64,000 bases of DNA from Taiwanofungus camphoratus (lineage: Eukaryota > Basidiomycota > Agaricomycetes > Polyporales > Taiwanofungaceae), in assembly GCA_003999685.1 (NCBI GenBank), contig CP021220.1, forward strand, positions 1-64,000. The letters are read 5' to 3'. Each line of letters opens with the position of its first letter. Within the stretch, counting starts at the first letter, position 1. The translations under genes and the position numbers were made by a program. The notes beneath the pieces were generated by a model that saw only the letters and a program-made list of their open reading frames with translations, was not told the origin of the DNA and did no database searches. Positions 1 through 64,000 of this stretch are shown here, one piece after another.

Positions 1-92
1 CTAACCTAACCTAACCTAACCTAACCTAACCTAACCTAACCTAACCTAACCTAACCTAACCTAACCCTAACCTAACCTAACCTAACCTAACT
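1..92. repeat. Terminal telomeric array, (CCTAA)n / (TTAGG)n
   Basis: The first base of the window lies inside an uninterrupted array of the pentamer CCTAA, with one six-base unit (CCCTAA) near base 66. The C-rich strand reads inward, the orientation expected at a left chromosome end. The array stops where sequence homologous to the downstream U units begins (GATAACTAC at 93). The pentamer is unusual because most fungi, including most studied basidiomycetes, use TTAGGG. Confidence 0.95.
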
Positions 93-807
93 GATAACTA
101 CTATGGTCCCCAGCGCCCCTCTGCTGTGTTAGTCCATGATCTGGTGATCTGTGGGTTGTAACATGCTAGAGCACGGTGCGGCAACTTGCTGGACGCGGTC
201 CTATTGAGTATCCTTCCCCCGCCCCGCATGGCTCGGATAGGGTGCTCACGGGGATTCCCAGGTTTGTGCCATGACATGATGCTTCCTCAGTGGTCCACGC
301 TGCCCTTAGTAGACGCCCGGAAAGCGGCCCGGTCACATGATCGGTACGGCACCGGCTATGTTGTTCCTATCTATATCCGGCCCGGATTAACTTTCGGCCC
401 GGACTTCCTATCTCTTATCTCGGATCCTGAGCCTAGGCTTGCGGTCCGGATTCTAATCTTAATCAGATGACTCTGACATCTGATCAGTAATGGTGTCTAG
501 GCGAATCTAGACAATGATGATTGCTCATCGCTGACTGATTAGGATAGGAGGGAGAGACGTGATTCGCTCCCACTTGCAACCCTTTGCCCTGGTACGGTCA
601 AACTGACTTAGTCACCGGCCCCCGGGCCATGACTCAACCATAAGCGTGACTTATGTTGAACTTGGTTATAAGCGACGCTAGTGCTCTGATGAGACTTAGT
701 CGAAATTAGCCGTCCGATAGCGATATCGGGCTAATTAGTACTAGCTTCCTCTAAGCCTCCCCTCCTGCCCTGCACTCGCAGCCCTTGTAGTGTTGATACA
801 TAGACCT
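93..807 (+). mobile_element. U1: leader / pLTR-like unit of the telomeric Penelope-like element
   Basis: This unit is nearly identical, without indels over 93-745, to 4862-5514. It lacks the first ~144 bases of the longer copies, so it is 5'-truncated and capped by telomere repeats. It contains three GGCCCGG motifs (326, 379, 396), a TATA-like GGTTATAAG just before 677, and a hammerhead ribozyme at 677-745. It ends in CATAGACCT directly before CCTAA repeats. The position upstream of the reverse transcriptase and the ribozyme match the pLTR regions of other PLEs. I infer that it is promoter plus 5' leader. It holds no convincing protein gene. Confidence 0.8.
677..745 (+). ncRNA. Hammerhead ribozyme, type I, copy 1
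   Basis: The core matches the hammerhead consensus. The strand reads GCUAGUGCU (helix I), CUGAUGA (core), GAC-UUA-GUC (helix II), GAA (core) then AUUAGCC (helix III). Helix III is extended by CCGAUA-GCGA-UAUCGG with a GNRA loop and closes with GGCUAAU. The predicted cleavage site follows the U at 736, and AGUACUAGC (737-745) re-pairs with helix I with one G-U pair. Both ends lie in helix I, so this is type I. Ribozymes of this class are established parts of PLE leaders, where they cut tandem transcripts into units. Activity here is inferred from base pairing. Confidence 0.92.
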
Positions 808-819
808 CCTAACCTAACC
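808..819. repeat. Short telomeric stub between U1 and PLE body
   Basis: Twelve bases, CCTAACCTAACC, separate U1 from the leader of the complete reverse transcriptase copy. At the same place in the second unit the tract is 25 bases long. Confidence 0.85.
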
Positions 820-3800
820 AGCCAACACCTCCAAACTGTCTCTCATACCGCATCTCGGTTTTCGACGGCGCTATCGTGTTCTGCCACCGACACCCCCGCC
901 CGTCAACCCGATCCAGGAATACCGACTGCTCGCCCTTTGCTTCGCTCGGTGCCCTATCTCTTTTCATTTTCTCCCTCCTGACGCACCCTGCGCTTGCTTA
1001 CAATGGCCAATCGCCTACCTCGTCCTGGATCCACCCGTTCGACTTCCGCAGGACCAGGTGGAGCATCACTTCGCGCCGCTATTGCGCGGAACCTTGCTCC
1101 CCCCTCGTTGGCTTATGCCATGGGAGCGACGTCACTTGAGACTATTGCCGATGAGTTCCGCGCCGTCCTTTCAGCTGAAACATTTGACACCGTATTATCA
1201 GTCGTGCCTCTCGTATACCGGGAGGTACTCCGCCCGGTTCTGGCTAGCATTGCGGAAGCAAAGGAACGCTGCGTTTCTTTGTCGAAGCAAGTGGGTGAGC
1301 TCGAGGCTCATCTTGCCAGCGGTTCCCTTCCGCCCCAGTTACAAGGCATGGGGGAACCCGTTTTCCAGTCTGCGAAAGCATGGCTGGAAACACACCCGGC
1401 GGAACCAGGGGCTCTTGCGGAGAAATTTAAAACGTTTCGCCGCGAAGCACTCGCTTTAGCCATAGCGCAAAAGCGTGCTGAGCTCTCGTTCTTCGAGGGC
1501 GCGCTGGACCCGACTACTATGTTGGGGAAGGCACGCGACGTGGTCGACACTCAGTGGGCTGCGATCTCACAAGGATCGCGGGTCCCTAAGTGGAGAACCT
1601 CTCTTGACGGGAACGTCGAGATTGAGGGTTGGCAGAACGACCCCGTCCTTGAGTCGGAACACAAGCGATTCGTCGCTGTGCTCCCACGGTTTTGCTTCCG
1701 TGTCGTGAATATTCGCGAATCACAGTTAGCACATGCCGCGACTCGAGCCAATGCGAAGAGTGCCCTTAAGGCAGTGGCGGAGGTGGAGATGAGCGACACC
1801 ACCGAGAATCCCGCTGCCTTAAAGAAACTGATCGACGATGCGGTTGATCGTCGGCTGAAAGGTGAGGGCACCTCGAAGAACGTAAAACAGCAGGTTAGTT
1901 TTGTACACGGTTCAGTACCTAAAAACTTACCTGGCGCCACCCTCTCTCGTATTCTAGAAGGGCAAAGGCAAGGCGCCAAATCGTTCGGCGCGCATGAGCA
2001 CAGGAGGACGCCCTCCCAAAGCTCCGCAGCGCGCGGCAAAGCAGAAGCAGGCCGCTTCGTCGAAGAAGGCTTCGACGAAGAAGAACAAAGGGAAAGGGAA
2101 AGGGAGACCGAATTGATACGGTGTGTCCTTCGGTCGCGACTCCGCTTCTCGCAACCCTCTACTTACCCGGATTGTATACTCGATCTTCCTACACCAGTCG
2201 GGGCACGCACCCTCCTTTACTTTGCACCGGCGGCTTTAGTCGAAGCACAGAGGTTCCGGACTTGGGTTCATGTTGGCGATGGTGTTAGTTTACCTGCGGA
2301 CATCAGTATACATATTTCTTGCGGACTTAAGTACATGCTGTACGCTCGCCCTTCAGGCGAGTTAGTTCAAAACGCTTACGATGACTTTTGTGAACGTGTA
2401 CGATGGAGAGTACACTTTGCCTGTAAACAAAAGATCCTTGAGCGGCAAGGAATAAGTCAACCACCTTACGATCCTGACTACGACTTGAGGCTTAAACGCG
2501 ATAGCAACGCACCTCAAGCCAGCCAATATATCGAACTTGGTCTTAAACGCGGGCAAACATACGTCACTGAATTCATACGCACTGTCGTACCCGGTTTGAA
2601 AGCTAGAAGTCGCCCTAATCGACTTGTAGACCTGGACAAAGTTCGCCTCTGGTTGGATGAGCATAACTACCTCATCCTCCAAACGGATAAGAACCTCGGC
2701 GCTGCTGTAGTCACAAGGGAATGGTTCATAAATGGTTGCAATTTGCTTTTGTCGAATACGACTGACTATCAGGAAATTAACCCTGGTCAGCGACAAATGT
2801 ATCTAGAAAAGGTTACTAAGCGGGTTAAGGAGTTAAGCGATTGGGTCGAAGGGGCTATGCCTCACGATCAGACACTCCAGTTAGCCAAATATCTTCGGTC
2901 TAAATGTCCCGAGAGCGAGTTGGAAGAGCCTAAGGTTCCGATCTTCTACGGTATCCCAAAAATCCATAAGACACCCGTGAAGATGCGGCCTATTGTGCCC
3001 TGTCACTCATGCGCTCAAGGCCCCGCGGCTAAAGTAGTATCCAAGTTGTTGAAACCTATCATAGAGGTAGAACCCTTTATTATACATGGCAGTAAAGATC
3101 TTGCTGCCAAGTTAGCAACGGTTAAAACACTAAAATATAAAAAGTATTGGCTTGTGGCCGGCGACGTTGTCGCTTTCTACCCCAATGTACCTCTCAGAGA
3201 ATGCGTAGGCATTGTATCTAAATTGTACATTAGTCATCCATTGGGTAGTCAATCAACGGACCACCCCGAATTTTACAACGCCTTGTTTATTCGGTGTATG
3301 CAATCAGCCAATTACGATTTAATAGTTGACTTCAACGGTCACACATTCCTTCAAAAACGAGGGTTAGCTATGGGAGTGGCCTGTTCGCCCGACCTAGCTA
3401 ATCTATATGGATGCCATTTTGAAAATAAAGTCTGGCCTCATGGGCAGGTTAGCCCACCCTTTCTTTATTATGGGCGGTACATCGATGATGTTTTCGCTAT
3501 CGTTGAAGCAGGTAGTGCAGCAGAGGCTCTTGAACTCTGTACCAGTCGTATTTCGTACACTGGCTGCACTATAACATGGGAAGTGTCGGAATGGGCAACG
3601 CCGTTCCTTGACATGCTTATTTATATTGACCCCGTTACCAACCGGGTGGAACATAAGCCGTATCGGAAAGCACTTAACCATCATGAAAGAATACCATGGA
3701 TATCTCACCACCCAAAGGACGTTAAAAAAGGCACGTTCATTGGGGAGATGAGCCGTTTAGCTACGCTAAGTTCTAAGTTGGAACACTACTTAGATGCCCT

Positions 3801-4617
3801 TAAAGGGCTTGTCGATTTGTACATCGGCCGTGGCTATCCTCCTGCTCTGGTTATTACATGGCTTGATGCACATAAAGCAGTACGCTGGGCGAAACGTTTG
3901 GAAACTAAACAAACTTCGACCAAAGCGGCGGATGCGAATGATGGCGTACTTGTAATTAAGTCACAATTCAACCCTTCATGGGATTCTTTCGATGTTCATG
4001 AATTAATGACACGTGTCACTGGATCTTGGGTGGAGTCTTTGAGCTTCTTCAAAAACTTTTTTTCGGCGAGTTGGGAAAACTCGGCTGCCCCGATTTTCGA
4101 TTATTCGGCTGGGGGTTCGCGGGATGCGACCCTATCCGGCACAGTTCAGACCACGCTTGAGGAGTGGTGGGATCCCGCCCGAGTAGCCCAGCGCAAGCTG
4201 TCGCGCGAAACGGCGGCTGCTTCGGCAGCAGCAGATCGTGCCGCCGCTGAAGCCCGGCGGTCTGATCAAATCTCTACACTGGCGGCGGCTGTCCATGACA
4301 ACCGCGCAGAAGAGGGCTGGGTATGGACTGGGCGGTACCTAAGGAAACCCACCGGATTTATTGAGGCGGAGAAGGTCGCAGACCTTTCCCAACTCGGATT
4401 CTTAGACAAGCGCTGGCTTGTGTCTCGAAAGCGGGAAACCAATTTCGCAGACTTAGCAAGTAAATGGCGCAGAAGTGTTATTAACGCCCAAAGTGCGGAT
4501 GACGTTCTTTTGGAAATGAATATATAAACTGTTAAGTCAGTTTGATTAGCATCGGTTACATCAGGTGTAACGTTATCTTAGTGTGTTGGTGTATTAGGGT
4601 TGTCTGTTCAAACCAGA
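820..4617 (+). mobile_element. Penelope-like retroelement copy 1, Coprina/Athena type, endonuclease-less
   Basis: The body consists of a 183-base pyrimidine-rich leader (820-1002), one intact reading frame (1003-4527) and a 90-base 3' region that ends exactly at CCTAA repeats. The element reads away from the telomere with its 3' end on C-strand telomere repeats. This is the orientation produced when the G-strand 3' end of the chromosome primes reverse transcription. Endonuclease-less PLEs found at telomeres in rotifers and basidiomycete fungi (Athena, Coprina) have this layout. It carries no LTRs, gag, integrase or GIY-YIG domain. It looks whole and potentially coding. Confidence 0.85.
1003..4527 (+). 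CDS. Penelope-like reverse transcriptase, intact, about 1,174 aa
   Basis: RNA-dependent DNA polymerase of the telomere-associated PLE. The true ATG is at 1003 (MANRLPRPGS); the frame is open slightly upstream but without another ATG. The first ~450 residues are basic and acidic with no domain I recognise. RT motifs follow in order: TDKNLG near residue 563, GIPKIHK near 650 and MRPIV near 660, GDVVAFYPNV near 719 (motif A Asp), GLAMGVACSPDLANLY near 788 (motif B), YIDD near 826 (motif C), and a PLE-like thumb ending in GRGYPP. The C-terminal ~150 residues include an Ala/Arg-rich probable coiled coil. No GIY-YIG nuclease is visible, consistent with priming at chromosome ends. It differs from the second copy by about 14 residues over ~1,124. 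Confidence 0.93.
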   Translation: MANRLPRPGSTRSTSAGPGGASLRAAIARNLAPPSLAYAMGATSLETIADEFRAVLSAETFDTVLSVVPLVYREVLRPVLASIAEAKERCVSLSKQVGELEAHLASGSLPPQLQGMGEPVFQSAKAWLETHPAEPGALAEKFKTFRREALALAIAQKRAELSFFEGALDPTTMLGKARDVVDTQWAAISQGSRVPKWRTSLDGNVEIEGWQNDPVLESEHKRFVAVLPRFCFRVVNIRESQLAHAATRANAKSALKAVAEVEMSDTTENPAALKKLIDDAVDRRLKGEGTSKNVKQQVSFVHGSVPKNLPGATLSRILEGQRQGAKSFGAHEHRRTPSQSSAARGKAEAGRFVEEGFDEEEQRERERETELIRCVLRSRLRFSQPSTYPDCILDLPTPVGARTLLYFAPAALVEAQRFRTWVHVGDGVSLPADISIHISCGLKYMLYARPSGELVQNAYDDFCERVRWRVHFACKQKILERQGISQPPYDPDYDLRLKRDSNAPQASQYIELGLKRGQTYVTEFIRTVVPGLKARSRPNRLVDLDKVRLWLDEHNYLILQTDKNLGAAVVTREWFINGCNLLLSNTTDYQEINPGQRQMYLEKVTKRVKELSDWVEGAMPHDQTLQLAKYLRSKCPESELEEPKVPIFYGIPKIHKTPVKMRPIVPCHSCAQGPAAKVVSKLLKPIIEVEPFIIHGSKDLAAKLATVKTLKYKKYWLVAGDVVAFYPNVPLRECVGIVSKLYISHPLGSQSTDHPEFYNALFIRCMQSANYDLIVDFNGHTFLQKRGLAMGVACSPDLANLYGCHFENKVWPHGQVSPPFLYYGRYIDDVFAIVEAGSAAEALELCTSRISYTGCTITWEVSEWATPFLDMLIYIDPVTNRVEHKPYRKALNHHERIPWISHHPKDVKKGTFIGEMSRLATLSSKLEHYLDALKGLVDLYIGRGYPPALVITWLDAHKAVRWAKRLETKQTSTKAADANDGVLVIKSQFNPSWDSFDVHELMTRVTGSWVESLSFFKNFFSASWENSAAPIFDYSAGGSRDATLSGTVQTTLEEWWDPARVAQRKLSRETAAASAAADRAAAEARRSDQISTLAAAVHDNRAEEGWVWTGRYLRKPTGFIEAEKVADLSQLGFLDKRWLVSRKRETNFADLASKWRRSVINAQSADDVLLEMNI

Positions 4618-4633
4618 CCTAACCTAACCCTAA
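4528..4633 (+). other. Structured 3' end of PLE RNA
   Basis: Two folds are visible. GTTACA (4555-4560) pairs with TGTAAC (4566-4571) around a five-base loop. TTAGGGTT (4594-4601) is an exact complement of AACCCTAA (4626-4633) in the adjoining telomeric tract, and encloses GTCTG (4602-4606) paired with CAGAC (4614-4618). Thus the last bases of the element can fold back onto the telomere-like repeat. Both folds are repeated unchanged at 8977-9082. A role in RT recognition or priming is inference. Confidence 0.6.
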
Positions 4634-4717
4634 CCTAACCTAACCTAACCTAACCGAACCTAACCTAACCTAACCTAACCTAACCTAACGCTAATCCTAA
4701 CCTAACCTAACCTAACC
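4618..4717. repeat. Internal telomere-like tract with irregular units (T2)
   Basis: About 100 bases of CCTAA repeats with a CCCTAA unit and two irregularities, CCGAACC and ACGCTAATCC. The same irregularities occur in identical positions at 9067-9166, and ACGCTAATCC with its flank recurs at 10730-10788. Shared irregular units show these tracts have a common ancestor and were not made independently by telomerase. Confidence 0.95.
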
Positions 4718-5576
4718 GCCGGACTCTCCCAGTCCTGCGCTTAGGGTTGCCTTAAAATAGATAGGCGCCTTACGTGTCACATGATATGTTCGGCACTTAG
4801 TACGGACCGGCCCTTCATTGCGGCCCGGTGCGCGCCGTTCCCGCATGCTAGCGGAGCGCGCGATAACTACTATGGTCCCCAGCGCCCCTCTGCTGTGTTA
4901 GTCCATGATCTGGTGATCTGTGGGTTGTAACATGCTAGAGCACGGTGCGGCAACTTGCTGGACGCGGTCCTATTGAGTATCCTTCCCCCGCCCCGCATGG
5001 CTCGGATAGGGTGCTCACGGGGATTCCCAGGTTTGTGCCATGACATGATGCTTCCTCAGTGGTCCACGCTGCCCTTAGTAGACGCCCGGAAAGCGGCCCG
5101 GTCACATGATCGGTACGGCACCGGCTATGTTGTTCCTATCTATATCCGGCCCGGATTAACCTTCGGCCCGGACTTCCTATCTCTTATCTCGGATCCTGAG
5201 CCTAGGCTTGCGGTCCGGATTCTAATCTTAATCAGATGACTCTGACATCTGATCAGTAATGGTGTCTAGGCGAATCTAGACAATGATGATTGCTCATCGC
5301 TGACTGATTAGGATAGGAGGGAGAGACGTGATTCGCTCCCACTTGCAACCCTTTGCCCTGGTACGGTCAAACTGACTTAGTCACCGGCCCCCGGGCCATG
5401 ACTCAACCATAAGCGTGACTTATGTTGAACTTGGTTATAAGCGACGCTAGTGCTCTGATGAGACTTAGTCGAAATTAGCCGTCCGATAGCGATATCGGGC
5501 TAATTAGTACTAGCTTCCTCTAAGCCTCCCCTCCTGCCCTGCACTCGCAGCCCTTGTAGTGTTGATACATAGACCT
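4718..5576 (+). mobile_element. U2: full-length leader unit
   Basis: The longest form of U (about 860 bp). It starts CGCCGGACTCTCCC after the telomere-like tract and ends GATACATAGACCT before CCTAA repeats. The first ~144 bp are absent from U1. The rest matches U1 with almost no differences. It includes further GGCCCGG motifs, the TATA-like GGTTATAAG and the second hammerhead ribozyme. Confidence 0.85.
5446..5514 (+). ncRNA. Hammerhead ribozyme, copy 2
   Basis: Same sequence as copy 1: helix I GCUAGUGCU/AGUACUAGC, core CUGAUGA and GAAA, helix II GAC/GUC, helix III closed by a GCGA tetraloop. Cleavage in this copy and in copy 1 would release an RNA carrying the complete reverse transcriptase frame. 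Confidence 0.92.
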
Positions 5577-5601
5577 CCTAACCTAACCTAACCTAACCTA
5601 A
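5577..5601. repeat. Telomeric tract between U2 and truncated PLE body
   Basis: Five CCTAA units join U2 directly to the middle of the reverse transcriptase frame. This is the expected scar of a 5'-truncated insertion that was healed with telomere repeats before the next unit was added. Confidence 0.9.
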
Positions 5602-8600
5602 GAGTTCCGCGCCGTCCTTTCAGCTGAAACATTTGACACCGTATTATCAGTCGTGCCTCTCGTATACCGGGAGGTACTCCGCCCGGTTCTGGCTAGCATT
5701 GCGGAAGCAAAGGAACGCTGCGTTTCTTTGTCGAAGCAAGTGGGTGAGCTCGAGGCTCATCTTGCCAGCGGTTCCCTTCCGCCCCAGTTACAAGGCATGG
5801 GGGAACCCGTTTTCCAGTCTGCGAAAGCATGGCTGGAAACACACCCGGCGGAACCAGGGGCTCTTGCGGAGAAATTTAAAACGTTTCGCCGCGAAGCACT
5901 CGCTTTAGCCATTGCGCAGAAGCGTGCTGAGCTCTCGTTCTTCGAGGGCGCGCTGGACCCTACTACCATGTTGGGGAAGGCGCGCGACGTGGTCGACACT
6001 CAGTGGGCTGCGATCTCACAAGGATCGCGTGTCCCTAAGTGGAGAACCTCTCTTGACGGGAACGTCGAGATTGAGGGTTGGCAGAACGACCCCGTCCTTG
6101 AGTCGGAACACAAGCGATTCGTCGCCGTGCTCCCCCGCTTTTGCTTTCGTGTCGTGAACATTCGCGAATCACAGTTAGCTCATGCGGCGACTCGAGCCAA
6201 TGCGAAGAGTGCCCTTAAAGCAGTGGCGGAGGTGGAGATGAGCGACACCACCGAGAACCCCGCTGCTTTAAAGAAACTGATTGACGATGCGGTTGATCGT
6301 CGGTTGAAAGGTGAGGGCACCTCGAAGAACGTTAAACAGCAGGTCAGTTTTGTACACGGTTCAGTACCTAAAGACTTACCTGGCGCCACCCTCTTTCGTA
6401 TTTTAGAAGGGCAAAGGCAAGGCGCCAAATCGTTCGGCGCGCATGAGCACAGGAGGACGCCCTCCCAAAGCTCCGCAGCGCGCGGCAAAGCAGAAGCAGG
6501 CCGCTTCGTCGAAGAAAGCTTCGACGAAGAAGAACAAAGGGAAAGGGAAAGGGAGACCGAATTGATACGGTGTGTCCTTCGGTCGCGACTCCGCTTCTCG
6601 CAACCTTCCACTTACCCTGATTGTATACTTGATCTACCTACACCAGTCGGGGCACGCACCCTCCTTTACTTTGCACCGGCAGCTTTAGTCGAGGCACAGA
6701 GGTTCCGGACTTGGGTTCATGTTGGCGACGGTGTTAGTTTACCTGCGGACATCAGTATACACATTTCTTGCGGACTTAAGTACATGCTGTACGCTCGCCC
6801 TTCAGGCGAGTTAGTTCAAAACGCTTATGATGACTTTTGTGAACGTGTACGATGGAGAGTACACTTTGCCTGTAAACAAAAGATCCTTGAGCGGCAAGGA
6901 ATTAGTCAACCACCATATGATCCTGACTACGACTTGAGATTAAAGCGCGATAGCAACGCGCCTCAAGCCAGCCAATACATCGAACTTGGTCTTAAACGCG
7001 GGCAAACATACGTCACTGAATTCATACGCAATGTCGTACCCGGTTTGAAAGCCAGAAGTCGCCCTAATCGACTTGTGGACCTGGATAAAGTTCGCCTCTG
7101 GCTGGATGAGCATAACTACCTCATCCTCCAAACGGATAAGAACCTCGGTGCTGCTGTAGTCACTAGGGAATGGTTCATTAATGGTTGCAACTTACTTCTG
7201 TCAAATACGGCTGACTATCAGGAAATTAATCCTGGTCAACGACAGATGTATTTAGAAAAGGTTACTAAGCGGGTTAAGGAGTTAAGCGATTGGGTCGAAG
7301 GGGCTATGCCTCACGATCAGACACTCCAGTTAGCCAAATACCTTCGGTCAAAATGTCCCGAGAGCGAGTTGGATGAGCCTAAGGTTCCCATCTTCTATGG
7401 TATCCCAAAAATCCATAAGACACCAGTGAAGATGCGGCCTATTGTGCCCTGTCACTCATGCGCTCAAGGCCCCGCGGCTAAAGTAGTATCCAAGTTGTTG
7501 AAACCTATCATAGAGGCTGAACCCTTTATTATACATGGCAGTAAAGATCTTGCTGCCAAGTTAGCAACGGTTAAAACACTAAAATATAAAAAGTACTGGC
7601 TTGTGGCCGGCGACGTAGTCGCTTTCTACCCCAATGTACCTCTCAGAGAATGCGTAGGCATTGTATCTAAACTGTACATTAGTCATCCACTTGGTAGTCA
7701 ATCAACGGACCACCCCGAATTTTATAATGCCTTATTTATTCGGTGCATGCAATCAGCCAATTACGATCTAATAGTTGACTTCAACGGTCACACATTTCTT
7801 CAAAAGCAAGGATTAGCAATGGGAGTGGCATGTTCGCCCGACCTTGCTAATTTATATGGATGCCATTTTGAAAATAAAGTCTGGCCTTCTGGGCAGGTTA
7901 GCCCACCCTTTCTTTATTATGGGCGGTACATCGATGATGTATTCGCTATCGTTGAAGCAGGTAGTGCAGCAGAGGCTTTAGAACTCTGCACCAGTCGTAT
8001 TTCATATACTGGATGTACTATAACATGGGAAGTGTCGGAATGGGCAACGCCATTCCTAGACATGCTTATTTATATTGACCCCGTCACCAACCGGGTGGAA
8101 CATAAGCCGTATCGGAAAGCACTTAACCATCATGAAAGAATACCATGGATATCTCACCATCCAAAGGACGTTAAAAAAGGCACGTTCATTGGGGAGATGA
8201 GCCGTTTAGCCACGCTAAGTTCTAAGTTGGAACACTACTTGGATGCCCTTAAAGGGCTTGTCGATTTGTACATCGGCCGTGGTTATCCCCCTGCTCTGGT
8301 TATTGCATGGCTTGACTCGCATAAAGCAGTACGCTGGGCGAAACGTTTGGAAACTAAACAAACTTCGACCAAAGCGGCGGACGCGAATGATGGCGTACTT
8401 GTAATTAAGTCACAATTCAACCCTTCATGGGATTCTTTCGATGTTCATGAATTAATGACACGTGTCACTGGATCGTGGGTGGAGTCTTTAAGTTTTTTCA
8501 AAAACTTCTTTTCGGCGAGTTGGGAAAACTCGGCCGCTCCGATTTTCGATTATTCGGCTGGGGGTTCGCGGGATGCGACCCTATCCGGCACAGTTCAGAC

Positions 8601-8976
8601 CACGCTTGAGGAGTGGTGGGATCCCGCCCGAGTAGCCCAGCGAAAGCTGTCGCGCGAAACGGCGGCTGCCTCGGCAGCAGCAGATCGTGCCGCCGCTGAA
8701 GCCCGGCGGTCTGATCAAATCTCTAACCTGGCGGCGGTTGTCCATGATAACCGCGCAGAAGAGGGCTGGGTATGGACTGGGCGGTACCTAAGGAAACCCA
8801 CCGGATTTATTGAGGCGGAGAAGGTCGCAGACCTTTCCCAACTCGGATTCTTAGACAAGCGCTGGCTTGTGTCACGGAAAAGGGAAACCAATTTCGCTGA
8901 CTTAGCAAGTAAATGGCGCAGAAGTGTTATTAATGCCCAAAGTGCAGATGATGTACTATTGGAAATGGATATATAA
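5602..8976 (+). CDS. Penelope-like reverse transcriptase, 5'-truncated copy 2
   Basis: The frame starts at the telomeric junction at the codon matching Glu51 of copy 1 and stays open to the stop at 8976. The first 50 codons, including the normal ATG, are missing, so this copy probably cannot be translated from its own start unless an internal ATG is used. All reverse transcriptase motifs are present (GIPKIHK, AFYPNV, SPDLANLY, YIDD). The nucleotide differences I checked against copy 1 fall mostly on third codon positions. Confidence 0.9.
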   Translation, partial: EFRAVLSAETFDTVLSVVPLVYREVLRPVLASIAEAKERCVSLSKQVGELEAHLASGSLPPQLQGMGEPVFQSAKAWLETHPAEPGALAEKFKTFRREALALAIAQKRAELSFFEGALDPTTMLGKARDVVDTQWAAISQGSRVPKWRTSLDGNVEIEGWQNDPVLESEHKRFVAVLPRFCFRVVNIRESQLAHAATRANAKSALKAVAEVEMSDTTENPAALKKLIDDAVDRRLKGEGTSKNVKQQVSFVHGSVPKDLPGATLFRILEGQRQGAKSFGAHEHRRTPSQSSAARGKAEAGRFVEESFDEEEQRERERETELIRCVLRSRLRFSQPSTYPDCILDLPTPVGARTLLYFAPAALVEAQRFRTWVHVGDGVSLPADISIHISCGLKYMLYARPSGELVQNAYDDFCERVRWRVHFACKQKILERQGISQPPYDPDYDLRLKRDSNAPQASQYIELGLKRGQTYVTEFIRNVVPGLKARSRPNRLVDLDKVRLWLDEHNYLILQTDKNLGAAVVTREWFINGCNLLLSNTADYQEINPGQRQMYLEKVTKRVKELSDWVEGAMPHDQTLQLAKYLRSKCPESELDEPKVPIFYGIPKIHKTPVKMRPIVPCHSCAQGPAAKVVSKLLKPIIEAEPFIIHGSKDLAAKLATVKTLKYKKYWLVAGDVVAFYPNVPLRECVGIVSKLYISHPLGSQSTDHPEFYNALFIRCMQSANYDLIVDFNGHTFLQKQGLAMGVACSPDLANLYGCHFENKVWPSGQVSPPFLYYGRYIDDVFAIVEAGSAAEALELCTSRISYTGCTITWEVSEWATPFLDMLIYIDPVTNRVEHKPYRKALNHHERIPWISHHPKDVKKGTFIGEMSRLATLSSKLEHYLDALKGLVDLYIGRGYPPALVIAWLDSHKAVRWAKRLETKQTSTKAADANDGVLVIKSQFNPSWDSFDVHELMTRVTGSWVESLSFFKNFFSASWENSAAPIFDYSAGGSRDATLSGTVQTTLEEWWDPARVAQRKLSRETAAASAAADRAAAEARRSDQISNLAAVVHDNRAEEGWVWTGRYLRKPTGFIEAEKVADLSQLGFLDKRWLVSRKRETNFADLASKWRRSVINAQSADDVLLEMDI

Positions 8977-9082
8977 ACTGTTAAGTCAGTTTGATTAGCA
9001 TCGGTTACATCAGGTGTAACGTTATCTTAGTGTGTTGGTGTATTAGGGTTGTCTGTTCAAACCAGACCTAACCTAACCCTAA
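8977..9082 (+). other. Structured 3' end of PLE copy 2
   Basis: Same two stem-loops as at 4528-4633, including TTAGGGTT complementary to AACCCTAA in the adjacent tract. Confidence 0.55.
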
Positions 9083-9166
9083 CCTAACCTAACCTAACCT
9101 AACCGAACCTAACCTAACCTAACCTAACCTAACCTAACGCTAATCCTAACCTAACCTAACCTAACC
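9067..9166. repeat. Internal telomere-like tract (T4), duplicate of 4618-4717
   Basis: Identical in length and in its irregular units (CCGAACC, ACGCTAATCC) to the tract 4,449 bases upstream. Confidence 0.95.
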
Positions 9167-10024
9167 GCCGGACTCTCCCAGTCCTGCGCTTAGGGTTGCC
9201 TTAAAATAGATAGGCGCCTTACGTGTCACATGATATGTTCGGCACTTAGTACGGACCGGCCCTTCATTGCGGCCCGGTGCGCGCCGTTCCCGCATGCTAG
9301 CGGAGCGCGCGATAACTACTATGGTCCCCAGCGCCCCTCTGCTGTGTTAGTCCATGATCTGGTGATCTGTGGGTTGTAACATGCTAGAGCACGGTGCGGC
9401 AACTTGCTGGACGCGGTCCTATTGAGTATCCTTCCCCCGCCCCGCATGGCTCGGATAGGGTGCTCACGGGGATTCCCAGGTTTGTGCCATGACATGATGC
9501 TTCCTCAGTGGTCCACGCTGCCCTTAGTAGACGCCCGGAAAGCGGCCCGGTCACATGATCGGTGCGGCACCGGCTATGTTGTTCCTATCTATATCCGGCC
9601 CGGATTAACCTTCGGCCCGGACTTCCTATCTCTTATCTCGGATCCTGAGCCTAGGCTTGCGGTCCGGATTCTAATCTTAATCAGATGACTCTGACATCTG
9701 ATCAGTAATGGTGTCTAGGCGAATCTAGACAATGATGATTGCTCATCGCTGACTGATTAGGATAGGAGGGAGAGACGTGATTCGCTCCCACTTGCAACCC
9801 TTTGCCCTGGTACGGTCAAACTGACTTAGTCACCGGCCCCCGGGCCATGACTCAACCATAAGCGTGACTTATGTTGAACTTGGTTATAAGCGACGCTAGT
9901 GCTCTGATGAGACTTAGTCGAAATTAGCCGTCCGATAGCGATATCGGGCTAATTAGTACTAGCTTCCTCTAAGCCTCCTTCCTGCCCTGCACTCGCAGCC
10001 CTTGTAGTGTTGATACATAGACCT
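9167..10024 (+). mobile_element. U3: full-length leader unit without a following RT body
   Basis: Nearly identical to U2, with a small deletion close to the 3' end. It is followed by telomere repeats and then another U, not by a reverse transcriptase. It is either the trailing leader of the second PLE unit or a solo leader insertion. Confidence 0.85.
9895..9963 (+). ncRNA. Hammerhead ribozyme, copy 3
   Basis: Same sequence and pairing as copies 1 and 2. Confidence 0.92.
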
Positions 10025-10090
10025 CCTAACCTAACCTAACCTAACCTAACCTAACCTAACCTAACCTAACCCTAACCTAACCTAACCTAA
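10025..10090. repeat. Telomeric tract (T5)
   Basis: CCTAA repeats with one CCCTAA unit between U3 and U4. Confidence 0.93.
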
Positions 10091-10729
10091 CATGCTAGAG
10101 CACGGTGCGGCAACTTGCTGGACGCGGTCCTATTGAGTATCCTTCCCCCGCCCCGCATGGCTCGGACAGGGTGCTCACGGGGATTCCCAGGTTTGTGCCA
10201 TGACATGATGCTTCCTCAGTGGTCCACGCTGCCCTTAGTAGACGCCCGGAAAAGCGGCCCGGTCACATGATCGGTGCGGCACCGGCTATATTGTTCCTAT
10301 CTATGTCCGGCCCGGATTAACCTTCGGCCCGGACTTCCTATCTCTTATCTCGCATCTTGAGCCCAGGCTTGAGGTCCGGATTCTAATCTTAATCAGATGA
10401 CTCTGACATCTGATCAGTAATGGTGTCTAGGCGAATCTAGACAATGATGATTGCTTATCGCTGACTGATTAGGATAGGAGGGAGAGACGTGATTCGCTCC
10501 CACCTGCAACCCTTTGCCCTGGTACGGTCAAACTGACTTAGTCACCGGCCCCCGGGCCATGACTCAACCATAAGCGTGACTTATGTTGAACTTGGTTATA
10601 AGCGACGCTAGTGCTCTGATGAGACTTAGTCGAAATTAGCCGTCCGATAGCGATATCGGGCTAATTAGTACTAGCTTCCATTAAGTCTTCTCAACGCTCG
10701 CAACTCCTTCGTCGTTGCTCGCTCCACCT
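10091..10729 (+). mobile_element. U4: 5'-truncated leader unit with a different 3' tail
   Basis: Begins at CATGCTAGAGC, inside U, directly after telomere repeats. It is more diverged than U1-U3, with a one-base insertion (CCGGAAAAGC) and several substitutions. After the ribozyme its tail (TTAAGTCTTCTCAACG and onward) is unrelated to the tails of U1-U3 and U5, yet it also ends at CTCCTAACC. It therefore represents a separate subfamily. Confidence 0.8.
10607..10675 (+). ncRNA. Hammerhead ribozyme, copy 4
   Basis: The ribozyme is unchanged although the surrounding U4 sequence and tail have diverged. Confidence 0.92.
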
Positions 10730-10788
10730 CCTAACCTAACCTAACCTAACCTAACCTAACGCTAATCCTAACCTAACCTAACCTAACC
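10730..10788. repeat. Telomere-like tract (T6) sharing irregular units with T2 and T4
   Basis: Contains ACGCTAATCC followed by four regular units and then CGCCGGAC, exactly as in front of U2 and U3. The irregular repeat therefore travels with the 5' end of U. Confidence 0.93.
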
Positions 10789-11650
10789 GCCGGACTTTCC
10801 CAGTCCTGCGCTTAGGGTTGCCTTAAAATAGATAGGCGCCTTACGTGTCACATGATATGTTCGGCACTTAGTACGGACCGGCCCTTCACTGCGGCCCGGT
10901 GCGCGCCGTTCCCGCATGCTAGCGGAGCGCGCGATAACTACTATGGTCCCTAGCGCCCCTCTGCTGTGTTAGTCCATGATCTGGTGATCTGTGGGTTGTA
11001 ACATGCTAGAGCACGGTGCGGCAACTTGCTGGACGCGGTCCTGATGAGTATCCTTCCCCCGCCCCGCATGGCTCGAACAGGGTGCTCCCGGGGATTCCCA
11101 GGTTTGTGCCATGACATGATGCTTCCTCAGTGGTCCACGCTACCCTTAGTAGACGCCTGGAAAAGCGGCCCGGTCACATGATCGGTGCGGCACCGGCTAT
11201 GTTGTTCCTATCTATGTCCGGCCCGGATTAACCTTCGGCCCGGACCTCCTATCTCTTATCTCAGATCTTGAGCCCAGGCTTGCGGTCTGGATTCTAATCT
11301 TAATCAGATGACTCTGACATTTGATCAGTAATGGTGTCTAGGCGAATCTAGACAATGATGATTGCTCATCGCTGACTGATTAGGATAGGAGGGAGAGACG
11401 TGATTCGCTCCCACCTGCAACCCTCTGCCTTGGTACGGTCAAACTGACTTAGTCATCGGCCCCCGGGCCCTGACTCAACCATAAGCGTGACTTTGGTTGA
11501 ACTTGGTTATAAGCGACGCTAGTGCTCTGATGAGACTTAGTCGAAATTAGCCGTCCGATAGCGATATCGGGCTAATTAGTACTAGCTTCCACTAAGCCTC
11601 CTCCTTCCTGCCCTGCACTTGCAGCCCTTGTAGTGTTGATACATAGACCT
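10789..11650 (+). mobile_element. U5: full-length, older leader unit
   Basis: Full-length like U2 and U3 but with more substitutions spread along it, and the same 3' tail ending CATAGACCT. Its greater divergence fits an older insertion closer to the chromosome interior. Confidence 0.83.
11518..11586 (+). ncRNA. Hammerhead ribozyme, copy 5
   Basis: All core, stem and loop bases match copies 1-4 despite divergence elsewhere in U5. Confidence 0.92.
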
Positions 11651-11680
11651 CCTAACCTAACCTAACCTAACCTAACCCTA
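11651..11680. repeat. Telomeric tract (T7)
   Basis: About five CCTAA units ending CCCTA directly against the truncated U6. Confidence 0.9.
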
Positions 11681-11748
11681 AGTGCTCTGATGAGACTTAG
11701 TCGAAACTAGTTGTCTGCCCCCCCATAGGTGAACTAGTTAGTACTAGC
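11681..11748 (+). ncRNA. Hammerhead ribozyme, copy 6, with compensated helix III
   Basis: The core CUGAUGA, helix II GAC-UUA-GUC and GAA are unchanged. Helix III is ACUAGUU pairing with AACUAGU in place of AUUAGCC/GGCUAAU, with a different 20-base loop. Seven pairs are kept although the sequence changed. The downstream arm AGUACUAGC is intact. The upstream arm is cut to AGUGCU by the telomeric junction. Confidence 0.85.
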
Positions 11749-11817
11749 ATCACTAAGTCTCAGCTCTTTCAAGCCTGTATCGCACTCACAGCACCTGCGG
11801 CGCTGCTCGCTCTTCTT
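11681..11817 (+). mobile_element. U6: strongly truncated, diverged leader unit
   Basis: Only the ribozyme and a distinct 3' tail remain. The truncation point falls inside helix I of the ribozyme. The tail is unlike those of U1-U5 but again ends CTTCCTAACC. This is the innermost and most diverged copy. Confidence 0.75.
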
Positions 11818-11828
11818 CCTAACCTAAC
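11818..11828. repeat. Innermost telomeric stub (T8)
   Basis: CCTAACCTAAC, two units, marks the junction between the element array and chromosomal sequence. I infer that it is the remnant of an old chromosome terminus. Confidence 0.75.
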
Positions 11829-11829
11829 T

Positions 11830-11877
11830 CTTAGTTCAGTTCAAGTGTGGGTGTGACACATTTGTAACTGAACTAAG
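11830..11877. repeat. Perfect 12-bp inverted repeat next to the telomeric stub
   Basis: CTTAGTTCAGTT (11830-11841) is exactly complementary to AACTGAACTAAG (11866-11877) with a 24-base spacer. It lies two bases from the last telomeric repeat. It could be a hairpin or the end of a small transposon. No function is apparent. Confidence 0.75.
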
Positions 11878-11893
11878 GACCTAAGGTCTGTCC

Positions 11894-12201
11894 TAGTGTT
11901 GCGGTTGAGTCGAGTAACTCGTTCGACAGCTCGACGAGTTGGTGTTTCTGATAACATAAGCATGATCTCACGCAGTGATTGGCTAGCTTGCTGTTCCAGC
12001 TGCCTCTTACATAAGCACCATCAATTCAGACTCAGCACGTGAGCTGAGACATCGAAGGTGAGCCCTTCGATGCTTGGATTCTATTGGCTGCCTGACACGG
12101 CCCGGTTTCACCCTAACTCGCGAGTCAACTCGCAACTCGCCTCAAAGAAACTCAGTTTTTTGAGTTTTGTCGAGTTTGTGACTCGACTCGTCGCAACACT
12201 A
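11894..12201. mobile_element. MITE-like element with hAT-type terminal inverted repeats
   Basis: TAGTGTTGCG at 11894 is matched by CGCAACACTA ending at 12201. The match extends imperfectly inward (GAGTCGAGT versus ACTCGACTC), giving roughly 22-bp TIRs around 308 bp with no coding capacity. The ends fit the YARNG start typical of hAT transposons. I do not see a clear 8-bp target-site duplication, so the exact edges are uncertain. GAGTC/GACTC words recur internally. Confidence 0.65.
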
Positions 12202-12992
12202 GTTCTAAGCTGGTGTCACACCAGCTTTTGCGATTGAATATTGAGCTAGCAACCTACTTAGTGTGATGTTTGCAGGTCACTTAGCACAATGTGGAGGAAA
12301 ACAGCATAAATCATAAGACTCAACTTACATATATAGTAATTTACAAGCCACACTTGAACACAGACTTACTCTCTGCTGCCAAGCATGACTTTGATATCTG
12401 AAATGCAACTATAGATCAAGGTGAGTGAGCTGCATTCTTGGTATATCTGTGTAATGTCATTAAGGAGCTGGAAGCCTTTGCAAAACTGTTTGCAAACAGA
12501 CTCCAAAAGACATTCAAGCCACCTGTAAAAAGACAAAACTACAGTGGTTTTCATTGCAACTGTCTTATTTCTTGCTTCTATAGGACGCCACTAGAGTTTA
12601 CAAGCTGTTTTGAGTCTCAACTGAAGGCTGAACAGCCAGGAAACGGTGTTTTTCGCCTGTGTGACCAATGGTTTGGACCCCAGTTCAGACTCCCTTGGGA
12701 CGCGTGACATTTGAACTAACTGCCCAGTTCAAGGGGGCCTGTGACGCGTGACTGAACCTATGGTCGTGCCAGTACAGTATATTCTACGGTCATGCTCGTG
12801 CCTCGCGCTCACTTAGAAGCCGAACAATTGCGCCCACTCCTTTTATGGAAACCTGACGGCCAACAAATGGCTGAATCAGGATGCGTAGTCGCGAGACACG
12901 CTTCCGGTGCCCACTCAGTGTGGCCGTGGCTGATGCGGTTTGCGGGGCATATAGATTGACACGTAGCTACTACTCTCTCTCACACATCTGTG
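12202..12992 (+). promoter_or_regulatory. Upstream region of the PARP gene, with two MluI-type boxes
   Basis: No gene is visible here. A near-perfect palindrome AGCTGGTGTCACACCAGCT lies at about 12209. A 10-bp direct repeat GACGCGTGAC occurs at 12699-12708 and 12743-12752, flanking an inverted TTGAACT/AGTTCAA. Each direct repeat contains ACGCGT, the MluI cell-cycle box bound by MBF in fungi. They lie about 240-295 bases before the PARP ATG. Regulation by MBF is inference. Confidence 0.4.
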
Positions 12993-15900
12993 ATGCCACC
13001 ACGAAAGAAAGCTTCAGCAGACGCGTCCACCTCTACACATCCTTCTGCTACACGCAGGAGTACTCGTAACAAAGCACCAACATCTAAAGTGTCGGTCACT
13101 GCACCGAGCTCAAAGGGCAAGGACAAGGGTAAGCGAGGACGTGATGATTCTGACAATGAAGACGAAGACATCCCGGATAGCAAGAAGGTCAAAACTGATA
13201 GCGTCTTGGGAGACGACACATCTAAAGTGGATGATGTGCTTCCCAAGAAAATGGTAAGTTGGCGGCAAGGCCCTTACAATCTCGGAGTGGAGAGACTAAT
13301 CCTTTTCAGGTCACTGTCCTCAAACGAGGAGCAGTGCCTGTTGATCCTTGTTCTGGGTTTAGCGGTGAGTTCAAGCTTGCTCCTTCAGATTTGCCGTGAA
13401 CATATAAATCGCGAATCCTGAATCGCTTTGGATTTGCACAGATACACATCAAGTTCTTACCACGGAGGAAGATGTTTGGGATGCTACACTCAATCAAACA
13501 GATATTGGCAAAAATGCGAACAAGTTTGTGCCACTTTACCCAGCGCCTGTCATGCCGCTGACACTGACGTTCACACAAGATTCTACATAATCCAAGTTCT
13601 ACACCCAGACAACAGTACGGATAACTGTATCTTATTCACCCGTTGGGGACGTGTGGGTGAGAACGGGCAGCAGCAGAAGAAGGTTTGGATCTCTCGCCGG
13701 TATAATCAACTGGTGCATGTCTTAATGGCCTCCTAGGGGCCGTTTTCCGCTGGAACCGCAGTCAACGAATTCAAAAAACAATTCAAGGCCAAGGCCGCAG
13801 TCGCTTGGGAACAAAGGCACGGAATGGTTTCCAAAAAAGGTTTGGAGTGGCCCTACTGTCTATACTGCAATCCGTCTGATTGCACATGACCGCTTCTAAC
13901 AGGAAAGTATCAGTGGATAGGTGAATTGGGTAACTATCTCATATTGTATCGAACATTTCTCATGACCTGGCGGTAGAACGTGTATTCGAGGATGAGGAAG
14001 ATTCCGAGAAAAATGCCGACGCTGATTCATCGAAGAAGGATGAACCAGAGAGAATCCCAGACTCGACCTTAGCTCCGGAAATTCAGGTTTGTCGCCCTGT
14101 CGCGAAAGCTTTCGCATGCCTTACAAGAGCATCAGACCCTTTGTAGGCTTATATTTTCAGCGAAGTGAGGATGAATTCCCGAATTAATTCGCCCTCGTTC
14201 TTAACCCCATGTCAACCTGTCATTTCCGAATAGACTCATTGATATTCATCTCTCGTCGATGAATTACGATGCAAATAAACTTCCTCTTGGTACCGTGTAT
14301 CAAATATCGTTACCGTTGGAGTCATTTCTGACAGTTCTGCAGGGAAACTTGCCAAGTCAACTATCTTGAATGGGTTTGCAGCGTTGAAGGTGTGCAATGT
14401 GTTACGATCGTCCTCACTGAGCCCTTAGCGCTGAGATAACCGCCGTCATGCGCTTGAGTAGAAATTGTCAGAGGTGCTTGCGCAGCCTGATGGAGACGCG
14501 GCTAAACAGATGGGGGGATTCCGCTCCGCCGTAGAAGAGTTGACCGGCAGATACTACTCGTAAGTCGCATTCCAATGCAGTATGCTGGCTTCTCAGCCCT
14601 TGAGTCACCAGGATCATCCCGCACGTCTTCGGAAGGAATAGACCAACTATAATAGACGATATGGCCACCTTGAAGAGGGTGGGTGCTTTTCTCCTTAATC
14701 TGATTACCGCCATCCTTATACTCTCTCAGGAGTTGGAATTGGTCGATGCGCTCGGAGATATGGTCTGTACCTATCATTCTTCGGGACCCACATACGTTGT
14801 TTACTCCCCAGTTTTAAGGAAATCGCCTCCAAGCTCATAGCGTCTTCAGTCCCGAAAGGTGCCGATGGAAAACCTATCAATCCTCTTGACGCGAATTTCC
14901 TCTCACTTCGCCTCTCGGCCATGAACCCTGTTTCTGCAAGCACCAAGGAATTTGCTGCTCTACAAGCTTATGCTCGGGACACTCATGGGGCAACGCATCA
15001 ACATTACCAGGTACAAGTGCAATATGCATTCAGAGTCGATAGGTATAGCATTGGTTCTCTTACTACTGGTCAGTGTAGGTCACTGACGACGGGTTAGGCA
15101 AGAGGAGATGGATGCTTGGGTGAAATCAGGACATAATGCGTTGGCTGACGGAGAGCGGCTTCTTCTCTGGCACGGATCTCGGACTACCAATTTCGCTGGT
15201 GCGTCCACTGTTCCCTTTGTGAACCATTCACCTAGTAAACTTATGCGATGGGTTTATAGGCATCCTCAAGCAAGGGCTACGTATTGCTCCTCCAGAAGGT
15301 GTGTCTTATCCATGAGTAATCTTTTTTCTGAAAGCTTGACTCGAGATCTATAGCACCCGTTACCGGTATGATTCATAACCGGTACTGACCTTGGACGAGT
15401 GTACTGAATAAATCACAGGATATATGTTTGGGAAAGGTGTCTACTTTGCTGATGTGAGTATGTGCAATGCGCCTGTCGGATTCGAGCTGACGTCTCTCCT
15501 CACAGATGATGTCCAAAGTGTGTATGCGTCCGTTGACACTGATCCGAGGCGAACTGATCTATCGCTTATCAAGTCTGCCAACTATTGTCATGCCTAGTGA
15601 GTCGTCATTCAACACCATAGCACGTGAAGTCGATTCCATCGTTCTCTGCAGTTTGAGCGACAACACTGGGGTACTCCTGTTGTGCGAAGTCGCAGCAAAA
15701 CCGTTTTTTGAGCAACATCAAGCCAACTATAACGGCGACGCAGACTGTAAAGAAGCCGGAAAGCTGTGCGTGTGAAAACATTATTGAGCTTCCGTTAACT
15801 GATAGCGTACGATGATCTAACAGGTGCACCAAGGGCCTCGGACGAACACAGCCTGTAGAGTGGCAGGATGCGGGCGTAGCTTTGGAAAATGAAGCATTGA

Positions 15901-16091
15901 AAGGCTGCCATATGCCGAAAGGACCAGGGCAAGATGTCGGCGATGCGGCTGTCTCATTGCAGTACAATGAGGTGGGTGAACCTCTACTTCTTTGAAGCGT
16001 CCCCTGTGTGACATGTTTCGTCGAACAGTATATTGTATACAATCCCTCACAAATACGACTGCGGTACCTTTTGATGGTGAAGATGGGATGA
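12993..16091 (+). CDS. Poly(ADP-ribose) polymerase, PARP2-like architecture, many introns
   Basis: Uses NAD+ to add ADP-ribose to nuclear proteins in response to DNA breaks. The ATG at 12993 (MPPRKKASAD) opens a short basic/acidic N-terminus resembling a nuclear signal, with no zinc fingers or BRCT domain. A WGR domain follows (TRWGRVGENG near 13640). The helical regulatory domain has MNYDANKLPLG, GKLAKSTILNG and GGFRSAVEELTGRYYS. The catalytic domain has LLWHGSRTTNFAG (triad His), GYMFGKGVYFADM and SKSANYC (Tyr), and LQYNEYIVYN (Glu). At least ten short introns interrupt it, and it stops at TGA 16089-16091. It is the first chromosomal gene inside the telomeric array and converges on the MFAP1 gene. 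Confidence 0.93.
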
Positions 16092-16250
16092 AGAACGAAT
16101 ATATGGCAGGTTTCGGAGGATATGCAAGGACATTTAGCTATCATTTTTGCGTTCGCTCTGCTTTCTTGCTCTGTGCGTTGTCGAGCAATTTCTCGTAGTG
16201 TTTATATGGTAAAAGCATATGTAATGAAGCTAGATATTGTGTAGGCCTGC

Positions 16251-18186
16251 TCAGTCGACACGTCTGCGCTTCCCTCCATGCTCTTCATCTACAGACCGCT
16301 CCCTTGATCGCCGTCTCTGTTTCCTTGGTTCTTGCCATCTGTCTCGTCTGGGTGATCTTGACCTTGACCTTGAATATGACCTCCGCCGTCGATCGCTGTC
16401 CCTCGCTCTGTACCTATCTCTGTCTCCATCGTCACGGTCATACCATGCCCTTCGCTCGTGCTCATCCCACCGATCTCTCTCCCTAAAACGAGACTCCGTT
16501 CGCCGCCTGTCACGTTCGTCACCATCGGCTCTTCCTTCATTATGCCGTCCTTGACCGTCGTCCCTGTCTCGCCATGAGCCTCCTCCGTCTTTTCGGTCCC
16601 CTTTAGCGCCCCATTGTCTTGTCCCCGTTGGTGCACTGTTGGCACCAGTGCCCATTCGACCTGGTGGGAGATCCTTGTTCTGTGGACAGTCTGAACACAC
16701 TTTAATGGAGGCTCGCCATAGTCATATCAAGGTCCACACACCCTTTTTGAGATGCGGGCCACCGCAAATGAAACACCCGCCGGCCGCAGTGGATGTGCCG
16801 CCCGCCTTGACGGGTGCAGTTCCACCAAAACCGCCCATCGCGACGGTCGTGTCCTGGTCGAGTAGATGCGTGTACTTTGTCCGCCCGCGCTTGCCAAAGT
16901 TCTTCACCTGCATGACCTTTGGCAGGAGCGAGACGTCCATGGTCGACTCGGTCGCCTCGGTGTAGTCATGCCGCTTGAGGATCTCCTCGTCCTATCACAC
17001 GCCAAGCATACTCAGTGAGCAGAGGGGGGGAGCATAGCAGACGACACCGTGCGCACCTGGTGGAACGCGCCCTTATGCCAGTACTTCTGGAGGAACTTTT
17101 GCTGGCCCTTGGACTTCTCCTTCCTGCTCTTCTCCGCGCGCTCCGTGTCCTCGCGAAGGCGCTGCTCCTCGGGGAGAGCACGGCGGCGCTCAACCTCTTC
17201 ACGCTCAAGCTCACGGGCGAGCTCAGCCTCCTTGTCGCGTTTGATGCGAGCGAGCTCGCGCAGGCGCCACGCCTCGAACTCGCCCGCGGGGTCGCCACCG
17301 TCGGTATCGTCCACGTCGGGAACTTGCTCCTCCTTCTCGTCTGTACGTGGTCAGAGAGGACGCAAAGCGGGAGAGGCGGGAGAGACTGACTTTCTGCGAG
17401 CTCGCGGCGGATGCTCTCTGCGACCATGTCGTGGCTCTGCTTCTTCCGCTCCTCTGCCTCGAGCTCCTTCTTCCTGAGTGCCTCCTCTGTGTCTTCAGCC
17501 ATCGCCTCCTTCTCTGCAACGGTAGCCCGGGCGCGTCTAAGTGTTATGCGCGTTAGTCAAATGGAAGATGCATATCGGAGGACAGTTGCAAGGAGCGAGA
17601 TGAGGGACCCACTTTGGGACGAATACTGGTCTGAACTGGACATTTGGCTGCTCATCTTCAGACTCGGATTCTGTTTCGTATTCGCTGGACTAGAAGATGA
17701 GAAAGATTAGTTGTAATACACACGAAACGCAGGACCATACCTCTTCCTCTGCAGCCTTGGCCTCTTCTTCTTCCTCTTCTTCTTCCTCTTCTGGGGCTCC
17801 CAAAAGAGCCTTTAACTGCCCGTTGCATGCAAACGTCTGAACACTGACTCACCTTGCTCCAGCTCTACCTCTGTCCGGCCGGATTCGACCTTGCCGGCCA
17901 CAATGACCCTGCCTTCCTTGGAGATGTTGACGTCCCGCAGTGCAACATTGATGGCTCTCTGTTGCTTTACTGCGACCTCTTTCTTGACAGGAACCTCCTC
18001 CTCCTCTTCCTCTCCGACACTTTCTATAAGGACATTGCCCTCTTCTTGCGGGACCTCCTCCTCGGGCTCGTCGTCGTAGTCAGAATCTGGCTCGAGATCA
18101 TCTGCGCCCTTTGGGGCTTTTCCCTTCCAGTAGCGTGCTGCCGGGCGAGGGAGACGGGCAGCTGGTTTTCGAACGGCGGTGGACAT
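16251..18186 (-). CDS. MFAP1 / Spp381-like pre-mRNA splicing factor with zinc knuckle and RS tail
   Basis: MFAP1 is a component of the spliceosomal B complex that associates with Prp38. The start [12 protein letters not shown] at 18186 is followed by a hydrophilic region with glutamate runs and then the long charged helical region. The conserved MFAP1 core is seen in [39 protein letters not shown] and DQDTT. After it comes a CCHC-type knuckle ([11 protein letters not shown], split by an intron before DCPQNKD), then a tail rich in RD and RS dipeptides ending KRRRVD. The C-terminal knuckle and RS tail are not part of the human MFAP1 core and would suit RNA or SR-protein contacts. Several short introns. 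It converges on PARP and diverges from the fasciclin gene. Confidence 0.9.
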
Positions 18187-18439
18187 TTGAGGTACGAATG
18201 TGGCTGTAGTAAGCGCCCGGTTCGACGCGCGACGCTATTTTCCCTATTTGGCAGGTGCGGTAATCACACATTCTCATTGCAAGACACCGGGCTCTGATTG
18301 GCTAGAATGTCCAAGTATCTGGTAAGAAACATTTATCGAGAATTTGCCGTGTTCGGTTCTGAGCGCATTGCCTGATCTGCACAGAAGACGGCGCGAGGTC
18401 GCGCGGTGACGTCAGTGACGCGCGCACGCACTCCCGTCC

Positions 18440-18539
18440 ATCGTGCCCAATCTGGTCATTCCTTTTCCTCTTTCAGCACCTGGCATTCAATCGTGCCCAA
18501 TCTGGTCATTCCTCTTCCTTTTTCAGCACTTGCCTTCGA
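18440..18539. repeat. Tandem 50-bp direct repeat in the MFAP1-fasciclin promoter
   Basis: Two head-to-tail copies begin TCGTGCCCAATCTGGTCATT (18441 and 18491) with period 50, differing at a few pyrimidine-tract positions and near their ends. They sit just upstream of the fasciclin TATA box. Each copy could carry a factor-binding site (CCAAT-like CCCAAT). Similarity is high, so the duplication is recent. Confidence 0.9.
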
Positions 18540-18550
18540 TGCCTCCGTCC

Positions 18551-18558
18551 TATATAAA
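18551..18558 (+). promoter_or_regulatory. TATA box of the fasciclin gene
   Basis: TATATAAA lies 65 bases before the ATG and is followed by a C-rich stretch and a CACC-rich leader, a usual arrangement for strongly expressed fungal genes. Confidence 0.7.
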
Positions 18559-18622
18559 CTGGCCCACCTCCCTTCAACTCCCCCCCCCCGAACTTTACTC
18601 TTAACAGCACCCACCGCCTACC

Positions 18623-20103
18623 ATGAAGTTCTCTCCTCTCCCTATCGCCCTTTTAGCAACCGTCCCCTCTGTCTTTGCACAGAACCTCACTTTCTTGACA
18701 GGCCTCCTCCAGACCCTCCAAAATGCAGGTCTCACACAGCTCGCCTCGGTCGGCACTCAACTCAACTCGACTACCACCGGCCAGTACCTCTTGGCAGCCA
18801 TCTCTACTGGCGACCCCTACGTCTTGTTCGCCCCCACCGATGATGCGTGTATGTTCCTTTCGTCCTCCCCCTCTTTCCTCATCTTGACACCCAGACATAG
18901 TCTCGAATGCACCGTCTAACGTGACGTCTGACTTGTCCAACCTGTTCGCGTACCACCTCGTCTCTGGCAACTTTTCCGATGTGGCCACCAACTACCCTAA
19001 CGTCACCCTCGGCCGAACCCTCTTGAACGACACCAATGTTGTCCAACTTGAGGGTAACAAGAGCCAAGTTCTCGCCTGGGCTGTGCGCTCAGACGGCAAG
19101 ACCCACATCCTAAACCAAGCGTCGGTCCCCTCGCTGCCTCGTCTACAATCTCCCGCTAACCGTCATCCCACAGGAACGAATCCGTCGTCACGAACATGAT
19201 CTCCTACGGGAACCTCACCATTAATGTCATTAGCAACGTACTCAGCTATCCACAATCGTTCGTCAACACCGTTCCGACGGACAACTCCTCGCTCACCGCG
19301 CTTCAGTCTACCCTCAATGGCGTCAATGTCCCATACTACAACGCTAGCACGAGCCAGACCAGCGACACGTCCATCTTGACCATCATCAACAGCAGTCTGC
19401 ACGGCTTCACCCTCTTCGCGCCCAACTCTTCTGCCTTGGAGTCGATGATGGACAGTCTCCAGAGCTTGGAAAGCAACACAACGCTGCTCCAGATCATCCT
19501 CAACAATCATGTGCGGAATTTTATTTTCTTGTCACCACTGAAGGTAACCGCTGACTCGCCCTGCCTGATTAGCTGATCAACGGCACGTCGGTTTACTCCT
19601 CGGAGCTCGTGGGCCAGAACTACACCTCCGCCGCTGGAGAGAACCTGGCCTTCTCTATCAATGCCACTGGCCAATATATTACTTCAGGAAACACCACCGC
19701 GCACATCATCCAGCCGGACGTTCTCCTCAGTAACGGTGTTGTCCATGTGATTGACCGGGTCCTGCTCAACACCAATAGCGATGCCAGTGCGGCCAGCTCC
19801 GCGTGAGTAGCATCTCTTCCTCGTTTAGTAGAAAAGACTACGGGCTGACACACGTATCTTGACTTGATCAGGGTGGCATCTGCGACGTCCGCTGCGGCAC
19901 ACAGCACCACCGAGACACAGCCGATCGGCTTCTCGCAGACTGCCACGCTCGTCTCTCACTCTGGCGCGAGCCACGGTGCGAAAGCCTCGGGGTCCAAGAG
20001 CTCCGCGCCGTCCATTTTCGGTGGCCCAGACATGCTGCAGATAATCACCATGGGTATGACCGTCGTAGGCGTGCTCGTTGGTGGGCTGTTCACGGTAGCA
20101 TGA
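18623..20103 (+). CDS. GPI-anchored fasciclin (FAS1) domain protein, secreted
   Basis: Predicted cell-surface adhesion protein. The ATG at 18623 opens a signal peptide (MKFSPLPIALLATVPSVFAQ). Two FAS1 modules follow. The first has LFAPTDDAF, split by an intron at 18849-18900 with a GTATGT donor. The second has GFTLFAPNSSAL and a final GVVHVIDRVLL. There are about a dozen N-glycosylation sequons. The C-terminus has a Ser/Ala-rich spacer and a hydrophobic tail (MLQIITMGMTVVGVLVGG), as for GPI attachment. Four introns. Such proteins are common in wood-decay and symbiotic basidiomycetes; substrate and partner are unknown. It converges on the PPOx-like gene. Confidence 0.9.
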
Positions 20104-20515
20104 GACGTGACGTATGGATTTTCGAAGCGAACGATCCCTTGTGTAGCCTAGTATCGCCGAAAGCAACCTTGTGTACGTTGCTGCGTATTGTTCCCCCGTC
20201 TGTCTTCCCGTAGTACTTGTATCCTTACACAACCATGTATCGTGTCCCTGTGATGGTACACGATGATGATGACCAGCGCAACACCACGCCAGATTTCACA
20301 TCTATATTGGCATGTTTCCTCCCTGGTTGTATGGTCACTTTGAGATGCGGACATTGTCATTTACAAGGGACACGGAACGATACCGAGGATGGTACAAACA
20401 TGGGAATACCGCCATGCAGTCACGAGGCTGAAGCTGTATTCCCGAGAGTGAAATATACACGCAAAATAGAGCACATACACATATAATACAACGGGCCACT
20501 GCGGACAGTAGCTCG

Positions 20516-21599
20516 TCAGGCGCAACCCGCGATCTTGGTATAGGCAGCGGCGATAGCCAGGCCCATCGAAAACGCGAAGAGCAGCCTCGCCGCCTCCGCA
20601 CCGTTACTGCCGCTCTTGACAGCACCGGATGCACTAGGGAGGGCCTTACTATCCTTGCCCCACTCTCCGTTCGGGGGCCTATGCACGGGGGCATCGCTCG
20701 ACGTGTGCGCGCCCCGCATCGCCGGGAGGCCATCGATGCTCACGAGGTTCTCCTTTATCCAGTACGCCTTGAGGCCGCCGTCCGCGACCGGCACTTTGGA
20801 CTTGGCAGACTTGGCCGGGGAGGCAGCAAGCGCCTGGTCCTTCATCTCGAGGCCGGCACACCAGTTGAGGAGAGTGGGCCGGTGCGCTTTGAAGGCGTAC
20901 TGCGGGACGCCGAAGCCGCAGGACTGGAAAAATCCGCAGTTCAGTTGAAGGACAGGTATATATATCGTGGTGAGGGCTGGGCGAAACAGATACGAAGACA
21001 AGGGACGGACGGAAGACGCGCGGAATGGTGCTCAACGTACCGTGCCGACTTTGTGTACGTCGATAACGATGGCACAGCGCGAGCCCGGTCGGCGCGACTC
21101 CGGCGGGAGAAGGGCCGCATATTCCGGGGTGCCGAATTCGTGCACTTTGCCTGCATCGTGATGGCATCGATCCGTTAGCTCGCAGGCTCGCAGGCAAAGA
21201 GATACTGTCAGGAATGCACCTGTTCCGAACATCCTTAGGATCCGCGGGGCACCCTCGAATGCGCAGAACATGATCGTGATGCGCCCGTTGCCCTCCTCCC
21301 TCAGATGGGACATCGTCTCGCTCCCTAGAAAGTGTATGAAGCCAGAATGCAGAGATATCAGCGTGCTTTCCCATATAGGACCTTGGAAAGGGGCACGAAA
21401 GAAAGAGCGCACCGCTGCCCGTCAGGTCCTCGTACCACACTGTGTGCTCATCGACGACATGGAAGGACCCGGTGAGGCCCTTCGGCGAGAGGTTGACATG
21501 CCCCGCGCCACTCAAGGGGGCTGTGGCAACCCAGAACATCTGCTGGGAGAGGATCCAGGGGACAAGGTTGTCAGGGATCGAGTCGTAGAACTTGCCCAT
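20516..21599 (-). CDS. Pyridoxamine 5'-phosphate oxidase-like flavin-binding protein
   Basis: Begins MGKFYDSIPDNLVPWILSQQ at 21599, continues with the split-barrel segment (APLSGAGHVNLSPKG) and then SHLREEGNGRITIMFCAFEG. This is the usual start of a widespread fungal family annotated as PPOx, putative FMN binding. Later exons give GTPEYAALLPPES, GYGVP-like CGFGVPQYAFKAHRPTL and a Lys/Ser-rich linker. A single hydrophobic segment near the C-terminus (LLFAFSMGLAIAAAY) suggests a membrane anchor. True pyridoxamine oxidase activity is not established for this family. At least three introns are needed to join the reading frames. Confidence 0.82.
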
Positions 21600-22154
21600 G
21601 TCGATTCAAGTTGCGGACGGAGAAATGCATTGGCTTGGAGATATAAGTAGTAGTCCTATCAAAACCGGCAAACTGGTGAGTCATGTATCCATTGAATAGA
21701 GAAGTTGAAGTTCATGGCTTGCCAAATCCAATTCCTCAATGACGAGCAGAGGCCTAGACAGGTGATAGCACCATTTTTGTTCCATGATAACAAATAGCAT
21801 AACACTGTTGCGTCTGAGCAATGTCCATTGTAATACCAAGACAAGCGTGAATCGGAGTAAGAGCCGTGCCAGTGAAATCGGCCTTATCATAACCAAGTTC
21901 CTTTCTGCGAATTCCTCCATTTGAATGTCGAAAATCGGTATAGGTGTGAACGTTTTTGGCAACGCTCAACAACCCAAAGAGATACAAGAGCTTCCCGTAT
22001 ATCTTTGATTACGCAAGGGCATCCAGTAGAGGGAACACATCTTTGCATCCAGTTTTGTTGCGCATATGCGTGTATCATACAGCACGAAGCAATGAGGTGA
22101 AGGGGTGTGATATTGAATAATTTACAGGTAGATGGGCATTACCACCTCAAGCTA
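21600..22154. other. Intergenic region between PPOx-like gene and MRH4
   Basis: Holds the promoter of the PPOx-like gene and the 3' flank of the helicase, both on the minus strand. I see no gene, RNA or repeat in it. Confidence 0.5.
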
Positions 22155-24486
22155 TCAAGCAACCAGCGCTCCGACCTTCTTTCTCATGTCCTTGGCCTTG
22201 CTCGAACCCCTCCCCTTCGTCTTACCAAACACAACCACTTTGCCACTTTCACCCGCTCTCCCTGAACGTCCAGCACGATGGAGGAAGTCGACCATGTTGC
22301 GCGGCTCGTCCACAATAAAGACATGCTTGATTGACGGAGAGAAATCCAACCCACGAGAGAGGAGAGATGTTGTGATCATGACATGAGGGTGTTCCTTGAC
22401 ATCGTCCAAAGCAGAACTATCAGCCGGGGACGCGCTTGAGGCAGCCGCCTCGATAGCTTTGCCCTCAGCAACTGCAGCGCGTTCATGTTCCCTGAGGAAA
22501 CCATCGAGATGATGATTCGAGCCGCGCTTTCGCGCGTCACTCGTGCTTGTCAATGCCACATTCGCGATTGCCTTCTCTTTGAGATATCTCCCTAGGTCCT
22601 CTACTTTTGTGCTCTTGTTGCAAAATATTAGGATCTTCGACTTTTTTCCATATCCGGTAATCATGTCATCATACCACACACGTCGAATCCGTTGTTCAAT
22701 GTCAGCATTGCGGTTTCCTCCCGTCCAGCTCGAGTACTCGGTCTTGAGAGTCGATGGCAGGTGATGCAGGTTAGGGGACGCCAGTCGAACAAGAGACGGG
22801 TGGTGCTTGTCAAGGTACCAAGCAAGAGCAGAAGGTATGGTTGCGGTACTTAGAATAAGATGGAACGGATAGTCCTGTGGGGCAGGCAAGGTCTCTGGGC
22901 TGACTCGCAGCCGTCGATCAAGAGGTGCTGGTTGACCGCGTGCTTGGCTGATCTCCGCTAAGATCATCTTTGTGTGCTCCTGGAAATCGGGATCTGCGGT
23001 TCGCAACGAGTCAATTGGCTGCGACCTCCCAACAAACACGCAAGCCTACCGAATAGAACGTCCGCCTCGTCTACCACCACCCATTCTACTCCATGGAGGC
23101 TCATTTCAGGTTTGCCCACGGTAAATCTCCGTGGCTTGATCGTCTTCCCATTTTCGTCTACATCCCATGTATCCTCGACTTTTGGTTGCTCGTAGTCCCA
23201 CCCTCTTCCCTTCACCATCTCCAAGATCTTCGACGGCGTGCCAACGACAACATCAACAGGTCGCACGCCCTTTTTCTTCAGCACCACCTCGGAGCTGTCT
23301 GCAGCATTGGTCGTTCCATCGAACTCATGCGCCATCTTCGACGCCGTCACGTTCCTCTTCGAAGTGCTTGGCAAGTTCGCTTGCGAGACGCAGAGCACCC
23401 GAAGCTTGATCTGATGCAGGAGCGCTTTTGCGAAGCCAGAAAGTTGGCGTGAAAGTTCGTGTGTAGGCGCGAGGACTATGGCACGCGGATTCAGTGGTGT
23501 CCATGGCCGGGTGTCATGGGACGTCGAAGAGGGATCGGGACTCAATTCGGAGAGCTTGAGGTCTTGAAGCATAGGCAGAAGGTACGCGATTGACTTGCCT
23601 GAGCCCGTTTCCGACGCGAGTAAACATTGGTGCCACTGTGTTGTATTTTCTCCTTGCAACTGTGAGTCAGGACTAGGTTTGCTCCCGGCGAGAGGACGGT
23701 TGAAGAGATGCTTGAGGGACAATGCTTGTATAGGTGTAGGCCTCGCGTGAGGACCCAGGACATCAATCACCGAAGTCAACAAGCCATCCATGAGGGGTGG
23801 AGTGGTGAATTCGGTAGGCAGCTGACGTGTGGAAACAGACCGGACTGAAATGTCAAACTCGTCACTCAGTGGATTATAGACTTGAGCCTTGGACGGGGCT
23901 GTAGTTTCTTGCCCCTTGTCCTCCTTCACGCCATAATTTGCGGTTTTGAGCAGCTGCTCTTTTGATGTCCTCCATGGCTTGTCGAAGTCAGGAAGGCCTC
24001 GAGATTCCGCAGCATTGGGCTTTCTGTCCTGCCATTTCCGTTGCGATCCCGAATGAGTGGGCTTTGATCTTCTTTCTGGATTTCTGTCTCTGGTCCCGGT
24101 ACGATTTCCTAGGTCTGCTGATTTCTTCCGTGTGTCTCGTACTTCGGAGTGTGGGGCGGCATCACGAACACGAGGTGCAACTTCAAGTATACCGGACGTC
24201 TGCTTCGACGCAAGTCGAGGAGAGAGAGATTTCACGAGGCGTGTTCGTGACGGTGCATCTAAGACCGTGATGCGGTGTCAATCAGTCTAAAGCCACAACT
24301 TGGAAGGATGCAAAAGCACAACCTACTCGGCGGGGCAGATTTTTTGGATACACCTAGTTTACGCTCATCTGCAGAACGCTTTCGTACAAGACAAGGCACG
24401 GAAGTATGGAAGCAAGACAACCAGAGCTCTTGAGGTAGAGCAGATCCATGCCGAATGGCAGAACGAGAAGAGGCGAAAAGTGACAT
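22155..24486 (-). CDS. MRH4: Mitochondrial DEAD-box RNA helicase, MRH4-like
   Basis: ATP-dependent RNA helicase. In yeast Mrh4 acts in assembly of the large mitochondrial ribosomal subunit. The chosen ATG is at 24486 (MSLFASSRSAIRHGSALPQ), whose basic, Ser-rich start fits a mitochondrial presequence. A short intron follows, then a long basic linker. Helicase motifs appear in order: RPTPIQALSL (Q motif), ASETGSGKS (I), LAPTHELSRQL (Ia), VVGTPSKIL (Ib), VVDEADVLF (II), LSTATIPS (III), LIFCNKSTKVEDL (IV), TSLLSRGLDF (V) and HRAGRSGRAG (VI). An intron lies directly after motif II. An extended insertion before HPHVMITT is Ala/Ser-rich. Confidence 0.9.
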
Positions 24487-25039
24487 TGACAATTGCCCAG
24501 CCTCACTAGTATATCTTTATCACAATAGCTATTGCATCGTCTATCAAGACTTCTTGCCAATGCGCCTGACTTTCACGGGAAGAAATTGTCAGTCTAGTAG
24601 GACTACAGCATTCGAAATTTATTTCACATTCCGATGTAAGGTATAAACCCTAACCTCAGCCTAGTCCTCATCCACAAGTGTAATAACTCTTACGAAAACG
24701 GCGAGGATGTACGTGTGTATTAGGAATACGTAGAGTAGCAGGGATAGCAGGGATGAGATATTAAGCATCGATGTACAAAAAGAAGGGATTGAAGTCTAAG
24801 GACATGCTAGACTCCATTTTGACCTAGGGATCATCGGTCAGTCCAAAATAAGGATGCTAGCGTGCTTGAGACAAAGTCTCCGCATAACACGCCGACAAAA
24901 GAAATTTGACACACACCTTACTGGCATTAACCGTGTCAAGCAAAACTCTGGTCCAATTCCACTCATCCGTCCACCGAAATGTCTCATCCCCTCTTCTCTC
25001 CTTGATTGCCTTCTAAGCCAGTACCATCCGTCATCTCGC
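24487..25039. other. Intergenic region between MRH4 and the TOM6-like gene
   Basis: The promoter of MRH4 and the 3' flank of the small downstream gene. The only repeat seen is a short AGCAGGGAT duplication near 24738. No gene recognised. Confidence 0.5.
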
Positions 25040-25276
25040 TCATGCAGGGATCAACATCTCGCCCCACGTCCTGAAGGCTGCAATCCCTCCAAAAAAGACA
25101 GCTAACCCCGTCAAAATACTAATGTTCCCTGGCAGCTTCTCGGGTGCCCATATCTCCTCCCGCATGAATGATGAGAATGCGGACTCGTTTGGGTTGGGGA
25201 TGGCTCCTCGAGCGCGAATTGGAGCGCCAGAGTAATAGGCAGGTCCGGAGCCTGGTGGTGCAGCGCGGCGAGCCAT
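25040..25276 (-). CDS. Small single-pass membrane protein, TOM6-like
   Basis: An uninterrupted 78-residue frame with a basic, Pro/Gly-rich cytosolic half and one hydrophobic segment (ISILTGLAVFFGGIAAFRTW) near the C-terminus, ending GEMLIPA. The tail-anchored layout and the W-E-LIP ending resemble fungal TOM6, a small subunit that stabilises the mitochondrial outer-membrane TOM complex. This match is from memory of the family and is weak because the protein is short. It is transcribed divergently from the dienoyl-CoA isomerase gene. Confidence 0.55.
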   Translation of the reverse strand: MARRAAPPGSGPAYYSGAPIRARGAIPNPNESAFSSFMREEIWAPEKLPGNISILTGLAVFFGGIAAFRTWGEMLIPA

Positions 25277-25613
25277 GGGTGATCAATACAAGGGTTGTGT
25301 GATAGAGGTTGATGAGAACAAAAGCAGAGTGCTTGTGTAGCTTGCAATCCGAGTCTGCTCAGTGTGCGAATGGATAAGTACCAAGTTTTGTTTGCCAACT
25401 TGAGCGCCAATGAGCGGATCCCGATCGGCCTCCTCCGAGATTCACCTTTGATTCTGATCAGGTGCCCATGTCCGATGGCCGAGGCCATAGCACAACCGGA
25501 TTCATGTAACCGAGAGCTTCGTGATGAAGAGCCATCAGCGATTCATCCTCTCTGCGTCTCGGACGTGCATACTGAACAAGCATTCTCAAGTATCCTGTTG
25601 ACACATCTTTGAC

Positions 25614-26824
25614 ATGTCCCAGTCTGCATTGGACGCTTTGTCTGGACGATTCATCAAAGTCTCGTCTCCAGAGCCCCACATCGCTCTTGCAGAGCTCTCT
25701 CAGTAAGTTTCAGATGACAATATTCTTGTTGCTCATACTCAGAGCACCATTCAAGCAAACCTGTCAATGCATTCAGTGAAGAGTAGAATCACCAGACTTT
25801 TACACTGCAGCTTGTTCTGACCCGTTATCCATTAGTTTTTGGAACGAATTTGGCAACATTATCGATAAGGTCGGTCGAGAGCCTGACGTTCGCGTTGTCG
25901 TTCTCGCTTCAAGCCTTCCAAGGTTCTTTTCCGCGGGTATTGATCGTAAGCCTTTCCCCACTCACACCTGTTTCGTTCTGAAGCAGTACCCGCATCCAGT
26001 CAAAGCCATTGCGAGTCTTGAAGAACTCGATATGGAACCCGACAGACGCGGGCTTCAGATCAGGGACCACATAATCTCATTTCAACGCTCAATTTCTGCG
26101 GTTGAACGGTGCCCGTATCCTGTCATAGCTGCTGTTCATGGAATTGCTCTTGGACTTTCAATAGACATAATGTCTGCCTGTGATATTCGCTATGTCGCCT
26201 CTGATGCCTTACTCTCAGTAAAGGTGCATTTTCTTATAAGCCAAATGTGTTCTACCCCCTCCGGACTCATGCAATGTGTTTCCCTTATGCACAGGAAGTG
26301 GATATAGCCCTGGCTGCCGACATCGGTACACTGGCACGGCTCCCAAAGATAACGGGAAACCGTAGTATGGTGCATGAGCTTGCCTATACAGCGCGCAACT
26401 TCTCCGCAGACGAGGCTGCGAAGATGGGTTTGGTCTCGAAGGTGGTGCAGGGCAGCCGAGACGAAGTCGTCAAGGCGGCGATCGAGACCGCAAAGATCAT
26501 TGCGTCCAAGTCACCCGTAGCGATACTCGGTACAAAGCACCTTCTGCTACACGCAAGAGACCACTCGTAAGTCCCATATCGTCGCGCTATAAACAATCCT
26601 TGTAGAGGTAAACCTTTGTAACAGAGTGCAGGAGAACCTAGATTACACAGCTATATGGAACGCGGTCATGGTACAAACTGCAGTGAGTAGAGGTTCTGTC
26701 TTTTACTGAGGCCGGTCCGATAAGACACCCGTTTCCTCAGGATATCAAGGAGGCTGCGAAAGCTGCAAAGGCCAAGAAACAAGCTATCTATCCCTCACTG
26801 CCAAAGCTGCCGTCCAAACTGTAA
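25614..26824 (+). CDS. Peroxisomal delta(3,5)-delta(2,4)-dienoyl-CoA isomerase (ECH1/DCI1 type)
   Basis: Crotonase-fold enzyme that shifts double bonds in 3,5-dienoyl-CoA during beta-oxidation of unsaturated fatty acids. The ATG at 25614 gives MSQSALDALSGRF. FFSAGIDL and VIAAVHGIALGLSIDIMSAC form the oxyanion-hole region. EVDIALAADIGTLARLPK is the family signature carrying the acidic catalytic pair (Glu and Asp), which separates it from ordinary enoyl-CoA hydratases. The protein ends LPSKL, a canonical type 1 peroxisomal signal. About six short introns. Confidence 0.9.
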
Positions 26825-28208
26825 CCCTCGCAATGCTAACATTGATTGTCCTTGTATTAAATGAACTCGACATGCTTCGTGTACTCCACTTGATTCTAAC
26901 TTTTGACACAGTGTCATTGCGGATGTCTGTTAGTGAAAGAAACTTACTACTGAATGACAATAACTCGAACCTTTAGACCACAAGTTGCGGCGGCCTGCTG
27001 GTGCGAGTTTCCCCTTGTGTCCGGATACCACACCAGAACACTGTCGGAGAAATGAAGTGATATTCTGTAGTGGCCATCAATCCCATCAAAGGGGCAATTG
27101 TATAGTCAATTATTAATGAAGGTTCTCCTGACTCTTTGCTGTTGGATAATAATATTGGTCTTGAGAAATTTTCTCAAATGTTTGTTCACAACTTGCACAA
27201 CATGCTCCATTACACGCTCGCTCCTCAGGACTCTTGATACTGAGTGCCCGACACACTGATGGATGACCGTCAGACTATGCAGGTAACCCATACTATCATT
27301 TGACCAGTGTTTGAAGATTTCCGTCATTCAATTTTTAGCTCCACAATGACTGAATGGATTGCTCTCGGAGCAGTGTCATTTTGTGGTTATGGATCCTGGC
27401 TACATGGCCATATACTTACATTTTTGATTATTTTCATAGTGAGGTGCCCAAGGATGTTCCGGTGGGGACTAGTGTTTGACGATTTTTCCGAGGAATGTCA
27501 CGAAGAGTCACCATACCAGGACAGTGCCACAATGAAGCTCCGACGTGGCTTTTGGGCATCCGCCTGCAGCATTGCAATGACAACGAAGTGCATCTGCTGG
27601 CGGAGTTCAAATCCAGATTGAGGAAGTGTCACTCTTGCTCATGGATTGTAACGCTCAGCAACACATTTGCTGCTGTACACTCATTGTGCCCATGATAAGC
27701 TTTGGAAAAATTGGGAGAGTGCATGTTATGGTGTGCTTGAGTTAGACACAAGTGCAGGAACTAAGCGGCCATGGTTTGGGATGAGGTGAGAGGGTAGAAG
27801 AACGGCGATTGGCCTAATTAATAGATTTTCTGACACTCATATTGAACTTGTTCTCTACACACTCCCTCTCTTTAAAATCGGAGAACACAGTTGTGTTGCA
27901 TGATTTTCTAGACTATTTTAGATACTGTCTGATCTTGAGAATATCCCAAGGAGAGTTTGCGATAAGCCATTCTCAAACACTGGGTCTTTCTCAAAGTGGT
28001 GTCACACGATAGTATTTACTTACAGTGCAGTCTGCGAGCTACATCTTATCTTATTCCACTCCCTAGCTTATCTTATCATATAAATGGTCACAATCTAATC
28101 TTATCAAGGATAGGACCCTTGTCAGCTCAGTCAAGACTTTCCCCCGAATACCTCTTGTTTCGTCCATCACTGTCGTGCTGCTCATGAAGGAGCTGGACGA
28201 CAACGCAA
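26825..28208. other. 1.4-kb intergenic region upstream of the Rab-like gene
   Basis: No gene recognised on either strand; the frames present are short and match nothing I know. The last 170 bases form the promoter of the Rab-like gene and are described separately. Confidence 0.5.
28046..28104 (-). promoter_or_regulatory. Cluster of four GATAA motifs before the Rab-like gene
   Basis: TTATC (GATAA on the minus strand) occurs at 28046, 28068, 28073 and 28100, followed by GGATAG at 28108. A TATA-like CATATAAAT lies at 28077. GATA-factor sites in such density suggest control by a GATA regulator, such as the nitrogen regulators of fungi. This is inferred from motifs only. Confidence 0.45.
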
Positions 28209-29497
28209 ATGCGTACGGTTAAGGTTGTTGTCATTGGGCCCTCCAGTGTAGGCAAAACAAGTCTGCGCAACCAGGTGTGTTCAGTAGTCTCTTGATATTG
28301 GTCGATTCTACTATGGTCCCTCGACAGTATATCTCAGGGCGGTTCACGACGGGTTATCGTGCGACCATTGGAGCGGATTTCATCACCAAGTCCTTGCCTC
28401 ATTACAGTTCACCTGATGAGACTGTTACTCTGCAAATATGGGTCAGTAATATTTGATACCGTGCACCAGGAGGGTTATGAGCTGACGGTTGTTATTGCCA
28501 CCAGGATACCGCTGGACAGGAGCGGTTCTCCAGCCTGTCTTCCGCTTTCTTTCGCGGCGCTGACGCTTGTTTGCTTATGTTCGATGTCAACCAACCGGAC
28601 ACGCTAAAAGCATTAACCAAATGGTGGTCCGAGTTTCGTGAGAAAGCACCAGTTGCTGACGAAGAGGTTGAAGATTTCTGCTGCGTAGTAGTGGGCAACA
28701 AGATTGACCTCGTGGGTGCAGCTGCGGAAGGGAGAGTTGCAGTGAATGAAGAAGATGCATTGCAGTTTATTGACGAACTCGTACCGCCATCTTCTATAGC
28801 ACCGCCGCCGGTCATCGAGTTGTCACAAGTAGAAGAGAGTGTAACTCAGGAACACGAAGATGGTGGTGACACAATTCCGCATGAACTCACTGGAATATCT
28901 CGCCCGAATCCCATTGACATCGTGAAACGTCATCGTCGGATATCGTCGAGGTCACGCAGCCGATCTACACTGTTTCGTGGGGGTACCGTCGGCACGATGA
29001 CAACGACACATACTGTCTATCATACACCTTCATCGTCACTTTTCGATGCATTTGAGTCTGCTCTTTCTTCGCCGGCACGTACTGCCACTTCCACTACCTC
29101 GTCTCCCCGTTCTCCATCGTACTCTCCTGCTCGTGCACCGCGCCGCATACCTTCTGTCTCGTCTGTTTCCTCGGCGCCAACCATTACACCAAGCTTATTC
29201 CTCCGGGATCATGCCACCACCGTGTCCACTACACCAATCTCTGCTCTCTCCCCTTCACATTCGTATAGCTTACCGCCACCGCCAGATAAACGTCCCAAGT
29301 TATTCTTCACATCGGCAAAAACAGGCCAGGGTGTATCTGACCTCTTCGAGTATGTTGCTCGGCGTGTGGTCATGCGATTGGAATATGAAGAGGCGTTGGA
29401 TGCACGGACGTTGCACATGCAAGAAGCGCATGATACAATCAGTTTGACTTACGCTCATTCAGACCGGAACCGAATGACACCATGTTGTGCATCATGA
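28209..29497 (+). CDS. Rab7-like small GTPase with a ~175-residue insertion
   Basis: Ras-superfamily GTPase. The ATG at 28209 begins MRTVKVVVIGPSSVGKTS (P-loop). Later exons give TIGADFITKSLPH (switch I, Rab7-like), DTAGQERFSSL (switch II), NKIDLVG (G4) and FFTSAKTGQG (G5). G4 and G5 lie ~205 residues apart, versus about 30 in normal Rabs. The insertion is rich in Ser, Pro, Thr and Arg (RRISSRSRSRSTLF) and continuous with the frame, with no splice sites that would obviously remove it. The C-terminus CCAS could be prenylated. Membrane-traffic role is inferred from the family. Confidence 0.85.
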
Positions 29498-29950
29498 TAG
29501 TGGGTCTTAGTTACAATCGTTCATCAGTTCATGATTATTATTTATGTACAAGTCTGGACATTTCTACCACAGATACCACTCAAGCCCTTTTTTGTATACG
29601 CTTCACGGTCATTCCCTCGCTGTCTTTCGTTTTGTTCAACAGTGCGTTCCCCTTCACCATTTCCGACGGAGGACAGGGTATCTTGTCTGATTGGATCCTA
29701 GGCACATCAGTGTACACTATCCAGCGTAATCCTCCTCCCGATCTAAAGAACGCAATTACAATCCAAGAGTACATGTGCACTCGAATGTCAAGAACTGAAG
29801 GTACAAATGATGGGAAAAACAATAGCGGCACATGAAAAGTTAGGTATTGAGCGGCCAAATTGAACATAAGTAACACATGAAAAGTATATCATACGGTGTA
29901 GCCCATAGTAAATGATGCCGGTGTATACACTCCTGATGACATACTCTGAG

Positions 29951-32900
29951 CTAGAAATCATCCGCATCGTCCGCGGGTACACCCCTAACGCCGCCACTTT
30001 GCGTCCGTCCACCATCCCTCGCTTTCGCAGTGCGCATCTGCGGGATCCGCTTCCCACTGACACTCTTCGATACGTCCTCTTGTAACTCCTCTTGCAATGC
30101 GTCTTCTCCGGGCTGTGACGCTGGGAACGGGTATTGCAGTTGCTGTTGTTGAGGTGGCGGACTCAACTTCGCTTTCGCCGCTGCAATCTTCTTGGCTTTC
30201 TTCCTCTGCTTCTTGCTGCTCGCGTTGGTCTCTGTACTGATCGTTGAGCTTGTCGACTTCGATTCAGCAATAGGAGGTGCATGCAAATGGTTTTGTTGCA
30301 CAACCGATGGTGTTTCTGGCGGCGTTTCATAAGGCGCAGGGTCCATCCATTCTTCATCCTCTTCGTCATCGAACCCGATTGACTCCTCTGTGGGAGCCTC
30401 ACCCTTTAAGGGCTCGGCCATCTCGAACGATGACTTGCCCGCACCGGGAGTAAGCGGGTCAATAGGATCGTCCTCGGTGTCGGCCTCTGACTTGGCAGCG
30501 CTGCCTTGCACGCTAATATCCGGCGACGCTGATGGGGAGCGGGTATCGGAGAACTCGTCTTCGGGCATATCGATATCAGGTTCGGAGATAGACTCTAAAC
30601 CCATGTATTCATCCGAGTCGGACGGCCAATTCGGGAGCTCATCCTGTATTGTGAATATTGTCTTATGTTGACGGAACAGCTGATGAACGGTGAGCATGCG
30701 AGCACAGCGTGATGCAACGTGAACGCTACGTACCTCTGTAATGCGATTTCGGAAATCGATCCAGTCTTGCTCATCTTTGCATAAGAACCCAATGAGCATG
30801 CTGGGATCCAAACCGGACAATGGCATTTTCCTGACACGGTCGCAATGGAAAGTCTTCAGCTCCGCTGCAGAATATGCAGTGACATAGTGCCTCTGGAGCG
30901 GATCGAGGTCAGGGCCAAGCCCAAGCTCACGCGAGTCCATCTCCGAGTCGTCTGGCAGAGCACTTGAGGACTGCCATCGCGCGTGTGATTGGGATGATGA
31001 TGATTGAGAAATGGAGTTAGAGGAAGTCGAAAGTTGTTGCTGTAAAGGAGAAGGAACCGGGGGAGGACGATGTGAAAAAGCAGAAGAACTAGAGCCCGTG
31101 CTGGAGCGCATGGGAGATGGAGCGGTGGGCGAGCGGAAGTGATTAGTCTTGCGATAAAAGCGGTCTCGGTCACGCTCGCGTTCTGGGGAGTACGAATTAT
31201 CTGGCGAAATCTGACGCTCCCATTGATCGCGATTAGCAGGTGGTGGTGTATCGCCAATACGCGGTGGTGGACGAAGAGGAATCGTAGGTCGTGCATGGTG
31301 AGGATCAAGATAGAACAGATTATCTGCCTGGGATCCGATGAAATAATATGATGATGACGGACGACCGCCTGCGATCCCAACTGATTGAGACAAAGTATAT
31401 AAAGCCTGTGAGACACGCGAAAGACGAGTCAATCGGTAAACACAGAAGGGCATCCGAATGAAAGTAGAGAACCAACCTTAATAGTATTGTAATAGATGGG
31501 GTTCACGCCGTTTAAGCCTAAGCGTATGCCGACCAGTACCAGTACAGCCCGATCACCCCATGTAGACCGGCCATGTTTCCGAGGAGAGCCTATGCTTGAG
31601 TTCGATGCGGCGTACACATCGGACTGGTATACTACACCATCGGAGGCGACAGAGACCCCAAGTGCCGCCTCAGGAAATGCATGAACGAGTTTCCTACCCA
31701 GACCATCAGCTTGAACTTTCCACTTATAAAAGAAAAGGTCTACCTGATAGCGCCGGCAGCAGTACTGGGCCCGAACCACTGTCCAACATCTTTACCAAGC
31801 TCTTTCCCGACCAACGCCATACGATGTACACTGAAGGGAGCTAGAAAAGATGGATCATCGAGAAACCATGTAATGATTTGTACATAGGTTGCATAATCAA
31901 CTGTATATATAGGATATGGTGGCCTTCGCCAATCTTCAGAGCACATTTATGAGCACATTCACGGCGGGACAAAGACAACACGCACCCCGGCCAAGATGGA
32001 GATGTAAAAGGGCATTCGCCAGAAGCGATTGCCCAGTCCTTAGCATGCAACCCCAGCCCGTGTCACTCGTCCAGCCCTTCTCTCCACCCAGCGGCCAGTT
32101 CCACTTCTTCGGATGTGGACTGCTTGATGGTGCTGCATTCTCACCGACGTCTGTCTCCAGTGCTGACAGAGTGGTATCACGGATCGGCTGAAACTGCGAC
32201 CGATATGTAAGCCATATTCGAGACGTGAAATCGGCATAGAACACTGGCGGCCAGTGCTTGGAGGGATCTTTGCCGTTAGGCGATGTAGGGGATGGCTGAG
32301 AATGTGTGAGGGAAGATTCGAGCATGGCGGTATTACTTGTGGCAACAGGCGATGAAGAAGCGGATGAGCGTAGAGAAGAGGGGGACCGACGCGATTCTAT
32401 TGAACCACGTCGACCCACGCTAGCACTCAAGACCGACGCAGATGCCGTGGGAGGCGGAGTAGGTTCATATCCGGGATGCTCGACACCGAGTAACCAGATC
32501 GGTTCCGAGCATTTATCAGGGGTGGCGTCGCTGTCCAAAAGATAGCGCATCGCCTTGTCGAGATGGCCTTTGCCGTGTCTTGCAGCGGTGAGCAGAGCGG
32601 ACCCTTTACCCTTTGGTGAGGATGCGGACGCAGCGAGATGCTGCTGAGAGATGAGTGATGGCAAGGATAAGTCGGTGGTGGAAGAGCTGAATGTGTGAGA
32701 AAACCAGCCCGAAAGCCTCGTCGGGAGATCGGAAAGACGTGAAGTAGAGGAACTGGAGGGGTAAAATGCGACCTGCGGATAATTATCAGACTGAGGCCTT
32801 TCAGAACGAGTTCGGGCGCGAGGAACATTGACGGGTTCGACGATTACGGGGGGTTCGTCCGGATTCTCGCCACCGTCGTTTGAGCGGTCAAGATTATCCG

Positions 32901-33171
32901 TATCCTGTGATTGACGACGTTTTTCGTCACGGTCCTTCGAGGAGAATGCTTTCTTGCTAGACTTGCGGTTCTTAGACGTGTCGGATATCGGATTAGAGCT
33001 AGAAGAGGAGGAACTGGCAAGGCTGCTGCTCGCGCTGGCGCCGGGATCAACCATAGATTTGGACCTGTCTCTTGATTGTTTCTGAAGAAACTTGGGGAGC
33101 TTAGAGACATGATGCGTAGACGTTGGCGACGACGACGATGAGGGGGAAAGATGTGATTGCTTGCTGGCCAT
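29951..33171 (-). CDS. ATG4: Autophagy cysteine protease ATG4, large basidiomycete form
   Basis: Processes Atg8 and removes it from phosphatidylethanolamine during autophagy. The ATG at 33171 ([14 protein letters not shown]) opens a ~280-residue Ser-rich disordered N-terminus. The protease begins near [14 protein letters not shown]. The catalytic Cys lies in [20 protein letters not shown] (codon about 32047-32049). Middle exons give [10 protein letters not shown], then [35 protein letters not shown] and YLDPHHARP, which contains the catalytic Asp and His. There follow a long disordered insert, [18 protein letters not shown], and an acidic tail ([10 protein letters not shown]) ending DDADDF. 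The C-terminal hydrophobic/acidic tail may bind Atg8. At least four introns. Converges on the Rab-like gene. Confidence 0.92.
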
Positions 33172-35460
33172 CGTCGTCGTCGTTGGCAGTCGTTCGAGAG
33201 GGAAGTTGTATGTATTTGGCTCCCGCTCCTGCGCAAGCAGTGGCCCGCAGGGCGGCCCTGTTTTCCGAATTTCTCATCTCCCACAGCCGCCTTTGAATGT
33301 TCTATTCTCAACACAATTGTATTCTTGCTGTAGAAACCATGCGAACCAGGCCAGAAACTAGTAACTGTTTGTCATCCATCATACTGACTGAACACTGGCA
33401 GTGCAAACTGGACCAATGGAAGCCAACTTGAATTGAATTGAGCCTCGATTTGTATGAGTTGTACGTGTCAACGGTACAGATACCGTCTTGTCCATGTCTC
33501 AACCATGTTCACTCTCAGCACTGGTTTTCGTGTCTCATAAGAAGCTTATTGATAGCAGCCTCAGAAGCCTTCAAGCTCAAGAACCTGGCCCAATATAGGA
33601 TCAAAAGTACGCGCAATTTCGTCGTGAACGCTCATTCGTCTTGGGAATCCCTCGATAACTCACCGCCGGCTGGTTGTGTGAGTGGTATCCACCTTCTCTA
33701 CCAGACATGACGCACATCTATTGCACATGCACTCTTGAAGCTTCGTTCCAGGATCCCAGACGCTAGGGCTGCAATCGCATAAGCTTCCTGGTGCAATTGT
33801 GGCACGAGTCACCGCTGTCCATCAATCGATGGCGTACTTGAGTATTTCAATTGACTGGCACGGACATACGCCCGATCAGTCGTGGCGGATCCTCTGATCG
33901 AAGGACGCACTGTGTACACTGCGAGAGTGCCTGGCCCTGCGTGCACACACTTCGGTCTCGGATTTGCATTCAGTTTGGTCACCACATCAGATGCCTCACC
34001 TGCCTCGTGGGGGGTATAATGTGCGGGTCAAGGTTGCGTTCGGCGCGAAGATGGAAAATGATACCGTCCTGTCCATTCCCACAAACCACGGAACACGACG
34101 TTTATTATTGATTGTGGTGTCCTATGCGTGCATGGGTACATGCTGCACAGCAAGGTCTTGCTCTTGAGGTATAGTGTAATTTGTTAGAGGCGTACTCGCA
34201 GGGCAAACTTGCAGATGAGTAGTGTCGTAGGGTGCTCCAATGACAAGGTGAACGCCTTTCTCGATCAAGTCTTTGCGTGCCGGTGAACAGATGGAAGCTT
34301 GGATGATGCATCGATGATCACTCGCAGAGGGTTCCGTTGATGTACACTCTCACGGTAAGGCGCCTTCGAAGCTACTCTGTTTTCCCAGAACACAATTTCC
34401 CTTCACTGAAATGGCGACACTGAATTCGCAGCGTTAATCACAAGGGACTTGGCTGCTCGGTCCGGAACAACTGGATACATGCAAGCGAATGTAGGATACT
34501 CTAACACGGGCCCTTGGGCTTCACGTTCGATTCAGAGTCCGGGTATTGATTGCATGAACCTAGGTCACCAGGCATATGTTTCACATAACCATTTGGTCAA
34601 TCCATGACCTTCTAGCCCTGGGTCTTGGATCAGGGTGATGCCTGGGACCTATGCATGCAGTCGATTCCCTCTTAACCCATAGCTGGTGGCGTCCACCGAG
34701 GGGGTATGGGTTAAGAGGGGGTTGACTGTACTTTGAAACGTGCCAAACTGTGCGCACAGGAGGTATATCGGCATGGAAGCTATGCTCAGCCATGCCTTGA
34801 TGAGAAGCAGGTGATAATGATTCGCTCGACAAGTGATGTCACATCGAAGGCAACGATTGAAGATGTTATTGTCTCGGGTATATTTCATCAGCCATGCGTT
34901 CGACGCAGCGCACAGTCGCAGGCAGCTTCTTTCTCCCTTGCGTGCGTTTCGCGAGCTTTGCATCCTGTTTAGTGTGATCAGACCTGACGTGCCCAATCAC
35001 CACTCGGAAATGATCATGATTCCCTCGCAGCCCTGTGGAAAGACAACAGAGACACGCAATCCTTGTCGAGCGAGCGTCTCATGTCTCCTCTCCTCCCATC
35101 AAAGCCTACCCGTCTGCAACGGCCGTATAGGAGCCCGAACGGTGGCTGACGACTGCACAGGGACGTGATGTGTATGTAAGTTTGCCAAGGTATCGGTAAC
35201 ACAGCCCTTCGATCATCACTACGACTGAATGCCGTCCCGATGATAGTCAGCGACCCAGATTGGATTAGATAGGTCATCATCGCTCGGCCTGGGCTTGCTC
35301 AACTCCTGCGTGGAGAGGCCTGAAGCGCACTCGACGATACTCATAAATTCATCTGCAGACCTGCGTCTGACGATACGATGCCATACATACACACATGCAT
35401 AATGTTACACGTCGCCGATTGATGCTCTTCTTTCGCGTGCCCGATGATATAAAACCGTCC
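33172..35460. other. 2.3-kb region without a recognisable gene
   Basis: The 33.2-33.4 kb part is the ATG4 promoter. The remainder holds only short unsupported frames and one small palindromic element (34659-34728). It may contain decayed mobile DNA, but I cannot assign any family. Confidence 0.5.
34659..34728. mobile_element. Tiny palindromic element with pogo/Fot1-like ends
   Basis: CCCTCTTAACCCATA (34667-34681) pairs with TATGGGTTAAGAGGG (34705-34719). Including flanks, about 18 of 21 bases match between 34661-34681 and 34705-34725. An inner GGTGG-CGT-CCACC extends the hairpin. The outer ends read CAGTCGATT and GGTTGACTG next to TA, like the CAGTC-ends of pogo-type Tc1/mariner elements, although the left flank is TG. 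A minimal foldback derivative is likely; no transposase is nearby. Confidence 0.5.
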
Positions 35461-37369
<1,909 letters not shown>

Positions 37370-37431
37370 GGTCAATGTGAAGATGAGACGGAACGGTGGG
37401 TTACTGTTTAGAGCGCATGGGATTTATAAAG

Positions 37432-37439
37432 GAAGCGGG
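37432..37439 (-). promoter_or_regulatory. TATA box of the aldehyde dehydrogenase gene
   Basis: TTTATAAA, identical on both strands, lies about 65 bases upstream of the ATG on the minus strand. Confidence 0.55.
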
Positions 37440-38153
37440 GGTCCGCGTTGACACCATCGGGATGATCCATTGGTGAGATGGCCCGGTCATTTGCCAACGG
37501 AATGGCGGGGAGGTGTGGATCTCACGGGTACCCTCCAGGAGGTCAGCTGCCCCACCGATCCATCAAATCGGCTTCTGGATGTCCTGTTCTCCTGATGGCG
37601 GAATGCCTGAATGCGAAGCAAAACAGCCCACAATGTGAGGATTTGCGAGAGATGATGATCCTCTCGGTAAATGTTGGAGATGGACATTGAACGCCTCGAC
37701 TACGGGGACACCGGTGTGTGGCCTGGGAGAGCTTGCCCAAGGTTCAGGCACGTGAAACAACCAGCTGATCACTCTGCTATCCAAGTATGGCAACTCACTT
37801 GCCTAATCTGTCCATCACTTCACAGTGGGCTTATGACGTCTGGGCCGATATTATCCGCTGAAATACTTATAATTTATATTAGTATTAGAAAAGAAAAAAA
37901 TACACAAATAACGGTCTCGATTGGTGCGGGACCTAATTCGAACTTGGCTGCGAATACGCTCTCTTCACAGATAAGTAAACATGCGTATTCTTGCAGATTA
38001 GACTCGGAGATCCGGGGGTGGGATCATCCCGATCCTCGAAGTGTTCTCCATTATCTGCTACTTGGCATCCTCGCAGACCGCAGCAAGTGTAATGCTCTCG
38101 AACGAGTCCTTGCAACACGGGACAAGACCCTGACCGATCAGAACGTCAAACAT
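37440..38153. other. Intergenic region between ALDH and NAT9-like genes
   Basis: Promoter of the aldehyde dehydrogenase and 3' flank of the acetyltransferase. A strongly AT-rich patch lies at 37858-37910. No gene recognised. Confidence 0.5.
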
Positions 38154-39146
38154 CTACTGCTCCGTACGCAAACCAGACTCTGATGGGGCCGTTTCCAACC
38201 TTTGTTGTCGGCCCTGCTTCCACGCCATCGCATCAGCTCCCTTGAACCGCATCTCAACCTCCCCAAACACCTCCACCCTCCTCGTCACCGCGAACCCCAG
38301 CTTCTCGAACAGACGCATGCTGGCCACGTTCCTCTCCCCGATGCGGGCCACCAGCCGCTCTCTCGCGACAGGCAGCGGGCGGGGCGCGCTGGGGGATGTG
38401 GCGTACGATAGCATCAGTTGCAACGCGGCGGAAGCGAGCCCGCGCCGCCGGAACGCTGGCTCTGCCATCGTCGCAAACGGATTGCGGGAATCGGCCCGGA
38501 AACGGTCAGCGAACTGGCACCGCCGGCGGACTAGAGAGGGCACGGGATGCGCTATACCTGCTATCATGACTTCCACCTCGGCTTCGAAATCCTCGGCGCC
38601 GGGTGCGCCTTTGAGAAACAGGTTCACGTCGCCAATCATGGGTAGCGCGCGAAGGGTTTCGGGGGTAACCTCTGCTTCGGATGGCGTGCCATCGCCCGCG
38701 AGAACGATGAACGTCAGTTCTATCGCGCGCGGCGATCCGGATGGTGAGCAGACGCCCGGGAGACGGCACAGACGGCGCGAGCCACTCACTGTCTCCGTCC
38801 ACCTGCCATCTCTCTGCACTTCGAATCAGGCACGGTTTCAGAATCACGGCCGCGCAGGGACGCTCACTCTGCATTTCGTACTCCTCCCGCAGCGTCAGCG
38901 GCTCGCTCGCCGTGAGCTCACGCAGCTCAGGGCTCGTCATCCATCCGTGATATCTCTAGCTGCAGCATGAGTCTTCCGCATGAGCCGTGAAGCCCGAGGG
39001 GAACAGGCGCGCGCACTGACAGCTACGTGCTCAGACCTGTTTCAACGGTAAACGCGGGCTGGTCGGCAGGGCTCTATGGGCACTTGCCTGTAGGGGACCA
39101 GCACAACGTCGTTATCGACGATGATAGTGTTCTCGTTCGCCCGCAT
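38154..39146 (-). CDS. GNAT acetyltransferase, NAT9-like, with a probable 10-nt microexon
   Basis: Acetyl-CoA-dependent N-acetyltransferase of the NAT9 type (targets poorly known). Exon 1 (39146-39088) reads MRANENTIIVDNDVVLVPYR. Then comes a 51-nt intron (39087-39037) with a GCAAGT donor and CAG acceptor, a 10-nt exon (39036-39027) coding SEH, and a 71-nt intron (39026-38956) before RYHGWMTSPELRELTASEPL. The next joins give EMQKRWQVDGDKLTFIVLA, a very NAT9-like run. The acetyl-CoA loop is EPAFRRRGLASAALQL, followed by NVASMRLFEKLGF. The stop is at 38154. Confidence 0.83.
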
Positions 39147-42100
39147 ACTGGAGATCACAGCTGTTTTCACTAGACGGCGCCGGGCAGTGTTGCCAAAACC
39201 TGAAGCAGGTATGAGTCGAGCGCGAGTTGGGTCCTGAACAGACAGCCTCGGCGTAGTCAAATTGTCGGCCGACCAGGACGTGCCAAGCGTCGAGTGCTAC
39301 TTACGACGGATGGGGATGCGTACTGGCTGAGCTCAAGTCAAAAGGCAGAACGTTGCACAATTTCCATGCAATATGTATGACTTCTCCGTGAGGCGGGGAG
39401 CGAGCCACAAAGCCGCAGGATCGATCCGATGGGACAGATAAGATCACGCGGCTGGTCCCAAATAGGTAATTCCCGACGTGCGGAACAGTCGGATGTGTTT
39501 CCCTGTCTTTAGTCAAATGTTCGGCGTAATGCCGCCTCGGACGCAGGGATAACCTGTAGCGCTCAGCGTCCCCCTGCGCACACACCCTCGCAGCTAACGT
39601 TCATTGTGTACAACGAACACACTACAGCGCATGCACTCTCGAGGACACTTCAGTCCGTGCGGTGAGCGACGTTCTCTCAATCGATCGATCACGCTACTCC
39701 TGCCGCCGGGCCCTTCTGCGGCAAGCAGCTTGCCCTTTGACTGCCACCTCTACTTCCTGGCTTGTTGAGCTGGTCTAATGGCAATCATCATGATAAAGGC
39801 CAGGCGAACTGTTGATGTTGAACCAGGATTGAAATATTGATTGCAGATACCGATGTCTATCTCGAGTAGATCACCCGACAGTTCAAATGTTCAAAAGTTG
39901 AATGATCTTGAACGATCCTAATGACTCTGAGTCTTGAAGCGATGAGTTCGTGCAAGACAGTCTAGATCTTTTCGTACGATGGGAGGATATCGGGCTCCTT
40001 AATGGTGGTGGCAGCGATGGACAGCCGCGGCCAGCGACTGCCAGTGTGGCCTTGTGAGCCGGGTCGGTGTCTGTGAGCGAACAGCCAAGTGGTGCGTTCT
40101 CCGCGGGCATATCCCCACAGTTGCAGCCGCTGACGTTCGATAGACTAGATATATGTATTGACTCTGATTGGCATGTACATGCAGTATGTAATAAACGGAC
40201 GCAGAATGAAAATCCGAATGAAACAATCGAGCCTTCATCCGAAACGTTCCGGGGCTTTGCATCGGTTGCGCGTTTGAGAGAAAGCGCGCAAAAGAGAAAT
40301 GTTTCCATTTTGAGAAGGAGATGTGGTGATGGTGAGTCACATTGTCGAGGATGCTGCATCGTCTGACAACAGAAATGCAGATCCACTGAGTGCTTTAGGC
40401 AGGGAGCAAACCGGGGGCGGTGACGAGCAGACGAAGCATCGGGCTAAATCGGGCGCAGCTATTCGGAAAGTGCCGCGCAGTGCTCCTCTCCGCTCTTCCA
40501 GTCCTGCGCCTCGCCCCGAAGGCTCGTGCTGCGTTCCGCACCAAAAATTGATACCATTTCTCTTCGGAGCCGCAGCCTGCAGTGCGTTGTCGAGGCCTCA
40601 GTGGTGTCGTATCGGGATGAACAGGGTGGAGGCCTGAGTCCAGGTGTAGAGTGCGTCCGTTTAACCCGTTGATCCGTTTCGGCCGAACGGCCGATCGCTG
40701 TCCCGTCCTGCATTCGGACTGAATATAAGGCCCAGGTAAAAGCTCTGTTCTAGTTTCTCTTTTTCTCAGGCCGTCTCTCTGTCGTCCTTGGCTACGTGTT
40801 TGGCTGGAGTGGTATGAAGACACCCAAGGTTGTTGCTCCTCCAGGTCTTCGGGCGTCTGGCAGGCTACTTGCGTCTCGGACTCGCTCATGGTGTGTCCGC
40901 CATCCCAAGGGGAACTTGGAAGCGACATTTTGCTGTTATTAAGCTCGGGCAGTGTTTCCAAGACCACATGCATCCACAGCACCGTACCTTTAGAACGACT
41001 GATTCTCACAATGACATGCGGACCTCCGAAACGGAACTTCAGTATGCATTTGTGGGCAGAATCGTGCGACTCTAGCGCTGAGTCGCACTGTTCTGTCACC
41101 AATTGCAGTGTCGTTGTTCACAGTCCATTCAAATGGTCGCTTTACGTCTAGTTTTCTATCATGAACACTCGGGACATCTTGTGGTTACTTGGGGCCTTCG
41201 CCGGGGCGGAAGCAAATAGCCGATCATCGAGTGGGGCTCACCCATAGCATCCGCGTGTAGATGTTAGATTAACGTTCAAACACGCCATTCAACAACGGCG
41301 GTTCTCTGGCACGACCGAGGCACGGAGGTCATCTGCCCTGCCCCAGCATGGGCTTCTCCGACAATCGTGGTGGCCAGGTAAGTCGCCTTGGGGCAAGGAA
41401 GTATACTCGTCCCCCCTTCCGCCGCGCGCACGAGCGGATGCATCTGATTCTGATATCTCCGCGGGAGGATCGTGACCCATCCGCGTCTTTTGGTATCTCG
41501 GCGTGCCGCCATAAGCATGCTCGTGCACCCTGATGCGGGTCGATTGTTCACTTTATTAACCCGTCCACCGCGTTTAGAGACAGCCTGCTTCCCTCTCCTA
41601 TCAGCTGTCTCTAGTTTACCTGCCCCACTGTAGATGTTCCTGCCGCCAACTCTCAAGGTCTGTTGCTCGACTACGAACATTTGGAGCAAGGGAAGTAGGA
41701 CGACGTTCCTCAAGACTCTGTGCACATGGTCACCGACTGGGTGTGGCATAGAACGTGTATCGGCACCTCGTCGGTTGTTTGTTTCGGGTCGCCTTTGTCT
41801 GGTTGAACTTCGGGACTCGCTGCCTGGGACTCTGCTGCCTGCTCCCACTTTATTAGTCTCCATCTCCCCAACCCCTTTTGACTTGTCGTGAACGGATTTA
41901 TACCACTTGACCCTGATTCCCCGGTGCGCTCGGCCTGAAGCATCTATGGCTTATTGTGCACCCTACACTCAGCCGTCTATGCCGAGTATCGTTCCTGGAG
42001 CTGTTGGCTATACTGCATGTGGTCGTCGTTCTGGTTTTTGTTCAGCCTGTCTCTTCGCCTCACGGCGACGTCGAGGATGTCATCTGTGCTGGTGCTGACC

Positions 42101-42760
42101 GAAGGCCGGGGGCGTGACCGAGACGATGACTACAAGGCGGTGACTACTACGAGGCGCGCCGTGGGACGGATCTCTTGCCGGCCGCCGCTGACGGTCACGT
42201 GCCTCGTGCCGGCAGCTGTACTTGGTCTAGTCGCGAACCAGCTGTCGGATGACTGCAGTGGGTGCGCGCTCTGCCTGTTGTGGTGCAGTCCTATGATCCC
42301 CGGTTTTCGAGGGCTTGGAACGCCCAAGGCGCGTTGCCGCTAGAAGTCGACAAAACATATCGGTGAGCACCTGTGTATGTCACGTGTTACGCGTTCTCTC
42401 ACCTTGACGAACAGCCTTCCCCACCTTGGATACGAACAACAGGTCCCTTGGCGGACGTGGTACCTTTGTCCAAATGGACTTGCGACAGCTGGCATTTGCT
42501 TAGTACATGTCGTGGTCACAACATCCGATCTCGCTCACCAGCTGATGACCATCGCTATGCTTAGCGCCCTTGGTAATATTTTTCCCTCCCCAGTCCGATT
42601 GCGGGGTCCGCGCCCGGGGTCATCTGAGAACTCGCGACCGGTGGCTTGATTGCTTATGTAAGCAATATTCAAAAGGCACCGCCAGGATTCATCAATTCTT
42701 TTCGTCCTTGTACCCTCTCCCCCGACGCTCTCTACCACTGTTCTTCCGCATCCCATCGCC
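39147..42760. other. 3.6-kb region without a recognisable gene
   Basis: The frames here, including a 195-codon one on the minus strand at 41276-41863, show no motif, no plausible splice pattern and no codon signal I can defend. The last ~100 bases are the pyrimidine-rich leader of the acetate transporter. GGGGTC occurs twice near 42604 and 42619 in a GC-rich patch. The region may hold decayed sequence or a long non-coding transcript; neither can be shown. Confidence 0.45.
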
Positions 42761-43703
42761 ATGTCCTCGCAGTTCGAGAAAGCAGAGAACGGCGAAATCG
42801 CCCAAGTCAACGCCCTCCCGCCTCGCCAGGCGCTCGGCTCTTCCAATGCGCGGTTCAGAAAGTTTGGAAACCCCGGTCCTCTGTACGTTGACGTCGAATC
42901 ACCCTTTTTTGCGCGCCGATGCCTTATCCCGTTCCGCACGCAGTGGACTTTTTGCCTTCGCTTCGACCACTCTTATGTTATCGTTGTTCAACGCCACCGC
43001 GCGGGGCATCCACGTACCCAACGCAGTCGTCGGCATGGCGCTGTTCGTCGGGGGGCTCGCCCAGCTGCTCGCGGGCATGTGGGAATTTGCTGGCGGTAAC
43101 ACCTTCAGTGCCACCGGTCAGTGTCGCGTTTCGCGATGATCCCCCTCTATGCGTTGGGCCCTTACACCGATATTTGGCCGAACAGCGTTCACCATGTTCG
43201 GCGGCTTTTGGATGTCGTATGCCACCGTCTTCATACCCGGTTCCGGCATCCAGGCTGCATACAATGGTAATACCGAAGAATTCAATTCAGCTATCGGTAT
43301 ATACCTCATGATGTGGTTCATCATCACGTTCCTTCTTTTGTGAGTGTTGATCCTCCTGCAACACCGCATGGTGTCGGTCTGACACCTTTCCACGCAGCAT
43401 CGGATCGTTGAGAAGAAACATCGGATTGGTCGCTCTTTTCTTCTTCCTGACCTTGACCTTTTTGCTGCTTGGCATCGGTATGCGAACTTCTCATGTCGTT
43501 CACCGGGGGCACATACTGAGCAATCGACTTCGCTCTCAGGATCGCTTATCTCACACACAGCTGCGGCGTGCACAAAGGCAGGCGGTGCGCTCGGGATCGT
43601 CACCGCATTCATCGCTTTCTACGTCGGAACTGCCCAGCTCCTCGCACGGGAGGAGAGCTGGTTCACGCTGCCTCTGGGCGAGTTGCCCCAGAGGCTCAAC
43701 TAG
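42761..43703 (+). CDS. GPR1/FUN34/YaaH-family acetate transporter (Ato-type)
   Basis: Plasma-membrane acetate/proton symporter family with six transmembrane helices. The ATG at 42761 (MSSQFEKAENGEI) leads to the family motif NPGPLGLFAFAS, a variant of NPAPLGL, split by an intron. Later segments are VVGMALFVGGLAQLLAGMWE, AFTMFGGFWMSYATVFIPG, YLMMWFIITFLLL, RNIGLVALFFFLTLTFLLL and a last helix GIVTAFIAFYVGTAQLL, ending LPQRLN. Four introns of ordinary size. Substrate is assigned by family only; ammonium export has been proposed for some members. Confidence 0.9.
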
Positions 43704-44627
43704 GCGTCTGTTCTCAGTCTGTTCGTGTTCGCGATCGCTGTCGCACTGCTATATACCATATGTACACTAGTATCCCGCTACGTTATTGCAAGCGTGGTCA
43801 ATGAGAGTAATGTTATGTGCGTTATGAAGATTCGGATGTGTGATGTAGGAAGTACTAGTGTGATTCAAGATGTCCGGTCGCACGTACGCCGTGAATAAGA
43901 TGCCAAGGCCTGCCAGATTAAAACATGTCCCTCATGGCACTTGGAGGTCTGGGAACAGCAAATAGTCACAGCATCACCATCTGTCGAACTGTACCCGTTG
44001 GATTCATGACATGGAGTGCGATGGCAAAGGTGATAGGTGCGATCAAATCAACACTGCAGGGACGAGCTTGGCCCGTATGGATTTCGTAATCTTTTCGACA
44101 GCGTGACAGTAATGGCGGGAGACAGGTGAGGGACTAAAGAGGCCCGATGCTCCCAAGACTAAAGCACAAGGCCATCCTGCATGTCACACGGCGGTATCGG
44201 GGTAATACATCGACACTTTCACTGTGAACGAATGCTTGCGGAATTCAGCTCGAGGCATATCACCCTGGGCTGCTTGGATCAACGGAGATGCTAATACATC
44301 GTAAGGTCTGCAAGGGAAAAATACAAATTCATGAACGCTATCTGAGGCCGAACAACTACCGAGATCATTGCATTGGCAGGAGCCATCGCGTATGAAATAT
44401 GACAGTGGAAGTCCGAGGGAAACGAGGAACAGCTGTGTCGGAGGAGAATATGGGACGATTGAGATGGTCAGTCGCTAGGCTCCGGAAGGGCCCAATTAAA
44501 GGTTACGGCAGGGGAAACCAGACAAGTCATCCAATGACACGAGTTCCACAGAGACCGCACGATTTGCTTTTTGGTGTGCTCTCAGGAGCAGAGTACACTA
44601 GGCTAGCCAGCAACCTGTACTCGCGGT
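43704..44627. other. Intergenic region after the acetate transporter
   Basis: About 920 bases with no gene, RNA or repeat that I can support. Confidence 0.5.
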
Positions 44628-46036
44628 CTAGCTCCCGTTTTCCCTGGCGAACATGAACCACTGAGGGAAAAGGCTGACGGCATTACCACCGTTGGCTGAA
44701 GCTATGATGGCTACGTCACCAGCGACCCCCGTTATCGTCCAGTCCAACATCCACTTCGCAAAGTCCCTCTGGTATGGTCGAAATATCCAGTGCGAGGTAT
44801 ATCATCCCATCAACTACGAGTGAGGGCCGACTAATCGACCGCTCAATCAATGTTGCAGCTACACTCGACACAGATTAGCAGATGGTCAAGGCAGGTACAA
44901 GAAAAAAATAGAACTGACAAGATGCTTGTGAGTCGCCCTTTTCGGACAGCCCTGTGTTGAGGGAAAAACATCTTCCTTGCCACTTTCCTTCGCTAGATCA
45001 GACGCAAAACGCCGTGATCCATCCGCTAATATCTTCAGGCCCGCATAAAACAGTTGCGCGATGTACAATGTTGTCCCAAAATGCAATGTCGGGCTGTCCA
45101 CCAACGACACTCACGAAACGCCGAAGGACTGGACGCAGCATCGTTGCCCAGGTTCTGGGTTCTTCGCCAAATCCGTCAAGTCTGTCGACACGATCTAGGA
45201 GCTTCTCCCAGTCCTGCTTCTTACCTTCCAAAGTCACCGAAGGTATGCCGCATGTAGAAATGACCTGGAAGTATCTATAACACTCGCGCGTCGACATCGG
45301 GCACGGTTTGTATGGGAAGTCGGAAACAGGCTTGAGCTTTCAGAGTCGACATCAGCATGACAGCAAACAGTGGTATCGACTTTTGTGGTAGTGGCGAAAT
45401 CGGGGAGTATCCAATCCGTCAAAGTCTCATTGACGACCTACCGGTCAAGGACAGTCAGACATATCAAGGGGACCGATGAGATAAAGAAGTTACACTCTTC
45501 TCGATTTCTGCCGTCATTTGACGGGCTATGCTGCCAAAGTCGACACTGTATTGTGTACCTTCCACATGGACCTCTAATTTCTTTTTGCCTTGGTGAGCTA
45601 CAAAATGGTCTCGCAATTCTTCTGCATGAGCATTCATGCTAAGCGATAGTCAGACTACGATTCGTATTTGCATTTACACAAGAACGCACGAACGCACTAA
45701 AAACTGAGCTGACTAAGTATGGCAATCCATACATCGTTAGGCCCAATATGAAACATCAGTTCCTTCATCCTGTGCGGTGCTAAGTACAAGGCTGACCTGA
45801 CCTTCAGATGATGGTGAGTAGCATAAGCCTGCATGACGGTGTGGACGAAGCCATCACTTCGAGGTCAGAGCGAGGGAAGTTCCTTTGTTGAAACAGAACT
45901 CTGGAGCAACTCACGGCATCGCTTGGATTGTTCAGGGCACGCAACCCTGAAAGGTTTCGTGGCTATCGTTGTCGCATCCCGACCCCGATTCAAAAATGGC
46001 TGCCGAAAAACTTGCCACTCTGAAAGTTACTGGCAT
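44628..46036 (-). pseudogene. Decayed DUF4419-domain gene
   Basis: Conserved DUF4419 segments appear in order on the minus strand: MPVTFRVA (46036), SSVSTKELPSL, SDGFVHTVMQAYATHHHL, IGPNDVWIAILSQLSF, MNAHAEELRDHFVAHQGKK, LTDWILPDFATTTKVDTT, CGIPSVTLEGKKQDWEKLL, AFWDNIVHRA, SGWITAFCV, SSEGKWQGRCF, EGLCEVDVGLDDNG and LFPQWFMFAR. They are not in one frame. In-frame TGA codons follow LPSL and FCV (where Trp is usual), and frame changes occur near 45330 and 44755. One real intron probably separates LSQLSF from the next segment. The function of the family is unknown; this copy looks dead. Confidence 0.8.
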
Positions 46037-46559
46037 GGCTCTAGCAGGTAGATTACCCGTAAGGAGAAGCACGTATGCGCAGTCCTTATGTACCAAATCC
46101 GCCTGTACTGCCACACATTCGTTCCATAGCACTCGTGGCTGACTTGATTGGTATTCGGATGTGAGCATTGCCTTAGTGAGGCCTTTCAGATCTGTCAACA
46201 GAGCTTTTCTGTTTGAGTACATTCTCCCGGTGTTAGTAGTACAAATGCCTCAGCCAAAGAGGATTGATCCACTTGTGTTCCGCTAGCATTTGAGAGAATT
46301 CGTGAGCCCGAAGACATCCAACAACAAGGAGATAGAGGAGGCGAATCCTTCAATTTCCTTGTTCACCTCAGTGCTCCAAGCTACTTACGGTTGCAACTTT
46401 AATTGGAACGCGGCAATGTCCGAAAAGGAGCTGGCACGTGCAATCGAACGCGACCAAGGCGAGGCGCGCCACCAGCGCGCACTGGGGGCCGATCTCCGAG
46501 TCGCTTTTTACTTGTATTTTCTCTCTCTGAGACTGTCCCTTACTACCTTACTACTTGTG
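46037..46559. promoter_or_regulatory. Upstream region of CSE1
   Basis: A 520-base region between the DUF4419 relic and CSE1. The CSE1 frame is open upstream of 46560, but the conserved N-terminus starts there. No other gene seen. Confidence 0.45.
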
Positions 46560-49500
46560 ATGGCCGAACTACCCTCTCTTCTCCTTGCATCTCTCAATCC
46601 TGCATTAAGGAAGCAAGCCGAACAGAATATTCAGTCCCTCAGTGTCCAGCCAGGCTTCCTATCCGTGCTTCTTCAGCTCGTTCTCGGGCAATCACAAGAT
46701 CGCGCCGTTCGTCTTGCAGGCAGCATCTACCTCAAAAATGTTATAAAAACAAGATGGGAAGACGTGCGTTGCCCATGATCTATGTGCTCTCGTTTACTTA
46801 GATGTCGATGCATGATGCATTTGTCTTGCGTCTTACAGGACGAACCGCCCATACCAGATGCGGATAGAGTCTCGCTGCGGAACGAAATCATACCAGCCAT
46901 GATCAACCTTTCAAGCGCATCCGACAAGGCAATGCGTGCACAGGTTGCTGAGTCCATTTCACTCATCGCGAGTTGTGACTTTCCCGAACGATGGCCGGAC
47001 CTTGTTGATGTAAGTCTTTCGTCTGCCCATATATATGAATTTCTCGCATTGCGCCAAGTCTGTTCATGAATGTGAAGGCCACACGACGAGTCCTATTGCG
47101 AACTCCGAGGTTCGCCTGGGTTCCGTTAGTACGACACTTGTGTTTTTACTCATATTTACTAATGTACATGTGAGGCGCGACATCGGCTACAGTGTTCTCG
47201 TCATTTGATATCCTACAGATGACTCGGCATTCTAAATCGTTTCTTCTTGCAGAGGCTCGTATATTCACTATCTGAGAACAATTATGACATCAATATCGGT
47301 GTACTTGAGACCGCTCACTCCATCTTCCGACCTTGGCGTGCTGAGGCTCGATCCGACACGCTCTTTACCGTCATCAACTATGTTCTCTCGCGCTTTACCG
47401 GTCCCTTTTTGCATCTTTTTCTTCACTCAACGACTCTCCTCTTTACGAGACCTCCTCCCCCTAACCTTGCTTTGATTGCCCAAGCACAAGTTATTCTCGT
47501 CGACATCTTCTATGACTTGACGTGTCAGGATTTGCCTCCTGATATTGAGGATGCCCATGCACGATTTTTTGGGCCCGATGACGGCTTATTCCTTCAGCTT
47601 TTGACTTGGGATCCACCAGAGCTGCAAGGCGATGTAAGTCTCAGTATTTTACCATCAGTCACAGACTGATCAATCTTTTTTTATCACAGCCAGATGACAC
47701 GGTTCCATCCCTTCCGTCCCAGATCAAGACAGGGATTCTCGAAATTGCCGAGGTAAGTGTTCTTGTCGACGTAAGAAGTCGATATATCTCATGTATAGCC
47801 ATGTCGTAGTTATATGTGAAACTATATCCTGAAACACTTCAAAGTTCAGCTTCTGTAGAAGCATTCGTACGACGCATATGGGAGCTTATCGGTGGTGGAA
47901 AGAGAACGAGTGTTGCTGACGATGGTGTAAGCTGGCATCGTCTGTTTACCTATGGTGTACAAAGTAACACTTTCCCTAGCTGGTCTCACAATCCCTGCGT
48001 TTCATATCTACTGCCATCCGTACGGGCCATTACAAGCAACTTTTCGGGTCTAGAGAGACGATCTCAGGTCTGGTGCAAGGCATCGTAGTGCCCAATGTCA
48101 GACTCAGAGGTATGAGCAACATCACCTCCCTAACCTTTTTTTGTATACTCATCATTGTTGGTCCGAGTCGCCAGAGCACGAGCTCGAACAATTCGAAGAC
48201 GACCCACTAGAGTATATTAGGCTCGACCTTGCGCTGCCTTCCCTCGGTGGGATCGGTCTTGGAGACGCCATCACACGGCGGCAATCTGCAGCAGAGGTAC
48301 TACGCGCTTTGGTCTCGTCCGGGTTCGAGAGCGAGACGACGGAAGTGGCAGGAGCGTGGATTGGGGAGGGCTTGCGAGAGTACAATGCAAACAAGGCAGA
48401 GAACTGGCGGGCAAAGGATACTGCAATTTACTTGATGACAGCAGTTGCCACGCGTGGAAGCACGACGCAGGTAAGCAAGTTCTGAGAATTAGCCACAGTG
48501 ATACCATCTTTTGACCAACATTTGGTCTGTACTGTTTGCAGCATGGGGTAACCTCGACAAATACGCTTGTAGATGTGGTTCAGTTCTTCTCGGACCATGT
48601 CTTCCAGGACCTCCAAGCCGACACAGGTAGCGTCCATCCCATCCTCCAAGTGGATGCCATTCGCTTCCTGTACACGTTCAGAAATCAGGTAATGTAGCAT
48701 TTCTGCATCTTACATATAACTTTTAATACTCATGAACGCAAACTAGCTCGTTAAACCGCAACTACTTTCTGTGTTTCCGCTTCTCGTGCGTTATCTTGAC
48801 TCGGAGAACTATGTTTGCTATACGTATGCTGCCATTAGCATCGAGCGCATCCTGTTCATTAGGCAGGGTACAAAATTACTGTACGTGATGCGTCAAGCTA
48901 ATACTCTCATGGTTATTCACGATGATGTTCAGATTCAACCAAGGAGACATCCATGAGATCGCGCCTTCACTTTTGGATGCCCTCTTGAACAAGATCGAGA
49001 AAGCAGGCACGCCGGAGAAGGTCGCCGAGAATGACTACCTGATGAAATGTAGGTGATTTTGCAACTCAAGATGGCTATACTCACTCTGGAGAATGTGAAT
49101 AGGTGCCATGCGCGTGATCATTACTGCCCGATCAGCTCTCGCGACTGGTTATGAAAGAACATTGCAGCGACTAGTGGGCATACTGGGTGTAATCTCGAAA
49201 AATCCCAGCAACCCCAATTTCGATCAGTACATCTTCGAGAGTATCTCTGCGCTCATGAGGTACTGGGTTCCGCATGTCATGCTATGACCGACCAAATTGA
49301 TGACAGTTTAATTCTATAGGTTTATAGTCGCTGCGAATCCGAGTTCATTGGCTGTTTTCGAACAGGCGCTATTCGGTCCATTCACTATTATTCTACAGCA
49401 GGACATTGACCGTGGGTCACTTTTGCCTTCTTCGTTATACTCGCTTTTTGAATGCGTGACATCAGAATATATTCCTTACGTGTTCCAGCTTCTGGCTCAG

Positions 49501-50594
49501 ATGCTTGAGTTACACACAACTGATGTTCCTGCGGAGTACCGCAGCCTCCTCCCCTTCCTGCTGACACCCGCCAGCTGGCAACAGAAAGGTAGCATTCCGG
49601 GTCTAGTTAAGTTGCTAAAGGCTTTCCTTGCACGCGATGCAAAACAAATGGTCGCAACTGGCCAGTACACTGCTGTGTTAGCAGTCGTGCAGCAGCGACT
49701 TATCCCATCAAAATTGAATGATGCTTGGGGCTTCGAACTTTTGCAGTCGGCCGTACAGAACATTCCCCCGTACGTACTCGCTCAATGAATCTATGCAGCC
49801 ATTCAATTGATAGCTGTAAAGATCTGATCTTAGACAGTATATTCGCGCAATTATCGTGACCCTCCTCACTCGGATGCAAACGAGCAAGACCGACAAATAT
49901 GTGTATCATTTCGTCCATTTTCTCGCGTTTACCATGGCCATCAACGTTGAGGGTCTCGATCCTGATTACATTGTTAGTACAGTGGAGGGAATCCAGCCAC
50001 AGTAGGTCGCATTGCATTCTGCTCTTCTGTTCATGATGAGAGCATGCCTCATGTTTTCATAGACTATGGTCGCAGATCCTCGCGAACTTTGTCATACCCC
50101 AGACCCCTAAAATGGCCCCGAAGGATCGCAAAGTAGTTGTTGTCGGCCTCACACGACTGCTAACGCAAAGTACACTCATGATACAGGAGCCCTCGATACA
50201 AGCATGGCATGTAATCTTCCTGCTCTTATCTTCGTCCTAGTATTCACCTTATCTTGCCAGGCCCAACACTTTCACGGCACTGGTAAAGCTCTTCCAGGAG
50301 CCGCAATATCTCACAAAAAAGGACGGTGAAGAAGATCCTGATGCAGGACTCACGGTGATTGACTATGAGGAGCAGACAGCTGGATATCAGGTAGCGTATT
50401 CGCGGCTCGCTGCATCGGAGACTACGAATGTGGATCCAGTTGCATATGTACGTGATCCTCGAGAGTTCCTTGGGCAAGAGCTGGCGAAGCTCTCTCAAAG
50501 AGATTCACGAGTTAAGACGTTGGTATCTGCCGCTGACGCTATGGTTGTTCCACCATTCTTGCAATCGTTGGCAGCTGCCGGATACGCTATCTAA
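46560..50594 (+). CDS. CSE1: Exportin CSE1/CAS, importin-alpha re-exporter
   Basis: Karyopherin-beta that returns importin-alpha to the cytoplasm with Ran-GTP. The ATG at 46560 gives MAELPSLLLASLNPALRKQAEQ, followed by the importin-beta N-terminal domain (VRLAGSIYLKNVIKTRW). HEAT-repeat exons follow, with SCDFPERWPDLVD, then VLEQFEDDP-type ELEQFEDDPLEYIRLDL, the CSE1 central signature. C-terminal parts include LLTRMQTSKTDKYVYHF and VPQTPKMAPKDRKVVVVGL. It ends FLQSLAAAGYAI at 50594. Roughly a dozen short introns. It converges on the nitrate reductase gene with ~217 bases between stops. Confidence 0.92.
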
Positions 50595-50811
50595 TTCGGA
50601 TGCTCAAGAGAAAAATATGTGGACATACCTTGAATAGGTGTTGTTAATTCGCGATACTCATTTCCCACCAAACAGCTGCAATGTAAACCTACGTTCATTA
50701 TGGATTCTCGCACAATACACCCAATGTATGGCTATAGCGTATATACAAATCCACAAGCCGTTGCCGTCAGGTTTGATATCAAGCGAGCAATCCCCTTGTA
50801 ATGCATGAAGA

Positions 50812-53800
50812 TTAAAATATCACTAATGACTTTTCCGTGTCCCAACCGTGTTTTTGTAGACCAGGCCTGAGCGCTTCTGTGATCATGCCAGCGGGACCGC
50901 ACGCCAAGATGAGAGCGTCCGGTGAAGGGCGAGGAAGGTGGGAGGCAATCATGCCGTCCGTGATCCGACCTGAGCTGTAAACCCACTGTTGGGGGACTGT
51001 GCTGAGTGTGTGGTGTAGATGGAAACGATGGCTATTGAGTTCGTAAAACTTGTGGAGCTCTTCTCGGCAGAGAATGTCAGCTTCTGTCTTGTTCGCATAA
51101 AGCAGCCATATCGAGATATCGCTATCGTGAGGATTCTCTACAATGCTCCGAAGGACCTGGAGAATTGGAGTGATTCCTGGCAAATAGGCTCAGCGTGTAA
51201 GAACGCCCAAAGTGAGTCAAGACTGACCACTTCCGCCACATACCAATCCGACTTCTTTCACTCTCCTTGGAACTCCCTTCCATGTAGCAGAACCACGACC
51301 TTGCCAGACAAAGGAGCCGAGGGGACCTTTGAGCTCAATCGTATCGCCAACCTGAAGCTGATTGAAACCCATAGTCATCTTTCCTCCAGCTGGGAACTTC
51401 TTACACGGAAGATATAACCTAGACACTGTCAGTTCCTCATGTTGTCAAGCGAGACAAAGTGCACGAACTTGATCAAGAAGTCAATGAAGCCCACGGCATC
51501 CTGCTTGGAAACTGGGGTATATGCCCGTTGCACCATTTCCCCGGTGTCCTTGCGTTTCAAGCGAACAAAGACATGCTGGCCTACGGGCAAACCAAGAGGC
51601 TGCTGAGGATTGGATAGAACGAAGCGGTAGAAGCAAGTGTCGTGGTTGACTGTCTGTATCTCTGTTAGTTTGACTGACTTCCACACTTTAGGGTTTAGGA
51701 AGGACATTGTCTGGGCAGTATTCTCTTCAGCTCTCGTAGGCTCGTCAAGAGCATCGATGAGGGTGCCAATATGGTACTAAAAGTTTATCAGAGCTCAAAC
51801 GCAGTCGATATTTTTCAGAACAATACCTTCTGTAATTTACTCTTTGCATCGGCAGAATGTATCGCCATGAAATCGTCGGTAGCATCGCCCCCTGCGACGA
51901 GGAAAATAGAATCGGCGCCACCTGGATGTTCATCAAGGTACCCTGTCCCATCATATACCTCACCCTTGACCACGAACTAAGATCGATTGAGAGAATCAGT
52001 ACGAGCTGCAGAGTGAAAAACGAGGCATTACCCAAGGTCTCTTGTGATCCTGAGCCTTCAATTCCGACATCGTGATACGTCTGGCGATTGCAGGGTTTGT
52101 CATCGATACTTCCACAGCCGACTCCACCTTCTGAGTTGGTCCAGCAGTTGACTGGAGAGATGTGAGCTCTGGCTTCAGGATATCTTGACCAGACTCTTTC
52201 AAACGCTGGCGATACGTAAGGAAAGGTGAAATACCTCCGAGTTGAGGTACACACCTCCATCCATCCCAGGGAGTCTCTTCCAACAGGAGCTGGATGTTCG
52301 AAACGAACTCCGGATGTGGTCTTTACAATCGCGACACGGAACCACCTGTTTTACGTTGAAGTGGCTCGTGCTAATAGTAGCTTGGGGCCAACTGGGCTTA
52401 CCAATTATTCATCATGGAAGTCGGATTTGGGTACCTTGATAAGGTTGGTCAGTGGTTTGTCAAATTGAAACGCAGAATGACTAGCACCCACATATCACGC
52501 GGTTGAGTGCTCATGCCTTCGTCCATTGCGCGGACTGCAACGAAACTCGCATCTGCAAGTTCCCGTACGGGCACCCTGAACGACCAGAAGCACCAACAGC
52601 TAGCGAGAGACGTTCCACGTCACATGGTAGCCCAAAAGTTGCAGGAGCAGCATACTCACAAACATGTATCTCTATCCGTCAGATCGAGTCTCCCATACAC
52701 GTCGTCAGAATAGATTCTAGAGCGGTAAAGATCTTCGGGATATTCACTAGACAGTCATCAGCGATCTCCCTCACGTTAAGCAACATGCCACCCACACATC
52801 AGCAATACTCCAGGAAGTTCCGCCGTCGATAGATACCTCGATGCGATTTATACGCCTACCACCGCCTGCGTACGCATAACCCTGCAACATGTATGCAGTG
52901 TTTGAATCCGTTGCATCGAAGTCGAGTACTTCGTCATGATCTGGCCTCGTGATTGTACTGAAGACCACTAAGATCAACACAAGTAACTCACGTTAGAAGT
53001 AGCTCGTACCTATTGACATTGAGTTCTCTGGGAGCCGTTTTGAGTGAGAACTCCATTGCGACGACTTGTATGACTTACGTTATGATGTACCTGCGGAAGG
53101 CGTTGCTGATCATTGAGTGCTGCGATCACAACTTAGATGGACTAACTGACTTTGGGTCATACCACCAATGTTTCTCTGAACGTGCTTGCTCGGGCGAGAG
53201 TTGCATAGGAAGAACCTTGTTGTCTGCACGGTCAAGTTGTCGAGTTGTATGTGCAATAGTGCAAACTCGAGAATAAACCCACCGAAAAAATGTAACTGGA
53301 CAAAGATAAGTATAGAATGACATATAAAGACTCAACCACTTACATGATGCTGGGACTCTCGTGCTGACACCTCTATCCTGGTGAGCCACTGGGAAACGGC
53401 TCAGTACAAGCTACGCTAGACCTTCTGGAAGCGCACCTTGACGGAACGACCGCCGATTTGACCAGGAACTATCAACCGTACAGGAAAACCGTGGTCAGGA
53501 TCCAACGGTAGGCCATTCATAGCCCATGCTAGATCGGTGGAATCAACAGTCGTGCTTACGAACGATGCACAGAAAGCGTACCGATAAGCATTCCTTTTTC
53601 TCTGCTCGCAGCCCAGCTAAGGCGCTGTGATGTGCCGTATGGGCCGTTAGGGAGATTCGTATCTCCCCCCTCAAAGATAACATGTTTCGCACGACCTCGA
53701 ATTGGCTTCACAAAATTCAAGATGTCCGAAAGATACACGCCAGTCCATAATGCAGTCGATACTGTAACAACATTGCCTAAGCTTAACAAATTGTCCTTTG

Positions 53801-54504
53801 ACAAAAAAAGACGAAACTGACCTCCGCCAGATCCCCAGCTGAATCCGAGACTCTTTCGGAGAATATTCTGTTCCTTACGCCTGTTGCCTGCACACACTAG
53901 AGTAACTGGTAGCGTGACGACTTCGAAACCTCGCTTCAACTCCTGCAGAGTGAAACTGCACTCATGCTCCACAAGACCATGTATCCGAATTTTCCAGTCC
54001 CGCAGTTTCTCCTCGTCAATGGTAGGAACGGCACCATGATTGCGGACGAAGTGAAGGTGCGAGGGAGTTATAAATCCCTGGATTACATTGCAGTCAGCAC
54101 CCATGCAACCGCCCTCGCATTTGATCGTTGTACGTACAGCGCTGAAAAGTGAGGGAATAGGTGCCTCCGCATTGAAGGGATGTTTACCAGTGAGTCGTAC
54201 TAGTTCAGGGTTGCGTTTAACCCAACGATCTGGGGTTTGCAAATCCTGGTGGCGAATGTAAGTGATGCTTTATGTCCTCAAATTCGAGACTCACCGCATA
54301 AGCAGGCTCCTCGGGTGTTTTGTTAAGAGGCAATGGCGGGAAATCTTTGGGAAGGGGTGGATACTGTAATTTTGGGTTTTCGAACGAGGGTGGCAACGGA
54401 TGTGATTCTAATGAGGCTACAGAGGAAGCAGCAGTCGAGGAGGAGGATACGTCTTCCTCGCTGCTATCTTCCGGTGCATACACTACGGCTGAATTGCATG
54501 ACAT
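50812..54504 (-). CDS. Assimilatory nitrate reductase [NAD(P)H]
   Basis: Reduces nitrate to nitrite in the cytosol, passing electrons from NAD(P)H through FAD and heme to molybdenum. The ATG at 54504 ([18 protein letters not shown]) opens an acidic N-terminus. The Moco domain has [25 protein letters not shown] (Mo-ligand Cys) and [14 protein letters not shown]. The dimer domain has [11 protein letters not shown]. The cytochrome b5 domain has YLDEHPGG and MAIHSADAK (heme His pair). The reductase part has [33 protein letters not shown] and ACGPAGM, ending KSLVIF. About ten or more short introns. First gene of the nitrate cluster. Confidence 0.95.
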
Positions 54505-54921
54505 GTTGGCCTAACACGAAGTTGAGTGTGGGCACGCAGACCGACTAGACGTATTAGCCTGAGACTCCAACGGCGTCTGCGCATTTTGAACTGTAAGCGG
54601 TAGAACGAATAGTAGTGAGCTCTGATCTGATTGGAACGATAACAGTTCTTTGTATTGACAATTATATAAGTCACTTATCTTCGACGCTCAACGAACAGAC
54701 GAAGGCTGAAGGAGATTCCGATCGACTTATGATCCCCTTGCACGTGGACACCAGCGGAAGTTGAAGTCGATCACTCAATGCCATGTATCCCGAGCGATTG
54801 CGGGAAAATATATATTGCTCGATGACTCTACGTATATTTTAAAATTTTGTTGTTGGGTAGTTCTCCTGTCTAAGCTAATGCTACGCTTCTGATTATTACC
54901 GTCGAGGTACACGGATCGGGA
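54505..54921 (-). promoter_or_regulatory. Nitrate reductase promoter with GATA site and TATA
   Basis: CTTATC at 54674-54679 is a GATAAG site on the gene's strand, and ATTATATAAG near 54660 is a TATA-like element about 155 bases before the ATG. GATA sites are how fungal nitrate genes are opened to nitrogen derepression. The region also holds the 3' flank of the transporter and an AT-rich patch at 54800-54850. Confidence 0.5.
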
Positions 54922-57292
54922 TTAGCAGTAAGTTGACGCCCTTATGTTGAACTCGTTCAGTGGCAGCACGAGAAGAGCAAAAAATGAAAAAAAGGAACGC
55001 ACGATGGCAAGAATGCCTGAAATCCAAAACGTCTTTCCGTACGGGGTCGGCTGGAACCGGAAGATGAGAGCGAAGATAACTCCACCAAGATTGCCCAAGG
55101 CACCGACAATACCGGTCTACACGGTGATAGCCGTTCACATGCACGCGCCCGATGAATAGGGTCGATAACTTACCATGAAGCCGTTGGAATCTGAGACGCA
55201 TTCAATCGCAATTCAGTTATAAGAAATTATGAAAGTGGACAGTCATACTTGGATTACAGTGTGGAACGAGGGAAAAGTTGGCTCCGTTGCCCGCTTGATT
55301 GACGATGGCGAGAATTACGAAGACTACAATGACAACTGCGACTGTGCGAACATCGTGAGCAATCCGGGCCAAAAATTCAACAGAGATCAAAAACTTACGC
55401 GACGGACGATCCCGGCTGTCAATATACAGACCCAGGGCGAGCGACATGAATCCTTGCAGAGTGCCCAATACGAGTGTAAGGTACTTCTTTCCGGGGACTC
55501 CAAATCGCGTATAGATCACATCACCCATGTAACCGCCTACATTTTGGCGTGTTGTCAGATGTATGAATGACTGAGTGGACTGGGCGCGAGAAGTCTCACC
55601 GCACGCGCGCGAGTATACATTCATCAGTCCATAAATACTGGCGACCTGAGCGCAAAAGCATGGTATCAATGTGAAGAACCAACTTTTTGAAGCTCCACTG
55701 CAAAGACGTACGTAACCGGCTTTTGTCTGTCCAAAACTCGGAGAGCGGTAAAGGTTGTACAGGACATTAGATAGGTTCGCATCCATGGCCAACTCGTATC
55801 CAAATGTCGCTGTTCCCAACTCACAGTCAACTTCTGGTCCACAAAAATTCGACAAAGCGAGAGACTCACTCAAGTACGCAATGGACGGAAGCCAAGTCAG
55901 GGGAGATGCCAAGACCTGACGAGCCATGTCTAGTGTCAACGACTGGTTGACCGCTGTGTCTACAGTTGACGTTATGCCTGGAGCTAGTTGATTATCGTTA
56001 ACTTTCACCACTGGCCCAATCTGGTGAAAGAAGCTCTACCTGGCTCGGTCACCGCGGCAACTTCCACATCAATTGACGAGTCAGTAATTCTGTCTCCTTT
56101 CTTACCGGCTCCAGCTTCTATATCGCCGTGAGACTTCTGTTCGGTCTCGTGTTCGGCCAAGAATTTCTCGGCATGCTCGATTCTCTCGCGCTCGCCTTCC
56201 ACAGCGCTTGAGTTGCCAGGTTCTGTTGGCGCATGCATGTGGGCAGCGGGTATGCCGTGTCTGTCCTTCCAATGCCCGTTAGGGTGGTCCGTACCGAAGA
56301 CCATGATTGCAATGGCTACCACCAATAGTATGGGGACCGGGACAATTGCGAACGCAGCTGTTTGCCAGTATTAGTGAGTTAATACATTTTGGCTAGAGGC
56401 ATCAAGTACCTCTCCATGCTGCATGCTTTGACATGTGGTCTGCAATGAGTCGGTCGTAGAGGGCGACCATGATGATGAAGGTGAATCCTCCCCCTGAGTT
56501 ACCCCACCCGCCTGCAAGCGCGTTCGCGCGTCCCACGATGCGCTTGTCGAAGAACGTCGTAGTCCATGCTTGGCACGGTACGAACGTACCACCGAGAATG
56601 CCTGGCCAAGATTACGTTTACGACGATTGAGATTTGTGGAGCTACTGGACGTACCTATGAAAAACCGAACCACATAGAGTCCTTGTGCACTGCTGATTGT
56701 ACCCGCAAGACCTGATGGGATGGCACCGATGACAAGCAAGGCTGCCATTACCTTGCGGGGACCATACCCTACGTTTCGAAGGCATCATGAAAAAGCAGAA
56801 TAGTCGATGGGTGAAACCTACTGTCAACTAGAGGTCCTACGATGATGCGCACTATAAGGGTCGAAGATAACGACACTATGTTCGAATTTCCTGAATACTG
56901 ATGGTGAGTACCCGAGAGCAAGCAAAGTTTGAACTGAATTCGAACCTATCTGTGCGTTGGTCAACTTGAGATCCGATTTAATGGCTTCCGGTGTTAGCGG
57001 CGAAAACGCAAACCACGACAAGCTATCATGTAGCTATAAGTTGAATATTTGGAAGGCTTGATACCGAAATACCTACAAAGCGACCCAGAATCCAAGCCAT
57101 GACCTGCCAAGCTCGTTTATACCTCCTGGTCGGCACGGCGGAGATTAACTGATTCACTCACAGATGGAAGCTACGCGAGTACTGGTTCCCCAGGGAAAGG
57201 ATGGGGAGTGTAGTACACTTGCCGTTGAGAGGGTTGACTCGGACTTCAGTCAGCTCCTCCCACAAGGTCGGGTCTGTTTTCGTAGAGGCCAT
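54922..57292 (-). CDS. High-affinity nitrate/nitrite transporter, NRT2/NrtA (MFS, NNP family)
   Basis: Plasma-membrane symporter that brings nitrate in with protons. The ATG at 57292 gives [17 protein letters not shown] and [15 protein letters not shown], typical of fungal NrtA. Transmembrane exons include [13 protein letters not shown] and the NNP signature [13 protein letters not shown], followed by VALYDRL. A ~90-residue charged cytoplasmic loop ([10 protein letters not shown] to [11 protein letters not shown]) separates the two halves, as in fungal NRT2. The C-terminal half has [17 protein letters not shown], the second signature [13 protein letters not shown], and ends [11 protein letters not shown] with the stop at 54922-54924. 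Around ten introns. Confidence 0.93.
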
Positions 57293-57754
57293 GGATGTAA
57301 CAGGGGTCCAAAAAACGGACAGACTGCGACCTACCTTGAGCACCCTTTGACCGAGCGCCAGACAGGAACGTAAGGTATCACAGCGTTGATAGAATCCAAT
57401 AGGCTCGAAGTTCTCCATATCAAATTTCGCCGGCGGGGGCTGTTCTGTCTGGGGCTTATCGCCCCTGCTGTCACCAAGGTGTGCACTAGGGTGAGCGCCG
57501 CTGTAGACTGTTGAGATCTTTTGCTATCTCTGGTGTTCGTTCTCCGCCCTATCAGCAGTCTCGAAAAACAAATCAACAATTGTTTGTCCGCCGGCGTCAT
57601 GGCCAGATTCATCTCCCCGTAAGCTGCCGCCGGGGACACGAACATATACTGTATCTTCCATGGAATATACCTGGCTCGTATATGTAGCCGTAGTGGCAGA
57701 CCTACGAGTCAGTAATTTTACGTCCCCTTGTTCTCCGGCTAGGAATCTAGCACA
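57293..57754. promoter_or_regulatory. Divergent promoter shared by nitrate transporter and nitrite reductase
   Basis: A 462-base region between two oppositely transcribed cluster genes. CTTATC at 57455-57460, inside the palindromic context GGGGCTTATCGCCCC, is a GATA-factor site usable from either side. TATA-like ATATA motifs lie at about 57665 and 57681. I did not find an exact NirA-type CTCCGHGG site by eye. Confidence 0.5.
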
Positions 57755-60700
57755 ATGTCGGAAGGGACGCCTCGCAAGACGATCTTCGTGGTCGGTCTTG
57801 GGATGGTAGGAATCGGTATGTGGTGGTAGATCAGGAGAAAGAGTTCATCATAAATTGAGACAACCGACTAGCGTTCATCGAGAAATTGCTGAATCTCGAC
57901 AAGGACGCCAAGTTTCGCGTCGTGACTTGCGGAGAAGAGGTTCATCGTGAGCCAATTTCACTCTCACTCCTCCCTTCTCGTCTTTGTTGACGTTCGCGAT
58001 GCAGTCGCATACAACCGCGTTGCCCTCACCGAGTACTTCCAGCATCGTAGTGTCGAAAAACTCTACTTGAATTCTCGTAAGACATACCTAGATCTGTCTG
58101 ATTGTGCTTTTGCTCAAACTCACTGCCGCAGCCGAATGGTATTCACAACAGGATCCGGAGAGGTTCACCTTCTATATTGGTGAAGCTGTCACCTCGCTCG
58201 ATACAGCGGCTCATACTGTCACCACCGACAAGGGTCGGACGATCCAATATGACTACTGCGTTCTCGCGACAGGGTCAGAGGCCACTCTGCCTAGCTATGC
58301 CGACCTCGAAATCCCAGGCGTGTTCGTCTATCGCAATATCTCTGACATGAACAAACTGCTGTCATACGTTGAGCAAGACGGCGTAAGGGGCTCGGCCGTA
58401 AGTGGACGATTGTAATCATGCACGAAACATTGAAGCTGACTCTTCGGTTAGGCTACAGTGCTGGGAGGAGGCCTTCTCGGTTTGGAGGCCGCCAAGGCGG
58501 TATACGACTTGGACACAATCAACGATGTCACTATCATCCACCGGCAGTCTTTCCCTCTTTCCCGTCAGCTCGACGCGCATGGAGGCGAGATCGTTCGCCG
58601 CCGCATCGAAGCCATGGGGGTCACCTTTCTCGGCGGCTCCTCTGTGGCACGACTCGTCACAGACGCCGACGGGGCGCTCTGTGGGCTAGAGATGGTCGAC
58701 GGTTCCACGGTCTCCAGCAAGATCGCGATATTCGCCATCGGAATCACTCCGCGGGATGATCTCGCGCGCGCGTCGGGGATCACGTGCGCCGAGCGGCGGG
58801 GGATCGTTGTCGACGATCATCTGCGCACTAGCGCGGCGGATGTCTTTGCCATTGGTGAATGCGCCAGCTGGAAAGGGAATACATACGGGCTGATCGCCCC
58901 TGGAGTGGAGATGGCGGACATCCTTGCGTTCAATTTCACCCAGACGCTGACGGAGGCGGGAGAGTTCAAGCCCCGGAAAATGGTGCGAGTTCCTGTCTTC
59001 GAGTGATAGTTTTGTGACAGAGTCTGATTTGGGACTAATTGCGACAGAACAACCCTGACCTATCCACCAAGCTGAAGCTCATGGGTGTGGATGTGCGCAA
59101 TAGCTAGCCACGACTCCCTTCATTGTGACTACTCACGACCCTCCATTAGGTCGCATCTTTCGGAGACTTCTTCGCTGAGAACCGCCGCCAGTCAGGCTCT
59201 GTGACATCAACCGCACAAGTCAGCAAGCCTCCTGCCGACGCCGTCTCTATCTCCTTCAAACAAACCAGCGTCAAGAAGGGCAGTGTTTGGGAAGTCACCC
59301 CGGATGCCACGGGACTGCAGAAATCCCCATTGATTTCGAGTGAGGTAACTACAGAGTCGTCGCAAACTGTATCAGTGGACGAGGATGCTGTGAAACCCAA
59401 GGCGACGAAGCCGAGAGACGCGTCGTCTCCTAAAAGGCGTCACGGGCATGGTGCCGCTGCTACTGCTGCTGCAGAGGGTCCCATTGAGACGCTGACGTAT
59501 CGCGACCCCTTCGCAGGAGTATACAAGAAGTACGGCCTTAACTCATCCACATTTTTTATCACATCCATATGCTCACTTCACTTTTGGGACACAGGTACAT
59601 TTTCAGCGCGGATGGACGATATCTTCTTGGCGGAATGATGGTCGGAGACACGTCTGACTACATCAAGCTGGTAGCGCTCGTCAAGAAGAAGGTTAGCCCT
59701 CAACATCAAGGTCTCGCATGCGATCTGATGCTAGAATCAAATTGAATGAAGAAAGCACTTGATGTTCCCCCCTCCCAGTTTATTCTTGGAAATGGAAAGG
59801 CGCAAGACGACTCAGGTGCTGACCTTGACGATGATGCGCAGATATGTAGTTGTCATGTAAGTGCCAATACTCAATTCCTTTGGTGCAGCATGATGACCGA
59901 CTGTCTTCGTAAGTAGAATGTCACCAAGGGTCAAGTCGTACAATGCATCAAGGATGGTGTGGAAACCCTCACTGATGTAAAGTCGCGGACAAAGGCAGGC
60001 TCAGGATGTGGAGGTTGTATGTATTTTATGTTAGCGCCTCTGATGTGCATATGCTCACCCTGGTATCTATCGTTCTCACCAGGTGTGCCCTTCTTGACAA
60101 ATCTCTTCAAGGTTCGTAGTGCCTTTTCCACCCTTTCGAGTCTGCTGACACTGCGTTATCCGACAGGCTGAGATGAAGAAGGCTGGGCACTCGATCAGTA
60201 ACAACTTATGTCCGCACTTTGCCATGTCAAGGGTTGATCTATTCAATGTTATAATGTGAGACACCTTCCTCGACATGCTTGGTGGTCGTAACTAGATATA
60301 TCTTACTTTCACCTAGGATCAAGAAGCTTAAGGCGTTCCCTGAGATCATGGAAGCAGTTGGCATTAAAAAGGATTCACTTGGTTGTGAAATTTGCAAGCC
60401 TGCAATTGGAAGCATTCTTTCGTCATTGTGGAATGAACACGTTATGAATCCTGTGCATCATTCGTATGTAACACAGTTCTTCTACGTTTGTCTCCGGTTT
60501 GACACCGTTTTTAGAAACCAAGATACTAACGACAGGTTTGTTGTTGTGCGCTTTGTTCCTGAGAATTCTTAACACCACTGCCTTAGGTTTATGGGAAATA
60601 TTCAGAGAAATGGTATGTCGTCGCAATTGTCTTTTGAATTTGTAATACTCAATGGTTTCATAGGCACTTTCTCTGTTGTGCCGCGAGTAGCTGCTGGTGA

Positions 60701-62665
60701 AGTGCGTGTTGAATATTCCTTCCAATGTTCGAAGGCCGACCTTTCGTGTGCAGATCACCCCTGATAAGCTCATTGTTCTCGGCCAAGTTGCTAAGAAGTG
60801 TACGCGAAGTGCATTTCTTCACATAATGAGTTACTCATATCTCGTGCACAATTAGACGGATTATATACCAAAATCACTGGCGGACAGCGTGTGGATATGT
60901 TCGGCGCGCAGAAAGCAGATCTGCCGTCAATATGGAAGGAACTGATTGATGCTGGTTTCGAAAGTGGTCATGCCTATGGTGAGCCGTACTCGCACCTGGT
61001 CTGCGCAGTGAGAGCTAAAGATGTGAATATAGGAAAAGCATTGCGGACGGTTAAATCGTGTGTTGGCACATCTTGGTGTCGCTACGGCATTGGCGATTCA
61101 GTAGGACGTAAGCGTTTACTCTACTTTGAGGGATGTGTTAAGTGAACATTATCATTACAGTTGCCGTATTGTTGGAAGAGCGTTACAAGGGTATACGCTC
61201 GCCTCACAAACTGAAAGGAGGAGTCAGTGGCTGTGTACGTGAGTGTGCCGAGGCGCAGGGAAAGGACTTTGGCCTCATTGCGACAGATAAAGGCTGGAAT
61301 AGTAAGCCTGCCCTACGTTCTCACCGTGACGCATGATTTACATACAGTTACTAGTATTTGTTTGTGGCAATGGAGGTATGCGAGGAAATCTTCAGATGAA
61401 AAATGGGATCTGAGCTTATCTCCAGGCGTGACACCACGACATGCCACTTTGTTTGCAAGTGACGTCCCGCCATCTAACGTTGTACAAATCCTCGATCGTT
61501 TCCTCATGTTTTACATCCGCACTGCTGACAAGCTCATGCGGACATCACGATGGCTCGCAGAGATGGAGGGAGGCATTGAAGTATGTTATCTTCTGTACAA
61601 GTAGCAGGCGAGTCAAGCTGACAGCATTCATAGAAACTGAAGCGAGTCCTTTTGGATGATGAGCTTGGGATATGTGAAGACCTGGAGCGTGAAATGAGCG
61701 AACTCGTAGGGACATATTATGACGAATGGAAAGCCGTCGTCGATGATCCAGAACGCCAGAAACAATTCCGACAGTTCGTCAATTCTGTCCGTGCGCTTTG
61801 CTACAAATGTAGTATTCATGAAGCTGATCTCTATCCTAGGATGAACGTCGGCCGCAGATAGAGCAAATCACTCAGCGAGGACAGCCACGGCCTGCAGACT
61901 GGCCAAAGTCATTTCCTTCGGCTCGCCTGCGCGAGACTGATGTCAGGGTTCCCAAGACGCAATGGAAGTGGCGAAAGATGGCCAAGCTTCATGACCTAAC
62001 GCCTACCGATGTTGGCACGACGTATGCCTCATTTCTAAGACGGTAAAAATCTGTGTATGCGATGATTGAAATATTATCTGTATAGGTCCGCTGCCGTGAA
62101 ATATGGTGACAGCCAAATCGCCATATTTCATGTGCCACGACGGGGCTTCTTTGCCACGCAACAGGTATTTCTGCTGTTTCAATCTGTGTAGATGTTACAC
62201 GGACTGACTCACGCCGAAGATGTGTCCACATAAACGAGCGTTCGTGCTGGAACATGGAATTGTAGGAGATGATCCGAATAGTGGGGCACTATATGTTTCT
62301 TGTCTGTATTGCGGCTACTCTCCTTTCCGTGAACTAAATGTGCCAATCTCTGGATGATGCCAGGTCCCATGCACAAGCGTAATTTCACTTTGACGTCTGG
62401 CGAATGCCTGAACGACGATTCATATAGCATCCTCACATTTGATGTACGAACGGACGAAGACAATATTCTGTTACTTCTCCCCGAGTCGGATGACTTGGAC
62501 GCAATTATCGGGACCAGCAAATGGATGGTCCGGCAAGCGACGTCAGAGTTGACTAGCATGGAGCGAGGGAGCGGTGTGGAAATTGTGGGCCCAGAGAAGG
62601 AAGGCTTGATAGCTGCTTGCGGAGGGGCATCGTCTACGTGTGGTGGTAATCAACTGGAGTGGTGA
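57755..62665 (+). CDS. Assimilatory nitrite reductase [NAD(P)H], siroheme type
   Basis: Reduces nitrite to ammonium with six electrons. The ATG at 57755 begins MSEGTPRKTIFVVGLGMVG (FAD site). A second nucleotide fold has TVLGGGLLGLEAAKAV, then FAIGECASW. A Ser/Thr/Ala-rich linker of about 90 residues follows (59200-59480). The BFD-like [2Fe-2S] domain has CSCHNVTKGQ and GSGCGGC. The ferredoxin-like half domain is MGNIQRNGTFSVVPR. Siroheme/4Fe-4S ligands are CVGTSWC (C-X5-C) and CVREC (C-X3-C). A C-terminal Rieske-type domain has CPHKRAF and CPMHKRNF. It ends GGNQLEW. About twenty small introns. Confidence 0.95.
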
Positions 62666-62868
62666 CCAACACGCTTGCTTAATGGCACAACTCACGCCGG
62701 AGCTACATGATATTATCCGGTATCTAAAAGACATTGTACTTTCCAAGTGTACAGCTACTTCTGCAACAACAAGTCCACTTGATATCTGCACATTAACACC
62801 GCGTTAAGGCCTATACTACGAGGAAGAACTCTAGACCAACAAACCATTAGTATGTCGTTATACACTGA
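62666..62868. other. Convergent intergenic spacer
   Basis: About 200 bases between the stop codons of nitrite reductase and the oxysterol-binding protein gene. Nothing recognised. Confidence 0.6.
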
Positions 62869-64000
62869 TCAGGGATCGTCTTCGATGAATATACGGTCCA
62901 CTCCATCCCAAGAAGAAACGGATCCTTGTTGTTTTGTTTGCCATACCTTATCCCGCTCCAGCCAGTACTCTAACTCATCATTTATTGTTGAAGGTGCCCA
63001 TACCCGCTCGCCAGTATCAGGTTCTGTTTCCGCCGTGAACCAACGAGGCCTATGAGGAGGCAATCTACCTTCTTCGCGTGCTCGTCTTGTCGCTCGTTGG
63101 AATTCTTCCTGTTTGTGCTTCAGCTCATTTGCACGTTCGTATTTACCCAGTTCAAATGCTCTCTGATCCGGCCGCAAACGACAGTCCGTGGGAGCAACGT
63201 ATGGCCTAAGAGTGTCAGGGCAGTCATTGAGCGTGATTGCGAAAGGTGTGAGATTGAAAGGCGTCCGAGGCTTCACGGAATTGCGCCATAGGAGAATGTA
63301 CTCCGGATCTGGGGATGGCGAGCTCGGTCCACTAATTTTGACATCTGGATGGAGACGACCGAAGCCAGTCCCAACGGGACGCGCAACAAGCTGACTATTC
63401 CAGCGTCCAGCAATCTCGTAGGTCACGGTGCCTTGAGAGTCCATGACATAGCCGACAATCTCGAACGCGTCCTTCCCCCGCCAGCCCCGAGGTTTGAAAG
63501 TCAGAACACACTGATCTCCAGTACGGTGGTTCGTAACCTAAAAAACTGTTGAGTCGTAATATCATTCATCCTGATTATTTGTTACTGACCACCATGTCGC
63601 CGTAATGATCTATTGTCGGCGAGCCCAGAATAAAACCGGAGACATTTGTGGTCACCTTTTTCCAACTGTAGTGTTCGACCACTTTGCCTTGTACGTGAGG
63701 TCCCTTCGCTTTGGGATAGCCAGTTGCTCTTTCTTCAGGCAGGAGAAGCTCAGCGTGTGCTACGCCTGTCGGACGAATCTCGAAAGACTTTCCCATGAAC
63801 TTATTCTGGGCGTCGACCTAGACCAAATTAATTAAGGTATGGCGCCTATTAACCATGGCTAGCTTACCTCGCCGTAATAGCGCCAGTGAGGTGACTCCGC
63901 CCAACAGGCAGAAATTGGTGGATGATGGCTGACTTGCTCGGACATATAACGATAGTCCTTGTCGAAGCGCACATACTCAAAGGTCTCACCCTGTAGCGTA
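62869..64000 (-). CDS. Oxysterol-binding protein (OSBP/Kes1 family), 3' part of gene
   Basis: Lipid-transfer protein carrying sterol or PI4P between membranes. Only the C-terminal exons lie in the window; the gene continues past 64000. Reading the minus strand from the edge gives YTLQGETFEYVRFDKDYRY and the family fingerprint SEQVSHHPPISACWAES (about 63911). Then come FEIRPTGVAHAELLLP, EHYSWKKVTTNVSGFILGS, YILLWRNSVKP and FNLTPFAITLND. The C-terminal helix is LRPDQRAFELGKYERANELK and continues QEEFQRATRRAREEG. The stop is at 62869. The truncation is due to the window edge. Confidence 0.93.

Follow-up and report, generated by a model that had tools for sequence, protein, structure and literature searches.

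The first 64,000 nucleotides of contig CP021220.1 of Taiwanofungus camphoratus (assembly GCA_003999685.1), here called the window, begin in telomere repeats. An endonuclease-less, telomere-attaching Penelope-like retroelement (PLE) has probably been added several times to this chromosome end, a reading to which we give about three chances in four. The array looks like a set of repeated, mostly shortened copies of a seemingly known type of telomere-attaching element, with a hammerhead near each tail. In the sequence, the element is oriented uniformly across the array, 5' end distal and 3' end proximal, and alignment together with a helix descriptor gives a tandem U-ORF-U-ORF-U (pLTR) layout with one hammerhead fold per U. 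The U unit appears to form the element's 3' end, and the solo U units look like 5'-truncated copies. The features, by window coordinates, are:

1-91, strand not assigned: terminal (CTAAC)n telomere repeats, C-strand
92-807, plus: U1, 3'-end/pLTR unit, 5'-truncated at about 92 (alignment, junction)
677-745, plus: hammerhead 1 (descriptor), predicted cut after 736
808-819, plus: CCTAACCTAACC, telomere-complementary, between the U1 tail and the ORF leader
1003-4527, plus: ORF1-RT frame, copy 1 (frame open from 982 to 4527, earliest in-frame ATG at 1003), with a sub-cut-off RVT_1 match
1894-1957, plus: putative 64-nt intron
4617-4717, plus: internal telomere-like tract that was copied along with the rest of the element; equals 9066-9166, variant repeats included
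4718-5576, plus: U2 (alignment)
5446-5514, plus: hammerhead 2 (descriptor), predicted cut after 5505
5577-5601, plus: (CCTAA)5 between U2 and the 5'-truncated copy 2
5602-8976, plus: ORF1-RT, copy 2, 5'-truncated
9066-9166, plus: internal telomere-like tract of copy 2
9167-10024, plus: U3 (alignment)
9895-9963, plus: hammerhead 3 (descriptor), predicted cut after 9954
10025-10091, plus: 13.2 copies of CCTAA, lying between U3 and the truncated U4
10092-10729, plus: U4, 5'-truncated, with a different 3' tail (alignment)
10607-10675, plus: hammerhead 4 (descriptor), predicted cut after 10666
10730-10788, plus: telomere-like tract with the CGCTAATCC variant, also present in 4617-4717
10789-11650, plus: U5 (alignment), its 5' edge within the tract 10730-10788
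11518-11586, plus: hammerhead 5 (descriptor), predicted cut after 11577
11651-11680, plus: telomere repeats adjoining the truncated U6
11681-11748, plus: hammerhead 6, within U6 (5' truncation 6 nt before the core), with a different but still paired stem III; predicted cut after 11739
11749-11827, plus: U6 tail, with two CCTAA repeats at its end (sequence)

The strict descriptor (stem I of at least 5 bp, CTGANGA, stem II of at least 3 bp, GAAA, stem III of at least 4 bp, NUH) finds six hammerhead folds on the plus strand of the 64 kb, with cores at 686, 5455, 9904, 10616, 11527 and 11687, and none on the minus strand. Dinucleotide-shuffling the whole window 200 times gave no strict locus on either strand. 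With stems relaxed to 4, 2 and 3 bp, all 200 shuffles together gave seven loci, and the real window still gave just the same six. Type I geometry (core CUGANGA...GAAA...NUH, three helices, open stem I) is present in all six, with 6-9 bp in stem I, 3 bp in stem II and 7 bp in stem III. The preliminary description of six type I hammerheads is thus borne out, and the predicted cleavages yield the product ends that it named (737, 5506, 9955, 10667, 11578 and 11740). A looser string, CTGATGAN{3,30}GAAA, matches seven times against 1.49 expected; the seventh match, at 29933, is missed by the helix descriptor.

As had been claimed, the hammerheads of U1 to U5 are identical, with no difference over 69 nt. 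The further claim that this identity implies selection receives modest support: when columns gapped in any of U1-U5 are left out, 0 of 69 hammerhead sites vary compared with 27 of 514 U-body sites, for which uniform placement gives P 0.03; adding 49 ungapped tail sites, 22 of them variable, lowers P to 0.003. Taken by itself, the identity of U1-U5 is a weak argument for selection, and the reading given here does not lean on it. Compared with the U1-U5 type, stem III of U6 has three of its seven pairs altered on both sides, four unchanged and none broken. These compensatory changes are the best evidence for a real RNA, in a comparison of two distinct sequences only in which every change is a transition.

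An Rfam search had been proposed as a check, and it did not recover the hammerheads: none of 4227 families reached its gathering score over the whole window. In a permissive search of positions 1-14000, five of the six copies matched the RAGATH-1 hammerhead (RF03152) weakly, at 24.9 bits against a gathering score of 56.3 (E 1.8), and U6 had no Rfam hammerhead match up to E 5. SnoRNA-like matches in Rfam (Afu_190 and sR1, E 2-5) were taken as chance. The likeness to RAGATH-1 lies in the core and the stem-loop II pattern CUGAUGAGACUUNGNCGAAA, whereas stem II has 3 bp here and 1 bp in the model, and the cleavage triplet is AUU or GUU here and GUC in the model consensus.

The array has a period of 4.4-4.8 kb and one long frame per copy, both copies being 5'-truncated. 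The two ORFs match RVT_1 at E 3.8e-5 and 1.2e-4 (23.9 and 22.3 bits, curated cut-off 29.6), and neither has GIY-YIG or any other Pfam family up to E 0.01. ORF1-RT carries what we take to be PLE-specific RT motifs, and the hammerheads do, as was claimed, accompany a PLE-like reverse transcriptase. With the putative intron spliced out, ORF1 would end in a Lys-rich tail in the +1 frame, with a stop at 2114-2116. The leader at 820-1002 occurs once in the array. The two predicted RT reading frames differ mainly at synonymous sites (synonymous difference 0.147, nonsynonymous 0.007; 115 and 18 differences). AlphaFold gave the RT region a pLDDT of 35.7 from two nearly identical alignment rows, a PDB sequence search with the ORF had no match at E up to 1, and NCBIfam gave weak matches to antiviral, retron and group II RTs (E 0.002-0.035, far under the cut-offs). 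Six peptide patterns found no RT relatives in viral contigs. Elsewhere in the window, two of ten further ORFs compared with Pfam matched, to molybdopterin oxidoreductase and oxysterol-binding families; by Pfam, Peptidase_C54 (ATG4-like) and DEAD/helicase ORFs lie within 34 kb of the end, and there is also a Rab-like ORF, whose PDB search was uninformative on lineage. The putative 64-nt intron, the Peptidase_C54 and DEAD/helicase ORFs and the telomeric PLEs published from basidiomycetes would all fit a fungal host.

As in endonuclease-deficient, telomere-attached PLEs (Athena/Coprina), the ORFs show no endonuclease, and telomere repeats stand at all six 3' ends and directly precede all four resolvable 5' truncation points (91/92, 5601/5602, 10091/10092 and 11680/11681). 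The fusion of the ribozyme array to telomere repeats is supported, as previously described. In every copy a CCTAA tract lies 63-78 nt downstream of the predicted cut site, where, judging from its sequence, it could anneal to a G-rich overhang. Over 514 sites of the U body, U1-U3 differ from one another at 1-2, U4 differs from them at 9-11 and U5 at 21-23; this inward growth of divergence is the pattern expected of terminal addition. The U4 tail breaks the gradient: it differs from that of U1 at 22 of 50 sites, whereas in U5, which lies further inward, the tail differs from it at 3 of 58.

Under the retroelement reading, the CCUAACC tract of the element RNA would anneal to the exposed G-rich 3' overhang, and the RT would extend the overhang along the RNA through tail, hammerhead, U and, when complete, ORF. 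It would often stop early, leaving 5'-truncated copies, and telomerase would then cap the end. Where transcription reads through the tandem array, the hammerhead would trim the long RNAs and leave a 5'-OH end upstream of the ORF. Because cutting takes the annealing tail off, an RNA serving as template would need to have its own 3' hammerhead uncut or resealed. Both sides of the cut site are kept in six of six copies and none of the four resolvable distal truncation junctions lies at a cut site, which suggests that the RNA behind the inserted copies had escaped cutting or had been rejoined. The absence of such junctions also weakens the earlier proposal that long RNAs cut themselves into unit lengths, as does the presence of the tail in all six copies, since the (CCUAA)n tail would be lost on cutting. 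Solo units without an RT had been singled out as special, but 5' truncation leaves U alone and no special function is required; accounted for in this way, the solo units would not have to be retrozymes, small non-autonomous units that replicate through circular RNA. The suggestion that RNA acts at the telomere stands in the ordinary sense of a template able to anneal to the overhang, and in no sense beyond it.

It is unlikely, in our judgement, that the hammerheads are inactive or incidental and belong to a conserved segment (DNA or RNA-binding) at the PLE 3' end, retained by copying rather than for a ribozyme function. All six templates uncut or rejoined would agree with this, as would Rfam scores under gathering and nearest-neighbour energies that put a non-hammerhead fold ahead, with margins of 3.1 kcal/mol for U1 and 1.7 kcal/mol for U6; passages of PMC11167929 on an Anolis PLE report that cleavage was not required for insertion in vitro and that RNA-seq ends at the cut site were lacking. 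However, the core is complete in six of six and stem III of U6 carries compensatory changes; the minimum-energy fold that competes in U1 differs from the fold predicted for U6; and four of five viral contigs with the degenerate string CTGATGAGACTTNGNCGAAA reach the RAGATH-1 gathering score, while none of the five has the exact stem II of the array. Six hammerheads on one strand, in one orientation and in tandem could also mean that a long C-rich chromosome-end transcript is cut into unit-length RNAs acting at the telomere for the host. We hold this to be very improbable: the core spacings are irregular (4769, 4449, 712, 911 and 160 nt), truncation explains the solo units, and the cut parts the telomere-complementary tail from the RNA body. 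A TERRA-type G-rich RNA would not carry the hammerheads, because the folds lie only on the C-rich strand.

Another account joins the hammerhead products into circles that the RT copies for more than one turn; U1-ORF-U2 would then be a single template copied about 1.2 times over, with the cut site restored by joining. The hammerhead is intact in all six units, U1 and U2 agree throughout the 69 hammerhead and 58 tail positions and differ at 1 of 514 in the body, and an internal telomere-complementary landing site lies at 808-819, the boundary of tail and ORF leader; a PLE is reported to start reverse transcription internally (PMC11167929) and retrozyme circles are known (PMC7229834). Nevertheless, U1 and U3 are about equally close to U2, and identity therefore does not mark a circle. 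U4 and U5 are not from one circle (their tails differ at 22 of 50 sites), U1 may have arrived separately from ORF copy 1, given the single leader, and an ordinary linear pLTR-ORF-pLTR RNA fits equally well. We think such circles quite unlikely. A bolder version, distinctly improbable, would make the hammerhead a cut-and-rejoin site: array transcripts would be cut and circularised there, and a telomerase-like RT, starting at the internal telomere-complementary site, would copy the circle over and over. If it were true, chromosome ends would grow as RNA circles made by the ribozyme were reverse-transcribed in rolling fashion, and tail exchange at the hammerhead would be a by-product, as in U4, whose body resembles those of U1-U3 and whose hammerhead is identical, but whose tail differs.

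Coprina-type endonuclease-deficient PLEs of basidiomycetes were reportedly described by Gladyshev and Arkhipova in 2007, and minimal PLE hammerheads are said to have been treated by Cervera and de la Pena in 2014 and Lunse et al. in 2017. By description, the array is like Coprina in being a telomere-linked PLE in a fungus. A telomere-linked PLE is also mentioned for Agaricus in PMC7473861. Layouts like that of the array are published for the Terminons of rotifers, and passages of PMC6431247 and PMC12477314 indicate that Terminons/Athena of bdelloid rotifers, like the array, encode an RT without endonuclease, carry a hammerhead close to their 3' end that is followed by telomere repeats in reverse complement, border on telomere repeats where they are truncated at the 5' end, and form head-to-tail arrays. 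In such accounts Terminons are giant units of up to 40 kb with accessory ORFs. The period here is 4.4-4.8 kb and no accessory ORFs are seen, but both copies are 5'-truncated and the full-length element may be longer. The array differs in its TTAGG telomere unit, its 7-bp stem III and its 63-78 nt between cut site and repeats, which the same reviews, in those passages, place immediately next to each other. Minimal type I hammerheads of PLE pLTRs have no helix III and perhaps cut as dimers, according to PMC6155905 and PMC7761336; they share with the array hammerheads the type I topology, the pLTR location and the lack of identified loop-loop tertiary contacts, of which none was found in the six. 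Hammerheads in telomeric PLEs are not mentioned in passages of PMC10085705 or PMC10088271. PLE and Terminon hammerheads are described as minimal in reviews, and the 7-bp stem III looks new.

With a 7-bp stem III the hammerhead could act as a monomer, and the ribozyme could be assayed as a single short RNA. As repeated additions of a telomere-attaching PLE, the array would be an ordered record of retroelement additions at a chromosome end. It poses a testable contradiction: the fold is kept in every copy, yet cutting would take away the portion of the RNA expected to anneal to the telomere.

Six hammerhead cores (CTGATGAGACTTAGTCGAAA), one in each of the repeat units U1 (outermost) to U6 (innermost), lie where the preliminary description had placed them. 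A three-helix descriptor run over the 64-kb window finds six loci on the plus strand, which are these same cores, and none on the minus strand. The descriptor returned no loci from 200 shuffles of the whole window that preserved dinucleotide composition; once the stems were relaxed, seven loci turned up across all shuffles together, and the real window stayed at the same six. The cleavage triplets are AUU and GUU, and the stems are as follows.

Stem lengths (I/II/III) of the hammerheads
U1-U5: 9/3/7 bp
U6: 6/3/7 bp

The Rfam search proposed in the preliminary description gave no match at gathering thresholds in the whole window. In a permissive Rfam search of 1-14000, the RAGATH-1 hammerhead (RF03152) matches five copies at 24.9 bits (gathering threshold 56.3; E 1.8), and U6 has no match up to E 5. 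Simple folding energies, which leave out the tertiary stabilisation of the hammerhead core, prefer an alternative fold, by 3.1 kcal/mol for U1 and by 1.7 for U6, and with longer context the minimum is again non-hammerhead. Real hammerheads elsewhere contain this core together with a degenerate stem-loop II (CTGATGAGACTTNGNCGAAA): 4 of the 5 viral contigs holding the string reach the RAGATH-1 gathering score; none of five prokaryote genome matches does, and the exact stem II of the window's hammerheads is present in 0/10 of these sequences. The viral contig IMGVR_UViG_3300002514_002622 has the core string at 3893-3912 with possible stems (stem I of 7 bp with several wobbles, stem III of 4 bp, AUU) and no Rfam match at gathering at that locus, perhaps a chance occurrence. 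The six loci in the window are a real set of hammerhead folds.

The identity of the copies had been taken to imply selection. Among U1-U5, with gapped columns dropped, 0/69 sites vary in the hammerhead, 27/514 in the upstream U body and 22/49 in the downstream tail; under uniform placement, zero variation in the hammerhead has P 0.03 (body plus hammerhead), or 0.003 with the tail added. The support this lends to selection is modest. U6 is more telling about constraint. Its hammerhead differs from that of U1-U5 at 17 of 66 aligned positions, but none of these differences falls in the core, in stem II or in the six stem I pairs left after truncation removed the outer three. Three of the seven stem III pairs are changed on both sides and still paired, four are unchanged and none is broken. 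All six changed bases are transitions, and chance matching of the three positions would be about 1 in 35 by simple arithmetic that assumes transitions only. Coming from two distinct sequences only, these compensatory changes support a hammerhead but do not prove it.

The window starts with 91 nt of CTAAC repeats, and the array contains two long frames.

982-4527: long frame, copy 1; weak RVT_1 match, E 3.8e-5, below the Pfam cut-off
5602-8976: long frame, copy 2; weak RVT_1 match, E 1.2e-4, below the Pfam cut-off

No other Pfam family is found in the two frames up to E 0.01. They contain GIPKIHK...MRPIV, DVVAFYPNVP, GLAMGVACSPDLANLY and YIDD, which we take to be among the reverse transcriptase (RT) motifs of Penelope-like retroelements (PLEs). 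The two ORF copies show 115 synonymous and 18 nonsynonymous differences (pS 0.147, pN 0.007), which suggests purifying selection on the element protein. A putative 64-nt intron (GTTAGT...TTCTAG) occurs at 1894-1957 in copy 1 and 6343-6406 in copy 2. Its removal shifts the frame, ending ORF1 with a Lys-rich tail (...KKNKGKGKGRPN, then stop; downstream block 1958-2116), and its retention leaves the frame open into RT; whether ORF1 alone or an ORF1-RT fusion is made may depend on splicing. Between copies, 4/64 nt differ in the putative intron, 1/159 in the two-frame block after it, where the protein tail in the spliced frame is unchanged, and 109/2408 in the RT part. When 1153-1463, 1464-4519 and 4528-5577 are compared with the matching parts of 5602-10025, the first 311 nt show no differences, 17-18% of synonymous sites differ over most of the ORF middle (fewer where the putative intron and the two-frame block lie), and 2 substitutions and 1 indel separate the copies over the 1050 nt that comprise 3' noncoding sequence, tract and U. 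The copies are mosaic, and lineages of the element have likely exchanged sequence by recombination, gene conversion or template switching. The element itself carries, upstream of U, a degenerate telomere-like tract of 101 nt (4617-4717 and 9066-9166), identical in both copies down to the variant repeats CCGAACC and CGCTAATCC. Two ORFs on the minus strand at 22155-24277, close to the chromosome end, match DEAD and Helicase_C; we suppose that they may represent a subtelomeric RecQ-like helicase, as many fungi have.

A CCTAA run directly precedes a 5'-truncated copy at all four resolvable points (91/92, 5601/5602, 10091/10092 and 11680/11681); the 5' edge of U5 is inside repeats, where its exact place is not definable. 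There may be a further edge at 819/820, the boundary of U1 and an ORF leader that occurs only once. U forms the 3' end of the element, so a copy truncated from the 5' side can consist of U alone, and the solo ribozyme units singled out earlier need no further reason. A CCTAA tract also stands 63-78 nt downstream of the cut site in 6/6 hammerheads. Divergence of the U body rises inward (1-2/514 among U1-U3; 9-11 for U4 and 21-23 for U5 against U1-U3), and the most altered hammerhead is that of the innermost unit, U6; inward divergence is what repeated attachment to the chromosome end would predict. The U4 tail breaks this gradient, differing from U1 at 22/50 sites against 3/58 for the U5 tail. 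This divergent tail (10676-10729) starts right after an identical hammerhead and is somewhat nearer the U6 tail (16/49 differ). The pattern looks as if tails had been exchanged at or near the ribozyme.

The Terminon model, as outlined in PMC6431247 and PMC12477314, has reverse-complement telomere repeats beside the hammerhead fold pairing with the G-rich overhang. In the window, a cut at the 3' hammerhead would separate the telomere-complementary tail. Sequence is contiguous across the cut site in 6/6 copies and 0/4 truncation junctions fall at it, so the template RNAs of the inserted copies were uncut at the 3' hammerhead, or rejoined. The unit-length, self-cut telomeric RNAs suggested previously are not required by the sequence, and cut RNAs as templates of the present copies are excluded by the junctions, unless rejoined; a bold, less likely alternative is a circle-and-rejoin cycle. 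The best reading remains trimming upstream together with an uncut 3' hammerhead on the template: the ribozyme, we infer, would trim RNA that reads through from upstream in the tandem array, its cutting would set the 5' end ahead of the ORF, and the template RNA would keep its own 3' hammerhead uncut. Uncut or rejoined templates in the array agree with findings on an Anolis PLE, for which PMC11167929 reports insertion in vitro with no need of hammerhead cleavage, a predominance of unprocessed RNA among the substrates, and reverse transcription beginning within the template.

Published examples exist of telomere-attached PLEs that lack an endonuclease, carry hammerheads, show 5' truncation and form arrays (PMC6431247), and PLEs linked to chromosome ends are reported in Agaricus (PMC7473861). 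Five type 3 hammerheads were reported in Pleurotus via Rfam 11, in a passage where PLEs go unmentioned (PMC5040776). Among the papers listed, none places a hammerhead in a fungal telomeric PLE, which does not prove absence. In reviews, the hammerheads of PLEs and Terminons are characterised as minimal forms without helix III and/or tertiary contacts, and their role is given as unknown (PMC6155905, PMC7761336, PMC7229834). In contrast to those described without helix III, the window's hammerheads have a stem III of 7 bp, and this stem with its compensatory changes in a probable telomeric PLE is the distinctive feature. The array belongs to a known kind of telomeric retroelement, and what looks new in it is the form of the ribozyme.
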